Assembly: GCF_000003195.3 (NCBI RefSeq) | Contig: NC_012871.2 | Coordinates: forward strand, 44,248,434-44,312,433 | DNA: 64,000 bases | Reading direction: 5' to 3' | Source: Sorghum bicolor | Lineage: Eukaryota; Streptophyta; Magnoliopsida; Poales; Poaceae | Shown here: in pieces, positions 1 to 64,000 of the stretch | How positions within the stretch are numbered: position 1 is the stretch's first letter | Layout of the letters: each line of letters opens with the position of its first letter | Notes under the pieces: model-generated | Database searches by the model: none | Seen by the model: the letters and a program-made list of their open reading frames with translations, nothing else | Told to the model about the DNA's origin: nothing | Program-made: the position numbers and the translations under genes

Positions 1-166
1 GGATATCAATCCGTGGCAAGGGATACTTATTCTTGATCGTCACCGCATTGAGTGGGCGATAGTCCACGCACATGCGCAAAGATTGATACTTATTTTTCAC
101 AAACAACATTGGACAACCCCATTCGGATGAACTCGGCCGGATGAAACCATTGTCCAGCAACACCTT
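1..166 (-). pseudogene. Ty3/gypsy reverse transcriptase fragment (element H, Tekay/Del type)
   Basis: Read on the minus strand, this piece encodes the start of a reverse transcriptase: a [17 protein letters not shown] stretch, then [20 protein letters not shown], the signature of Tekay/Del chromoviruses. It is the downstream half of a polyprotein whose upstream half lies at 18073-18404. The two halves meet at the 5-bp duplication ACCTT (162-166 and 18073-18077), so element A landed inside this gene. The rest of RT, RNase H and integrase would lie left of the window. The lysine-rich segment before CVDY reads NKY rather than the usual KKD, a sign of decay. Lineage is from recalled motifs; the fragment itself is clear. 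Confidence 0.85.
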
Positions 167-435
167 TGTTGACGGTCCTTAAGTATCAAATTTAATTATC
201 AAATAAACAAAGAAAATGATCCAAATGAAATCAACATCCAGACTTAGGGTTTTATCTGACAGAATTCCACGAGTTTTGGTGTTTGTCTATTTCTGCAGGG
301 GGTTATCAGGAAATACGGAAGAAAGGCCCACATGTCAGGATTACATAGAGATATCAACGTGCCGCGCAATTATCTTACATGTAGAAGACTCCGGAAGCCA
401 TGGGAAGGAAGCGGAGGCCGAACGGAGCCTGGCCC

Positions 436-470
436 TGGGCGCCCAACCAGGTGACCAGGGCGCCCGCCCC
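436..470 (+). promoter_or_regulatory. Paired GC-rich dyad GGGCGCCC upstream of the TATA box (A, 5' LTR)
   Basis: Two copies of the self-complementary core GGGCGCCC lie about 20 bp apart, roughly 120 bp upstream of the TATA box. The second copy has the fuller form GGGCGCCCGCCC. The same pairing occurs in the LTRs of C, D, F and I. Function is inferred only from position and conservation. Confidence 0.5.
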
Positions 471-588
471 CCTTCTGAGTTCAATCAGGACTCTCTTTCA
501 GGATCAAGCTCCACCGACCTAAAGGATCAAGGATAACCGTTCAATCAATGTCGGTTTCATCCAACGGCCCATATTCACTTGAAGGGAC

Positions 589-595
589 TATAAAA
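589..595 (+). promoter_or_regulatory. TATA box of element A 5' LTR
   Basis: TATAAAA sits in the context GGGACTATAAAACCAGACC, followed by a C-rich stretch. The same context occurs in the A 3' LTR (about 7287) and in both F LTRs. It marks the likely end of U3. Confidence 0.75.
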
Positions 596-1214
596 CCAGA
601 CCCCCTGGCCCCTGGAGGAGAGAGCCTCTCAACCCTAATTCATTATTCCTCAAGGGAGAAGAAGCCTCTGATCAAGCCTAGAGCCACCACATCAATTAGA
701 CATCTAGATTAACATAGCTACATAGGATTAGAACTAGAAGGAGTCAATCTTCGATTGGTTTCCGGATCTGTCAAGAGGATTCTTGGTATTTCTCTATTGT
801 TCTTCTAATTGTTCATCTTTGTTCTTCAATATTATGAATATGACTTTGTTCTACTTCAATATATTGCTTATGACTTTGCTCTACTTGTTTATATTCAAGA
901 TTATATTGTTCTTAGTTTATCATAATTATATACTTGGCTTAGTTAGATTGGATCCATATACATGTTTAGGATCGTATAGCGTTTATCCATCGGATCCATG
1001 CGTAAATGATAGATATTGTGTAGGCGTGGTGCTTATACCGTATTTATCTGCGATTGTACCCCATATGCCAGATCGTGGGGTAGTTCGTGATAGTGACAGC
1101 TTCATTGATTCTTATATAGTCCCCCTCTCGTGTATTGGGCTGGCAGAGCAACATTATTACAGGGGAGTGATTACGATGTATCTCATATTCCTTGCTAATA
1201 TCACTATGCATGGG

Positions 1215-1310
1215 CGTAAATGATTGCTAAGTATGCTTGCACTAACTATGATATGCATCGGATCCATGCGTAAATGATTGCTAAGTATGCTTGCACTAAC
1301 TATGATATGC
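1215..1310 (+). repeat. Tandem duplication of a 42-bp segment inside the A 5' LTR
   Basis: The segment that begins CGTAAATGATTGCTAAG occurs at 1215-1256 and again, apparently unchanged, at 1269-1310 (period 54 bp). The region is absent from the shortened 3' LTR, so it cannot be dated by comparison. Confidence 0.85.
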
Positions 1311-1871
1311 TAGACTATATAGTTGAGAATAGCTTAGGAAATATTCTTGTAGTTCGTTCTAATACCATGCTAATGACTTACTAGAATATCTAATTGAGGT
1401 GCTTATCATATTTATTATGTGGCTAAGTTATGCTGATCAGATTAATTATCTTTGTCACTATTCATTACTTTATATATCCTTTATGTGACACTTACGCCTA
1501 TATGAAAGAGTTAAACAAATGTTCTCAATTATACATACAATGATAGATACTCAATCTCATATTCCATTCTATAATCAATATTGATGATTACTAATCCCTT
1601 CCCAGTGGTAAAAATATAAATAACGATACCTGGAATACTTCCCGGTTAAAATGCTACATCGGTATTAATCTGTGCGCTTGTAGATCCCATTCATTATTTA
1701 TTTAGACGAGCAATTGCATATTTCAATACCGCGTCTCTCATATCATGCTGGGGATGACAACTTGGCTTAAGTGGTATGAGGGATAGGTTTGGCATTTTTG
1801 GCACTGTTATCAGAATTAGAAAACTAAGACTACTTTTGGTAATGATGTTAAGAATACCCAACAAGCATTTT

Positions 1872-1889
1872 TGGCGCCGTTGCCGGGGA
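1872..1889 (+). promoter_or_regulatory. Primer binding site (tRNA-Asp type) of element A
   Basis: TGGCGCCGTTGCCGGGGA lies 8 bp after the 5' LTR. It is complementary to the 3' end of plant tRNA-Asp, the usual primer of Athila-like elements. Identical copies follow the 5' LTRs of D and F. Confidence 0.9.
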
Positions 1890-2022
1890 AGGTTGATTAC
1901 TAATCAGGAATGAATATAGCATTTCGAGTTATCATTCGCATCACTAATATGATTGAGCTTATCAATTCTCTCATACAGGTTTACCCTGATATTTTTCTAT
2001 TTTATCTTATGCAGGGTAATGT

Positions 2023-3683
2023 ATGAATAGAAGACATCTTCCAGGAAATTTTGTTGACAATCCGAAGCATTATTCAAAAAACGAGAGCCAAGCTCAAGAA
2101 GAGATCATCAACACTTCAGCAAGAAGCTTCATCCAATCAAGAAGATCACGGAACTTGTCTTCAGAGTTCAAAGCCATGGCGAACAAATCGATCCGTGAGT
2201 TCTGAGCTCCCACTACGGACAACATCCGCACTGGACCTGCTGCAGAGATCGATGGCAACTTTGAGCTCAAGCCTGGACTTATCAACATGGTCCAATCCAA
2301 CCAGTTCTGTGGGAAGGCACATGAAGATGCTAGTGCTCATCTCCAACACTTCCTGGAGATTTGCAACACATTCACCATATTAGGAGTCCCCAGAGATGCT
2401 ATACTACTTCACCTCTTCCCATTCTCACTGTTAGGAAGAGCGAAGCAGTGGTTCTACGCTACAAAGGAGAAGAATACTACGTGGGCACTCTGCTCCACGA
2501 ACTTTCTGGCTAAGTTCTTTCCCATGGGCAAGACCAATGCTCTCCGTGGAAAGATTACAAGTTTTCAACAACAACATGATGAATCCGTTCTAGAAGCATG
2601 GGAGCGCTTCTAAGACTAATCCTAGAATGTCCCCATCATGGAATGGAGAGTTGGCTATTGATGTAGACATTTTATCATGGGCTCGGCAACAGTGCCCGAG
2701 AAATCATGGATGCTGCAACTGGAGGAGCATTCCTATCACTTACCATATCACAAGCCACAGCTCTTGTGGAGAAGATGGCGTCCAACCAAAGCTGGAATGA
2801 AGAAAGGACCTAGACACGCAAGAGAGGTGGAGGTATGTATCAGCTCAAGGAGGTAGACATGCTGTCTGCAAAGCTAGACCTGCTCATGAAGAAGCTCGAC
2901 GATAGAGGTGGAGATAAGAAAGAAGTTATGCACATCTACAACTCTCACATGACTTGTGAGGAGTGTGGAGATACTGGACACTCAGGCAACCACTGCCTTG
3001 AGATGCTTGAGGATGTGAACTACATCATCATCAACAACAACAACTACTACAACCGTCCTCAACAAAATCAAGGTTGGAATCAACAGAGGCCTAACTACTC
3101 AGGTAATTATCAAGGTAACAATTCTTATAACAATAATAATAATTTTCCACCTCTGAGAGAGTTAGTGTCTAATCAAGGAAAGCTAATGGATAACCTATCT
3201 AAGAAATTGGCATCTAATGATAAAATGCTAGAAAATATAAATAACAGAATGGATAATTTCTCTACTGCCATCAAGAATCAAATTAGCTTTAATAAAATGA
3301 TTGAATCTCAGTTAAATCAAATAGCTGCTGCTGTTCCTACTACTAACCCCGGTATACCATCACAACCGGAAGGATTAGAATCTGCAAATCTTGTAGACAT
3401 GTTTGATGCAGGTAATTACTGGAGTAACCCCGTCACTGAAGTTACTACTGACCTTCTGCCGGTCAAGAGAGGCGATCCAGGACGCCCCATCATCCCGACC
3501 TCCATCAGCATGGTGGACTTCCTAGAAGCACTCTGTGACTTTGGCTCTAGTGTCAACATTATGCCCAGGGTACTCTATGAAAAATTCTTTACATATCCTT
3601 TATTAGAAACAACCATGTGTTTGCAGTTTGCAGATCAGACGATAAGTTTTCCAAAAGGAATATTGAAGAACCTTTGTGTCTGA
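2023..3683 (+). pseudogene. Element A gag (broken) running into a degenerate first protease domain
   Basis: The frame from 2023 encodes an Athila-like Gag core, with HLQHFLEIC, then [14 protein letters not shown] and FLAKFFPMGKTN. A TGA at 2203-2205 and a TAA at 2611-2613 interrupt it, and the next stretch (to about 2830) is recognisable only across a frame change. From 2835 the frame is open again. It has a CCHC zinc knuckle, CEECGDTGHSGNHC (about 2955-2996), an Asn-rich linker, and a coiled-coil-like segment rich in Leu, Lys and Asn. A retropepsin-like segment CDFGSSVNIMP follows at about 3535, where the usual Asp-Thr/Ser-Gly reads Asp-Phe-Gly. A TGA at 3681-3683 ends this frame, but the domain continues at 3693. 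Confidence 0.85.
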
Positions 3684-3692
3684 GTTGGTACC

Positions 3693-4670
3693 TTGTACGC
3701 CCCAGCAGACTTCGTGGTGATAGAGACCGGTAATGATGAGAGGGCACCCATCATCTTAGGGAGGCCATTCTTAAACACCTCGGGAGCTGTCATCTACGCT
3801 AGTGCTGCCAAGATCAGTTTCTACATCAAAGGGAGGAAGGAGACGTTTTCCTTCAAGAAAAAGACTACACAAATCCCAGATCAATCCAGATGTGAACCAA
3901 GGAAGAGGACCAACAGGAGGAACAGGAACAAGCAAGTATGGACCGAGTCAGCTAAGATGGTCACTGCAGTTCATGGAGGTCAAGATCATCAACTTAAGTC
4001 ACCATTTTTAACCAAGAAGGATGACCCAGGAATGCCAAGCATCTATTGCCTCATAAATGGATACAACTTCTACAAGACGACTTGTGACACCGGATCAGGC
4101 GTCAACATAATGGCCGCAGTCACCTATCGGCTCTTGTTCGGAACCATGCCCTTAAAACTAACATACATTCAGCTCCAGATGGCAGATCAGACATTTCGAG
4201 AGGTTAAAGGAATAGTAACTGATGTCCCTATCAAAATAGACGATCATTTTGTCTACACAGACTTTCAGGTTATTGACATGGGAGAAGATGAGTATGATCC
4301 ACCCATCATCCTTGGAAGACCGTTCCTCAGCACCGTTAAAGCAATCATCTACATTGGAACTAGAGAAGTCCATATGCACTTCCCCTCAGAGAAGGTACGC
4401 CGCTATTTTACTGACCCTAACTATATCGTTGAAGACTCTAAGCAGGTCAGAAAACGACGCAACCGCAACCAGAGGAGGCAAATCATCAAGGACGGATGGG
4501 CAGACTATGAAGGAGAAGTAATAAGATCAGAAGACATACAGTTTAAACAGAATTATCCGGAGGAGACCGTAGCACCGAGTCAGGTATGGAAAGAGAACAT
4601 AACTATACATGAAGAGGAGGCGCCGCTGGAAGTACCGACTCCGCCACTCAACGAATCCCAGGACAACTAG
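3693..4670 (+). CDS. Element A protease-region ORF: end of PR1 plus an intact-looking second retropepsin
   Basis: The 325-codon ORF starts with the end of the first protease domain (IILGRPFLNTSG, the conserved C-terminal half). A basic linker follows, then a second, separate retropepsin-like domain: CDTGSGVNIM with the catalytic Asp codon at 4086-4088, an LQMADQT strand, and a closing IILGRPFLSTVKA. An acidic and basic tail (EEEAPLEVPTPPLNE) ends at TAG. Retroviral proteases are normally single-copy and dimerise, so two copies in one polyprotein are unusual. The frame matches the preceding gag-PR1 frame, so the ATG at 3693 is only the first Met after a nonsense codon. No RT follows. Confidence 0.8.
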   Translation: MYAPADFVVIETGNDERAPIILGRPFLNTSGAVIYASAAKISFYIKGRKETFSFKKKTTQIPDQSRCEPRKRTNRRNRNKQVWTESAKMVTAVHGGQDHQLKSPFLTKKDDPGMPSIYCLINGYNFYKTTCDTGSGVNIMAAVTYRLLFGTMPLKLTYIQLQMADQTFREVKGIVTDVPIKIDDHFVYTDFQVIDMGEDEYDPPIILGRPFLSTVKAIIYIGTREVHMHFPSEKVRRYFTDPNYIVEDSKQVRKRRNRNQRRQIIKDGWADYEGEVIRSEDIQFKQNYPEETVAPSQVWKENITIHEEEAPLEVPTPPLNESQDN

Positions 4671-5163
4671 AAAACGGAGAGTCCCATTCGGAGGACTTAA
4701 AAACACCGAACGCCTTGCCAAGAGGTAAACTTGGTAGTTATCCTTTCCCTTTCAATTATTTAAATGGTTTGCTTAGTTAATCATGTTCATACTATCCTAA
4801 AAAGAAAATAAAAATGTGAAAAACAGTAAGCCCCATGTGAGTATACGGGTGGCATAAACTTCATAAGTACATTCACTGTGGTGGCATAAAAATAAAATAA
4901 ATATTTCTTTTCTCCTTTATAAAACGAAAATATAAAAATAGGGAATAATATTTATTGAGGAGTCTCAACATGATAAAGGCTAGATATTTATGCTAACACT
5001 TAACTAGTTCCACAAAGCTTTGTTGTCTATTTGAGCTCCACGGAATTTAAGAACCAAGAAGACTAGCAGACGGAGGACATTCTAATCGCTGTCAGGATGC
5101 TGCCGACTTTCAAACACACCTCTGCCACCTGATAGCTACATCAAAAGAAATTACATCAAAACT

Positions 5164-5188
5164 CAGCTTGGGGATGAGCACCCCCATT
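5164..5188 (+). promoter_or_regulatory. Internal polypurine-like hairpin, element A
   Basis: CAGCTTGGGGATGAGCACCC resembles the true polypurine tract (AAGCTTGGGGGAG) and can fold G-run to C-run. Equivalent sites occur after the last ORF in C, D, F and I. It may be a second (central) plus-strand priming site; that role is inferred. Confidence 0.5.
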
Positions 5189-6091
5189 TATCCCGCTAAG
5201 TATTCCTATCTATCTTTATACTTATACTACATTAAAATATAAATATACATAACTATGAAAAAACCAAATAAAGATTTTATGCTTATATATATATCTTTTG
5301 CTTAGTTTGTTTAAATAAATAAATAAAGTGGCTATGCTAATCTGAATCTTAATAATAAAACTCTAGCATGGATATGATGAATAGTTGCTCTGCCTAATTT
5401 TCAAATTTTGAAGTTCTCTCTCAAGTTTAGACATAACTGTTATAATTTAAAGCTTGCTCTAAACCTAAACTTGTGGGAAGAAAACTTGATCTAAAGTCTA
5501 AATTGTTCACGGATATGATATGGGAAGGTTGAGCTGTTGTTTATCTGTTCCTAGAGATGCTAGAATTCTGGAGAATTTTTATCTTTGAAAATCTTAAAAT
5601 ATTGCATGATGAGTTCATATATGATGAGAGTTTAAACTCCTACCACAGCCATATATACATGCTTGCTAGACTTTGAACCACACATTTACTTCTTTTTACT
5701 GCTTATGAGCATTGAGTGTGGTCCAGTTGCGTAGACCCTTAGGAGCTTGTCATGTGGTTAAATCAAGATTCACTTGCACGTTCACTCACACATGCTGCTT
5801 CTACTCCGGGAGTACGCATCTACATATATCCACCCATTTCCATCTCTAGAACCACCTAAAAAATATTCTACTCCTAATCCGGGAGAGAATGGCTAAAAAC
5901 ATTTCTGTTTTCCCCTGTGAAATAAATGCTCAAGTTATCTTGGTTACTGCCACTTGCTATATTATTTCATGAGACGAGTGCTCTAAAAAAAGAAAAAAAA
6001 TGAAAAAAAGAGAAGAGATACGAGGAAATAAAAAGGGGCAAGTGCCCGGAACCTCGAAAGAAAAGAAAAAAGTGAGACGAGAGGTAAAAAT

Positions 6092-6138
6092 GGACAAGTA
6101 TCTGATAGTAGAATTAGGGGTACAAGATACCCACCTGA
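6092..6138 (+). ncRNA. Conserved 3'-UTR two-hairpin module, copy in A
   Basis: The A copy has a decayed first stem (GGACAAGTATC), the linker AGTAGAATTAGG and an intact second hairpin GGGTACAAGATACCC. See the finding on this module; seven copies occur in five families. Confidence 0.55.
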
Positions 6139-6845
6139 GAGGAAAGAAAAAGAAATATAGAGCATCTCATTCTCCTCACAAAGTTTTAAAAAGCAAGAAA
6201 GGTATGTATCCCCTCAAAGAGCAAAAAAAAGATTTAGACTTTCACCATTGTTATCACCATCATCACCATATACCATTCATTCGTCACACATGCACATCTT
6301 GATTTGACTTATTGATTTGTTTCTTTGGATCCATGGTTTGACTATACAATAAATGTCTTGTGAGTATGTATACTTTGTCTCCCACCTATGAGCTCCAGAT
6401 ATTAAAGCCTTATTAGAGTAGGGTGAGAGAGAAGGCAATGTCAATATGCCTTATACCAACAATACTACATATCTTGAGAGAAGGCATATACCATCACTGC
6501 CTTAGTAAGGATCCAGAAATACCACAAAAGAGAGATATGAGAGAGTCATATAAGGAATCTCTAAGTTTTATTTGAAAATCTGCAAAAACTCCAGAGCTAT
6601 AGCTGATCAAGAATAAGAGACATGGCACTTGACTAGACTGTTCTATCTTTTAACTACTCAAGACAGAAGTGACAGTTACAAGTCTAATGGTGAAAGGTAA
6701 AATGATCAGAAGTTTTAAGTCTTGACAGTTTACTCTAACTCAGAGATGAGATCTTATTTAAAAGCATGTGTACCGTCAATTTTTAAAAGTATTGCAGCAA
6801 CTTCTGATCCATCGCTGAGATTATCCTTGCTCAGGGACGAGCAAG

Positions 6846-6864
6846 AGGTAAGCTTGGGGGAGTT
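6846..6864 (+). promoter_or_regulatory. Polypurine tract of element A
   Basis: AGGTAAGCTTGGGGGAGTT directly precedes the 3' LTR (TGTTGACGG at 6865), as expected for the plus-strand primer. Confidence 0.85.
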
Positions 6865-7358
6865 TGTTGACGGTCCTTAAGTATCAAATTTAATTATCAA
6901 ATAAACAAAGAAAAGGATCCAAATGAAATCAACATCCAGACTTAGGGTTTTATCTGACAGAATTCCACGAGTTTTGGTGTTTGTCTATTTCTGCAGGGGG
7001 TTATCAGGAAATACGGAAGAAAGGCCCACATGTCAGGATTACATAGAGATTTCAACGTGCCGCGCAATTATCTTACATCTAGAAGACTCCGGAAGCCATT
7101 GGAAGGAAGCGGAGGCCGAACGGAGCCTGGCCCTGGGCGCCCGACCAGGTGACCAGGGCGCCCGCCCCAATTCTGAGTTCAATCAGGACTCTCTTTCGGG
7201 ATCAAGCTCCACCGACCTAAAGGATCAAGGATAACCGTTCAATCAATGTCGGTTTGATCCAACGGCCCATATTCACTTGAAGGGACTATAAAACCAGACC
7301 CCCTGGCCCCTGGAGGAGAGAGCCTCAAAACCCTTGTTCATTATTCCTCAAGGGAGAA
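6865..7358 (+). repeat. 3' LTR of element A, first part
   Basis: This repeats 167-661 of the 5' LTR, including the TATA box and the GC-rich pair. It stops in CAAGGGAGAA, where element B begins. The LTR resumes at 17567 after the duplicated GAGAA. Confidence 0.93.
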
Positions 7359-8000
7359 TGTAACACCCAAAAATTTACAAATTTTGAAATAGGTGGAAAT
7401 GATTTAATTTTGTAATTTTGTGTTCATAAAATATAGAGAAATATTATTTTTTATATATTGAATAAAATTTAACATAGGATTTAGCAACTTGTTTGCGCAT
7501 TCATTTTTGGAGCATTTATTTTCTTTGTAATGTGTGAATTTTGGCAAAGTCAAAATATTTTCAAATTGATTTTTAAACTGTTTTGAAAAGACCTAGAAAT
7601 AAAAAGAAACCAACAAACAAAACAAAAGAAAAGAAGAAAGGGAAAACCTCCCCCTCTCTCTTTTCTAGCCGAAGGCCTGCCCAACCCCCCGGCCCAGCTC
7701 CTCTCCCCACTCGCGGCCCGCCAGTGCACTTTCCCTCCCTTGCTCTCTTCGTCACGGCCCAGCTTCACACTTCCTTCCCCCTCGGCCCAAGCTGGCCAGC
7801 AGCCGGCCCGGTGCGCCATCCCTTTTCCCTTTCTTCTTTCACTAGCAAGCCGCCCCCTCTTCTGTCACTAGCAAGCCACCCCCACGCGGCAGCGACCCAG
7901 CTTTCTTCTTCCTAGCGTCGAGTCCACCCCGGACTTTTGCAGGAGGCAGTGAATCCCGTATCTCTAGGGATTTTCTAGGCAATGCACCAACTGAGCACCC

Positions 8001-8007
8001 TATAAGA
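8001..8007 (+). promoter_or_regulatory. Possible TATA box of solo LTR B
   Basis: TATAAGA in the context CACCCTATAAGAGCATTAGC is followed by a CT-rich stretch. It is the best core-promoter candidate in B and supports the plus orientation. Confidence 0.45.
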
Positions 8008-9591
8008 GCATTAGCGCCCCTCGGCGTCTGCTCTTTTCCATCTTCGTGCACGAGAGCCACTCTAGACGCCGAAGTCGTCGTTTTAGATCTCGCCGAGCTT
8101 GCAGTTTCTGCCGCCACCGTGGAGCTCCCTACCCACTGCTGTGTCGTCAAATTCAAGTCCTTGCCAAACACCAATTTTGGGTAACAAAGTCAACAAGCTT
8201 TCCTCCGTGTTTCCTAATGCCCTCCTTCATGTTCACGATCTTGCCGAATTTTGTAGGAGCTCACAGTCCGCCGCTCCGCGACGCGCGCCGTCCACAAGCT
8301 TTCCTCATCCTCCTTTTCGACCGTGGAGAGTTCGCCTCTCCCTGCTCTATCTTTCCGTGCCATCCCCGTCGAAAACCAAGCCCTCTAGGCCGTTTTTCCC
8401 ATCTCCGGCGAGCTCAGAGCTCCCAGCCATGGAGCCGCCGTGCCGGGAACACTGTTCTGGCCGGGGTATCCTTCTTTACCCTCCTAGGTCTAATCTGAGC
8501 CATTCATCGCAGATCCAATGACCCAAATTTCAAGATACCCCTTTGGCCGACAGTTTTTCTAAAGAGCCCCTGGCCTTTTTAGATATCGAGCCCGCGGTCC
8601 TAAACGCTTTTCCGATAATACGCTTTCTCCTTTTGAAAACGCAAACATTTCACTTCAGGTTCGAAATACGCTTTCAATATTTACAAAAATGCCACTGAGT
8701 TTCTTTAGGCTATAAAATATTCATTTTAAATCCGTTTTCATCCATTCAAATTTCGTTAGATTCGTGTTAACGAGCTCTACATGATAGAAGTACTAGTTCA
8801 CTGTTTTGAAACTTTTTAATTTTGCAGTAGTATTTAATTAATTATTTTTCTATACAAAATCTTAGAAAATTCATAACTTCTACGTTTTAATTCTGATTTT
8901 TGTGAACTTTATGTTTGTGTGATCGTAGCGCTGCGTAGAATATTTTGATAAACTTTTATATTTGTTTTACCACTGTTTGGTCTATTGTTCTAATTATAGC
9001 TTGTTTGCTTCGTGTATGATTGTCTATATTGGATTGCGTGTTGTTGATTGATGATCGAGTTTAGTCGGTGAGCTTTACGTTGGTGATCAAGGTCAAGCTT
9101 TTGACGACTAGCAGCAGACTCAGGAGAGCTTTGATCAAGGCAAGTATAACTTGGGACTATCCTTGTTACCTACACACTTTTAATACATATATCATATGCA
9201 TGTGTCCACCTTGATGACCTTAGTAAAATCGTAGATGATTGTTATCCTGAATTCCTTGTTACCTATTTTGGATATGCATTTGGGTAGTTCTTGCTAGTGC
9301 TTGAATATAATCCATGATCTTGTAACATGAATGTTTGGATATACAATAAACAATAAAATAAGTTTTCTAGCAACTTGAATATAAAGGGTGGAAAGAACTC
9401 TGGCTTTTGCTAGATTGATCTTGACCCTCCATAAGGACTTATCCCTTGGCAAAAGCTGGGACAACTCATACAACCATGAGGGCTATATGGCTCTGGCTTT
9501 AGTCAAGTATGAGTAAGCTTTCCTAGCTTGTTAGAGGTTACCCGAAAGGGCGGAGGGGCTGAAACATTTTGGGTATAATGCGAGCCCCTGT

Positions 9592-11072
9592 TGTTGACAT
9601 TCGTTAAGTGCAATAAGAATAAGAAAAATTCCGCAAGCGCACAGAACATCATCGTAGCATTTTATCGGGAGTATTCCAGGTATCGTTATTTATATTTTAC
9701 CACTAGGAAGCTAAGGTCAAAGAATCTGATAACTTACTATCATGCATCTATTAATTTAATAAACCAACTAGACTAAATTAGGGGTGAATGATATATGATA
9801 GGTAATAATATAAAGGTGAGAATTCTTTGATAAATGCGTAGATAGCCATAGCGGGAGGACAACGGGAGAGACCTGGGTTCCTGTATACTTCTTTATTACT
9901 TCAGTTCTATGATAACAAAGAATGAATAGATATAGCAATCACATATTAGCACTTTGGGACATCAGAACACCAACCACAGAAAGAGAACTGGAAGGGGGCT
10001 GGGAAGCTCTGACTACGGTCCTACAAACACCGATCCGAACGAGGTGGAATACGTCGACCGTTAGGGCTGTCACTACCCTAGGGCTACCACAACAATCCGT
10101 AGGACTGGGTGCAACCTCAGGTAACCTCTAGTATAGACACCACGTCTACACTAACGATTACTACTCTAATTAACATGAATAACTAGAGCACTCGATGCGA
10201 ACGGAGATCCTATGCCAAAATATAACAACTACACTACTCGATAATAATAAAGGCATAAAAGTAAATAAAGAAGATAAATATATTAAAGCATAAGTCTTAC
10301 AATAAATATAAAGACAGACCAAAACTCTGAAGACTTCTCCAGAACTGAAGCGCAGATCCACTCTCCCTAACTCCCGACTAGAACTAATCTACTACATAGG
10401 AATGTCTAGTCCTAATTCTCTATAGAGGAAAGGTTATCTTTAGAGGGCACCTCTCAACTCTATAATGACATATTTTCCTCCAGGGGCCAGGGGCCTTGCT
10501 TATATAGTCCTCCTCCTTTGTGCGTTTTTGGTTCAGTAGGCGATGTGGTACTAAACTTTCCACCATATCTCATGAAAATGCACATAGGCCTTAATGGACC
10601 AAAATCTGATTTGGGCCCAATTAATCCCGCATCTCTTTTATGTGGAGTCCTTCTTTTATTAATATCTTTTGATTCTGAACTCCAAATATAGCAAATAATA
10701 TATGTATTTCGATCAGCTCGACGAGATCTTTGTAATGGTGTACTCCATTCTGTGATTGGTGCTTGTACTAGGGCGGGCGCCCTAGAATCAAGGGCGGGCG
10801 CCCTGGTCCCAGACCTGTCTCGGCTCCGCTACGGTCGAGTTGCTTCTAGAGTCTTCCTGATTATGGAAAATTACCGCACACATTAATTCTCTTTGTAAAC
10901 CCGACGTGTGGGCCTTTCCTTCGTATTTCCTGATACCCCTCTGCAGAAATAGACAAACACCAAAACTCGTGGAATTCTATCAGATAAAACCCTAAGTCTG
11001 GGTGTTGGTTGCATTTGGATCCTTTTCTTTATTCATTTGATGATTATATTTGGTACTTAAGGACCATCAACA
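9592..11072 (-). repeat. 3' LTR of element C (left copy)
   Basis: This matches 15288-16765. On the minus strand it starts TGTTGATGGTCC and ends at the TGTTGACATTCG edge in plus sense. It contains a GC-rich pair (10770-10806) and a TATA box. A block at 9993-10125 is almost identical to the F LTR. Confidence 0.92.
10499..10506 (-). promoter_or_regulatory. TATA box of C 3' LTR
   Basis: TATATAAG on the minus strand in the context GGACTATATAAGCAAGG, the same context as in element D. Confidence 0.7.
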
Positions 11073-11092
11073 AACTCCCCCAAGCTTACCTC
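11073..11092 (-). promoter_or_regulatory. Polypurine tract of element C
   Basis: On the minus strand AGGTAAGCTTGGGGGAGTTT abuts the 3' LTR, matching the tracts of A, F and I. Confidence 0.85.
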
Positions 11093-11773
11093 TTGCTCGT
11101 CCCTAAGCAAGGATAGACTCAAAAGTTTCTGCAGTGGTTTCATGCCTGAAAAGTGCACATGCGTTCAAGCAAGATCTCATCTCTGAGTTAGAGTAAACTG
11201 TTAATACTTAAAATTTACTCATTTTACCTTTCACCATGGGGCTTGCAACCATCACTTATGTCTTGAGCAGTTAAAAGATAGAACAGTCTAGTCAAGCGCC
11301 ATGTCTCTTGTTCTTCGATTAACTATAGTTCTGGAGTTTTTGCAGATTTTTAAATAAAACTCAGAGATTCCTTGCATGACTCTCTCTAGTCTCTCTTTTG
11401 TGGTATTTTTGGATCCTTACCAAGGCAGTAATGGTGTATGCCTTCTCTCAAAGTATGTGGTATTTTTGATATGAGGCATAGTGGTATTGTCTTCTCTCTC
11501 ACCCTACTCTATTAAGGTTTGATATCTAGAGCTCATAGGTGGGAGACAGCTAATACATACTTACAAGACACTTATTGCATAGTCAAACCATGGATCCAGA
11601 AGAACAAGTCAATAAGTCAAATTAAGATGTGCATGTGTGGCGAATGAATGGTGATAATGATGAAAATAATGATGAAAGTCTAATTCTACTTTTGCCCTTT
11701 TGAGTGGTACATACCTTTCTTGCACTTGAGGCTTTTGAGGGGAATGAGACGCTCTATTTTTTTTCTTTTCTCT

Positions 11774-11819
11774 CAGGTGGGTATCTTGTACCCCTAATTC
11801 TATTGTCGGACACTTGTCC
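11774..11819 (-). ncRNA. Conserved 3'-UTR two-hairpin module, copy in C
   Basis: On the minus strand it carries the first stem GGACAAGTGTCC, the linker TAGAATTAGG and the second hairpin GGGTACAAGATACCC followed by ACCTGAG. Both stems are intact. Confidence 0.6.
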
Positions 11820-12711
11820 ATTTTTACCTCTTGTCTCACTTTTTCTCTTTTTTTTCGAGGTTTCAGGCACTTGCCCCTTTTTATTTCCTCGTATTCACTT
11901 TTTTTTCAGAGCACTCACCCTCCTGGAATAATGTAGCAAGTGGTAGTAACCAAAATATCTCGAGCATTTATTTCACGGGGAATAACAGAGATAGGATAAT
12001 ATTTTTGGCTATTCTCTCCTAGATAGGAGTAGAATAATTTTGGGTGAATCTAGATATGGAAATGAGTGGATGTATGTGGATGCGTACTTCTGGAGTAGAA
12101 GCAGCATGTATGAGTGAACGTGCACGTGAATCTTGATTTTAACTGCATGACAAGCTCCTAAGGGTCTACACAGCTTGACCACACTCAATGCTCATAAGCA
12201 GTAAAAAGTAAATGTATGGTTCATAGTCTACTAAGCTTGTATATATGGCTGTGGTAGGATTTTAAACTCTCATCATACAGGAACTCATCATGCAACATTT
12301 TAAAGATTTTCAAAGATAAAATTCTCCAGAATTCTAGCATCTCTAGGAACAGATAAATAGCAGCTCAACCTTCTCATATCATATCTGTTAACGACTTAGA
12401 CTTTTGATCAGGTACTCTTCCCTCAAATTCAGGTTTAGAGCAAACATTAAATTATAACAGTTATGCCTAAACTTGAGAGAGAGCTCAAATTTGAAAACTA
12501 GGTACTTGGCAGAGCAACTATTCATCATATCCATGTAAGAGTTTATCATTGAAGTTCAGTTTGGCATAGACACTTTATTTCTTTATTTATTTATTTAGCA
12601 AACTAAGCAAAGATATATATAAGCACAAAATGTTTAATTGGGATTTTATGATTATGCATTTTTTTATTATTTGAGTAAAGTATAAATGTGAGTAGAAACA
12701 CTTAGCTGGAT

Positions 12712-12737
12712 AAATGGGGGTGCTCTCCCCCAAGCAG
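12712..12737 (-). promoter_or_regulatory. Internal polypurine-like hairpin, element C
   Basis: On the minus strand TTGGGGGAGAGCACCCCCAT can pair GGGGG with CCCCC around a six-base loop. It is nearly the same as the D copy at 46961. Confidence 0.5.
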
Positions 12738-13267
12738 GATTTTAACGTAATTTCTTCTGATGTAGCTAGCAGGTGGCGTAGGTGTATTTGAATGTTGGCA
12801 GCACCTTGATAGCGATTAGGATATCCTCTGTCTGCTAGTCTTCGTTGATCCTTAAATTCTGTGGAGCTCAAATAGACAACAAAACTTTGTGGAACTGGTT
12901 AAGTGTTAGCATAGAATCTCTTAGCCTTTACCATGTTGAGCTTCCTCTAATAAATATTACTCTCTTTAGTAGGATCATAAATTTATTTTTATATTTTCAT
13001 TTTTACAGGACAAGAATATATTTATTTTATTTTACGCCACCACAGTGAATGGGTTTTATGCCACGAGCATACTCACATGGGGCTTATTGTTTTTAACATT
13101 TTTATTTTCTTTTCAAGATAGCATGATTAACTAACAAGCTATTTAAGGAAAGTAAATAATTTAAGAAAAAAGGGAATGCAGAAAGGATAAATATGGATAA
13201 TTACCGATTTTACCTTTCGGCGAGAGTTCAATGTTTTAAGTCTTCTCAACAAGACTTCTCACCGTGT

Positions 13268-13546
13268 TCATTCTTTAGGTGCGTCATTTGAGTTAGGTGT
13301 GGACCTTGACATCTGCACCTCTTGATACGGTGTCACCCATGTTTTTCGTTTGCCTAGCAGTTCGAAGTGCGGCGTTGGCAGCATCCTCCTCAGTGTGTTT
13401 GTGCTCGTGGATCCAGGTCCTTCACTTGGTAGAGTCTGGGAGTTGGAAAACTCCTCCATGTTTTGCTCGAAGTGTATCCTGCTCATAGAGACAAGGCAGA
13501 GATCAAGTGCATGGGCCCTATTGGTGGAAAACACCAACAGAACCAA
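13268..13546 (-). pseudogene. Remnant of an Athila-like pol-region linker in element C
   Basis: A 92-codon minus-strand frame ending in TWVTPYQEVQMSRSTPN matches the start of the D protease region (TPYQEVQTSRSTPN at about 45731). The protease domain that follows in D is missing here; the frame runs straight into the 3' UTR. No function is expected. Confidence 0.5.
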
Positions 13547-15261
13547 AAGTGTATTTGTTCCTCTCTAACCTTAAGCATAGTGAGCAAGACAAAGTTGATG
13601 GATGATAAGATCATAAGTGTAGCATTTAAAACATTTGTCATATCAGATCACTCAACCTTATGGAAAGATAATCTATCTAAGTAAATGTTTTTTCTTTACA
13701 TGACTATCATTTTCCAAAGATCGGATGTGCAACATTTTAGCTCATATGGTTAAGAGTGTGGGATCAAGAAGGTAGTACCGGAAACAAAGATTAAAGGACT
13801 AAACATGTTGAATCAATTGGGTTGGTTAATTTGGAGTTATAAATCATACATGTTTGTCTTTTTATCCATGTGCATGCCAGAATCAAGGAGAAGCTTATAA
13901 CAGTGACAGTCACATACCTTAAGATGTTACCTTAATTGAAGAGTGATGGTACAGTATCACCTTGTGGAAGCTTTTCTTTCTCAATGGTTCTGCATCTTGT
14001 TCGTGGCACTCTTCGTCTCGTTCCATGGATTATCTCTCAAGCTATGTCTTTCTTGTGCAAATTGTTAAACTTCATGTGTCTCCTTTATCTCCATTCTGAA
14101 TTTATCTCAGGACTTCTCAAATCGATTTTGAAAATTTTCCTACAGGGGTTAGTCCAACAAAATATACCAGTGTCTACATAAGCAATTTTTAGTTCAATAA
14201 AAAAATTAGACTCCATGTCTAATCAGATTAAGGAAGGCTATTTAATCTAAGCACCATGCTTAATTTAGATGCCAATGGAAGTATGTCGAGTACTTCCAAA
14301 CCAACACTTACTTATGAATAGACAAAGGTAGCATGACAACATTATAGAGATCTACTCAAGTGGGGACGAAGTAGAATGATTAGTGTTTAATAAATTGAGC
14401 ATGTCTTAAGGGTAGGGACAACCAACATAGCAACATGGCAAAGGATGTTTTTTTGTGTAAGGTATTCCCCCAGCTTGAACAAGTCAAGTTTGGATGAATT
14501 TAATTCAATGTTGCATGATGATTGGTTGGACATACCTTGTTGTTATTCTTCACTCTTTTACTTCAAGCCTGAATCGCGAAGATAACGGGATTGCTTTCCC
14601 CGAGCTGAATGTTGACATAATCTTTAATCTTGAATCCGCACAACACAGATGTTCTTCAATATTCTTGAGCTTCAAAATGTCAGTGATTGCAGCGCTTCCA
14701 AGTTGGTGAAGATATCTTGATCATTGGGGATTCTCTCTTTAAATCATGTTAAACTCAAATAGACAACAAAACTTGTGGCACCGATTAAACATTAGTAGAT
14801 GGCCACTTAAGCCTTAGTTGTCCAAGCTTTTTAGATTTTTCTTAATTCTTTTTCTAAGCAGAGTTTCAACAAGATCTCTTTCTTAATATATATATATATT
14901 GGGTTTTAATCTTTTTATGAAGCTAAAGGAAATGGAATAGGATGAATGCATGTTTATTTACTTTTATTTATTTTTTTTATTCCACCACGGTGAGTATCCG
15001 TGTGGGCTTTTACACACCACACAATTTATTCACACGGGGTTTTAGTATTTAAGACGCAATGAGTTATATAAAATATTTTTATTATATTTTCTAATGCAAT
15101 AATAATGTAGAAAGATAAATATGTTATGGAGAAATGATGATGAAAAATAAATATGCTAAAAACAAATGCAGAAAAGATAAATACAATAAACCTACTAAAG
15201 CTAGTGATACATTAAATTAGCAGACATCAAGATCATTATCAAAATCTTCACACCAATTGCT

Positions 15262-15279
15262 TCCCCTGCAACGGCGCCA
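15262..15279 (-). promoter_or_regulatory. Primer binding site of element C
   Basis: On the minus strand TGGCGCCGTTGCAGGGGA follows the 5' LTR. It differs from the tRNA-Asp-type site of A, D and F by one base. Confidence 0.85.
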
Positions 15280-15287
15280 AAAATGCT

Positions 15288-16765
15288 TGTTGACATTCGT
15301 TAAGTGCAATAAGAATAAGAAAAATACCGCAAGCACACAGAATATCATCGTAGCATTTTACCGGGAGTATTCCAGGTATCGTTATTTATATTTTACCACT
15401 GGGAAGCTAAGGTCAAAGAATCTGATAACTTACTATCATGCATCTACTAATTTAATAAACCAACTAGACTAAATTAGGGGTGAATGATATATGATAGGTA
15501 ATAATATAAAGGTGAGAATTCTATGATAAATGCGTAGATAGCCATAGCGGGAGGACAATGGGAGAGACTTGGGTTCCATTATACTTCTCTATTACTTCAG
15601 TTCTATGATAACAAAGAATGAATAGATATAGCAATCACATATTAGCACTTTGGGATATCAGAACACACACCACAGAAAGAGAACTGGAAGGGGGCTGGGA
15701 AGCTCTGACTACGGTCCTACAAACACCGATCCGAACGAGGTGGAATACGTCGACCGTTAGGGCTGTCACTACCCTAGGGCTACCACAACAATCCGCAGGA
15801 CTGGGTGCAACCTCAGGTAACCTCTAGTATAGACACCACGTCTACACTAACGATTACTACTCTAATTACCATGAATAACTAGAGCACTCGATGCGAATGG
15901 AGATCCTATGCCAAAATATAACAACTACACTACTCGATAATAATAAAGGCATAAAAGTAAATACAGAAGATAAATATATTAAAGCATAAGTCTTACAATA
16001 AATATAAAGACATACCAAAACTCTGTAGACTTCTCCAGAACCGAAGCGCAGATCCACTCTCCCTAACTCCCGACTAAAACTAATCTACTACATTAGAATG
16101 TCTAGCCCTAATTCTCTATAGAGGAAAGGTTATCCTTCGAGGGCACCTCTCAACTCTATAATGACATATTTTCCTCCAGGGGCCAGGGGCTTTGCTTATA
16201 TAGTCCTCATCCTTTGTGCGTTTTTGGTTCAGCAGGCGATGTGGTACAAAACTTTCCACCATATCTCATTAAAATGCACATAGACCTTAATGGACCAAAA
16301 TCTGATTTGGGCCCAATTAATCCCGCAGCTCTTTTATGTGGAGTCCTTTTATTAATATCTTTTGATTCCGAACTCCAAATATAGCAAATAATATATGCAT
16401 TTCGATCAGCTCGACGAGATCTTTGCAATGGTGTACTCCATTCTGTGATTGGTGCTTGTACCAGGGCGGGCGCCCTAGGATCAAGGGCGGGCGCCCTGGT
16501 CCCAGGCCTGTCTCGGCTACGCTTCGGTCGAGTTGCTTCTAGAGTCTTCCTGATTATGGAAAATTACCGCACACATTAATTCTCTATGTAAACCCGATGT
16601 GTGGGCCTTTCCTTCGTATTTCCTGATACCCCCCTACAGAAATAGACAAACACCAAAACTCGTGGAATTCTATCAGATAAAACCCTAAGTCTGGGTGTTG
16701 GTTGCATTTGGATCCTTTTCTTTATTCATTTGATGATTATATTTGGTACTTAAGGACCGTCAACA
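15288..16765 (-). repeat. 5' LTR of element C (right copy)
   Basis: This pairs with 9592-11072. A TATA box lies at 16195-16202 (minus) and a GC-rich pair near 16465-16500. A three-base length difference lies in a T-rich run. Confidence 0.92.
16195..16202 (-). promoter_or_regulatory. TATA box of C 5' LTR
   Basis: TATATAAG on the minus strand, the 5' LTR counterpart of the box at 10499 and so the likely promoter of the element. Confidence 0.7.
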
Positions 16766-17566
16766 CCTATTCCTATGTGTATAGGCTGCGCGTCATTGTG
16801 CCATTCGGAAGGGGGGTATCTATATCTGCGCGCAAAGGAAACCTTGCGGCCCTAACTTGTTAGACGAACCTTTGAAAGACTTCATAGTGAACCCTGCCGG
16901 CTTTCCTTGGAAGTGAGCTAAGAGGTCGATGGGCCTCGGGCGAAAGGGTAAATCATGACTCATGGGTAAAGATGTACAACCTCTGCAGAGTGTTAAATCT
17001 GGTATACTAGCCGTGCCCACGGATACGGGCGGCCCGTAAAGCTGACGGAATAGACGGACACTGATGAACATGATTAATGATGATAAATGATGGTTTATTA
17101 TGTTGTTTATATGTGTTATTCTTAATTCTTGTATACATTGATCATGTGGTTATGGGATTTAATTATGCTACCTTGACAATTGCTATCTAAATATAAATAT
17201 GCTATCTACATATAAAAGCTAAATGCAGTCAAACCAGTGTCAGCTATTTGAGCCTCATGAACCCCTGGTTATACTTGTTGAGTACGATATGTGCTCACTC
17301 TTGCAATTTCCCCCACACCTCAGGAGAAGTTTTGGGCTTGTGATCAACCAGTCAGTTGGATACTGTGGAGAGGAGTTAATACCCAAAGTTTAAAGTTGTC
17401 TATCCGCTGTTTGCTATTAAAGATTCTCTCTTTTATACTAAGTACATTATATAATTTATGCATTGTCTTTTGATATTACCCCTTATTTGTAGCTATATGT
17501 GAGATTTGACTTCTAAAACTCACATATGGTGCATATCTGGTTTTGTCCTTAAAATCAGATATTACA

Positions 17567-18072
17567 GAGAAAAAGCCTCTGATCAAGCCTAGAGCCACCA
17601 CATCAATTAGACATCTAGATTAGCATAGCTACATAGGATTAGAACTAGAAGGAGTCAATCTTCGATTGGTTTCCGGATCTGTCAAGAGAATTCTTGGTAA
17701 TTCTCTATTGTTCTTCTAATTGTTCATCTTTGTTCTTCAATATTATGAATATAACTTTGTTCTACTTCAATATATTGCTTATGACTTTGCTCTACTTGTT
17801 TATATTTAAGATTATATTGTTCTTAGTTTATCATGACTTTGCTCTACTTCCTAGTTAAAATGCTACATCGGTATTAATCTGTGCGCTTGCAGATCCCATT
17901 CATTATTTATTTAGATGAGCAACTGCATATTTCAATACCGCGTCTCTCATATCATGCTGGGGATGACAACTTGGCTTAAGTGGTATGAGGGATAGGTTTA
18001 GCATTTTTGGCACTGTTATCAGAATTAGAAAACTAAGTCTACTTTTGGTAATGATGTTAAGAATACCCAACA
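17567..18072 (+). repeat. 3' LTR of element A, second part
   Basis: The sequence resumes with the duplicated GAGAA, then AAAGCCTCTGATC, and ends CCCAACA before ACCTT. Between about 17832 and 17850 it skips roughly 700 bp present in the 5' LTR (about 925-1645). The join carries GACTTTGCTCTACTT, a short segment also found upstream. Confidence 0.92.
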
Positions 18073-18404
18073 ACCTTCAACTGAGTTTTTAATTCAGCGA
18101 GCTCATTTGGCGGCATCCGGTACGGTCTTCTAGAAATTGGTGCTGTACCTGGTATCAACTCTATAGCAAACTCTACTTCCCTATCTAGGGGAAGTCCTGA
18201 CAACTCTTCTGGAAAAACATCGGGAAACTCACAGACCACTGGGATTTGGGTTAAAGGAATCACTTGCGTAGCACAAGAGATGTTAGCAAAGTCAAACTGA
18301 CGAGGCAGGGGTACTTGAAAAGAACCACTGCCCTATGGCTCCCTAAGAGATAACACCCTTTTCCCTGCATCTATAACTGCATCCCACTCTTTCATCCAGT
18401 TCAT
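18073..18404 (-). pseudogene. Element H polyprotein: end of protease to start of RT (Tekay/Del type)
   Basis: The minus strand encodes MNWMKEWDAVIDAGKRVLSL (end of retropepsin). An in-frame stop and a linker follow, then [40 protein letters not shown] and KTQLK, the standard N-terminal flank of Tekay-type RT. It joins 1-166 through ACCTT. Element I begins at 18405, inside the protease. Upstream protease and gag of H are missing from the window. Confidence 0.88.
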
Positions 18405-19911
18405 TGTTGACACTTACTAACACCACTTAGATACTAGGTTGTCATCCCCAGCATGGTGCCAGAGTGTACAAAGGTATTTATGAATGTAAAGGCTCTCTAG
18501 AAAATAATCTATTCTATCCGCAAGCACACAGATAAAACACCTCATTGTAGCATTTCACCAGGTAAGTATTCTAGGTATCGTTATTTATAATTTTGCTTAG
18601 GAAAACAAATGGTTAAATGAAGATAAGGATAAACCTATCAAGGCATAGACTAGAGATAAACTTGCAAGAACATGATTACTAATGAGAAACTCGTCACACA
18701 GTCACTTACTTTGGCATGGGGTAAACTATAAAGATAATGATAATGAATTATAAGTTCATGGGTGAATAACACAGCGATTAGAAAATAGGCTACTCCTCAT
18801 ATATGTAAGGTGATGTCGAATTAGCTAGAGAATGGATTCTGAGTTATCTACTATCTAGTAAGTCACAATCTACTCTAGTTATCTACAAGATCATGTATAG
18901 CATAAAAGACTCTTCATTCATGTATAAGGAACATTGCTAAAGTAAATCAGAGCATCGCAAGACTTACTCCGCAATACAAATTCTACCTGTCCTATCAACG
19001 GAGGGTGGACTATAAAAGAATCAACGAAGCTATCATTATCACAAACTACCACACAACCCGGCCAATAGGATACATTTGCAAGTAAATAACATCTAAGCAC
19101 CACGCCCACATATGATCTAGCACTTAACTCCCGCGCGTCAAGAGCTAAGCGCTTTGCAAACTTATACATAAACTCATTATCAATCATAACTATATCAAAT
19201 ATAGAACTAGAGCAAACTAAGAACATAATAAATAGAGACATAATACAATTAGAACAAAGTATTAGAGAAAGATATGAATAATACCAATCTTTATTACCGA
19301 AGATCCGAATCCGAAGCATAGTGCTCTACTTCTCTAATTCTATCTAATCAATCCTCTAGACTTGAAGGATTAGGGAGTAGCTAATTCTAATTCTCTATGG
19401 GAAAGAAGTTCTAAACCCTAACTTTGATGGCTTCCTCTGATAATGATTTCTCCTCTCTCCCCCTGAGGTGGAGAGGCCTTGATTATGTAGTCCTTTCATG
19501 TGAATTTGGGCCGTCGGATCAAACCGACATTGATCACATGGTTTTCCTTAATCCTTTAGGTCGGTGGAGCATAATCCGCGAGGTTGGTTGTGATTAGCCC
19601 CGAGGCCAGGGCGGGCGCCCAAGGGGGGAGGGCGGGCGCCCTGCCCCCGAGCCCGTCCGGTCTCCCGTTCGTTCTCGTGGGTTCTGGACTCTTCTAGATT
19701 AAGGAAAATTGCGCGGCATGTAATTATCTCGTTATAAACATGACATGTGGGCCTTCTATCCATATTTTCTGATAACCCCCTATAGAAATAGAGAAATACC
19801 AAAGCTCATGGAATTCTGTCAGATAAAACCCTAATTCTAGATGTTTGGTGCATATTGATACTTTTCCATGTTTAGTTGATGGTTAAATTTAGTACTTAAG
19901 GACTGTCAACA
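18405..19911 (-). repeat. 3' LTR of element I
   Basis: In plus sense it opens TGTTGACACTTACT and closes GACTGTCAACA; on the minus strand it starts TGTTGACAGTCC. It has a GC-rich pair at 19608-19645. Its TATA position reads TACATAA and looks decayed. The partner LTR is lost, so the boundary rests on the TG/CA ends, polypurine tract and homology to A. Confidence 0.85.
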
Positions 19912-19932
19912 AACTCCCCCAAGCTTACCCTT
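19912..19932 (-). promoter_or_regulatory. Polypurine tract of element I
   Basis: On the minus strand GGTAAGCTTGGGGGAGTTTG precedes the 3' LTR, as in A, C and F. Confidence 0.85.
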
Positions 19933-20482
19933 TGCTTGTCCCTGAGCAAACAGCTAAACTCAGATGGATTAGGAGTTGCTTCGATGTTTTCTTTCCTGAT
20001 AGGCACACATGCTTTCATATAAAAATTCTCCCAGTTTAGAGTGAAGTGTCAAGGAGCTTAGTACCTATAGTTAAGTCGACCACTATTCCTCCTGTCTATA
20101 CTTCACCTTTGTTCCAGAGTTTTGCATAAGTTTTCAAAAATAAAGCTCATAGTTCCCAGCTATGATTCTCTCAAGTCTCTCTATATGTGGTATTTGTGGA
20201 TCCTTACAAAAAATGTCACTTACCTAGAGCTAATGGATATTTAAGTGGAGCTCATAGGTGTGAAAAAAGCTCATACATATGTTGTCTAATCGAGCCATGG
20301 ATCCAAAGGAACTCAGCATATAATTAAATCAAGATGTGCATGTGTGGTGGAGTAAATGATAGTGGAAATGTATAAGTGATGATAAAACTTACTTCTCATT
20401 GCTCCTCATATTGCTATCTCTCCTCCTCTTGATCTTTGCTTTGGGAGAACATGGGCTATCTTTTTTTCTTTTCTTTTTTTTT

Positions 20483-20528
20483 CAGGTGGGTAGTAAATAC
20501 CCCTAATTCTACTATCGGACACTTGTCC
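20483..20528 (-). ncRNA. 3'-UTR two-hairpin module, downstream copy in I
   Basis: On the minus strand it has GGACAAGTGTCC, a linker with TAGAATTAGG, and the hairpin GGGTATTTACTACCC, whose loop differs while the stem is kept. Confidence 0.6.
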
Positions 20529-20540
20529 ATTTTTTCCGCT

Positions 20541-20586
20541 CAAGTGGGTATCTTTGTACCCCTAATTCTACTCCGGACACTTGTCC
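20541..20586 (-). ncRNA. 3'-UTR two-hairpin module, upstream copy in I
   Basis: On the minus strand it has GGACAAGTGTCC, linker TAGAATTAGG and hairpin GGGTACAAAGATACCC. It lies 12 bp from the second copy, a tandem duplication like that in F. Confidence 0.6.
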
Positions 20587-21376
20587 ATTTTTACCTCTCG
20601 TCTCACTCTTTTTTCTTTCTTTTTCGAGGTTCCGGGCACTTGCCCCTTTTTATTTCCTGGCATTTTTTGCATAACCCATGCCTCTTCTGCATTGAATCTT
20701 TTTGGAGAGAGAGAATAACAACACTTGGGACAGTGAGTGATAATATTTTTAGCAATTTTAATGAATGGTGGTGGATGGTGTAGTAGATGTGTGCAAGTGA
20801 ATATCTTAATTTAACCACATGAAAAGCTCCTATGGGTCTACACAGCTCGATCAAACTCAATGTGAATATAGTAGCGAAAGATGTTATAGCAAGTATGGCT
20901 GTGGTAGGAATTTTGTCGTACTAGGAACTCATCATGTGATTTGCAAGTTTTCAAAATAAATCTCCAGAACTTAATGTAGTAGGAACAAGTAAACAGTAGC
21001 TCAAACTTTATATCATGCCTTTCTCTTACCTAGACCTTAGTTTTAGGTTCATGCTTCCATAGATAGAAATTTCAGTTTTAGTAATTCCTGGAAGAACTTG
21101 AATGTAAAAGCTAGGTGTTTGAAAGTAAGCAAACAAAGCAACTATTCATCATTTCCATCATGCATCTTTTTGGTCTTTTTTTAGAGATTAAACTTAGCAG
21201 GAAAAATAAAGCACACTTATCTACACACTCTTTTTATGTGGTTTTATGTTTATAGAATGCAGTAAATTAAAGCAAGAAAATATTTATTGGGTTTTCTAAG
21301 ATTTTCTTATATATAATTAAAACACTAAAATAGAAAAGAATTAATAAGAAGAGCAAATAAAAACTTACTTGATAAA

Positions 21377-21402
21377 ATGGGGAGGAACTCCCCCAAGCTG
21401 GA
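21377..21402 (-). promoter_or_regulatory. Internal polypurine-like hairpin, element I
   Basis: On the minus strand AGCTTGGGGGAGTTCCTCCC lies just after the env-position ORF and can pair GGGGAG with CTCCCC. Confidence 0.5.
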
Positions 21403-21416
21403 TGTGGTTGTCGGTC

Positions 21417-22973
21417 TTATCCAATGTTCCAGAATCGCATCATGGTGGTGATGTTGTCGTTCATTGTCGTGGTGTCTTGCCTCAGTTCTTGTACTGCAGT
21501 GGCGTGGTCCTGGTTCCATTTTTGTTGCTGTTCCAGGAGTCGTCCATGTTCCGCTTGCGTATCTTGGATGGCGAGGAGGGTGTTGTCGGTACGGGTGAAG
21601 AAAGCGCCGGCCTCTTTGTAGTAGTCATTCGTGAAAGCATAAGAGGCGTCGGAGTACCGTCCTGCATCGAATTGGGGCGGAGGTCTGGACCCTGAAGCTC
21701 CATATGGATAAGTGGAGTACCTGCCCGTATGGAAAGGCGGGTTTGTCCACTGGTGATCTTGGCTCTCCGGCCATGTCTCCTGTGTTGGCTCTTGTGGTTG
21801 AGCATGTCGAACCCATGGGTCCCGAAGGACTCGGGGGTTGTAGTCGCAATAATGCAGGTGCGCTGCTTCTTCCGGCCCGGGATCAGCTCCATACCAGGTG
21901 CGTTCTTCACAGGTGGTCATCCTTTTAGATGCCACTCGCTGTGGAGCTCTCTGGTTTACCGGTGTTACTGCAATCTCAATCAAATAATTTTGAACAACAT
22001 AGAGGCCAAGGTTCAGGTTAGGTAACCGAATCTTGCCTTTATTATTGTATAACATATACATTATGTTCTCCTCTTTTTTCAACATCCGAGCTTGCCTAAA
22101 TGTGTCATATCCATGATAAATTCGTAACTCGTCTATGAATTCCAATGACGAGTTTTCTAGCAAATGAAGACTAGAGGCTAGACGAGTGACGAGTGAAGTA
22201 CACCCTACAGGTCCCTGAATACTAGGTATACTAAGCCAATGAGAAACCAAAAGTGTAACAGGTGAAGTGGGTACTTTATTTATAGCAGCATATAGCAGTT
22301 GTAAATCTCCTATTCTTACTTTTCTAATATCATCACGATGGAAAAGATTGTACCCGAGCCATTTGTGGAACATCCTAAGAGTGGGGTGTTCCATGTCAGT
22401 GGTTTGGGCTTGGCTATAAAACTCATTTCTAGATATCTCTCTCTAGAACTAGTGTCTCTCAAAATTGGGTAAGTCGGAGTCAATGTCCAGGATACATCTT
22501 GAAGAGAAACCGAGATGGTCGCTCAGTTCTCTCCAAGACAACATAATGTCCTGTTTGAACATCCGAAAAGCGATTCCCCCCTCATAATATTGTAAAGTGC
22601 AAAGAAATTCAAGGGTGAGAAGACGGGAACCCAACTCAGTTATGTTCCAAAAATTTGTCCATCCTACCATCTGGAAAATTAAATCGAATTCAGTATCCAT
22701 ACCTATTTCTTGTAGCAAGATAGGATCAAGAGTGGGGGTGTGAATGAAATCCTTATTCTTTAGCTGCTGGTAAACTTCCTTCTCCCTGCGGGTCTTTAGT
22801 CCAAGGTCTCCTATCTTGAGGAGGACCTTGACTTGCTAATTAGATGAAGATGACGGAGGTGGCGGGGGCGTCGGGTCGATGCTCATCTCTGATTGGTGCG
22901 AGGAGTGTCGGGACGAGCTCCTCGTACTAATGTTCTGGAGGGCCTTCCCTGCGTTCTTCACCTTCTTGAACAT
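21417..22973 (-). pseudogene. Env-position ORF of element I (ATHILA ORF-1-like), three nonsense codons
   Basis: On the minus strand one frame of about 519 codons starts MFKKVKNAGKALQN at 22973 and ends at 21417. TAG codons break it at 22836-22838, 22449-22451 and 22443-22445. Without those it would be one protein: a basic Ser-rich N-terminus with a Pro run, a central globular part (QEIGMDTEFDLIFQ, WTNFWNITELGSR, TLRMFHKWLGYNLF), a Gln/Pro/Tyr-rich middle and a C-terminal heptad-like segment rich in Gln and Asp. I see no signal peptide or membrane helix, so env here means position only. It resembles the ATHILA ORF-1 family (recalled as Pfam PF03078; not checked). The gene has a candidate promoter and splice acceptor upstream. 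Confidence 0.8.
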
Positions 22974-22974
22974 C

Positions 22975-23131
22975 CTGCAAGCAAAAGTTGACACACACAC
23001 AACTAGTGGAAAATGTGAGAGAAAAATGTTAGTGGTCAGCTGTCCGAAATGTTAAGACAAGTTTTTATTTTGGCAGCACCTCCCCCTAAACAACTTTTAC
23101 TTCTGCTCTGGACAACGAGATCACTACTTAC
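22975..23131 (-). other. Candidate 5'-UTR intron before the env-position ORF
   Basis: On the minus strand GTAAGT (23131-23126) could be a donor, and TTTTGCTTGCAG ends at 22975 with the ATG starting two bases later at 22973. The acceptor context is strong; the donor choice is a guess. Confidence 0.4.
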
Positions 23132-23294
23132 TAGGTGAACCTTACTCTCTCACTAAAAGACTACCAAGATCTCTTCCACTCTTCTTCCCTTCTACTCTCC
23201 TTCTCTCTTTACTACAAGAGCTCCTTCTCTAGAAACTGAAACTTGCGTGGTTTTCTGGAATGCTTGTGTGAAGAAGTTGAAGGCAGGAAGTGGC

Positions 23295-23368
23295 AATTTA
23301 TAGGAGGAAGGGGGGACAGGGTGGGCACCCTCAGTAGGTGGGTGGGCGCCCACCTCTGGTGCCCATCC
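23295..23368 (-). promoter_or_regulatory. Candidate internal promoter of the env-position ORF
   Basis: On the minus strand a pair of GC-rich motifs (GGTGGGCGCCCACC and GGGTGCCCACCC) is followed within 20 bp by TATAAATT (23302-23295). A purine-rich leader then runs about 320 bp to the ATG. The combination recalls the LTR promoters of the same families, although there the GC pair is about 120 bp from the TATA box. Confidence 0.45.
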
Positions 23369-23909
23369 TGGCTACAACTTTTCTATTCCCTCCTTTGCTT
23401 AACTCCTACACAAAATAATAGTTCATGGGTGGTGGTTGGTTGGTGGAGAAGTGTTGGTGGATCAAATAATGTGATGGGATGTATGTGAGGTGTGGTGTAT
23501 GACATGTGGGACCCAAGGAGTGTGGGTCATGCTTCTAGAAGGTTGCTATAATTAAATGTAATGCAGGAAAATCTATGAGAATTGAAACTTATTGAAAAAA
23601 GATCATGGAAAAATATTTTTGTGCCTCCATAATAATTAATAAATGTGGGTTGTTACACACCATAAATATTATTTATTTGGGGCTTTTGATTATTATAATA
23701 ATGCTATGAATAAATGTGACTAATGGAAGAATTAAATATGAGAGAATTAATGATGCGGATAAATACCGATTTACCTCTCGGGGAGGGTTTGGGATTTTTA
23801 GGTCGCCCAAGCTGGACCTCCAAATCTTTTAATCTTCTGAATTCCCCTCCTCTGGAGACGGTGTCTCCCGTGGTTCTTCTTCATGTACTTCCTTCACTGT
23901 AGAGTCTCT

Positions 23910-24494
23910 CTATGGTCTGGGCTTGAATGTGAAGTGTTCTTCCTTTTCGTTTATGTTGAACTTGATTTCTCCCTTCCCGACATCGATGTGGGCATTAGCA
24001 GTGCTCAGAAATGGCCTTCCAAGGATAATAGACACTTTTGAGTCGGGATTCATGTCCAATACTACGAAGTCTACTGGCACAAGGAAAACTCTGAGCTTGA
24101 CTGGAATGTTTTCGGCGATGCCCAATGGGTGTCGAACTGATTGATCTGCTAGTTGTAGGCACATTGATGTTGGTTCTAGGGTCATATGCTCAAGCTTCTT
24201 GTAGACTGATGCTGGCATCACACTGACACTTGCTCCGAGATCACAAAGTGCATTGTTGAAGTGTTGGTTTCCGATCGAGCAATCAATAGTGGGGCATCCT
24301 GGATCCTTCTTCTTCCTTGGTGGTTTATTGAGGATGGCGGCACTACATTCTTCTGTCAGCTTGATAACCTCAGTGGTGGGCAGTGGTCTCTGCTTGTTAA
24401 GAATATCTTTGATGTACTTTGCATATGTGGGTACCTGTATGGCATCAAGCAGAGGTATGTTGACATATAATTTCTGAATGACCTCTACAAACAT
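23910..24494 (-). CDS. Protease-region ORF of element I (truncated upstream)
   Basis: The 194-codon minus-strand frame begins FVEVIQKLYVNIPLLDAIQ, the usual Athila linker between Gag and protease. It continues SLTEECS-like residues, a basic KPPRKKKDPG stretch, CDLGASVSVMP (Asp at about residue 85; DLG instead of DTG) and ILGRPFLSTANA. The Met at 24494 is the first after a longer open stretch that runs into the junction near 24528, so the true start is lost. The C-terminus KEEHFTFKPRP is natural-looking. No RT follows; a spacer and the env-position ORF come next. Confidence 0.8.
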   Translation of the reverse strand: MFVEVIQKLYVNIPLLDAIQVPTYAKYIKDILNKQRPLPTTEVIKLTEECSAAILNKPPRKKKDPGCPTIDCSIGNQHFNNALCDLGASVSVMPASVYKKLEHMTLEPTSMCLQLADQSVRHPLGIAENIPVKLRVFLVPVDFVVLDMNPDSKVSIILGRPFLSTANAHIDVGKGEIKFNINEKEEHFTFKPRP

Positions 24495-24527
24495 ACCAAA
24501 CTGCGTCCTGTTCGGGCAAGAGAAGGT

Positions 24528-25470
24528 CCTACGTCCACCGGGGGGGGGGAGTTTGTATTATTCTGCACCTAAGTGCTTGTACAGGGGTGAATACAAGCGT
24601 GGTATGGATGGAGATGGAGTGACTTCGCTCTGCTACGTATGGCTTGTGTGTTGTGTTGTATCGTGTTGTCCTCTATCCGCTCCTGGGTCTCCCCTTTTAT
24701 AGTTCCAAGGAGAGACCTAGGGTACATGTATAGACGTCAGAGTAGGGGTCGATAGAGGTATGGCGTGCTGACCTACTCGAGGCCTCCGTACCGGCGTGGT
24801 CTCGAGCCATCTTGTCTTGGTAGCTTGATGATGATTACGTGTGCCCCTGTATCCCGCTCTGTGCGTCGTCCTGGACTGGTTTATTTGTTGCACGCTTGTA
24901 CGTCGCGGCAGCAGCTGCGTCGGAGTGGTTGAAGTGCTGTCACTCGTCACCCGACCATTCCCTAGGAAGGAAACGTGCCTACTCGAGGGTCGGATGCCGT
25001 GTAACGCCTCGCTAGCCTGAGCGCTGACTTTGGGCGTCTCGAGGGGGGTCTTGATTAGACGTTCCGACCCACTTTCTGCGTCCTGCCACGTTCTGGCTCG
25101 TTTGGTGGGGAAGCCTGCAAAAAGAATGACAGGACGGGTGCCTGTTCCCTATCACGCTTCCCGTGACTAGCGGGTTAGGTGGGAACACAGCAGGCGCATG
25201 AAATGCCCTGGTTCCCGTGCCCGCGTCAGGCGGTGGGCGGCGTCCTTGCGCTCGACGCCTTCTGATTCGCTCGAGCTTGTTTCCGTATTCGACGGTAGCC
25301 GGCGCTCGAGCCCTGATCGATTCGTAGGACGCTCTTTCCGTGTTCGAGACTATGGCCGTCGAGGACCGTGCGTCTAACTGGGTAGGGCGTTGAGTTGGAG
25401 GCCTCGACTTGCGTACGGATATTCTTGTCATGTACATCAGTTAGGGTACCCCTTACTGATATCCTCGACA
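24528..25470 (-). repeat. 3' LTR of element E, outer end truncated
   Basis: This matches about 61195-62139 at roughly 95% by eye and ends GATATCCTCGACA beside the polypurine tract. The first ~95 bp of the 5' LTR copy (61097-61190) have no counterpart; instead the sequence enters element I. A run of about ten G starts at 24540. A TATA box (TATAAAAG, minus, 24694-24701) is conserved. Confidence 0.85.
24694..24701 (-). promoter_or_regulatory. TATA box in E 3' LTR
   Basis: TATAAAAG on the minus strand in the context GGAACTATAAAAGGGGAGA, identical to the 5' LTR copy at 61364. Confidence 0.7.
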
Positions 25471-25486
25471 GTAGCCCCCGAGTCTC
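25471..25486 (-). promoter_or_regulatory. Polypurine tract of element E
   Basis: On the minus strand GAGACTCGGGGGCTAC directly precedes TGTCGAGG of the 3' LTR, a form typical of grass Tat elements. Confidence 0.8.
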
Positions 25487-26272
25487 CATTTGTGCGCTTG
25501 TGCTCAAGTGGAGGCTATATTTTTGTGGTCGAGTTTCCGTGGGGGCGCGCGAGCGACCCCGCGGGGGTAGCCCCCAAGTCCTTGGAGGAGTTTTTGACTC
25601 CTTCAAGGGTTGTGTTACCTGGTCTGCGGAAACGCTCTCGATGTCCATCATGAGGCTGGGCTGAAAAACGGGATTGGTTCGTTTCGCGCAAGGGTCGCAA
25701 CGTACTCCCGGTGGAGCGAGCGTCATCTCCCCCAGACTGAGCTCCTAGCGGGTAATCCAAGTGAGAACCCGTGCCCCGTTCGAGGGGGTCGGCTGCAGCC
25801 CGGAGGCGTTCTCATAAAGCGGGGTTGATATGATCGGGGATGCTGGCCTCGTTCGATAGAGTCCAGTGGCTCGATGCCTCCCTTCGGGGGGATTCCTCTC
25901 GACCATCTCGACCTTGCCTTGGATATCCCCATTGAATTCTCGAGGCAGGCCTCGACTTTCGACCACTCGCTGGGCATCCCTGACTCTGGTACTCGAGATC
26001 GGCTGTCGAACCCATTCGGTGGGTCAGCCTACGACCTCTCGAGATTTTAGTCATAACAAACGCGTACCTTGGCTTACGAAGGAAGGAAGAGGCCGTGGCG
26101 GTTCGCCTTTTTTGCCCGTTGGGCGTGCCATTTCAGGCGGGAGCCGTTGCGACACTGTATTGGCGCGGAATTCACAGCGTCCCGTCTGTGAGGAAAAAAA
26201 AGACCGTTAGGCGGCGCATTTATGGGAGGAGTTACCGTATCTATCGGATCTGTCCGTTGGCGGATTGCCGTC
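25487..26272. other. E 3'-UTR region, non-coding, very rich in TCGA
   Basis: No credible ORF for the element strand. TCGA occurs about ten times in 25801-26050, against about one expected. It separates the polypurine tract from the antisense gene promoter. Confidence 0.7.
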
Positions 26273-26280
26273 TATATATG
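26273..26280 (+). promoter_or_regulatory. TATA box of the antisense gene in E
   Basis: TATATATG in GTCTATATATGCCCCG is followed by a C/T-rich leader and the ATG about 125 bp later. It points opposite to the retrotransposon. Confidence 0.6.
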
Positions 26281-26404
26281 CCCCGTGATCTCATTGCCGT
26301 CGCTCCTTCTGCCTTCTGCATTTGTCCTTGCCCCAACTTCCTTGCCATCTCTCACACGCGCGCACCCTCGAGTAGTAGCGAGTTCGCCTTTCTCCCACCC
26401 AAGA

Positions 26405-27681
26405 ATGCCTGTGAGACTCATCGCCGCTGACGACTGGCGCCCATCATCGATGATGGAGCACCAGCTGTTGGAGCTTGAGAGGGAGGGACTCTTACGCCCC
26501 CGCACGTCGTCGTCGCGGCCGGAGTGGATCGCGCCGGCGGCGGACCATCGGGAGCCAAGGCCGCCCACGGGCTATGTGGTCTCCTTCGCCAAATTACACC
26601 GCCACGGCCTGGGCGCTCCTCCGAGTCGCTTCATGCGGGCGCTCTGCCACTACTACGGGGTGGAGCTCCAGCATTTCTCTCCAAACGTCGTCACCGCTGC
26701 GGCGGTCTTTGCCGCGGTGTGTGAGGGCTACTTGGGGATGATGCCCCACTGGGATTTGTGGCTCCATCTGTACTGGGGCGAGCTCTTCAACGCCCCTGGT
26801 GGAAGCACAGGAGTAAGGAAGCCGGTTCGAGCTGGGTGCCTCAACCTGGTGCTCAAGACTGGCAAGTCGGAGAGGCCGCGTGAGTACATCCCGGTGGGGT
26901 TGACGTCGAACCATGCCGGATGGGCCTCCTAATGGTTTTACTTGCGGAACGACGACAACCTCCTCCCGGCCTACACTGGGCGTCTGATCTCGGAGTGTCC
27001 CGAGCACAGGAAGTATGGCGTCGTCCAAGTTCACCAGTCGTGGCTCGACCCCCTCCTCGATGCCTTGAAGAAACTACGCGAGGAAGGCCTGACCGCCGCT
27101 CTCATCCTCTCAGCCGTCCATCATCGGAGGGTTCTCCCGTTGATGTCTCGGCCGTTGAGGATGGACGAGATGGGTCTCGGCATTTCGTCCCGGGATCTCG
27201 AGGCGTGCCGGATGTCCAACGAGGCTCCGACGGATGATGAGGTCGCGGCCCGGGTCAGGGCAGCTGTCGCTGGTGACTTCCAGCCGGAGCATGTCAATGG
27301 CTTCCCTATGAGGCCTGATGAGGGATTGATTGACTTGGTGAGTTCCCCTTTCGCTTATGGCTTCGATTCCGGATTTTCTTCGATCCTTCTTAAAGTTTGC
27401 CCTTGGTCGTGCAGGGATTGATTGATGTTCGATCCTCGAGGCCTCCAGTGAAGGAGGATGAGGTCGACCGTGACAAGCGGTGAGAGTCCGCGGAAAAGCA
27501 GAAGTCCGCGGTGGACTTAAAAAAGAAGAAAGAGAAGGAAAAGAATCTCGAGCGCCAAGCGCTGGAGACACGCAGAGCTGTGGTAGAACCTCCTAAGTGT
27601 TTGGGCCCACCGACACCTGTCATTGTCCCAAGGACCTCTGACGCTGATGCCGGGGATCCTCCCACTCTAGAAGTCCGATGA
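26405..27681 (+). pseudogene. Antisense additional ORF of element E (Transposase_28/gypsy-type family), with an intron
   Basis: Read opposite to the element, the frame starts MPVRLIAADDWRPSS and contains RPEWIAPAADHREPRP, GYVVSFAKLHRHGLGAPPSR, FMRALCHYYGVELQHFSPN and VCEGYLGMMPHWDLWLHLYW. These match the plant family recalled as putative gypsy type transposon (Pfam PF04195), known as an extra antisense ORF in Tat elements. A TAA at 26930-26932 interrupts it. At 27338-27414 a GT-AG intron fits exactly at a codon boundary. The second exon continues in frame with a TGA at 27481-27483, then a Lys/Glu-rich coiled-coil-like stretch, and stops at 27679-27681. Function is unknown. Confidence 0.78.
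27338..27414 (+). other. Probable intron in the antisense ORF
   Basis: Donor GTGAGT at 27338 and acceptor TGGTCGTGCAG ending at 27414 bound 77 bp. Without splicing the frame shifts into a stop at 27421; with splicing it gains a charged C-terminal region. Confidence 0.65.
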
Positions 27682-27731
27682 GCATCTCAGGACGCTCATT
27701 CCACCGCTACCTGGGGGGTATCAAACAAGCT

Positions 27732-30700
27732 TGTCTTGACCACCAGCGATGGTCAATTAACGAAAATTTCTTCTTCTCACCCTTACAGGATAGCAAGTGG
27801 CCACCTTAACACCAGGATCACTCGTTGCGAAGACATTGCAGTATCACAGACGACACAAGACCAAAATAATATTTCAGTGTAAAACAGCGGAAGTATTACA
27901 TAACTTAATTTACAAAAGGAGTTCTCCCAAATAGTAGAGTGTTATTACAAGCTAGGTCCAGCGGAGCAATTTAAACTTTAGCACAGAGATTACAAATTTA
28001 CAGACCCTGCCCATGTGTCACGCTCACTCTTCTTCGTCGTCAATCTCGACGACGGTCACGCAACAGGGTCCGAAACATGTCGGCTCCTGAGCTTCACCTG
28101 CAACAGGGGTTATAAAACCCTGAGTACGGGAGTACTCAATAAGACTTACCCGGCGGAAAAAGAGAAGAAATTAGGAATGCAGGCTTGGGGTAGACAAGGG
28201 GTGGCTGAGCAAGGAGCCAAAGTGTTTTGCTAAAAGCTTACTAATAGTGCATCCTTACTTTCAAGTTTTACCCGCGAATTCCTCTCCTCAAGAGGTCGAG
28301 GAGTTCGAGGACAGTCTATCAAGTTGCTTCTCACAGACAAGTCTGTAAGTTCCTAGTCCTTAATCAAAGTATTATCTATTCAACGGCCATAGCTTCATGT
28401 CACTCTGAGTCCGGGAATTGGGATCCGAACCTCATGAGACATTTCTCCCTTTCTCATTTTATCACTTAGTTGCATATTTATCTACGATGAGGGTCGAAGG
28501 AATTGAGTCTCCCAATCGGGGAGCAACGACGATTCGAATCGCTTAGCAATCCAGCTGGAGTTCCTAACCACCCGACATATGTAGAACCAAATCTTGCATA
28601 TGTCAACCCAAATCAAGCTCTCCCCAAATTTGACTAGGTTCGCGGCACCCGAGAGCACAGTACTCCATCCTACAGCCGATCTAGATATTTTCCGGACATC
28701 TCAGATCCGTAAGGTGGGTACACACTACTCTCGCCATCGCTCCACGCCCAGTGCGCGAGTAGCTGTTCGCATCGAGGGATCACAAGACCGGGCTTACCGA
28801 GGGCAAGTGGCTAGTACTATAAATTCTCAACCCAGCATGCCATCAACGGACTGGTCCTTAACCGACACAGTTGGAGACACTACTTTAAGACTCCATTCTT
28901 AAAGCAAGTCCACCGACCGGTCTCAAATTGAAACATCATTGATCATAAGTGTATTCCACAACAACCCTTCAAACTTTCTTGTTTGAAAACCTATCTAGTA
29001 GCCGGGCTAAGCATCACTACGCAGTTTTTAAAATAAAACAGGTGCCAAGGACAAGATAACAAATATCAAGGTAGTAAATGTAGCAAGTAGGTTAACCCAA
29101 TTCTCAACTATCTAATGCAGCATTTTCAATTCATAAGTGATAAAGGATTTAAAACATTCAAGGAGGGGTTAATGCATCCGGGGCTTGCCTTGGTTGCAGA
29201 GCTGAGAGGGTTCCTCGGAGACTTCCCAAGTCTCGGATCCTACTTCCTCGAACGGAGCACCAACCTCGGGGTTCGGTTCAACGGTCGCTCCTTCGGTCAC
29301 GTGCACTATACGGAAAATGATGGATGCTCATGATATGCGTATGATAGATATATAAGAAGGACCAAATCAAGTACAATTGGCCTTCTTGGTGCAACACAGA
29401 CTAACTAAAAAGTAAAGTTGTTTATCAACTTAGTGTCTTTACCCAAGAGGTTGCATCTGCAAACTAAGACTCCTCTTAATTCATAATTATCCTAAATTAA
29501 CTAATTATTAATCCTATTTACCTTAATTAATTCTTAATTAATTATTAATGACAGCAATTAAGCATTAATGCCAAACAATAGTCAAATGCCAAAGTTCATT
29601 TAGGTTAATGACCTTAGGTCATCACACAATCCCAAAATCACTCAAACCCTAATTATGAGGATTTAACTAATTATTATCTAATTATTCTAGAATTATTATT
29701 TAATTAGTAAAGAAGGGTTTAATAATATTTTATTCCAACATTATCCAAATGCCACCAAATTTTGTGTGGAGCCAGGGAATAATATTCAGAGGCACCCCAC
29801 AAATTTTGGTGATTTTTGGACATATCAATAAATTATTAAAATTCATAGAAGTTTTATTCACTAAATAAAGAGGCAATTTTTATACACTTGCAAACTACTA
29901 GAAAATAGAACCTAATATTTTTCTTGTGTTCTACTTATTTCATAGAACCTATACAAAAAATTTTCATAATTTTTGGATCAGTACATAATTTATTACACAA
30001 AATCAAACATAAAGTACTTTTAAATCGAAAAGGAAAAAGGAAAACAAACTGCAACCGGGAGAGGCCCAGCCAAAAGGCCCGCAGGCCGGCCCATCCAGGC
30101 GCTGCGCGCGCCCTCGCCTCCACTCAGGCGTCGCTGACAGCGGGCCCCCGCTGTCAGCTTCGCCTTCAAGCTCCGGCCGGCCGAATCGACGGCGCGATCG
30201 AGTCATCCGCGCCATCATCGCCCCTCGCGACTCGCTGGTCGCGTTCTCCACTTCATGGCGCACCTCTGGACCCCCTAAACACTCGCTCTCCCCTAGTCTA
30301 GCTTCCACGGCCACGGGCGCGGCGGACGGCAACCTCGGCCGAGCAAACGCCGGCCACTTCGAGCAAGTAGAACGCGAATTAGGTAGCGCATAAGCATCGG
30401 TGGCTCACCGCGATCTCAGCGAAGCAAACGACGGCGGTGGAGGAGCTCGGAGCAGGCCTAGCCGCGGTGAGGTGCTCGCGGCGGCGCTTCGGCCGGAGTC
30501 GGGAGAGAAGCGGCTCAGTTGCGAGCTAGGAGGGGCTAGCGCTTGCGCTCAGGGGCGCAATTGATAGCGGAGCTCAGGGCGGTGCTGCTGGTGTGCTTAG
30601 GCGGCTCGAAAAGGGAGTGGGCACGACGAATTTCGAGGGCGACGAAGTTCACCGGCGTCGGGCGCGAGGGAAACAAATGGAGCATGCCGGCCGGTGGAGA

Positions 30701-31620
30701 GGCTTAAATCGCGAACGGAAGAGATGCCCGGCTTCCACGTCGCCAGGCGACGCAGGCAAGCAAGCAGGCTGCGTGCCTGCACGCGCGCACGTGGCGCTGC
30801 GCGCGCGCCGGCCGTGCTGGACAGGGGGCTGGTGATCCTCATCGGATCACTGTAGCAACCCCTATCCTCTCCTTTCTGTCCCTTTGCAAATTTCGGCCAA
30901 AATTTGAACTGAAGCCAAATTTCCACCAAAATGAAAGTTGTTAAGCTACAAATCATATTTTGGTGACCAAGGCTAAATCTGAGTGGAAATTGGTTAATTT
31001 GGCCAAACAGTTTGAATTTCAAAACTCCATTCAAGGAAATTCAAATTTTTGAATTGGGGCAGATCAGAATTTCCAAAATTACTTTTGATTTTCCATAACA
31101 ACTTGAAAAACTCCCAACATTAAAGTTGTTCAACTTTTTGAGCTCTACAACTTTCATGTTGGTCACTTTTCAAAATTCCAAATAGATTTTGAATTGGGGA
31201 TTCAAATTGGAAAAGGGGGCACTTTCTGGAAATCTGTATTTTCAAAATTACTTTGGATTTTGTATTGAAACTTCAAAAACTCAAAACACCAAAGTTGTAC
31301 ATCTTGACAAGATCTACAACTTCGCTTTTGAACTCAACCTCAAATTTTGTTTGGTTTTTAAATTGTGCAAAAGGGGGCAATTCTAGGGTTCAAAAATCAG
31401 GGTTCCCCCCCTAATCTTTCGGAAATCTTTCACCCTAGGGTTTTAGCAACCAACACAAGCATCAATACACAATATAATCTCACTTTAGATCCCTAAGCAC
31501 AAGCAACCAAAGTAAACTTGTTTTAAGTTGGTGCATCAAATTGTGCTTAACAAATATGCTGTGCAATGCTGATGATGACATGATCCAAATTTTAGTAACC
31601 GTAACATCGGGGATGTAACA
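27732..31620 (-). repeat. 3' LTR of element K (about 3.9 kb)
   Basis: In plus sense it opens TGTCTTGACC and closes GGATGTAACA; on the minus strand TGTTACATCCCCGATG to GGTCAAGACA. The inner edge is fixed by the polypurine tract, the outer edge by the TG end and by where the E antisense gene stops. The length suits Tekay elements. Parts around 28500-29250 resemble 62170-62930 (L). ORFs inside look incidental. Confidence 0.8.
30925..31322. repeat. Three diverged hairpin units in the K LTR
   Basis: Near 30925-30972, 31114-31162 and 31292-31322 the sequence forms inverted repeats built on AAAGTTGT and ACAACTTT. The second has arms CCAACATTAAAGTTGT and ACAACTTTCATGTTGG. The third is an almost perfect 15-bp stem. 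They sit in a fuzzy tandem repeat of about 150-170 bp. Confidence 0.65.
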
Positions 31621-31635
31621 GCCCTTCCCCCTTAA
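31621..31635 (-). promoter_or_regulatory. Polypurine tract of element K
   Basis: On the minus strand TTAAGGGGGAAGGGC directly precedes TGTTACATCC of the LTR. Confidence 0.85.
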
Positions 31636-31821
31636 AGAAATCTCGTCCCCGAGATTTAAAACCTTAGGGTACGTAATGGAAAAGGAAAATTGTCAAACTC
31701 TTTCCTCTTCAACTTTTTCATACAACCAGAAGCTGGGGAAGACTACACAATTATAGACACGTATGTACATTAAGTGCATGGCTTTGGCTACCCTTTTCCT
31801 CCACTCGATTACACTTCTTAT

Positions 31822-32520
31822 TTATTGGATATTGTCTGGAAGAGAAGCATGGAACTCGGGAAAATTCTCCATTAGATAATCTTCAGATTCCCATGTGGCT
31901 TCTTCTTCAGAGTGCTGGCTCCATTGCACCTTGTACCATTTGGTAGTTGTCCTTCGAGTAACTCTATTCCTTTGGTCCAACACTCGGATAGGATATTCCG
32001 CATAAGTCAGATCTGGTTCAAGTTCCACATCTTCAATATCTTGCACCCGATCTGGTACTCGAAGACACTTTTTCAGTTGAGACACATGAAATACATTGTG
32101 TACCCCGGATAATCGTTCGGGCAGTTTAAGGCGGTAAGCTACCTGTCCACACCGGTCAATGATTGGAAATGGACCAATGTAACGGGGCGCTAACTTGCCT
32201 TTAACGCTAAAATGATTTACTCCCTTCATTGGGGATACTTTCAAATACACATGGTCACCCTTGGCGAACCATAATGGTCGACGTCTTTTATCGGCATAGC
32301 TTTTCTGTCAGGACTGAGCAATCTTCAAGTTATTTTGAATTTGTTTAACTTTGTTCTCAGTCTCTTTTACTAAGTCAACCCCGAAGAACCATCTTTCTCA
32401 GGGTTTCGACCAGTGTAACGGAGTTCGACATTGACGGCCATATAGTGTCTCAAAGGGAGCCATCTTGATACTCTCTTGGTAGCTATTGTTGTAAGAAAAC
32501 TCTGCTAGAGGCAAGCAATC
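31822..32520 (-). pseudogene. K integrase C-terminus and chromodomain
   Basis: The 142-codon frame 31822-32250 reads LKVSPMKGVNHFSVKGKLAP and RYIGPFPIIDRCG (GPF motif), then HVSQLKKC, and a chromodomain with EYPIRVLDQRNRVTRR, KWYKVQWSQHSEEEATWE and ENFPEF. Chromodomains of this group guide integration to marked chromatin. Between 32251 and 32520 the same frame holds several stops but still shows FSYNNSYQESIKMAPFE and YGRQCRTPL of integrase. It is in the same frame as the pol ORF upstream. Confidence 0.88.
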
Positions 32521-32523
32521 ATC

Positions 32524-34467
32524 TCACTTATCTAGAAAATTCAGGGCACAAGATCTTAATAGATCTTCTAGGGTTTGATTCACCCTCTCTGTTTGCCCAC
32601 CTGTTTGAGGGTGGTAGGCTGTACTGTATAGAAGCTTGGTGCCCAAAGATTCATGTAAGCATTTCCAGAACTGGGAGACAAATTGTGTGCCTCTATCTAA
32701 CACTATTGTCTTTGGCACCCCATGCAGACTTAGTATACGATCAAAATAGATCTTAGCATAGGTGGAGGTAGGATATAACGTATTTACAGGCAAGAAGTGT
32801 GCTGTTTTGGTGAGACGATCCACAATGACCCAAATAGAATCAAAGCCCTTAGCCGTCTTGGGCAATCCTACTACGAAATCCATACTAATATCATCCCATT
32901 TCCATGGTGGAATAGGCAAAGTTTGCAACTCTCCAGCGGATTTGAGATGAATAGTTTTGACTTTTCGGCAGGTATCGCATTGGGCCACATAGCGGGCTAT
33001 CTCTATCTTCATTTTTGTCCACCAAAACCTTTGCTTCAGGTCCTGATACATTTTATTGCTTCCTGGATGAATAGAATACCTCGTGGTATGAGCTTCATCC
33101 AGGATTTGTTGACGTAGCTCAGGTACCTTGGGAACCACTAACCGGTTCTTGAACCAGATTACTCCTGCATCATCCACTTTAAAGTCTGTGGGTGCTTTAT
33201 TAGAAATTTTCTCTTTAAGATATTTCATGCATTTGTCCTCTTTTTGTGCCTTTATGATTTGAGCTTCGAGATTAAAATCGATCTTTAGATTGGCAAGGCT
33301 TCCTTGGGAAATCATTTCTATCCCCAAGTTCTCTAGCTCTTGGCACAAAGTTATGTCTTTAGGCGTCACTGTTAAACAATTACAGTGAGCCTTACGACTG
33401 AGGGCATCAGCTACTACATTCACCTTGCCAGGGTGATAATGCACCTCAAGGTCGTAATCCTTGATCAACTCTAGCCACCTTCGCTGGCGCATATTCAATT
33501 CAGCTTGAGTGAAGATGTATTTCAAGCTCTTGTGATCCGTATATAGATGACAAGTGTTCCCCAATAGATAATGGCGCCAGATCTTCAATGCATGTACTAC
33601 GGCGGCTAGTTCAAGATCATGGGTCGGGTAATTCTCTTCATGTGGTTTAAGCTGTCTAGAAGCATATGCAATTACTCGACCCTCTTGCATTAGCACACAG
33701 CCTATCCCAATCCCTGATGCGTCACAATACACATCAAAGGGTTTTTCAATATCTGGCTGGGCTAGGACAGGTGCAGTTGTCAATAATCTTTTCAGAGTCT
33801 GACAGGCTTGCTCACATTGAAGTGACCAAACAAATTTTGTTTGATTCTTGAGCAAGGTTGTGATTGGTTTGGCGACTCTTGAAAAGTCCGGGATAAAGCG
33901 ACGATAATATCCCGCCATACCCAGAAAACTATAGACCTCATGTAACGTAGTCGGGGGTTTCCAATTCAACACATCTTCTACCTTGCCTGGGTCTACAGCG
34001 ACTCCCTCCGCTGATAATACATGACCTAGGAAATGAACTTTGTCCAGCCAGAACTCACATTTGCTGAACTTGGCATACAGTTGATGCTCCCTGAGGCGGG
34101 TCAGCACAATTCTCAAATGTTCAGCATGTTCTTTCTTAGTTTTAGAATAGATCAGAATGTCATCAATGAAGATGACCACGAATTTGTGCAGCTCTGGCAT
34201 GAAGACAGAGTTCATCAAGTACATGAAATGGGCCGGTGCATTGGTCAACCCAAAAGACATTACCAAGTACTCATACAGCCCGTAACAGGTTGTAAAAGCT
34301 GTTTTGGGTACATCTTCCGGCCTAATTTTAATTTGGTGGTACCCTGATCTCAAATCAATTTTTGAGAATACCTTGGCCCCGGCTAACTGGTCAAATAGTA
34401 AGTCAATACGGGGCAATGGGTACTTATTTTTAATCGTCACCTCATTTAGGGGACGATAATAAAACAC
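32524..34467 (-). CDS. K pol ORF: RT, RNase H, integrase core
   Basis: The 647-codon frame carries RT from YRPLN and [16 protein letters not shown] through [10 protein letters not shown] to [13 protein letters not shown] (IDD at about residues 101-103). RNase H follows with [10 protein letters not shown] (about 245) and [12 protein letters not shown]. An H2C2 zinc finger ([10 protein letters not shown] to CDTCRK, about 470-515) precedes the integrase core with [17 protein letters not shown] and [11 protein letters not shown], giving the Asp, Asp and Glu of the DDE triad. It stops at NFLDK, before the integrase C-terminus. At 34467-34517 the frame shifts relative to the protease ORF. Motifs fit Tekay/Del chromoviruses. 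Confidence 0.9.
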
Positions 34468-34516
34468 ACAGCCTTAACGTTTGATCTTTCTTTTTCACGA
34501 ATAAGGCTAGACAACC

Positions 34517-35709
34517 TCATGGTGTGGAACTGGGCTGAATAAAACCTTTCTGCAACAGCTCTTGTAGTTGGGTTTTTAATTCGGCCAGTTCTTTCGGTGC
34601 CATTCTGTAGGCCCTTCGAGATATTGGGGCTGTCTCTGGTTTCAATTCTATTCTGAACTGGACATCCCGGTCCGGTGGCAGACCTGGTAAGTCTTCAGGA
34701 AATACATCCGGAAAATCCCGAACCACCGGGATGTTTTTAACTGCAGCCACCTTAGTGGCATGAACCTGCCCATTTGCCCGTTTGGGAGTAACTAGCTGGA
34801 TTAGAAGGTAAGAATTCTCATTGGGCAATGGGATTTTAATGGTTCGATGCAAGGTATCTAGCACAACCCCTCGTTGTGCCATCCAGTTCATGCCTAATAT
34901 GACATCAATCTCCTGGTCTTTAAGAACAATCATGCTAGTGGGAAAACTATGCCCACCAAATTTGATGGGTATCTGGTGAACCATTTCTTTAGAACTCAGC
35001 CATCCTCCTGGCGACTGTATATAAAAATTATCTTGTGTTTCCCCAATGGGTATGCCATGCTTTATCACAAAGGTACGGTTGATGAATGTATGAGATGCAC
35101 CAGAATCGAAAAGCATTAAAGCAGGATGTTTCGCAACAGGAAACGTACCCATCATCACCGGTTCTCCTTCCGGTATCGTCTCCACCTCTGTATGGAAGAC
35201 TTGTCCCACTTTCTTCGCTGGTTTACCCTTTTGCACATTTTGTCCTTTCTGAGGCCCAGTCCTAAATTGGCTCGGCTGGGGTTGGCCCATGGGTGGCCTT
35301 TGGAAAGTGGGGTTGGTTTGGCGGGGTTAGGGGCACTCTTTGGAAAAATGCCCAGGCTTACCACAATTGAAACAAGGATAATTGTGGTTGGGCGGAGCAG
35401 TGGGGCGAACACCTGGGGCGTTCGGCTGGCGTGGTGCAGTGGCGATGGCAGTAGGTCGAGGGTATACCTGCTGCCCTGGTCTATATTGTGGAGGGGAAAA
35501 AGGACCACGATAAGGTAACGGCGCTGGAAAGCGTCCGTGGCCCTGCGGATGATAAATGATTCTCTGGCACTTTTGATTGCGACCAGAGAAGGAGGAAGAA
35601 GCAGCCTTTTTCTTGGCTTCTTTGTGCTTTCTATTCTTTTCTTCTGAGGCAATGGCAATATTTACCGCCTCGTAGAAGGTAGCATTTTGATATTTACTGC
35701 ACATTCTTT
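34517..35709 (-). pseudogene. K gag C-terminus and protease
   Basis: After the J-K join the frame reads KYQNATFYEAVNIAIASEEK and a basic Pro/Gln-rich region. A CCHC knuckle CFNCGKPGHFSKEC follows, then a TAA at about 35327-35329. The same frame resumes with the protease: LMLFDSGASHTFIN (Asp at residue 62 of the 257-codon ORF starting 35290) and VILGMNWMAQRGVV. The RT linker DFPDVFPEDLPGLPPDRDV follows, ending GFIQPSSTP at 34517. A shift separates it from the pol ORF. Confidence 0.88.
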
Positions 35710-36088
35710 TCTTATTGGGATTCATTTTCAAACCATGCTTCCTCGTGCATTCTAACACCTTTCGTAGATCGGCAAGATGCTTTGTGAAGTCCCCAGACTT
35801 AACCACCACATCATCAATATAAATCTCCACCAGCTTGCCGATGAACTCATGAAATATAAAATTCATGGCCCTTTGATAAGTAGCACCAGCATTCTTTAAG
35901 CCAGAGGTCATGACTATCCGTTCAAACAACCCGACATGACCAGGACATCTAAATGCGGTCTTTGGAATATCCTCTTCTTCCATGAATATTTGATTGTATC
36001 CTGCATTGCCATCCATAAAGCTAATGATCCGATGCCCAGCCGCAGCGTCAACTAGCAGAACGGCAACTGGCATCGGGTAGCCATCCAT
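35327..36088 (-). CDS. Chimeric ORF: J reverse transcriptase fused in frame to K gag
   Basis: A single 253-codon frame starts in Tat-type RT: FMDGNAGYNQIFMEEEDIPK, GLKNAGATYQRAMNF, then LVEIYIDDVVVKS with the IDD catalytic motif and RKHGLKMNPNK. At about 35710 it changes without a frame break to Tekay Gag (RMCSKYQNATFYEAVNIA) and ends after the CCHC knuckle. Two gene families in one frame show a deletion between two same-orientation elements. A stable function is unlikely; the in-frame join may be chance (one in three). Confidence 0.85.
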   Translation of the reverse strand: MDGYPMPVAVLLVDAAAGHRIISFMDGNAGYNQIFMEEEDIPKTAFRCPGHVGLFERIVMTSGLKNAGATYQRAMNFIFHEFIGKLVEIYIDDVVVKSGDFTKHLADLRKVLECTRKHGLKMNPNKKRMCSKYQNATFYEAVNIAIASEEKNRKHKEAKKKAASSSFSGRNQKCQRIIYHPQGHGRFPAPLPYRGPFSPPQYRPGQQVYPRPTAIATAPRQPNAPGVRPTAPPNHNYPCFNCGKPGHFSKECP

Positions 36089-37030
36089 CGGTGTAGCTTT
36101 GTTAAGATTCCTGAAATCAATGCAGACCCGAAGCTTCCCATTCTTTTTGTAAACCGGAACAACATTGGAAATCCACTCGGTATACCGACACTGTCGAATA
36201 AATTTGGCTTCAATAAGTTTAGTTATTTCGGCTTTGATATCAGGAAGAATAGGATTACATCGGCGAGTTGGCTGCTGATGTGCCGAAATCCAGACTTGAT
36301 AGGCAACCGATGTTCAACAATTGATCGGTCCAAACCAGGCATCTCAGTATAATCCCAAGCAAAGCAATCTTTATATTCCTTTAACAAATCAGTCAACTGT
36401 TGCTTACACTCAGGACTTAACTTAGCACTAATAAAAGTAGGTCTAGGTTTATCACCACTGCCTATATTTACTTCTACCAAATCATCGGCCGATGTGAACC
36501 CCTGGCCTAATTTTCCATCATCGGTGAACCTATCCGTTAAAAACCATCTTCAGAACCGACTGCTTGGATCGGTGGAATTTCATAATCGGCAATTTTGAGG
36601 AAATCCTTTTCCCAAGCTTCTCCTGAAATACACCTAGTCCTTTCATAGGTATCTGCTTCCGCCGATGCAATAACATATGAAGAGTCTCCTGGGACAATTT
36701 CAATCTTGTCACCTACCCACTGGACCAAGCACTGGTGCATTGTAGACGGGATGCAACAATTGGCATGAATCCAATCTCTCCCCAGCAACAGATTGTAGGC
36801 ACCTTTTCCACTGATCACAAAGAAGGTCGTCGGCAAGGTTTTGCTGCCGATGGTTAATTCTACGCAGATAGCTCCTTTAACTGGGGATACATTGCCCTCG
36901 AAATCTTTGAGCATCATATCGGTCTTGGTCAGGTCCTGATCTCCTTTTCCAAGCTTTCGATACACTGCATATGGCATGATGTTAATAGCAGCCCCGCCGT
37001 CAATTAAAATCTTGGTCATCGGCTGACCAT
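36080..37030 (-). pseudogene. J protease and start of RT, several frames
   Basis: Protease reads ILIDGGAAINIMPYAVYRKL near 37019 (Asp-Gly-Gly active-site form), ICVELTIGSKTLPTTFFV and YNLLLGRDWIHA. Further on, in other frames, come FISAKLSPECKQQLTDLLKE and CFAWDYTEMPGLDRSIVEHR, the lead-in to Tat-type RT. At least two frameshifts separate the pieces before the RT core at 36088. Confidence 0.82.
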
Positions 37031-37098
37031 CAACCCTTCCCTTGACAAACAGATCTTTAAGATGTTGCCTTTCATCATCGGATCCAGAGCCAATTGAG

Positions 37099-40000
37099 CT
37101 ATTTGGTCGGAGAATTCCTCCTCATCAGCACTGGATGGCGCAAGGAACTCCATCGGCAACATAAAGACCATGTTGACATGTGCCGATGGACCTTTACCCT
37201 TAGGATCTGACTGTGTTGCTGATCCCCAGACTGTCCAGAGTTCTCTCCCTTGCTCAACTCTTCTGGCCTTTCGCGCTGCAGCCTTCTTTTCTGTGTCCTG
37301 GTCAATCCCTCTGGACACCATGGAAGAAGTTGCTGTTGCCTTACCGCTGGGCGACGATTTTCCCTTGACTCCATCCGATAAGTGTTGGCATCCCTGCAAA
37401 AGACGAACTCATTGGGAACCTGTGCATTAGCCATTTCTTCAAGTTCTTCCTGATTCCTGGGAAAATATTCAACACGATCCCCAAGTCTGTCGTGCACACT
37501 GAGCATGCCCCCCAGCCGATCATGAACGGATGCTCTCCCCTTAACCGGCCCATTAAATCGCCGATCATTACCACGATAGTACCGATTGGACCTGTCATAC
37601 CTGTCATAACCGTTGCACTTAGGACAATCTCCGACAGTAGGAAGTTTGATATTTTCCTCCCAACAATGAATGAAGAACGGGCAATTCCAGTGATCCCTAT
37701 GCCGATTCCACTCCTGTCGGCGTCTTTCCTCTTCTCGACGATAATCCTCTTGCTGGCGCCGATACCGATCTTCACGTTGCTGCCAAGTCTCCCAAGGCCT
37801 CCTGTGAGTTATCACAATACCAGATCGGGGAGGCCTTCCTGAGTTAGCTCCCTCCTAGATTAAGCCTTTTCCTTTCGCATTGGCAGTGGTGATCTGATGT
37901 TGAGGATCCACCGATGCACTTCTTTCAGTTGCTTCCGATGTTAAGACCTTGGTCTTTCCCTTAGCATCCAACATGTTTGTTGGGAAAGGATGTTGGTCGA
38001 TATTCATCGGCTTCTGAGCTTTGGAGTTGTCAAATTTGATTCTTCCAGATTCTATAGCCGATTGCAGCTGCTGTCTGAAAACCTTGCACTCATTGGTGCT
38101 GTGAGAAGTTGCATTGTGCCACTTACAATACTTCATCTTATTCAACTCCTCAGCCGATGGGATCACGTGATTTGGTGACAATTTGATCTGACCTTCCTGA
38201 AGTAGAAAGTCAAATATCCTATCAGCCTTAGTGATGTCAAATGCAAACTACTCTAGCTCCTTGTGCCCAAAAGGACAAGACATCGGCTTCTTATTTTTCA
38301 CCCATTCTGCCAAGCCGATGACTGGTTCCTCATCAGAGTCCGAACTTGTTGCTTCATCAACGAATGACACCTTTTATTCCATGCTCTCTTGGGCTCGAAA
38401 GGCTTGATATCTTGATCAGAAATTCTCTGCACAAAATGACTTAAGCTTTCAAATTCGTAAGACGCATACTTGTCCCTGATGTGTGGCAACAAACCCTGGA
38501 AAGCCAAATCGGCTAGCTGCCGATCATCCAGAACCAAGCTATAGCATTTATTCTTGACTTCCCGTATCCTCTGCACAAAGCCTTCAATCGATTCATCATT
38601 GCGTTGCCTCAATTTAACCAAATCGATGATCTTCTTTTCATGGACCCCAGAAAAGAAGTATTTGTGGAATTGTTTCTCCAAATCTGCCCAAGTAATCACT
38701 GAATTAGGAGGTAATGATATAAACCAGGTGAAAGCCGATCCGGACAATGATGATGAGAACAAGCGAACCCTTAACTCATCTCTGTTACCAGCTTCCCCGC
38801 ATTCGATAATGAACCTGTTGACATGTTCCATGGTTGACGTGTCATCCTGCCCAGAAAACTTAGTAAAATCTGGCACCTTGTACCGATTTGGAAGCGGGAT
38901 CAAATCATATGCGGGAGGATACGGTGTCCGATAAGAGTAAGTGTTGACTTTGGGTTTTATCCCAAATTGGTCCCTCATCACTTCAGCAATCTTATCGGCC
39001 CAATAAGCATCGGCATCTTGCCGATGGGGTGGTTGCGGATCGGGCACCTGCTGGTAAGCTTCCACGTGTCAGTGCGGCGCACGATATGCATGAAACATCA
39101 GGTTAATCATTTGGCCCCCAATCCGTGGACCACCAAGCTGTTGCCTGCCAACCTGTTGTCCGCCGACCTGCTGCCCAAGATTCATTGGCTGGTTGGGAAT
39201 CCCCTGATTCTGGAACCCGGGATAGATCTGGCCTTGCTCGAACCCTGTAGCCCGATGACTCTGTTGGGGTGTTTGCGGAAAGACTTGCTGCCCAAGCCAT
39301 CCATTATTAGCATTCATCGGCATAGGTCCTGCCGATGACTAGTAATTGGGCATTATCATCGAATTAACATACCCAGGTTGAGTCATAAACCTCTATTGCA
39401 TCAACATTGAATCTGCCGATGCGTTAGGCATCTGGAACGTTGGTGCTTGAAAATTCCCAGTGTAAGGTCTTGCAGTAGTAGTTGTAGTATACTGGGGACT
39501 CTGATTCATCGGCATGTTTGGGGGTGCCGATGCCATAGGAGCCTTGCCTCTCATATCAGTCGCTTGAGATGTATCAGGTGTCCTGAAGTATTCCGGAGGC
39601 ATACCGAAACCCCACCAGTTAGGAGGAGGAACTGGTCCTGACATTGCTGATGCCAATAGATCTATAGTAAGCTTAATCTGCTCTAAGGTCGGTGGATTGG
39701 TTGTCATCGGCATAGATTGTGCATTAGTGACTCCTAACGTGCTTGGAGGAACAAGAATTTCTGTGCCCGCAGCGGCTGTAGCAGCCGATGGAGCTGTAAC
39801 CACCGGTGATCTCGGCTGATGGTGAGAGGGGCCCACATAATCTGGTGGCAATTGTCCTTCCTTGAAAGTTCTAGCTACGACGTTGAAAACCGTGTTGGAT
39901 AGCACACCAGCTTGATTGATCAAAGCACGGTTGATAGCGCTATCAACCATCTCTTGAAGTTTACCACGATTGGCTTCAAAGGTAACCTGCCGAGGTGCCG

Positions 40001-40169
40001 GCAGTGCATCCTTCTGGATCACTTCGCCGCTCCTGTTCATGCTGAAGGACCTCAGGCATTGTTGCTTGTAATCCTCCATGGCTTTAGCAATAGCTTGCTT
40101 CTGCTCATCCTTGAGATTGGCTTCCGTCACGGGGATGACGTTCTCCTGATCAAACTTGGAAGTCGACAT
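37099..40169 (-). pseudogene. J gag, interrupted
   Basis: The start MSTSKFDQENVIPVTEANLK at 40169 follows the primer binding site. A Gln/Pro/Gly-rich N-terminal region (40169-39069) in one frame has stops near 39390 and 39066. The Gag core continues: YKVPDFTKFSGQDDTSTMEH, FTWFISLPPNSVITWADLEK, FVQRIREVKNKCYSL (38298-39065). After a frame change near 38290, CKWHNATSHSTNECKVFRQQ (38181-37855) looks like the zinc-binding motif of Tat Gag. A charged Arg/Glu/Asp region (37815-37099) leads towards the protease. Confidence 0.82.
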
Positions 40170-40191
40170 GTTGATCTTGATCTTGGATCTG

Positions 40192-40213
40192 TCCCACCAG
40201 GCGTGCCAAAAGA
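40192..40213 (-). promoter_or_regulatory. Primer binding site region of element J
   Basis: On the minus strand TTTTGGCACGCCTGGTGGGA follows the LTR end. The TGGCACGCC form is seen in Tat-like elements; I do not assign the tRNA. Confidence 0.65.
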
Positions 40214-40911
40214 TGTGTTGATGCAAAAGCTAGATCTGCAAACACAAAGGGCTAATACCCGATTTAAACGTTAAGGCGTGCCAGCCGATTTGACCTTACT
40301 ATCGGCAAAGGTGATAACTCGAATACTTTGGTCCCGACAACAGCGATGCGCCCGGATGCCACGGCCAAGAGGTATTCACGCGGAACTTGAGAACACGGCG
40401 AGCTTAAGTCGACGAATTCCTAAGAACTCGTTGTAAAAAGGAAAAAGGATGACGAAGTCGTCGAAATAGTAGATGCTGGAATATGAGTAAAAACTGGTGT
40501 TTGATTGATTGATCGATTGTCCTGATTACAAAGCCCTAGGGTCTACATTTATACCCTACTAAAAGAGCTACAACCAGACACGACTAGAACTTGAATTCCA
40601 AATTAAACAGAATCCATATGTAAAACGATCTAAATAACTAAGGAAAACGTAAAACTATCCTCATGTGACAAACTAGAACACTCCCACAAGCCGATTGGCA
40701 ACTTCCAGGCTCTCCTTCCGTATCATCGGCAGACTCCCTTGTCATAGCCATCGGCACAAACACATCATCACCCATGGACTTGGTCACGTTCAACCACCCT
40801 TCCATCGGCAACCATCCTCATCGGCAACTCTCCTTGTAGATCAAGCACTGACGTCTTATCTTGCCGACCTATACTTTACCAATCGTGGATACGTGCCCAA
40901 AAACGGTGTCA
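40214..40911 (-). repeat. 5' LTR of element J
   Basis: On the minus strand it starts TGACACCGTTTTTGGGCACG at 40911 and ends CATCAACACA near 40214. It contains TATAAATG (minus, 40553-40546) after a GCCGAT-rich U3. The partner LTR is deleted, so the inner edge could be off by two bases. Confidence 0.75.
40546..40553 (-). promoter_or_regulatory. TATA box of J 5' LTR
   Basis: TATAAATG on the minus strand in the context GGGTATAAATGTAGACC. Confidence 0.65.
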
Positions 40912-42268
40912 ATAAGCTTGATCTTGTTGGCACGTAAGCAGCTGAAAGCGATTTCGAGGTCCTGAATCTGGTCTCCCCGTCGCTTTGACTTGACGACAAT
41001 GTCGTCGACGTATGCCTTGACTGTCGACCCTATATGTTTGCCAAACACGTGGAGCATGCACCGTTGGTATGTTGCTCCCGCGTTTTGAAGCCCGAACGGC
41101 ATGGTTACATAACAATACATCCCAAAAGGCGTGATGAAAGACGTCGCGAGCTGGTCGGACTCTTTAATTTTTATTTGATGGTAACCAGAATACGCATCAA
41201 GGAAAAAAGGGTTTCACATCCCGCAGTAGAATCAACAATTTGATCGGTACGTGGCAATGGAAAAGGAACTTTCAGACATGCTTTATTTAAACTCGTATAA
41301 TCGACACACATCCTCATTTTCCCATTATTTTTCTTAACTGGTACAAGATTTGCTAACCAGTCGGGATGGTGAACCTCCTTGATGAATCCGGCCGTCAAAA
41401 GCTTGTGGATTTCCTCGCCAATGATCTTGCGCTTCTCCTCGTCGAAGCGACGCAGCCGCTGCTTCACTGGCTTGGAACCGGCTCGAATTTCCAAGGAGTG
41501 CTCGGTGACTTCCCTCGGTATGCCTGGCATGTCCGAAGGACTCCATGCAAACATGTCGGCATTTGCACGGAGAAAGTCGACGAGCACGGCTTCCTATTTG
41601 GGGTCGAGGTCGGTGCTGATCGTCAGCACCTTGCCGTCGGAGTTGTTGGGGTCGAGCGGGATCTTCTCTGTCCCATCTGCCGGCTCGAAGTTGCCCGCGT
41701 GGCGTTTGGGCTCTGGAGCCTCAGCCGCCAAGGCGTCGAGCTTTGAGGCAAGCTCGGTGGAGTTCTCGACAGCTTCCCCGTATTCGACGCACTCGACGTC
41801 GCACTCGTATGCGTGCTCGTAGGAGGAGCTAACGGTGATGACGCCCTTGGGCCCTGGCATTTTCAGCTTCAAGTAGGTGTAGTTGGGGATAGCCATAAAC
41901 TTGGCGTAACCCGGGCGCCCGATGATGGCGTGGTACGTGCCTCGGAATCCCACCACCTCAAAGGTGAGGGTCTCCTTTCTGAAATTGGCCGTTGTGCCAA
42001 AGCAGACCGGTAGGTCGATTCGACCTACCGGCAACGCCTTTTTTCCAGGTACAACCCCAATGGAAGCCGCCGGCGCTTGGTTGGAGCTGCGCCCTGTTGA
42101 TGCCGAGAAGGTCGAGGGTCTCGAGGTAGATGATGTTAAGGCTGCTGCCGCCGTCCATCAACACCTTCGAATGCCTGGTGTTGATGATGATGGGGTCGAC
42201 GACGAGCGGGTAGACGCCAGGGGCGACTACCTTGTTGGGGTGGTCGTCTCGATCGAAGGATGGGGGTG
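40912..42268 (-). pseudogene. Element E protease and reverse transcriptase (to the YVDD motif)
   Basis: From the right, the minus strand gives LMDGGSSLNIIYLETLDLLG (protease active site), then TLTFEVVGFRGTYHAIIGRP and an acidic linker. A TAG at 41591-41593 follows, then FAWSPSDMPGIPREVTEHSL, AGSKPVKQRLRRFDEEKRK and CVDYTSLNKACLKVPFPLPR. A frameshift in a T-run near 41210 precedes [32 protein letters not shown] and AYVDDIVVKS. RT stops at 40912, where J begins. The left part of the protease region is cut by D at 42268, and Gag resumes at 50145. Confidence 0.9.
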
Positions 42269-43504
42269 TGTTGACGGTTCTTAAGTATCAATTTTAATTA
42301 TCAAATAAACAAGAGAAAGGACCAATATGCAACCATCACCTAGAATTAGGGTTTGATCTGACAGAATTTCACGAGTTTTGTTGTTTATCTGTTTCTGCAG
42401 GGGGTTATCAGGAAATAAGGAAGAAAGGCCCACATGTCGGGATTACATAGAGATATCAACGCACCGCGTAATTTTACATCATCTAGAAGACTCCAAAAGC
42501 CACGAGACCGAAGCGGAGGCGAAGCTGGGCCAGGCCCAGGGCGCCCGCCCTAGTAGCCTGGGCGCCCGCCCCCCTGCTGGAGTCAATTCAGGACTCCTTC
42601 GCTCGGGATATTCCACCGACCTATTGGATCAAGAAAAACATAGTACCACCTCACCTATCGACCCAAAAACGCATAGAAGGGGAGGACTATATAAGCAAGG
42701 CCCCCCTGGCCCCTGGAAGACATGAAGAAATTATCATAGAGACTGAGGGGTGCCCTCGAAGGAAAACCCCTTCTCTAATTAATATTTCTTTTTAGGCTTA
42801 GCAATCAATGTAAGGTAGAAATAGATCTTCTAGTTTCTACTAGATTGAGAGAGATAGAGTGGAGGTGTAGAGTGGAGGAAGCCCGGCCTGTCGGTGTCTA
42901 CTCCAAGCTTGTACCTGCGGGATCAAGTTCTCCTAACCCGAAGCTTGCTCCTAGGATTCTTCAGTAATTCGACTTCTAAATTCTAGTAAGTTCTTGTTTT
43001 ATTGTTCTTATGGTTTATGAGTTTACTTTAATCTCTTCGCGTAGAGTTTAGAGTAATCATTGCTGGCGTAAACGTGGTGTTTAGGCTGGGGTACTCATAG
43101 ATATTCCCTGACTAGCTGGACCGTGGTAGTAGTGAGGAACGTGACATTTCCGAGCTACCTTTGTAGATCACATCTCGCTAGCATGAAGGATAGGGTTTAT
43201 AGGTGCGGGTTGAACATCCTTTGTGGTGTCTAGATTCCGTTAGCCTCCCCATTAGAACAGTAGATCATCCTTACCAAGGTTAGAAGGAGACTACGGTTGC
43301 AACCTTCTCTATTTATCACTCACATCGAAAGACATTCTTTGTGCCTAAAGGGATAGTAGCAATAGATTTGGTTAGTCAGATGCACCCTTTCTCCCAGTGG
43401 TAAAAATATAAATACGATAACTCTGGATAACCTCCCGGGTGAAATGCTCACCGATATCCGTGCGCTTGCGGATCAATTCCTTATTGCGTTCCCAAATATC
43501 AACA
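42269..43504 (+). repeat. 5' LTR of element D
   Basis: TGTTGACGGTTC to AAATATCAACA. It holds a GC-rich pair (42538-42571) and the TATA box TATATAAG (42688-42695). Confidence 0.94.
42688..42695 (+). promoter_or_regulatory. TATA box of D 5' LTR
   Basis: TATATAAG in GGAGGACTATATAAGCAAGG, followed by the shared CCCCTGGCCCCTGG stretch. Confidence 0.75.
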
Positions 43505-43512
43505 AGCATTTC

Positions 43513-43530
43513 TGGCGCCGTTGCCGGGGA
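43513..43530 (+). promoter_or_regulatory. Primer binding site of element D
   Basis: TGGCGCCGTTGCCGGGGA, tRNA-Asp type, 8 bp after the LTR. Confidence 0.9.
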
Positions 43531-43617
43531 GAAAGACGGTTTGCTGAGATAACTTTGAGTCTTGCTATTATCTTGTATTATACTTTTATACTTTTATTCT
43601 TTTATCTTTTTATCTTT

Positions 43618-44217
43618 ATGGATATCTCAAATTCCATAACTATTATTAAATTCTTTGCACCTTCGGAGACCAGCCATAGACCATGGGAGTCAACACGTCC
43701 TGCCCCTAATTATGATCTGTGTCCGGAGTTGATTGCAATAGGTCAAAACCAACCCTTTTCTATAGCCGAGGTCCTATCTTTTAATCAAGAAGATAATGCA
43801 CTTTTAGCTACACCTAGGGAATCTGTTAATCTTTCTATAAATTCTGGTTTAGACCTAGCCTTGCAAGACCATGTTTTTCTTAGATATTTTCACATTGGTC
43901 TTAATCGTATAACCTTTGGTAGAGTCCTTCTTTCTTTATCAGTTAGTAACGGAAGGTATGTTTTCATTCGTGGACATCCTTCTTGTACTAGTCTTCATAG
44001 AAAAATCATAGAGATAGAGAAGGAATCATCTCCCATACAAGGAGAGGAAGTTTCAATAGCCGATTTCCAAACTTTCCAATCCCATGATTCGGCTATCCAA
44101 CCCATCCTTGAGCCTAATAATCTCTACTATGCTCTTTCTCTTGAACCTCCCGATAATCCTATGAATCTCTCTAGACATCCCATGCATAAGAAGGAGGATC
44201 GAGGAGAGCAACAATAA
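43618..44217 (+). CDS. D gag ORF, shortened by an internal in-frame deletion
   Basis: The 199-codon ORF starts MDISNSITIIKFFAPSETSH, the same place and style as F Gag (MDFTPIYKFFAPKGE). It keeps PNYDLCPELIAIGQNQPFS, then jumps to NSGLDLALQDHVFLRYFHIG, which in F lies over 100 residues further on. The missing block in F contains the [13 protein letters not shown] capsid-type core. The frame stays open after the join, with a C-terminal part (IQPILEPNNLYYALSLEPPD) not matched in F. It ends TAA at 44217. The upstream Met at 43444 lies in the LTR and is not used. Confidence 0.75.
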   Translation: MDISNSITIIKFFAPSETSHRPWESTRPAPNYDLCPELIAIGQNQPFSIAEVLSFNQEDNALLATPRESVNLSINSGLDLALQDHVFLRYFHIGLNRITFGRVLLSLSVSNGRYVFIRGHPSCTSLHRKIIEIEKESSPIQGEEVSIADFQTFQSHDSAIQPILEPNNLYYALSLEPPDNPMNLSRHPMHKKEDRGEQQ

Positions 44218-45730
44218 TGGCTAGAGGGCATTAAAAATTCATGTTCTATCACCACATTTGAGATCTCTAACCCTCTCTTCTTTTCTATTTATAAAAACTT
44301 TAAAAGAGCGGTTGTCGATGCATATGTTTATAATAAATATTGCAGATCTCGTCGAGTTAATTGATGGTTTCCCAAGGACAAGCTTAGTGTCCTAAAACAA
44401 GCACTTATCAGATTGTAACATGAACTTCTAATTACTTGCAACATTACCTTGTGTATTGAGCATATAAAGATAATTGTAGAAATATTCCTTCGGGTATTCT
44501 TGTCACTAACCTTTCTAGGATTGGAGCAAGAAGACCGGATGAATGACAAGCGCAAGGTATGCCCAACCAATCAACATTGAATTAAATTCATCCAATCTTG
44601 AATTTTGCAAAATTCAAGCTTAGGGGAGTACTTCACATAAAAACATCCTTTGCCATGTTGCTATGTTGGTTGTCCTTACCTTTGAGACATGCTCAATTTG
44701 TTAAATACTAATCACACTACTTCATCTCCACTTAAGTAGATCTCTATAAATGCCATCACGCTACCTTTGTTTATCCTAGTAAGTGTTAGTTTGGAAGTAC
44801 TGCACATACTTCTATTGGCTTTTAAATTAAGCATGGTGCTTAGGTTAAACAACCTTCCTTAATCTGATTAGACATGGAGTCTAGTTCGGTTATCGAACTA
44901 AAAATTGCTTGTACAGACATTGGTATATTTTGTGGGACTAACCCCTGCAGGAAAACTTTCAATATCAACTTGGGAAGTCCTGAGATAAACTCACATTGGA
45001 GATGAAGAAAGTGACACATGAAGTTTAACAATTTGCACAAGAAAGATGTAGCTCATAAGAGATGATCCATGGAGGGAGCCACAAACACGATGCACAACCG
45101 CTAGAAAGGAAAGCTTCTACAAGGTGATACTGTACCATCACTCTTCAAAGGTAACATCTTAAGGTACTTGACTATCCTTTTATAAGTTTCTCCTTGGTTC
45201 TGGCGTTCACATAAATAAAGAGACAAACATGTATGATTTATAACTCTAAATTAACCAACCTAACTGATTCAACATGTTTAGTCCCTTAATCTTTGTTCTT
45301 AGTACTACCTTCGTGATCCCACACTCCTAAACATATAAGCTAATATGTTGCACATTCAATATTTGGAAGATATAAACAAAACATAAATATAGATAGATTA
45401 TCTTTCCATTAGGTTGAGCCATCTGATCTGACAAATGTTTCAAATACTACACTCATGATCTTATTATCCATCAACTTTGTCTTGCTCACTATGCTTAAGG
45501 TTAGAGAAGAACAAATACACTTTTGGTTCTGTTGGTGTTTTCCACCAATAGAGCCCATGCATTTGATCTCTGCCTTGTCTCTATGAACAGGTACACTTCA
45601 AGCAAAACATGGAGGAGTTTTACAACTCCTAGACTCCACCAAGTGAAGGACCTGGATCTATGAGCACAAACACATTGAGCAGGATATTGCCAACACCATA
45701 CTTCGAACTGCTGGGCAAAGAAGAACATGG
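44218..45730 (+). other. Non-coding middle of element D
   Basis: 1.5 kb, AT-rich, with no convincing ORF on either strand. It aligns in reverse with C 13550-14800, so C and D share a derived non-coding core that A, F and I lack. Confidence 0.7.
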
Positions 45731-46476
45731 GTGACACCGTATCAAGAGGTGCAGACATCAAGGTCCACACCTAATCAAATGATGCACCTAAAGGATGAAG
45801 ATGGTGGAAAGTCTTGTCCAGAAGACTTAAAACATTGGATCCTTGTCGGAAGAGGTCAACATCGTCGACTCAAGTCACCTTTCTTGATCAAGAAGGACGA
45901 CCCTGGTGTTCCAATCATCGAGTGCACAACCAATAGATACTCTTTTTAGAAAACACTCTACGACACCGGATCTAACGTCAACATAATGGCCGCAGTCACT
46001 TATCAGCTCCTGCATGGAAACATGCCCCTACAACCAATATATATTTAGCTCCAGATGATTTTCAGAACATTGATATGGGAGAAGACGAGTACGATCCACC
46101 CATCATCTTACAAAGACCATTCCTCAACACTATCCAAGTTATCATCTACATTGGAACCGGAGAAGTCCATGTGTATTTCCCCTCTGAGAAGGTATGCCAT
46201 TACTTTAATGATTCTAACTATATAGTTGAAGATTCTAAGCAGGTCAGGACAAGAAGAAGACGATGCAACCGCAACCAGAGGAGGCAAATCATCAGGGACG
46301 GATGGGCAGACTACGAAGGAAAAGTTGTAAGGTCAGAAGACGTTGAGTTTAAACAGAATTATCCAGAGGAGACCGAAGCACCAAGTCAGGTGTGGAAAAG
46401 GAAGATAACTATACATGAAGAGGAGGCGCTACCGGAAGTACCGACTACGCCACCCAACGAACCTCAGGATAATTGA
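45731..46476 (+). pseudogene. D protease region, broken
   Basis: TPYQEVQTSRSTPN and KSPFLIKKDDPGVPIIEC lead to a stop (TAG near 45947). A DTGSNVNIMAAVTYQLL active-site segment follows. The region after MPLQP has stops and a deletion of the LQMADQT strand. From 46075 the frame is open: MGEDEYDPPIILQRPFLNT (ILQRP for ILGRP) and the long charged tail ending PNEPQDN. The tail matches the second protease domain of A almost residue for residue, while gag matches F, so D looks mosaic. Confidence 0.8.
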
Positions 46477-46960
46477 GAAGGAGGAGAGTCCCGTTCGGAG
46501 GACTTAAAAACACCGAACGCCTTGCCAAGAGGTAAACTTGATAGTTATCCTTTCCCTTTCAATTATTTCAAGTAGTTCACTTAGTTCATTAAGTTCTAAA
46601 CAGAAAGTAAAAATGTGAAAAACAGTAAGCCCCATGTGAGGATACGAGTGGCATAAAACCCATAAGTACATTCACTGTGGTGGCATAAAAATAAAACAAA
46701 AATATTTTTCTGCTTTATAAAATAAAAATATAAAAACAGGGAGTAATAATTATTAAGGAGTCTCAACATGATAAAGGCTAGATATTTATGCTAACACTTA
46801 ATTAGTTCCACAAGCTTTGTTGTCTATTAGAGCTCCACAGAATCTAAGAATCAACAAGATTGGCAGACGGAGGATATTCTAATCGCTGTCACAATGCTGC
46901 TAACTTTCAAATACACCTCTGCCACCTGCTAGCTACATCAAGAGAAATTACGTCAAAATT

Positions 46961-46988
46961 CAGCTTGGGGGAGAGCACCCCCATTTAT
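46961..46988 (+). promoter_or_regulatory. Internal polypurine-like hairpin, element D
   Basis: CAGCTTGGGGGAGAGCACCC continues with CCATTTAT and can pair GGGGG with CCCCC. Confidence 0.5.
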
Positions 46989-48393
46989 CTCGATAAGTAT
47001 TTCTATCTATCTTTATACTTATATTATTTTAGAATATAAATATACATAACTATGAAAAACCAAATAAAGATTTTATGCTTATATATATATGTCTTTTGCT
47101 TAGTGTGTTTAATAAATAAATAAAGTGGCTATGCTAATCTGTATCTAAATAAAACTCAAGCATGGAAATGATGAATAGTTGCTCTGCCTAATTTGCACAT
47201 TTTAAGTTCTCTCTCAAGTTTAGACATAACTGTTATAATTTAAAGCTTGCTCTAGACCTAAACTTGTGGGATGAAAACTTGATCTGAAATCTAAGTTGTT
47301 AACGGATACGATATGGGAAGGTTGAGCTGCTGTTTATCTGTTTCTAGAGATGCTAGAATTCTGGAGAATTTTATATTTGGAAATCTTTAAAATGTTGCAT
47401 AATGAGTTCCTGTATGATGAGAGTTTAAATTCCTACCACAGCCATATATACATGCTTGCTAGACTTCGAGCCACACAATTACTTTTTACTGCTTATGAGC
47501 ATTGAGTGTGGTCAAGCTGTGTAGACCCTTAGGAGCTTGTCATGTGGTTAAATCAAGATTCACTTGCACGTTCACTCACACATGCTACTTCTACTCCGGA
47601 AGTACCATCCACATATATCCATACATTTCCATCTTCAGAATCACCCAAAAATATTCTACTCTTAATCCGGGAGAGAATAGCCAAAAATAATTTTGTTCTT
47701 CCTTGTGTAATAAATGCCTCAAGATCAATAAAGAGTATTATTATTATGTCTTGTGTGTCTCTACTTTATTTTTGTGCAAGAAAGCAGAAAACAAGTATGG
47801 GGGAGATCCCTCGACATGCTAAACACACTCCGACTACACCACTCCACGATTCAGGTACACACTCTGCACACTTTAATCTACACATATATATATTTTAGAT
47901 TATGCAGAATATTGTTCCCGACATGATAAAATAAAAAGATTAAAATATTTCTAATCATGATTAATCTCAATCTGTGATATTTCTTGAAAACTTGCAATTA
48001 GTATAAAATCATTTTTTAAAAACCCTGTGTTACTTAAGTCAAGATGGAATATGTGATGGTAGAGTATGAGTTTCTTATTCTTGATATCATTGTTGCTTGG
48101 AGAATTTATTTCAAAATGTTCAAATTCCTAGCTACCATCCTCAGTGTTTTATATGCCTGATAAAACTAAAATATTAAATATGATTATAAAAGCTATCTGC
48201 TCTGTATTGAGTTTGTTCAAAATGAGTTAGACCCTTGTTGAGAGATTTATCATGCTCCTAAGATCAAGACATTATTTCAGTAAGATTCACTCTTCCGAAG
48301 TATTATTGCATTAGAGGCATGGGCTATGCAAAAATAGAAGATATTTCGAGGAAATAAAAAGGAGCAAGTGCTCGACAACCTCGCAGAAAAAAT

Positions 48394-48437
48394 GGACAAG
48401 TGTCCGGAAGTAGAATTAGGGGTACCTCGGTATCCAC
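48394..48437 (+). ncRNA. 3'-UTR two-hairpin module, copy in D
   Basis: GGACAAGTGTCC, linker AGTAGAATTAGG, then GGGTACCTCGGTATCC. In the last stem a G-C pair has become G-U, keeping the fold. Confidence 0.6.
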
Positions 48438-48909
48438 TAAAAAAAAAGAAAAGAAAAAAAAATGACAGCCCATGGTCCCTCTAATAAGCAATATGCCAGC
48501 AAGAGTTGACAAAGTTTTTAATTTCCAAAGTCTTTGATCTAAGAGTATGACATTTCCCTCCTCGGATCCCGTTTTGATCAGGCAATAAATGCAAAGTAAG
48601 TATGCTTGAGAATTCTTGCAAAATTAAAACAACCTCAGTGAGATATATATAAAAGATAATGAGTGATCCGAGAGAACCTATGAGGATCAAAAGGTATGCT
48701 AACTTTCTTTCAAAAATATACAAAAACTCCAAGTGACAGGATTGAGAAGAAAGGATCTTTACTCTTAACCATATACATCCCTGACTATGGTACACAGTGG
48801 ATTTTTAACACCCTGCAAATATAAAGAATGTTTTAAATGTTTACCCTAGATATTTTTCTTAACCATCCTTTTTCTCGAGGACGAGTAAAAGCCTAAGTAT
48901 GGGGGTATT

Positions 48910-50144
48910 TGTTGACGGTTCTTAAGTATCAATTTTAATTATCAAATAAACAAGAGAAAGGACCAATATGCAACCATCACCTAGAATTAGGGTTTGATCT
49001 GACAGAATTCCACGAGTTTTGTTGTTTATCTGTTTCTGCAGGGGGTTATCAGGAAATAAGGAAGAAAGGCCCACATGCCGGGATTACATAGAGATATCAA
49101 CGCACCGCATAATTTTACATCATCTAGAAGACTCCAGAAGCCACGAGACCGAAGCGGAGGCGAAGCTGGGCCAGGCCCAGGGCGCCCGCCCTAGTAGCCT
49201 GGGCGCCCGCCCCCTGCTGGAGTCAATTCAGGACTCCTTCGCTCGGGATATTCCACCGACCTATTGGATCAAGAAAAACATAGTACCACCTCGCCTATCG
49301 ACCCAAAAACGCATAGAAGGGGAGGACTATATAAGCAAGGCCCCCCTGGCCCCTGGAAGACATGAAGAAATTATCATAGAGACTGAGGGGTGCCCTCGAA
49401 GGAAAACCTCTTCTCTAATTAATATTTGTTTTTAGGCTTAGCAATCAATGTAAGGTAGAAATAGATCTTCTAGTTTCTACTAGATTGAGAGAGATAGAGT
49501 GGAGGTGTAGAGTGGAGGAAGCCCGGCCTGTCGGTGTCTACTCCAAGCTTGTACCTACGGGATCAAGTTCTCCTAACCCGAAGCTTGCTCCTAGGATTCT
49601 TCAGTAATTCGACTTCTAAATTCTAGTAAGTTCTTGTTTTATTGTTCTTATGGTTTATGAGTTTACTTTAATCTCTTCGCGTAGAGTTTAGAGTAATCAT
49701 TGCTGGCGTAAACGTGGTGTTTAGGCTGGGGTACTCATAGATATTTCCTGACTAGCTGGACCGTGGTAGTAGTGAGGAACGTGACATTTCCGAGCTACCT
49801 TCGTAGATCACATCTCGCTAGCAGGAAGGATAGGGTTTATATGTGCGGGTTGAACATCCTTTGTGGTGTCTAGATTCCGTTAGCCTCCCCATTAGAACAG
49901 TAGATCATCCTTACCAAGGTTAGAAGGAGACTACGGTTGCAGTCTTCTCTATTTATCACTCACATCGAAAGACATTCTTTGTGCCTAAAGGGATAGTAGC
50001 AATAGATTTGGTTAGTCAGATGCACCCTTTCTCCCAGTGGTAAAAATATAAATACGATAACTCTGGATAACCTCCCGGGTGAAATGCTCACCGATATCCG
50101 TGCGCCTGCGGATCAATTCCTTATTGCGTTCCCAAATATCAACA
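48910..50144 (+). repeat. 3' LTR of element D
   Basis: This matches 42269-43504 with about 15 substitutions and one base of length difference in a C-run. TATA box at 49328-49335. It ends AAATATCAACA before GGGTG. Confidence 0.94.
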
Positions 50145-50795
50145 GGGTGCTCGACCAGCTGAGGTACTGGGGCACTGCCATCCTTGCTGCAAAGACTTCA
50201 TGGCGTTCGCTCTTGCGTTGCCTTGCAGTCAGCCGCGTCGAGGGACCACCGTAGATCATGTAGCAGTCGTGGACGGCAGGGAAACCGTCGTCGTCTTTGC
50301 CGTCCCCCTTGTCGCCGCTCTTTTCTTTCTTCAAGTCGTCACGCGCGTCCTTCTTGAACCCCAGACCGTCGAAATGCTTTTTCAGCATACGGCAGTCCTC
50401 AAGCTTGTGGTTTGCCCCTCCTTTATGGTAAGGGCATGGCTCCTTTAGCATCTTGTCGAAGATAGCCCCCTCTGGAGGGCCTCGAGTCCTTTTGCGCTCC
50501 ATGGCGGCGACGAGATCGTCGTTGAGGTCTTCCCGCTGGAACGGCCGTGTTTTCTTCTTCTTCTTGTTCTTCTTGGGTCCTCGACTGGGGCCCTCATTAT
50601 CATCGGCGGACGGTTTGCCTTTCCTTCCTTCGCAGCTGAAAAAGGCGCCGACAGCTTCTTCCCCAGCAGCGTAATTTGCCACTACGTCCATTAGCTCGTC
50701 GACGGTCTGAGGGCGATTCCGACCCAACTCCCACACCAAATCTCGGCTGGTGGTGCCGGAGACGAAGGCCAGGATGATGTCGTGGTCAGGGATGT
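50145..50795 (-). pseudogene. Element E gag, C-terminal half
   Basis: On the minus strand the frame runs PDHDIILAFVSGTTSRDL-like residues, then VWELGRNRPQTVDELMDVVA, a Lys-rich patch, and CPYHKGGANHKLEDC, the His-containing zinc motif of Tat Gag. MAVPQYLSWSST leads into the protease beyond D. The left end joins 42268 through GGGTG and the right end joins 59188 through GATGT, so three pieces make one gene. The frame is open from 50739 to 50145. Confidence 0.88.
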
Positions 50796-51217
50796 TGTTG
50801 ACGGTCCTTAATGCTCACATTTAACCATCAACTAATCATGGAAAAGGATCCAAATGCAACCAACACCTAGACTTAGGGTTTTATCTGATAGAATTCCACG
50901 AGTTTTGGTGTTTGTCTATTTCTGCAGGGGGTTATCAGGAAATATGAAAGAAAGACCCACACGTCGGGTTTACATAGAGATATTAACGTGCCGCGCAATT
51001 TTCTACCATCTAGAAGAGTCCAGAAGCCACGGGAACGAACGGGAAGGAAATCGGGCTCGGAGGCAGGGCGCCCGCCCAACTCTCCTGGGCGCCCGCCCAG
51101 CTACAGTGCCCAATCAGGACACGTTTCGCGGATTATGCTCCACCGACCTAAAGGATCAAGAAAAACCGTGCGATCAATGTCGGTTTGATCCGACGGCCCA
51201 GATTCACTTGAAGGGAC

Positions 51218-51224
51218 TATAAAA
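51218..51224 (+). promoter_or_regulatory. TATA box of F 5' LTR
   Basis: TATAAAA in GGGACTATAAAACCAGACCC, as in element A. The 3' LTR copy is at 58337-58343. Confidence 0.8.
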
Positions 51225-51310
51225 CCAGACCCCCCCGGCCCCTGGAGATCATACCTCTTCTACAGAATCAAAGCTAGGGTTTCAATTCTTCATCCAAGTA
51301 GAGAGGATCC

Positions 51311-51414
51311 CTCTAGTTCTTCTAGTTCTACCTCTAGTTCATCTAGATCTAGATCTAGTTCATCTAGTTCTAGTTCTAGTTCTTCTAGTTCTAGTTCTAG
51401 TTAGTTCTAGTTGT
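51311..51414 (+). repeat. TCTAGT-type microsatellite in F 5' LTR
   Basis: About 100 bp built from CTAGTT, CTAGAT and TCATCTAG units, just after the likely transcription start. The 3' LTR tract (58430-58525) is about one 6-bp unit shorter, which explains the whole LTR length difference. Confidence 0.85.
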
Positions 51415-51670
51415 AATCTAGAAAATAGGGAGAGAGAAGAGGAGAGCGGAGGAGGAGCCGGATCTGTCGGATCTTCCTCAACATTGTACTTTTGCAGCAT
51501 CTGGTTCGTTCTTCATCGTTCTCCAGGTTCTTCAATTCATAATCCTGAGTTCTTTAATTACTTTTATTTACATTCAAGTTATTTATTGGATTCCCGCTTG
51601 CATCAAGTGCTCTAATCTTTGCAACATTAGAGTAGTAATTAATAGATTAGACGTGGTGTTTAGTCTTGCA

Positions 51671-51805
51671 ATTACCTGGAATTGCACCCAATCCTGCGGA
51701 TTGTTGTGGTAGCCTTAGGGTAGTGACAGCCCTAACGGTCGACGTATTCCACCTCGTTCGGATCGGTGTTTGTAGGACCGTAGTCAGACCTTCCTAGCCC
51801 CCTTC
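51671..51805 (+). repeat. LTR block shared by F and C
   Basis: Nearly identical to C 9993-10125 and 15689-15821 (reversed), while the sequence around it differs. It includes TTAGGG-TAGTGACAG-CCCTAA, a possible hairpin, and the R/U5-side segment CGGTCGACGTATTCC. Confidence 0.75.
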
Positions 51806-52081
51806 TCATCTCTTTCCGTGGTTAGTGCTCTGATGTCCCGATATAGATAATCTTGAAGTAATTCTTGATTCTTAGATCAACTAGAGAACTCTCAGGAAAC
51901 TTCCTCTCTTCCCACCAAAAATAATCATATAGTTATCCTTGGGCGATCTTGGATCTTAATTAGTACACTCACGTTCCCTGTGGAAAATCGATACTCTGGA
52001 ATACTCCCGGGTGAAGGCTACATCGGTATCCGTGCGCTTGCGGATTTTTCTGTTTGCGTTTAAAATACCCAACAAGCTTTC

Positions 52082-52099
52082 TGGCGCCGTTGCCGGGGA
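52082..52099 (+). promoter_or_regulatory. Primer binding site of element F
   Basis: TGGCGCCGTTGCCGGGGA, tRNA-Asp type, 7 bp after the LTR. Confidence 0.92.
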
Positions 52100-52191
52100 A
52101 CGATAGCTGTGCTAGTTTCGAACCAAGTCATCCGTGTATCCTTTTTCTTTTCCCTTTTACCACACTCACCTTACCATTTTCACCATACCAC

Positions 52192-55100
52192 ATGGATTTC
52201 ACTCCTATCTATAAATTCTTTGCTCCAAAGGGTGAGTTATTAGAGCCACCACCATCATCACATCCAATTCTTACAGATGGCTATGACCTCGGCCCTGATC
52301 TAATAGCCATGATTCAGGAGCAATCCTTCTCTGGGCAAGTAGATGAAGATCCATACACCCACCTTAGAGAATTCGAGCAGTTGTGTTCTTGCTGATCTAT
52401 TTCTGGCATGACACAAGAAACCCTTAAATGGAAATTATTTCCGTTCTCCCTTTTGGGAAGAGCAAAAAAGTGGTATGCTCATTCTGTAGGAGGCGTTAAT
52501 GGAAATTGGGATGAACTTCGGGACAACTTTTGTCTCGCTTTCTTCCCACTTTTTCGAATCGCTGACCTTAGAATCGAAATTCTTACATTCAAACAAAGAG
52601 AGAAGGAAACTTTAGGAGCAGCTTGGGCTAGGTTCACAAGCCTTACCAATTCCGGTCCAAACCTTTCTCTGCCTGACCATGTATTGTACTACCACTTTTA
52701 TCGTGGTCTAAATAGGGAAGCTGCTCTTCACCTCGACATTGCTTCAGGAGGCTCATTCACACACAAACTCACAGATGAGGGGAGAGCTATCCTAGAAAGA
52801 ATCCTTGAAAATACCCCTTACACAGGCATTTATGATGAGTTTCCTGAAGAAGAAAAAGAAGTCGAGCCTGATCCTAAACCAAAAGATGAGGAACTTGCAA
52901 CCGAGTTAGAAATTCCACCTGACCCATCCATTAATTTGGTTGTAGAGAAACCTCCTGATAAAGGAATGCAAAACCAACTAAGGGATGATGAACCACCACC
53001 TTTAGAGCATCCCTTTGAATTCGAGGAAGATCTTTTTGAAGATTATGGAAACACCTCGAATTTTCCTATCCAAACACGACCTCTAGCAAGGACCACTCAA
53101 TCTGTTCTAAGAGTAGAATCTGTTGCCATAGAACACATCAAAAGCCTTTCGGCTATTCTGAGTTATGAATGGCTAACAGAAGCAGAGCTGTCTCCTGAGG
53201 TAGCTCCGATCATCACACCTTCAACCATTCTTCTGTGCCAAATTAGACGGTCCGTTAGGAAGGTCCACTACAATCCATATGTTGGGATAAATGTTATTTC
53301 CAAGGAGTTATCTGACACTCTTTATCCCAACGAGTCCATAACCCCATCTCAAAAAATTTTACAAAGTCCATCTAGATTAATTCTAGAGAGCCATGGGGTA
53401 TTAAGGGCAGTTCCTATTAGAATCAAGTACTCTGGAATATGTCTAGATTTTCACATTTATGACATACCGGAGATTCCTCTCCTGATTGGTAGACCAATCA
53501 TGAAACTTCTACAAGAACAACCACAACGAGGTCATTTAGACTTCAAGGTTGGGAATTCCACTATTGTTGTTCCTCTTGTTAGATCAATTAACACGATAGT
53601 GGAACCCAAACTTGACCCAGATCCTATTGAGGAGATCTTAATGGTGACTCAAGAGGAGATGGCCCAACCATTCTTTAATCATGAACACTTTGTTCAAGAA
53701 GAAGAAGAGTTGGTAGAACCCGTTGAGCTAGACAAAAATGAACTACCTTCACCTCCTTCGATAGAATTAAAACCTCTTCCTTCTGGCCTTAGATATGTCT
53801 TCTTGCACAATAACCCAAAAACTCCAGTAATTATCAGTGACAAGCTTTCCGATTATGAAACACAACAACTTGTCACTGTTCTTGAAAGACATAGATCAGC
53901 ATTTGGTTACTCTCTCGAGGATCTCACGGGCATTAGTCCCATTCTCTGCACTCATCGTATCCCTATTGATCCTAATTTTACACCTTCAAGGGAACCACAA
54001 CGGAGACTTAACAATGCTATGCGAGAGGTTGTTAAGAAAGAGGTCCTCAAACTCTATCGTGCTGGGATTATTTATCCTGTGCCACATAGTGAGTGGGTTA
54101 GCCCTGTCCAAGTAGTGCCAAAGAAAGGAGGAATGACGGTCGTTAGGAATGAGAAGAATGAACTCATCCCTCAACGAATTGTCACTGGGTGGCGTATGTG
54201 TATTGACTATCGAAAACTCAATAAGGCTACAAAGAAAGATCACTTTCCGTTACCCTTCATTGATGAAATGTTGGAACGGCTTGCAAACCACTCTTTCTTT
54301 TGTTTCCTTGATGGTTATTCTGGATATCACCAAATCCCAATCCACCCAGATGACCAAGAAAAGACTACCTTTACATGCCCGTATGGAACTTATGCATACC
54401 GACGAATGTCGTTCGGATTGTGCAATGCTCTAGCTTCTTTCCAACGGTGCATGATGTCTATTTTCTCAGACATGATTGAGAAGATCATGGAGGTTTTCAT
54501 GGATGATTTTACCGTCTATGGCAAAACCTTCGATCATTGTTTGGAGAATTTAGATAGAGTCTTGCAGCGATGTGAAGAAAAACACTTAATCCTGAACTGG
54601 GAGAAATGCCATTTTATGGTTCAGGAAGGAATAGTGCTAGGACATAAAGTGTCCGAACGTGGTATAGAGGTGGACAAAGCAAAGATTGAAGTTATTGAAA
54701 AACTTCCACCTCCCACGAATGTGAAAGGAATCCGTAGCTTTTTGGGACATGCAGGGTTCTATAGACGCTTTATCAAGAATTTCTCTCAAATTGCTAGACC
54801 CCTAACTAGTCTCCTAGCTAAGGATGCACCTTTCATCTTTAGTGATGAGTGTCATGAATCTTTTCAAACTCTTAAGAAATCACTCATCTCAGCCCCGATT
54901 ATCCAACCACCTGATTGGAATCTTCCTTTTGAGATCATGTGTGATGCTAGCGATTTTGCGGTTGGTGCCGTTTTAGGACAAACCAAGGATAAAATGCATT
55001 ATGCCATATCCTACGCTAGCAAAACCTTGTCTGGACCACAGCTCAATTACACTACAACTGAAAAAGAGCTTTTAGCTGTTGTCTTTGCTATAGACAAGTT

Positions 55101-56658
55101 TAGATCTTACTTAGTGGGGGCAAAGATAATCATCTATTCAGACCATGCTGCTCTCAAGTACCTCCTCACTAAGAAAGATGCTAAGCCTCGTCTAATTCGA
55201 TGGATTCTTCTACTCCAAGACTTTGACATAGAAATCCGAGATAGGAAGGGAGTTGAGAATTCCGTAGCCGACCACTTGTCTAGGCTTCAGTATAAGGAAA
55301 CACATGATGAACTTCCCATAAATGACTACCTAAGGGATGACACCCTACTTAAGATAACACATGCAGATCCATGGTACGCAGACATCATAAACATTATAGT
55401 AAAAGGCTATGTCCCACCTGGTGCAAACAAAAGGAAGTTGCTTCACGATAGTCGTTTCCACCTTTGGGATGAGCCATATCTTTTCCGAGTCTGCGCTGAT
55501 GGACTCTTGAGAAGGTGTGTTCCTATGGCCGAGGCTACTCAAATTATGGAAAGATGCCATGCCTCGCCATATGGAGGACACTATGGAGCATTTCGGACAC
55601 ATGCTAAAATTTGGCAAAGTGGTTTTTTCTGGCCAACGATGTATGAAGATACAAAGGACTTTGTCAGGAGATGCCACCGGTGTCAAAAACATGGGAATAT
55701 CAACTCATGAAATGAAATGCCTCTCACAAATAATCTTCAAGTAGAACTTTTCGATGCATGGGGCATTGATTTCATGGGGCCATTCCCTATGTCCGGGAAT
55801 TGCGAGTATATCTTAGTAGCTGTGGATTACGTGTCCAAATGGGTAGAAGCCTTACCTTGTCGATCAGCTGATTCAAAACATGCCAAGAGAATGTTCCATG
55901 AAGTAATCTTTCCTCGCTTTGGTATACCCCGGATAGTCATAAGCGATGGAGGTTCCCACTTCATCGACAAAATCTTCCGGAAGTACCTAGCCGATCATGG
56001 AGTTCGACACAACGTCGCAACACCATACCATCCTCAGACTAGCGGTCAAGCCGAAACATCTAACAAACAAATCAAAAATATGTTACAAAAGACCGTAGAT
56101 GAGATGGGTAAGGGGTGGAAGGACAAACTTCCTGATGCACTTTGGGCATATAGAACTGCATTCAAAACACCCATAGGCATGTCACCTTATCAACTTGTAT
56201 ATGGAAAAACTTGTCACTTGCCTGTGGAAGTAGAGTTTAAGGCTCATTGGGCACTCAAGAAATGGAACATGGATCTCCACCTCGCTAGTGAGAATCGTCT
56301 GATGCAACTATCTGAGCTAGAAGAATGGAGAGAGAAAGCCTACCACAATTCAAGGATCTATAAAGAGAGAACAAAACGATGGCATGATAAGAGAATCAAG
56401 CACAAGGAGTTTAAGCCTGGAGATAAGGTTATACTATTCAATTCAAGAGTTAAGCTCTTTGGGCATGGTAAGCTACGAAGTAAGTGGGATGGACCATACA
56501 AGGTTATTGACACTTCAACTCATGGAGCCATTACCATCCAAGATGACATAGGTAACACTTTTAAGGTAAATGGTCAACGCTTGAAAATCTATCTTGAGCC
56601 ACAAAGCAACCTGGTAGAGGAACTTGATGCGATTGAGTTCATAGAATTCTCATACTAA
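52192..56658 (+). pseudogene. F gag-pol polyprotein (Athila), interrupted by two TGA codons
   Basis: One frame of about 1488 codons from ATG 52192 to the TAA ending at 56658. TGA codons break it at 52393-52395 (codon 68) and 55708-55710 (codon 1173); there is no frameshift. Gag: [33 protein letters not shown]. Protease-like region near 53260-53520: [13 protein letters not shown] where D-T/S-G is expected, ending LLIGRPIM, so the catalytic Asp appears missing. [54 protein letters not shown] (DD near 54502). RNase [41 protein letters not shown]. Zinc finger: [10 protein letters not shown] to CHRCQKHG. Integrase: [26 protein letters not shown], and WDGPYKVID near the end. No chromodomain. Confidence 0.93.
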
Positions 56659-56801
56659 GCTCTCATAAGCTCTAGACAATTACCTAACCCTTAATATGCT
56701 CCACGAGTTTTGTTGTCTATTTGGGTTGTGCAGGATTTTGAGGCTTAAGAAGAGTGACACCGAACATGCAGGCCACAAGAGTAAACGACTATGTCAACAT
56801 C

Positions 56802-56823
56802 CAGCTTGGGGGAGGCACCCCCA
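56802..56823 (+). promoter_or_regulatory. Internal polypurine-like hairpin, element F
   Basis: CAGCTTGGGGGAGGCACCCC lies 150 bp after the integrase stop and can pair GGGGG with CCCCC around a five-base loop. Confidence 0.5.
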
Positions 56824-57357
56824 CGTGTATCTAGATAAGTATTACTTTTCTTTCTTGGTTTTATTTACTAGTATTCAGAAATAAAAAAAAATGCATAACC
56901 ATGAAACCAAAAAAAGTTTTTCTTTTGAGTAATATACAATAGTTTTGTGTAATCCTAAGTTTTAAATAAAAATAAAAAAAGTTTGATTTAAGTCTAGGTA
57001 ATTGACAAACATGATATGAGAAGGTCTGAGCTACTATTTAACTTGTTCCATGTTTTGCTAGAGTTCTGGAGATTTTATCTTTTAAAAATCTAAAAAATAT
57101 AATAATAAAAAAAAATGAGATCATAATACCTAGAGTCTTATAAGATATAAATATTAAAACTGTGGGCACTTGCTTTGTTCAAGCCATTGTTAATTCTTGT
57201 AGTTTTGGTTGAGAGAATTATCATGCTCCCAAGATCAAGATCTTTTTGTTTTAACAATATAAAAGATTCACTCTTCTGAAGTATTATTGCGTTAGAGGCA
57301 TGGGACTATGCAAAACTTTGATTCGAAAAAAAGAGAAGTGAGACGAGAGGTAAAAAT

Positions 57358-57405
57358 GGACAAGTGTCCGAAGTAGAATTAGGGGTACAAAGATACCCAC
57401 CTGAG
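57358..57405 (+). ncRNA. 3'-UTR two-hairpin module, first copy in F
   Basis: GGACAAGTGTCC, linker AGTAGAATTAGG, then GGGTACAAAGATACCC and ACCTGAG. Both stems are intact. Confidence 0.62.
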
Positions 57406-57415
57406 TGAAAAAAGA

Positions 57416-57461
57416 GGACATGTGTCCGACAGTAGAATTAGGGGTACTCGCTGCCCACTTG
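57416..57461 (+). ncRNA. 3'-UTR two-hairpin module, second copy in F
   Basis: GGACATGTGTCC, linker AGTAGAATTAGG, then GGGTACTCGCTGCCC. The last stem keeps pairing through one G-U and has a wholly different loop. Confidence 0.62.
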
Positions 57462-57897
57462 AAAAAAAAGAGACTGAAAAAAAAGAAAGAAAAAAAAGAA
57501 AAGAAAAAAAAAATGATAGCCCATGGTCCCTCTAATAAGCAATATGCCAGTAAGAGATGACAAACTTTTCAAAAAGGTCAAAGGTCTTGATCTAGGAGTA
57601 TGACATTCCTCTCCCTTACTCCGAGCGTTGACATAGCAAAATGCAAAGTAAGTATGCTAAAACTTTTAAAGCTCTACTTATATATCCTTCGAGAAAAAGG
57701 CAAAAGCCTCAGTTTTATTTTGGGAACTTACAAAAATACTCCAGAACAAAGGTAAGACAGAAGAACTTGAGACATAGTGCTTGACTTGATCGTTCTGTTT
57801 TTCAATCACTTAAGACCTTAAAAACCCTGTAGTAAGAGGCATAAAAGTAACCCCTGTTTTCTTGCTGATTTTAGCTTTGCTCAGGGACGAGCAAAGG

Positions 57898-57914
57898 TTA
57901 AGCTTGGGGGAGCT
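57898..57914 (+). promoter_or_regulatory. Polypurine tract of element F
   Basis: TTAAGCTTGGGGGAGCT immediately precedes TGTTGATGG of the 3' LTR. Confidence 0.88.
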
Positions 57915-59187
57915 TGTTGATGGTCCTTAATGCTCACATTTAACCATCAACTAATCATGGAAAAGGATCCAAATGCAACCAACACCTAGACTTAGGGTTT
58001 TATCTGATAGAATTCCACGAGTTTTGGTGTTTGTCTATTTCTACAGGGGGTTATCAGGAAATATGAAAGAAAGGCCCACACGTCGGGTTTACATAGAGAT
58101 ATTAACGTGCCGCGCAATTTTCTACCAACTAGAAGAGTCCAGAAGCCACGGGAACGAACGGGAAGGAAATCGGGCTCGGAGGCAGGGCGCCCGCCCAACT
58201 CTCCTGGGCGCCCGCCCAGCTACAGTGCCCAATCAGGACACGTTTCGCGGATTATGCTCCACCGACCTAAAGGATCAAGGAAAACCGTGCGATCAATGTC
58301 GGTTTGATCCGACGGCCCAGATTCACTTGAAGGGACTATAAAACCAGACCCCCTTGGCCCCTGGAGATCATACCTCTTCTACAGAATCAAAGCTAGGGTT
58401 TCAATTCTTCATCCAAGTAGAGAGGATCCCTCTAGTTCTTCTAGTTCTACCTCTAGTTCATCTAGATCTAGTTCTAGTTCATCTAGTTCTAGTTCTTCTA
58501 GTTCTAGTTCTAGTTAGTTCTAGTTGTAATCTAGAAAATAGGGAGAGAGAAGAGGAGAGCGGAGGAGGAGCCGGATCTGTCGGATCTTCCTCAACATTGT
58601 AATTTTGCAGCATCTGGTTCATTCTTCATCGTTCTCCAGGTTCTTCAATTCATAATCCTGAGTTCTTTAATTACTTTTATTTACATTCAAGTTATTTATT
58701 GGATTCCCGCTTGCATCAAGTGCTCTAATATTTGCAACATTAGAGTAGTAATTAATAGATTAGACGTGGTGTTTAGTCTTGCAATTACCTGGAATTGCAC
58801 CCAATCCTGCGGATTGTTGTGGTAGCCTTAGGGTAGTGACAGCCCTAACGGTCGACGTATTCCACCTCGTTCGGATCGGTGTTTGTAGGACAGTAGTCAG
58901 ACCTTCCTAGCCCCCTTCTCATCTCTCTCCGTGGTTAGTGCTCTGATGTCCCGATATAGATAATCTTGAAGTAATTCTTGATTCTTAGATCAACTAGAGA
59001 ACTCTCAGGAAACTTCCTCTCTTCCCACCAAAAATAATCATATAGTTATCCTTGGGCGATCTTGGATCTTAATTAGTACACTCACGTTCCCTGTGGAAAA
59101 TCGATACTCTGGAATACTCCCGGGTGAAGGCTACATCGGTATCCGTGCGCTTGCGGATTTTTCTGTTTGCGTTTAAAATACCCAACA
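57915..59187 (+). repeat. 3' LTR of element F
   Basis: This matches 50796-52074 with about 12 substitutions and a 6-bp shorter TCTAGT tract. It starts TGTTGATGG (a C to T change from the 5' copy) and ends AATACCCAACA before GATGT. Confidence 0.95.
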
Positions 59188-61076
59188 GATGTGCGGCAGC
59201 TCAGTGCGCTGCTTCGAGAAGCGTCGAGCATACTCTCGAAGAGTTTCTCCTGACTTCTGCTTGCACTTGCTGAGGTCCCACAAGTTGTCGGGCCGTATAT
59301 AGGTCCCTTTGAAGTTACCCTCGAATACCCTGACCAAATCGACCCAGTCGTGGATCTGGTTGGCTGGGAGCTCCTCGAGCCATCTACGGGCGGTGTCGGA
59401 GAGGATGAGTGGTAGCTGTCGGATGATGGCTCGATCGTCCCCTCGAGCGCCTCCCAGCTGACAGGCTAGCTTGAAGTCCGCCAACCACAGTTCTGGCTTA
59501 GTTTCACCGTTGTATTTAGCAACGCTAGTGGGGGGTCGAAACGGGCTAGGCAGTGGCGTGCTGCGGATTGCTCTGCTGAACACCCGAGGGCCCGGTGGTT
59601 CCGAGGCCATCCGGTCCTCGTCGCTGTCGTATCTCCCACCATGGTGGGCGCTGTAACCGCGCTCTTGTGCATCCCCATACCGACGGTGACGATTTTCGTC
59701 GATGTCGCGTCGTGCGTCGTGTCGTCTTTGGTTGTCGGCGGGATGGTGGAGGACGAGCACTGTCTTTTTCCCTCGAGGGGGTGGCTGCTGATGGACTGAC
59801 ACCTCTTTTTCGTTCTGGGCTGGCTCATCACACTTTTCTGTAGCTGCCCCTCAACGTCGGGAGGCCAAGCTTTCTGCTTGCTGAACTGCCGCCACCTGGA
59901 GCAGAGTCTGCACCTTGTCTTGGATGCGCCGTGCTTGGGAGTTTGAGGGATCGGGCATGTTACGCAACAACATTGTTGCCGCCACAACGTTCTGGCCTAC
60001 TCGAGGGAAGCCGCTGACAGGTTGTTCTAGCTCCCCGTCCCCGACGATCTATCGATGTACCTCTCGAGCCCTTCTGTGGACACTTCCGCCTGGTGGGTAT
60101 GGCAGATTCTGCTCAAGGATTTGCTCAAGCAGGACGAGGCGCTCACAAAATTCATCAAGTTCTGTCTTGAGCTCTCGTAGCTGCACAAGTTGCGCGGCTC
60201 TGTCTTCTTGTGGAGGTGGGTTGACCTGTCCGTCATTCCCAGGCGTCCTGGGGTCTTCCCTCGCTGCAGGGGCTCGACCGCCAGCAACGGCGTCTTGCGT
60301 CTCGTCAGTAGTTTCTACCGCCCCGTTGATATGGAAGCACTCCCTAGTAGGGTCGCAGCTGTCGGACTCAGAGCCGGAGTCCGGCTCGGCGGCTTAGAAG
60401 CATCCACGTCCTTCCTCCAGCAGCCGCTGCCTGAGGGAGGTAATCGTGTACCGCCCAGGGCCTAGGCAGCGGAGGCCTCGTACCTGCGAGAAGTCTGGCA
60501 GCTCGGATGTCTGTGGCCGTGCTCCATTGTCGCATGGGAGGACCATTGGTCTTTCCACGTACGTCTGGGTGTTTGGACATATCGTCCTGGCGAGCGATGC
60601 TGCGGCGTTGTCCAGCCCGAACGGCAGCGCTCTTCTTGTGGCGAACAACCCGTGTGGAAGCAGCGTCGTGGCGGGCGAGAGTGCGCAAGGCACGCTATCT
60701 CCCGTCGTCGTTGCGTGGTCTTTGTGGTGTCGGGCCGTCGAGCCCGCAGTTTCAGCGCGTAGGGATGTCGGCTCATGGATCACCTCCCGCCTGGCGCGTA
60801 CTGGCGATCGTGATGAGGCAGAGGGGTGATGGTGGTGTTATCCACGCCTCTTCTTGGGTGGGGAGGCGTGGTGGTGAGGACGTCTCGGAGCCTTCAATCG
60901 TGCCGGCGTAACGCGAGCTCCTCCCGGTTCTTTGACCGAGAGTAAGATCATGTCATAGCCCAAGCCGGTAGACATGAACTCGAGGCTCCCAAACCAAATC
61001 ACTGTGGAGCGCGGAATCGGTGAAACGAGAGTGGCCATATGGAAAGGAACGGGAAATCGGTGAAAAACACGCAGGA
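59188..61076 (-). pseudogene. Element E gag, N-terminal half and leader
   Basis: On the minus strand a likely start, MSTGLGYDMILLSVKEPGGA near 60975, opens a short frame that stops near 60838. The next 1 kb is frame-broken, GC-rich and low in recognisable motifs. From 59802 to 59188 the frame is clear: SVAKYNGETKPELWLADFKL, QLPLILSDTARRWLEELPAN, IHDWVDLVRVFEGNFKGTY and ETLREYARRFSKQRTELPHI, the Retrotrans_gag core of Tat elements. It continues at 50795 beyond F. Confidence 0.85.
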
Positions 61077-61096
61077 CCCCTACCTGGCGCGCCAAC
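61077..61096 (-). promoter_or_regulatory. Primer binding site of element E
   Basis: On the minus strand GTTGGCGCGCCAGGTAGGGG follows the 5' LTR end CCGACA. The TGGCGCGCCAGG form is typical of this Tat group; I do not assign the tRNA. Confidence 0.72.
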
Positions 61097-62139
61097 TGTC
61101 GGCGTTTTCCCCCTGGGGGGTCACACCAACGAGTAAAACTTGTATGCGTGCTCCCTTTTCCGGATGGTGATGCAAAAAGACACAAAGATTTATCCTGGTA
61201 CGTCCAGCGGGGGGGGGGGAGTTTGTATTATTCTACACCTAAGTGCCTGTACAGGGGTGAATACAAACGTGGTATGGATGGAGATGGAGTGAGTTGGCTC
61301 TGCTACGTATGGCTTGTGTGTTGTGTTGTATCGCGTTGTCCTCTATCCGCTCCCGGGTCTCCCCTTTTATAGTTCCAAGGAGAGACCTAGGGTACATGTA
61401 TAGATGTCAGAGTAGGGGTCGATAGAGGTATGGCGCACTAACCTACTCGAGGCCTCCGTACCAGCGTGGTCTCGAGCCGTCTTGTCTTGGTAGCTTGATG
61501 ATGATTACGCGTGCCCCTGTATCCCGCTCTGTGCGTCGTCCTAGACTGGTTTATTTGTTGCACGCTTGTACGTCACGACAGCACCTGCGTCAGACTGGTT
61601 GAAGTGCTATCACTCGTCACCCGACCCTTCCCCAGGAAGGAAACGTGCCTACTTGAGGGTCGGATGCCGTGTAACGCCTCGCTAGCCAGAGCGCTGAGTT
61701 TGGGCGTCTCGATGGGGGTCTTGATTAGACGTTCCGACCCAGTTTCTGCGTCCTGCCATGTTCTGGCTCGTTTGGTGGTGAAGGCTACAAAAAGAATGAC
61801 ATGACGGGTGCCTGTTCCCTATCACGCTTCCCGTGACTAGCGGGTTAGGTGGGAACGCGGCAGGCACATTAAATGCCCTGGTTCTCGTGCCCGCATCAGG
61901 CGGCGGGCGGTGTCCTTGCGCTCGACGCCTTCTGATTCGCTCGAGCCTGTTTCCGTATTCGACGGTAGCCGGCGCTCGAGCCCTGATCGATTCGCAGGAC
62001 GCTCTTTCTGTGTTCGAGACTATGGCCATCGAGGACCGTGCGTCTAACTGGGTAGGGCGTCGAGTTGGAGGCCTCGACTTTCGTACGGATATTCTCGTCA
62101 TGTACATCAGTTAGGGTACCCCTTACTGATATCTTGACA
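61097..62139 (-). repeat. 5' LTR of element E
   Basis: In plus sense TGTCGGCG to ATATCTTGACA; on the minus strand it starts TGTCAAGATATC. Full length 1043 bp; the 3' copy is truncated. It has a run of about twelve G near 61200 and a TATA box at 61364-61371 (minus). The right flank is GTCCT. Confidence 0.87.
61364..61371 (-). promoter_or_regulatory. TATA box of E 5' LTR
   Basis: TATAAAAG on the minus strand in GGAACTATAAAAGGGGAGA. Confidence 0.75.
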
Positions 62140-64000
62140 GTCCTTACTACGAGGACGAAGCTCAAGTCAAGTGCTCAATATCCAGAAGCGATGGCGATTC
62201 GAATCGATTTCTGACTAGCTGGCGAGTTATTCCCCACACAAACCACACTCACTGATCAAGTGAGCTACATATCACCATATTACACTATCCACGACCAATT
62301 CGCGGGTTCGGCAGGCACCGCTAGTACTTGAGGACTGTTCCGGTAACCGAGGTATCCAAGGTATACCAAGGTTGCGCGCCGTGCCCTCGTCGTTCTCCTC
62401 AACCATCTCCAATAGAGCGCATGGTGGCTCAACTCCCGGCCCGGATAGTGTTCAGGCTTCGCGGTCGGAACGACTTGTCCTTCCAGCTAAGTGTGGGGCA
62501 CGCGTTCAACATGACAAGAGGGCCGTCAACGATCGGTCCTTAATCGACACAGACAGGGGCACTACGGTCAACACCACCATAAGACCCTGCCCGGTCTCAA
62601 GTTCCTTCCCGCACTTGGTTACTTTTTCTCCAATGCATTGACCGCTAACATTCAGGTATCCACCTATATCTCGTAGGTGATAGGAAATCACCCGACTTCT
62701 ACCGTACTAAGCAAGCTAAGCAAAAACTCCGAGCCTATCTACATAGGACAAGGTAGATAAACATGTGGTGATATCAAGGAGTAAATGTGCATCAACGGTG
62801 TCAAGCAACTCCTATCACTTAAATGCAGCATAGTAAAACAATTATGATAAAACAATTAAGTTAGCTAGAATAGGGAGACTTAGAATGCTCCGAGGCTTGC
62901 CTCTCTCGAAGGTTCTAGGCCTGTGGTCCGGGCACTCCTGCAGATCTCCTTCCGGCTCTGTTCCTTCTAGAAGTTCCTGCTCCTGTGTCTGCTCCTGCTC
63001 CTCAGGTCCCACCTCCTTCTCCTGCGAGCCTGTATGATGCATGTGTGCTCCTGAGTGGGGTGCAAGATGCCTGAGGTGCAATGCTTATGCAAGTCAATAC
63101 AAGATGATCATATCATGGTGCATAGATGAGTATGTACAAAGCCCATCTCCAGTGGAGATGAGTTCCAACGGATAAAACAGGAATCTGATTTCTACATGGT
63201 AGTCAACATCATCCAAGGAGATATAACCAAATTAAAGCATCTATTGCATTCTCTTCTACAAGTCATTATTAACCAGCAAGCTATCATGGTGCTTCAAAGA
63301 TACACCAAACACAATTTATTCTATTCATCTCATGCATAACAAGGTTTTATGTATTTAATTATTATTAGGCCTACAATAGTAGCATATATTTCTGATCTTC
63401 AATAAATTCTACAAAAAATACAGTAGGTCACTGGTTATTTATCAAGTCTACCACAAAATTTTCATAATATTTGGACAGGTAATCTTACCCACACAAAAAA
63501 ATCATAAGTTTAACCTCATAATTAAGTGTAAATACCCTACTGGTGACAAAGTGTCAAACCACAGATTTCATATTTTTATAAATTACTTACTATCACAAGA
63601 AATGTCCACAAAAATTTGTAGCATAATTACATGATCCAATTATTTATTAAAAATCATAAACCATTGCCATGCAAGCATTTAAATCATCATAAATTAATTT
63701 ATACAGCAATTATTGTGTCACATATTTTTCCCAGAGACTAAACATCCATGCAAAGCTAACAAAACAAGAATTGTATTTTTTCTGAGTTATATTCTATTTA
63801 CTATGCATTTTCTCACTAACATCAAACACATGGAATAAATAAATTTACACAGAAAAGTTGTACAAACATGACATGCAATTTCACCAAGTTGTAGATCTAG
63901 ATTTATAGAACACATCACATTTTATTTCATCATTTTTGGAGCCATAAATTTCAAGATATGAATTTAATACGATTTAAAATATTTTTGAGAAATCATTTTG
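62140..64000 (-). mobile_element. L: long chromovirus-type LTR fragment, runs off the window
   Basis: No coding. Several blocks match the K LTR in the same order and orientation, for example CGGTCCTTAATCGACACAG with K CTGGTCCTTAACCGACACAG (about 28853), the CCGGTCTCAA segment, and TGCAGCAT followed further on by GAGGCTTGCCT. Overall similarity is low, so this is a related but distinct family. Near 62975-63005 a short CTCCTG repeat occurs. From about 63300 it becomes AT-rich and includes AAGTTGTAGATCTAGATTT like the hairpin region of K. It may be the 5' LTR of H, which has the same orientation and lineage. Confidence 0.6.

Follow-up and report, generated by a model that had tools for sequence, protein, structure and literature searches.

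The window, by which is meant the whole 64,000-nt stretch of Sorghum bicolor DNA analysed here, was found to hold five LTR retrotransposons (A, C, D, F and I) in which a conserved, sense-oriented hairpin cluster, covarying in part, occupies a set position upstream of the 3′ LTR. That this cluster near the 3′ end is almost unchanged, with much of the remaining element diverged, suggests a signal which the element RNA needs in order to move. The preferred reading, to which a probability of roughly 0.4 is given, is a structured sense-strand RNA which acts in cis and is recognised in trans, most likely for packaging, with export or stability of the RNA as a close rival. A selected cis-acting sense RNA had already been put forward in the original prediction; position, strand, conservation and retention without reverse transcriptase (RT) and integrase (IN) speak for it, but the wobble compensation that was offered in its favour does not. 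Little is known about the way in which RNA of plant LTR retrotransposons is selected for packaging, export or protection, and a short, very abundant and structurally testable element which occurs in both autonomous and RT-less elements offers a concrete handle on this choice.

The host elements are tentatively assigned by their anatomy to an Athila-like Ty3/gypsy group. On the plus strand, the LTR of element A starts at 167 and its 3′ LTR runs from 6865, element D has LTRs at 42256–43504 and 48895–50144 and element F at 50789–52074 and 57908–59187. On the minus strand, element C has LTRs at 9591–11072 and 15287–16765, and the 3′ LTR of element I runs from 19911, no 5′ LTR of I having been found in the window. 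Element F possesses an open frame for gag-RT-RNaseH-IN zinc finger at 52396–55710 followed by the integrase core at 55711–56658 (both plus strand), and thus a domain order of gag-RT-RNaseH-IN with a single RNase H region and an integrase, together with a primer-binding site (PBS) reading TGGCGCCGTTGCCGGGG. What we take to be the rule for the Athila lineage is the Ty3/gypsy order gag-RT-RNaseH-IN without a second RNase H and a PBS for tRNA-Asp. The PBS TGGCGCCGTTGC(C/A)GGGG follows the 5′ LTR in A, C, D and F, and of the 120 listed relatives of the F integrase, those with a name come from plants. F is the only one of the five with a detectable pol, no RT or integrase having been found in A, C, D or I by tblastn of the two frames of F (E up to 1e-4); it is possible that RT has decayed beyond detection by tblastn in A, C, D or I. 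Gag-like stretches were identified by tblastn against F in A (38.75% over 80 aa and 27.3% over 55 aa) and D (28.9% over 149 aa), and protease-like frames with no RT behind them in A, in D and in the stretch 5′ of the non-coding region of I.

The original prediction had described seven copies of a two-hairpin module, and all seven were confirmed in the 64-kb window, each in sense orientation and co-directional with the element that carries it. The coordinates first given for A, D and F were correct, and those for C and I were about 5 nt too low. From stem 1 to stem 2 the copies span 6092–6132 in A, 48394–48435 in D and 57358–57398 and 57416–57456 in F on the plus strand, and 11779–11819 in C and 20546–20586 and 20488–20528 in I on the minus strand. 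F copy 1 (57358–57404, plus) consists of stem 1 GGAC-AAGT-GTCC (57358–57369), the linker and stem-loop 2 including a 3′ CCTGA extension, and F copy 2 (57416–57462, plus) of stem 1 GGAC-ATGT-GTCC, the same linker and a stem-loop 2 with loop CTCGC and a U·G pair. The remaining modules lie at 6092–6138 in A (plus), 48394–48440 in D (plus; loop CCTCGG), 11773–11819 in C (minus) and 20540–20586 (copy 1; loop CAAAGA) and 20482–20528 (copy 2; loop TTTAC) in I (minus). They sit 0.5–0.8 kb upstream of the 3′ LTR in all five elements, and the stretch from the polypurine tract (PPT) to the 3′ LTR start of F (57901–57914, plus) begins 445 nt after stem 2 of its last module. The linker, which had been called fixed, reads AGTAGAATTAGG in six of the seven copies and AATAGAATTAGG in C. 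Stem 1 is fully paired in six copies, A being the sole decayed one, as had been noted, with one broken pair (GGAC/ATCT), and stem 2 is paired in all seven if G·U is allowed (relatives counted separately, as also in the 47-module and 11-hairpin pairing analyses below). When a covariance model made from the seven copies was run at E < 0.2 in 64 kb, only the modules and three related upstream hairpins were matched (F copy 2 and I copy 1, directly adjoining such matches, have no entries of their own), so that the module matches are not due to chance.

Tandem copies are present in F and I as described, and their sequences suggest that the two copies of a pair are old paralogues, F copy 1 and I copy 1 differing in two columns, F copy 1 and F copy 2 in many. 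The copy-1 type comprises F copy 1 and I copy 1, together with A and C as judged by flank and loop; the copy-2 type comprises F copy 2, I copy 2 and D, the last judged by its 3′ flank. Both types were found again at other genomic loci. A 9-bp hairpin, UUAGG GGUA–loop–UACC CA CCUGA, gives a better drawing of stem 2, with 97.8% of cells paired in the seven copies against 16–49% in slid controls. In its UUAGG/CCUGA extension helix 98.4% of cells are paired, and this extension was adopted instead of an outer helix AGGU/ACCU, which as a general feature has 75% of cells paired. Among 47 modules from 48 loci, standard pairs make up 231/235 of the outer and 188/188 of the inner part of the extended stem 2, a count biased towards pairing by taking one module per locus with at most one change per stem-2 arm from loci mostly chosen by pattern. 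The 3′ sides CCTGA, CTTGA and CTTAA all fit one nearly constant 5′ side. The stem-1 loop is AAGT in 36 of 41 modules, and CACGTG (loop ACGT) occurs in loci L019 and L026. Folding z-scores of the five regions range from −2.5 to −3.4 in sense and from −2.7 to −4.2 in antisense, so the strand is not told by folding energy. No open frame of 150 codons runs across the hairpin region.

A hairpin of the stem-1 class, overlooked in the original prediction and here called hairpin 0, was identified upstream of the module in A, C, D and I. Its plan is CGAGG, an A-rich 10 nt, GGGC AAGU GCCC, 4–5 nt and CCTCG. In A it lies at 6021–6056 (plus), with outer stem CGAGG/CCTCG, an A-rich bulge and inner stem GGGC-AAGT-GCCC (6036–6047); in D at 48347–48383 (plus), with a compensated inner stem GAGC-AAGT-GCTC (48362–48373); in C at 11856–11891 (minus), with inner stem GGGC-AAGT-GCCT (11865–11876); and in I at 20625–20660 (minus), with inner stem GGGC-AAGT-GCCC (20634–20645) and an imperfect outer stem. 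Hairpin 0 is absent from F and from three other F-type loci (L016, L019 and L026). An extra short hairpin, GCAT-GGGACT-ATGC, was read by eye upstream of the F modules (57298–57311, plus), and the GCAT/ATGC stem was likewise read in D and I with other loops. Two smaller observations belong here. An A-type element at locus L029 (380–640) shows a clean loss of the module with hairpin 0 retained, a natural deletion. A sequence resembling the module linker, AGTAGAATTAGA, recurs about 100 nt downstream of the C module (11679–11690, minus) and in L029 (513–524).

The surrounding UTR had been described as much less alike than the module, and this was found for some pairs of elements. In 50-nt windows the block of module and hairpin 0 is top-ranked between F and I (0.98; median 0.62), A and I (0.94) and C and I (0.92), but between D and I it scores 0.86 and is outscored by another stretch at 0.90. 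When A, C, D and F are compared with one another, equal or higher scores are reached by parts of the LTR (its start included), by shared internal DNA or by the stretch after the module. By BLAST of F with A, C and I and of A and C with I, the block is 86–91% identical and other aligned stretches are 67–81% identical, the latter range excluding the PPT/LTR start and paralogue matches. The block is more conserved than these stretches and is thus an island, the LTR start being a second one. The first 300–500 bp of the LTRs are 74–84% alike between elements despite differing LTR lengths and genes, and these conserved starts (165–600, 42269–42640, 50796–51250 and other LTR starts in the window) form a second conserved non-coding block. 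The five families of the original prediction hold as five elements, but the label is loose, with A and C 84% alike across their 3′ regions.

The assembly from which the window derives (709,120,108 bases in 846 contigs) was searched for further copies. The exact module pattern gave 5370 matches (2660 + 2710), and the module core with up to 3 mismatches gave 9566 (4798 + 4768, tandem copies counted apart), with none for either reversed pattern; the exact PPT-LTR junction gave 2595 + 2677 matches, its reversed control likewise none. An exact module lies 460–776 nt (median 733) upstream on the same strand at 64 of 100 listed junctions, although these, like all sets of 100 listed places mentioned here, sit on the first one to three contigs and are not a random sample. 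Two further strings match 14 of the remaining 36, which brings the same-strand module to 78 of the 100 listed, and the one inspected of the 22 unmatched junctions (L029) has lost its module and kept hairpin 0. None of 100 listed exact modules has a listed junction on the opposite strand within 1.5 kb. There was no exact junction string within 1.5 kb for 34 of the first 100 listed exact modules; of ten of these that were fetched, nine show a same-strand LTR start by fuzzy match and one (L014) shows none. An LTR start lies downstream on the same strand in 19 of 20 fetched loci, which were chosen by pattern and so favour intact modules. Twenty 10-kb stretches taken at 1-Mb steps (200 kb, including 50,051 N) yielded four junctions and four strong module matches, the pairs all being co-directional and 726–751 nt apart, and two weak model matches just upstream of two strong modules. 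Matches scattered by random strand and position are therefore not what is seen in this one genome.

The wobble compensation could not be upheld. Within the seven copies there is no double change at any pair of stem 1 or stem 2, and their covariation score was equalled in 212 of 500 shuffles (500 of 500 for the extended stem 2), as expected by chance. Four changes occur in stem 1 and the 5-bp stem 2; three keep the pair through G·U and one breaks it, and these are uninformative. The GGTATCC of D, one of the examples given, is private to the window copy as far as seen, the D-type loci L012 (= L004) and L027 reading TACCC. The other, TGCCC in F copy 2, is a subfamily wobble: of three other F-type copies it is shared by L016 and L019 but not by L026.

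Only the related hairpin 0 showed compensated changes. Across the stem-1 class, with 11 hairpins of which 10 are distinct, 97.5% of cells are paired and double changes occur at two pairs, representing few events and not eleven; the covariation score was reached by none of 500 shuffles and the number of covarying pairs by 37 of 500. Hairpin 0 with A at stem position 2 (GGAACC flank) has 1103 genomic copies, with 94 GCTC, 5 GCCC and 1 GTCC among 100 listed, and with G at this position 3826 copies, with 94 GCCC, 3 GCTC, 2 GTCC and 1 GGCC among 100 listed. A tree of 40 of the 42 usable loci, made from the stretch after hairpin 0, requires three changes for the GAGC/GCTC state. Parsimony has D and a large A-type group acquiring this state independently, with the window element A reverting to GGGC/GCCC within the A-type group, where it adjoins a GAGC/GCCC copy. 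The tree omits L042 and L043 (stretch starting inside hairpin 0), L014 and L048 (no LTR start in the stretch) and L009–L013 (duplicates of L001–L005). An independent-pairs test on it found only four pairs, with a median p of 0.5, and recombination between co-packaged RNAs could move both sides of hairpin 0 together. Position 3 of stem 1 is changed in 48 genomic copies (complete set, counted by hand), and the pair is kept in 21 of them, 20 by G·U; such rare stem-1 variants look like neutral decay.

The domain would span about 100–200 nt of 3′ non-coding sequence in one Ty3/gypsy group. In the window it would be made up of three to five short hairpins (hairpin 0 plus one or two modules) joined by A-rich single strands, and in F of two modules without hairpin 0. 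It probably acts as RNA and in cis, and would be read by something common to the families, with exposed AAGU loops and single-stranded AGUAGAA as the putative recognition surface. The AAGU tetraloop is a loop recognised by a yeast RNase III. Less surely, the reader may be the Gag/nucleocapsid (NC) of autonomous relatives, for which the domain would mark genomic RNA for entry into the particle, and non-autonomous elements may keep the domain to exploit the machinery of these relatives. A reader of the Gag type is preferred because it would best explain retention by elements without RT and integrase; this retention would fit a packaging signal bound by Gag/NC, and a host export or stability factor would explain the same facts nearly as well. 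The broader proposal of a 3′ RNA recognition code, shared in trans by autonomous and RT-less Athila-like families of grasses, in which LTR, PBS, PPT and hairpin cluster, all kept by non-autonomous families, form the set that gives them access to the particle proteins of another element, is put forward tentatively. The packaging signals described in one review sit at the 5′ end, unlike the 3′ domain here, and this counts against packaging (PMC5035971). In mouse mammary tumour virus, selective packaging reportedly hinges on a purine loop (PMC8096270), and RNA packaging of Ty3 is given as dependent on UTRs or POL sequence (PMC4974528).

It is possible, though somewhat less likely than packaging, that the cluster instead serves the export or stability of genomic RNA and is read by host proteins and not by Gag, in the manner of the CTE, the RSV direct repeats, the IAP RTE, the MusD MTE and the plant ENE. 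The RSV direct repeats which flank src export unspliced RNA, so that repeated 3′ elements are a known layout (PMC5035971, PMC7551171). These repeats and CTE, RTE and MTE are likewise cis RNA elements of retroelements, but they serve an animal export pathway and the likeness to the cluster noted here is one of layout (PMC5035971, PMC7551171, PMC12786077). Elements without genes need export or stability as much as packaging, and the 3′ UTR structure of Evade is reported to raise RNA stability and mobility of a plant element (PMC12501189). This ENE likewise is structured RNA between the ORF and the 3′ LTR which aids a plant LTR element; its U-rich tracts are described as clasping poly(A), whereas the cluster here has A-rich single strands (PMC12501189). 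An ENE was rejected, there being no U-tract in the hairpin regions, that is, no T-run of at least 4 in the five element regions (126, 126, 101, 131 and 183 nt) and one run of 3, in I. Plants reportedly use TREX and not TAP/NXF1, and most plant elements are stated to lack introns, which further weakens the export reading; the same 2025 review states that RNA export of plant LTR retrotransposons has not been directly studied in plants (PMC12786077).

The remaining alternatives were considered less probable. The block could have no present function and be alike through swapping of 3′ ends by template switching and the youth of its copies, an unlikely account with which the mosaic D (resembling A up to about 47725 and F from about 48237) agrees, as do module stems that vary so little that most pairs are uninformative; exchange of long stretches would not, however, yield islands at 86–91% against 67–81% in the other aligned stretches. 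Slightly more unlikely is a DNA-level element, with the stem-1 class as a CANNTG dyad (CAAGTG, CATGTG, CACGTG) bound by a host factor in an internal enhancer or insulator. Such a dyad is presumably a motif of bHLH or bZIP proteins; CA..TG is kept in 10 of the 11 stem-1-class hairpins of the window (the A module reads CAAGTA), CACGTG is found in L019 and L026, and the surroundings are A-rich. Dimer binding to DNA does not, however, need the paired changes of hairpin 0, in stem 2 the loops vary while the arms stay fixed, and the motif keeps to one strand and one place. That GGACNNNNGTCC is a dimer-initiation palindrome pairing between two genomic RNAs appears very improbable, since the dominant AAGT loop is not self-complementary, even though the ACGT-loop copies of L019 and L026 are perfect 12-nt palindromes.

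Tandem repeats in the 3′ UTR of plant Ogre/Retand elements, between pol and the 3′ LTR, were reportedly described by Macas in 2009. Repeats of this type have the same position as the cluster here, but are presented as family-specific arrays of three or more copies (PMC11963269). A family-specific satellite-like array was rejected, with one or two copies per element and a core common to the A, C, D, F and I types. Close to the 3′ LTR, divergent Sireviruses likewise have non-coding motifs in common that are highly conserved; unlike the cluster, these belong to Ty1/copia elements and are given as copies of the PPT, an inverted repeat located at it and LTR boxes (PMC2829016). The 3′ end of Ty3, a Ty3/gypsy element, is also needed in cis, but as part of a bipartite primer-binding site, and the RNA structure is called uncharacterised in that source (PMC4974528). 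No Rfam 15 family matched the hairpins at its gathering cut-off (in the whole window only snoR71 did so, elsewhere), and searching the F and I regions with E up to 1 gave one match, CRISPR-DR64, with an E of 0.2, below cut-off and outside the modules. Nothing informative came from viral contigs (by pattern and by integrase) or other genome contigs (by pattern), and no description of the module or its core letters was found in the literature, in a search that lay largely outside subscription papers. While LTR retrotransposons with a cis-acting RNA element at the 3′ end are known in principle, the sequence, the hairpin architecture and the sharing between element types appear to be new. The cluster also provides a marker with which to trace which non-autonomous families depend on which helper.

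Some minor observations were made on the host elements themselves. Element D looks mosaic, being 88% A-like over 46057–47723 and F-like (67%) over 48237–48606. Besides the terminal PPT, an internal polypurine-like (A/T)GCTTGGGGGAG occurs in F (56803–56814, plus), D (46962–46973, plus), I (21388–21399, minus) and C (12725–12736, minus), followed by a C-rich stretch and lying upstream of the 3′ hairpins; this copy is possibly a central PPT or a hairpin. Element I has an open frame of 341 aa (21420–22442, minus) with no Pfam or NCBIfam match. The Rfam snoR71 match (RF00097, 61.8 bits; 2539–2644, minus) is antisense to the gag-like stretch of A, and represents either a captured snoRNA or an Rfam family which contains retrotransposon sequence.
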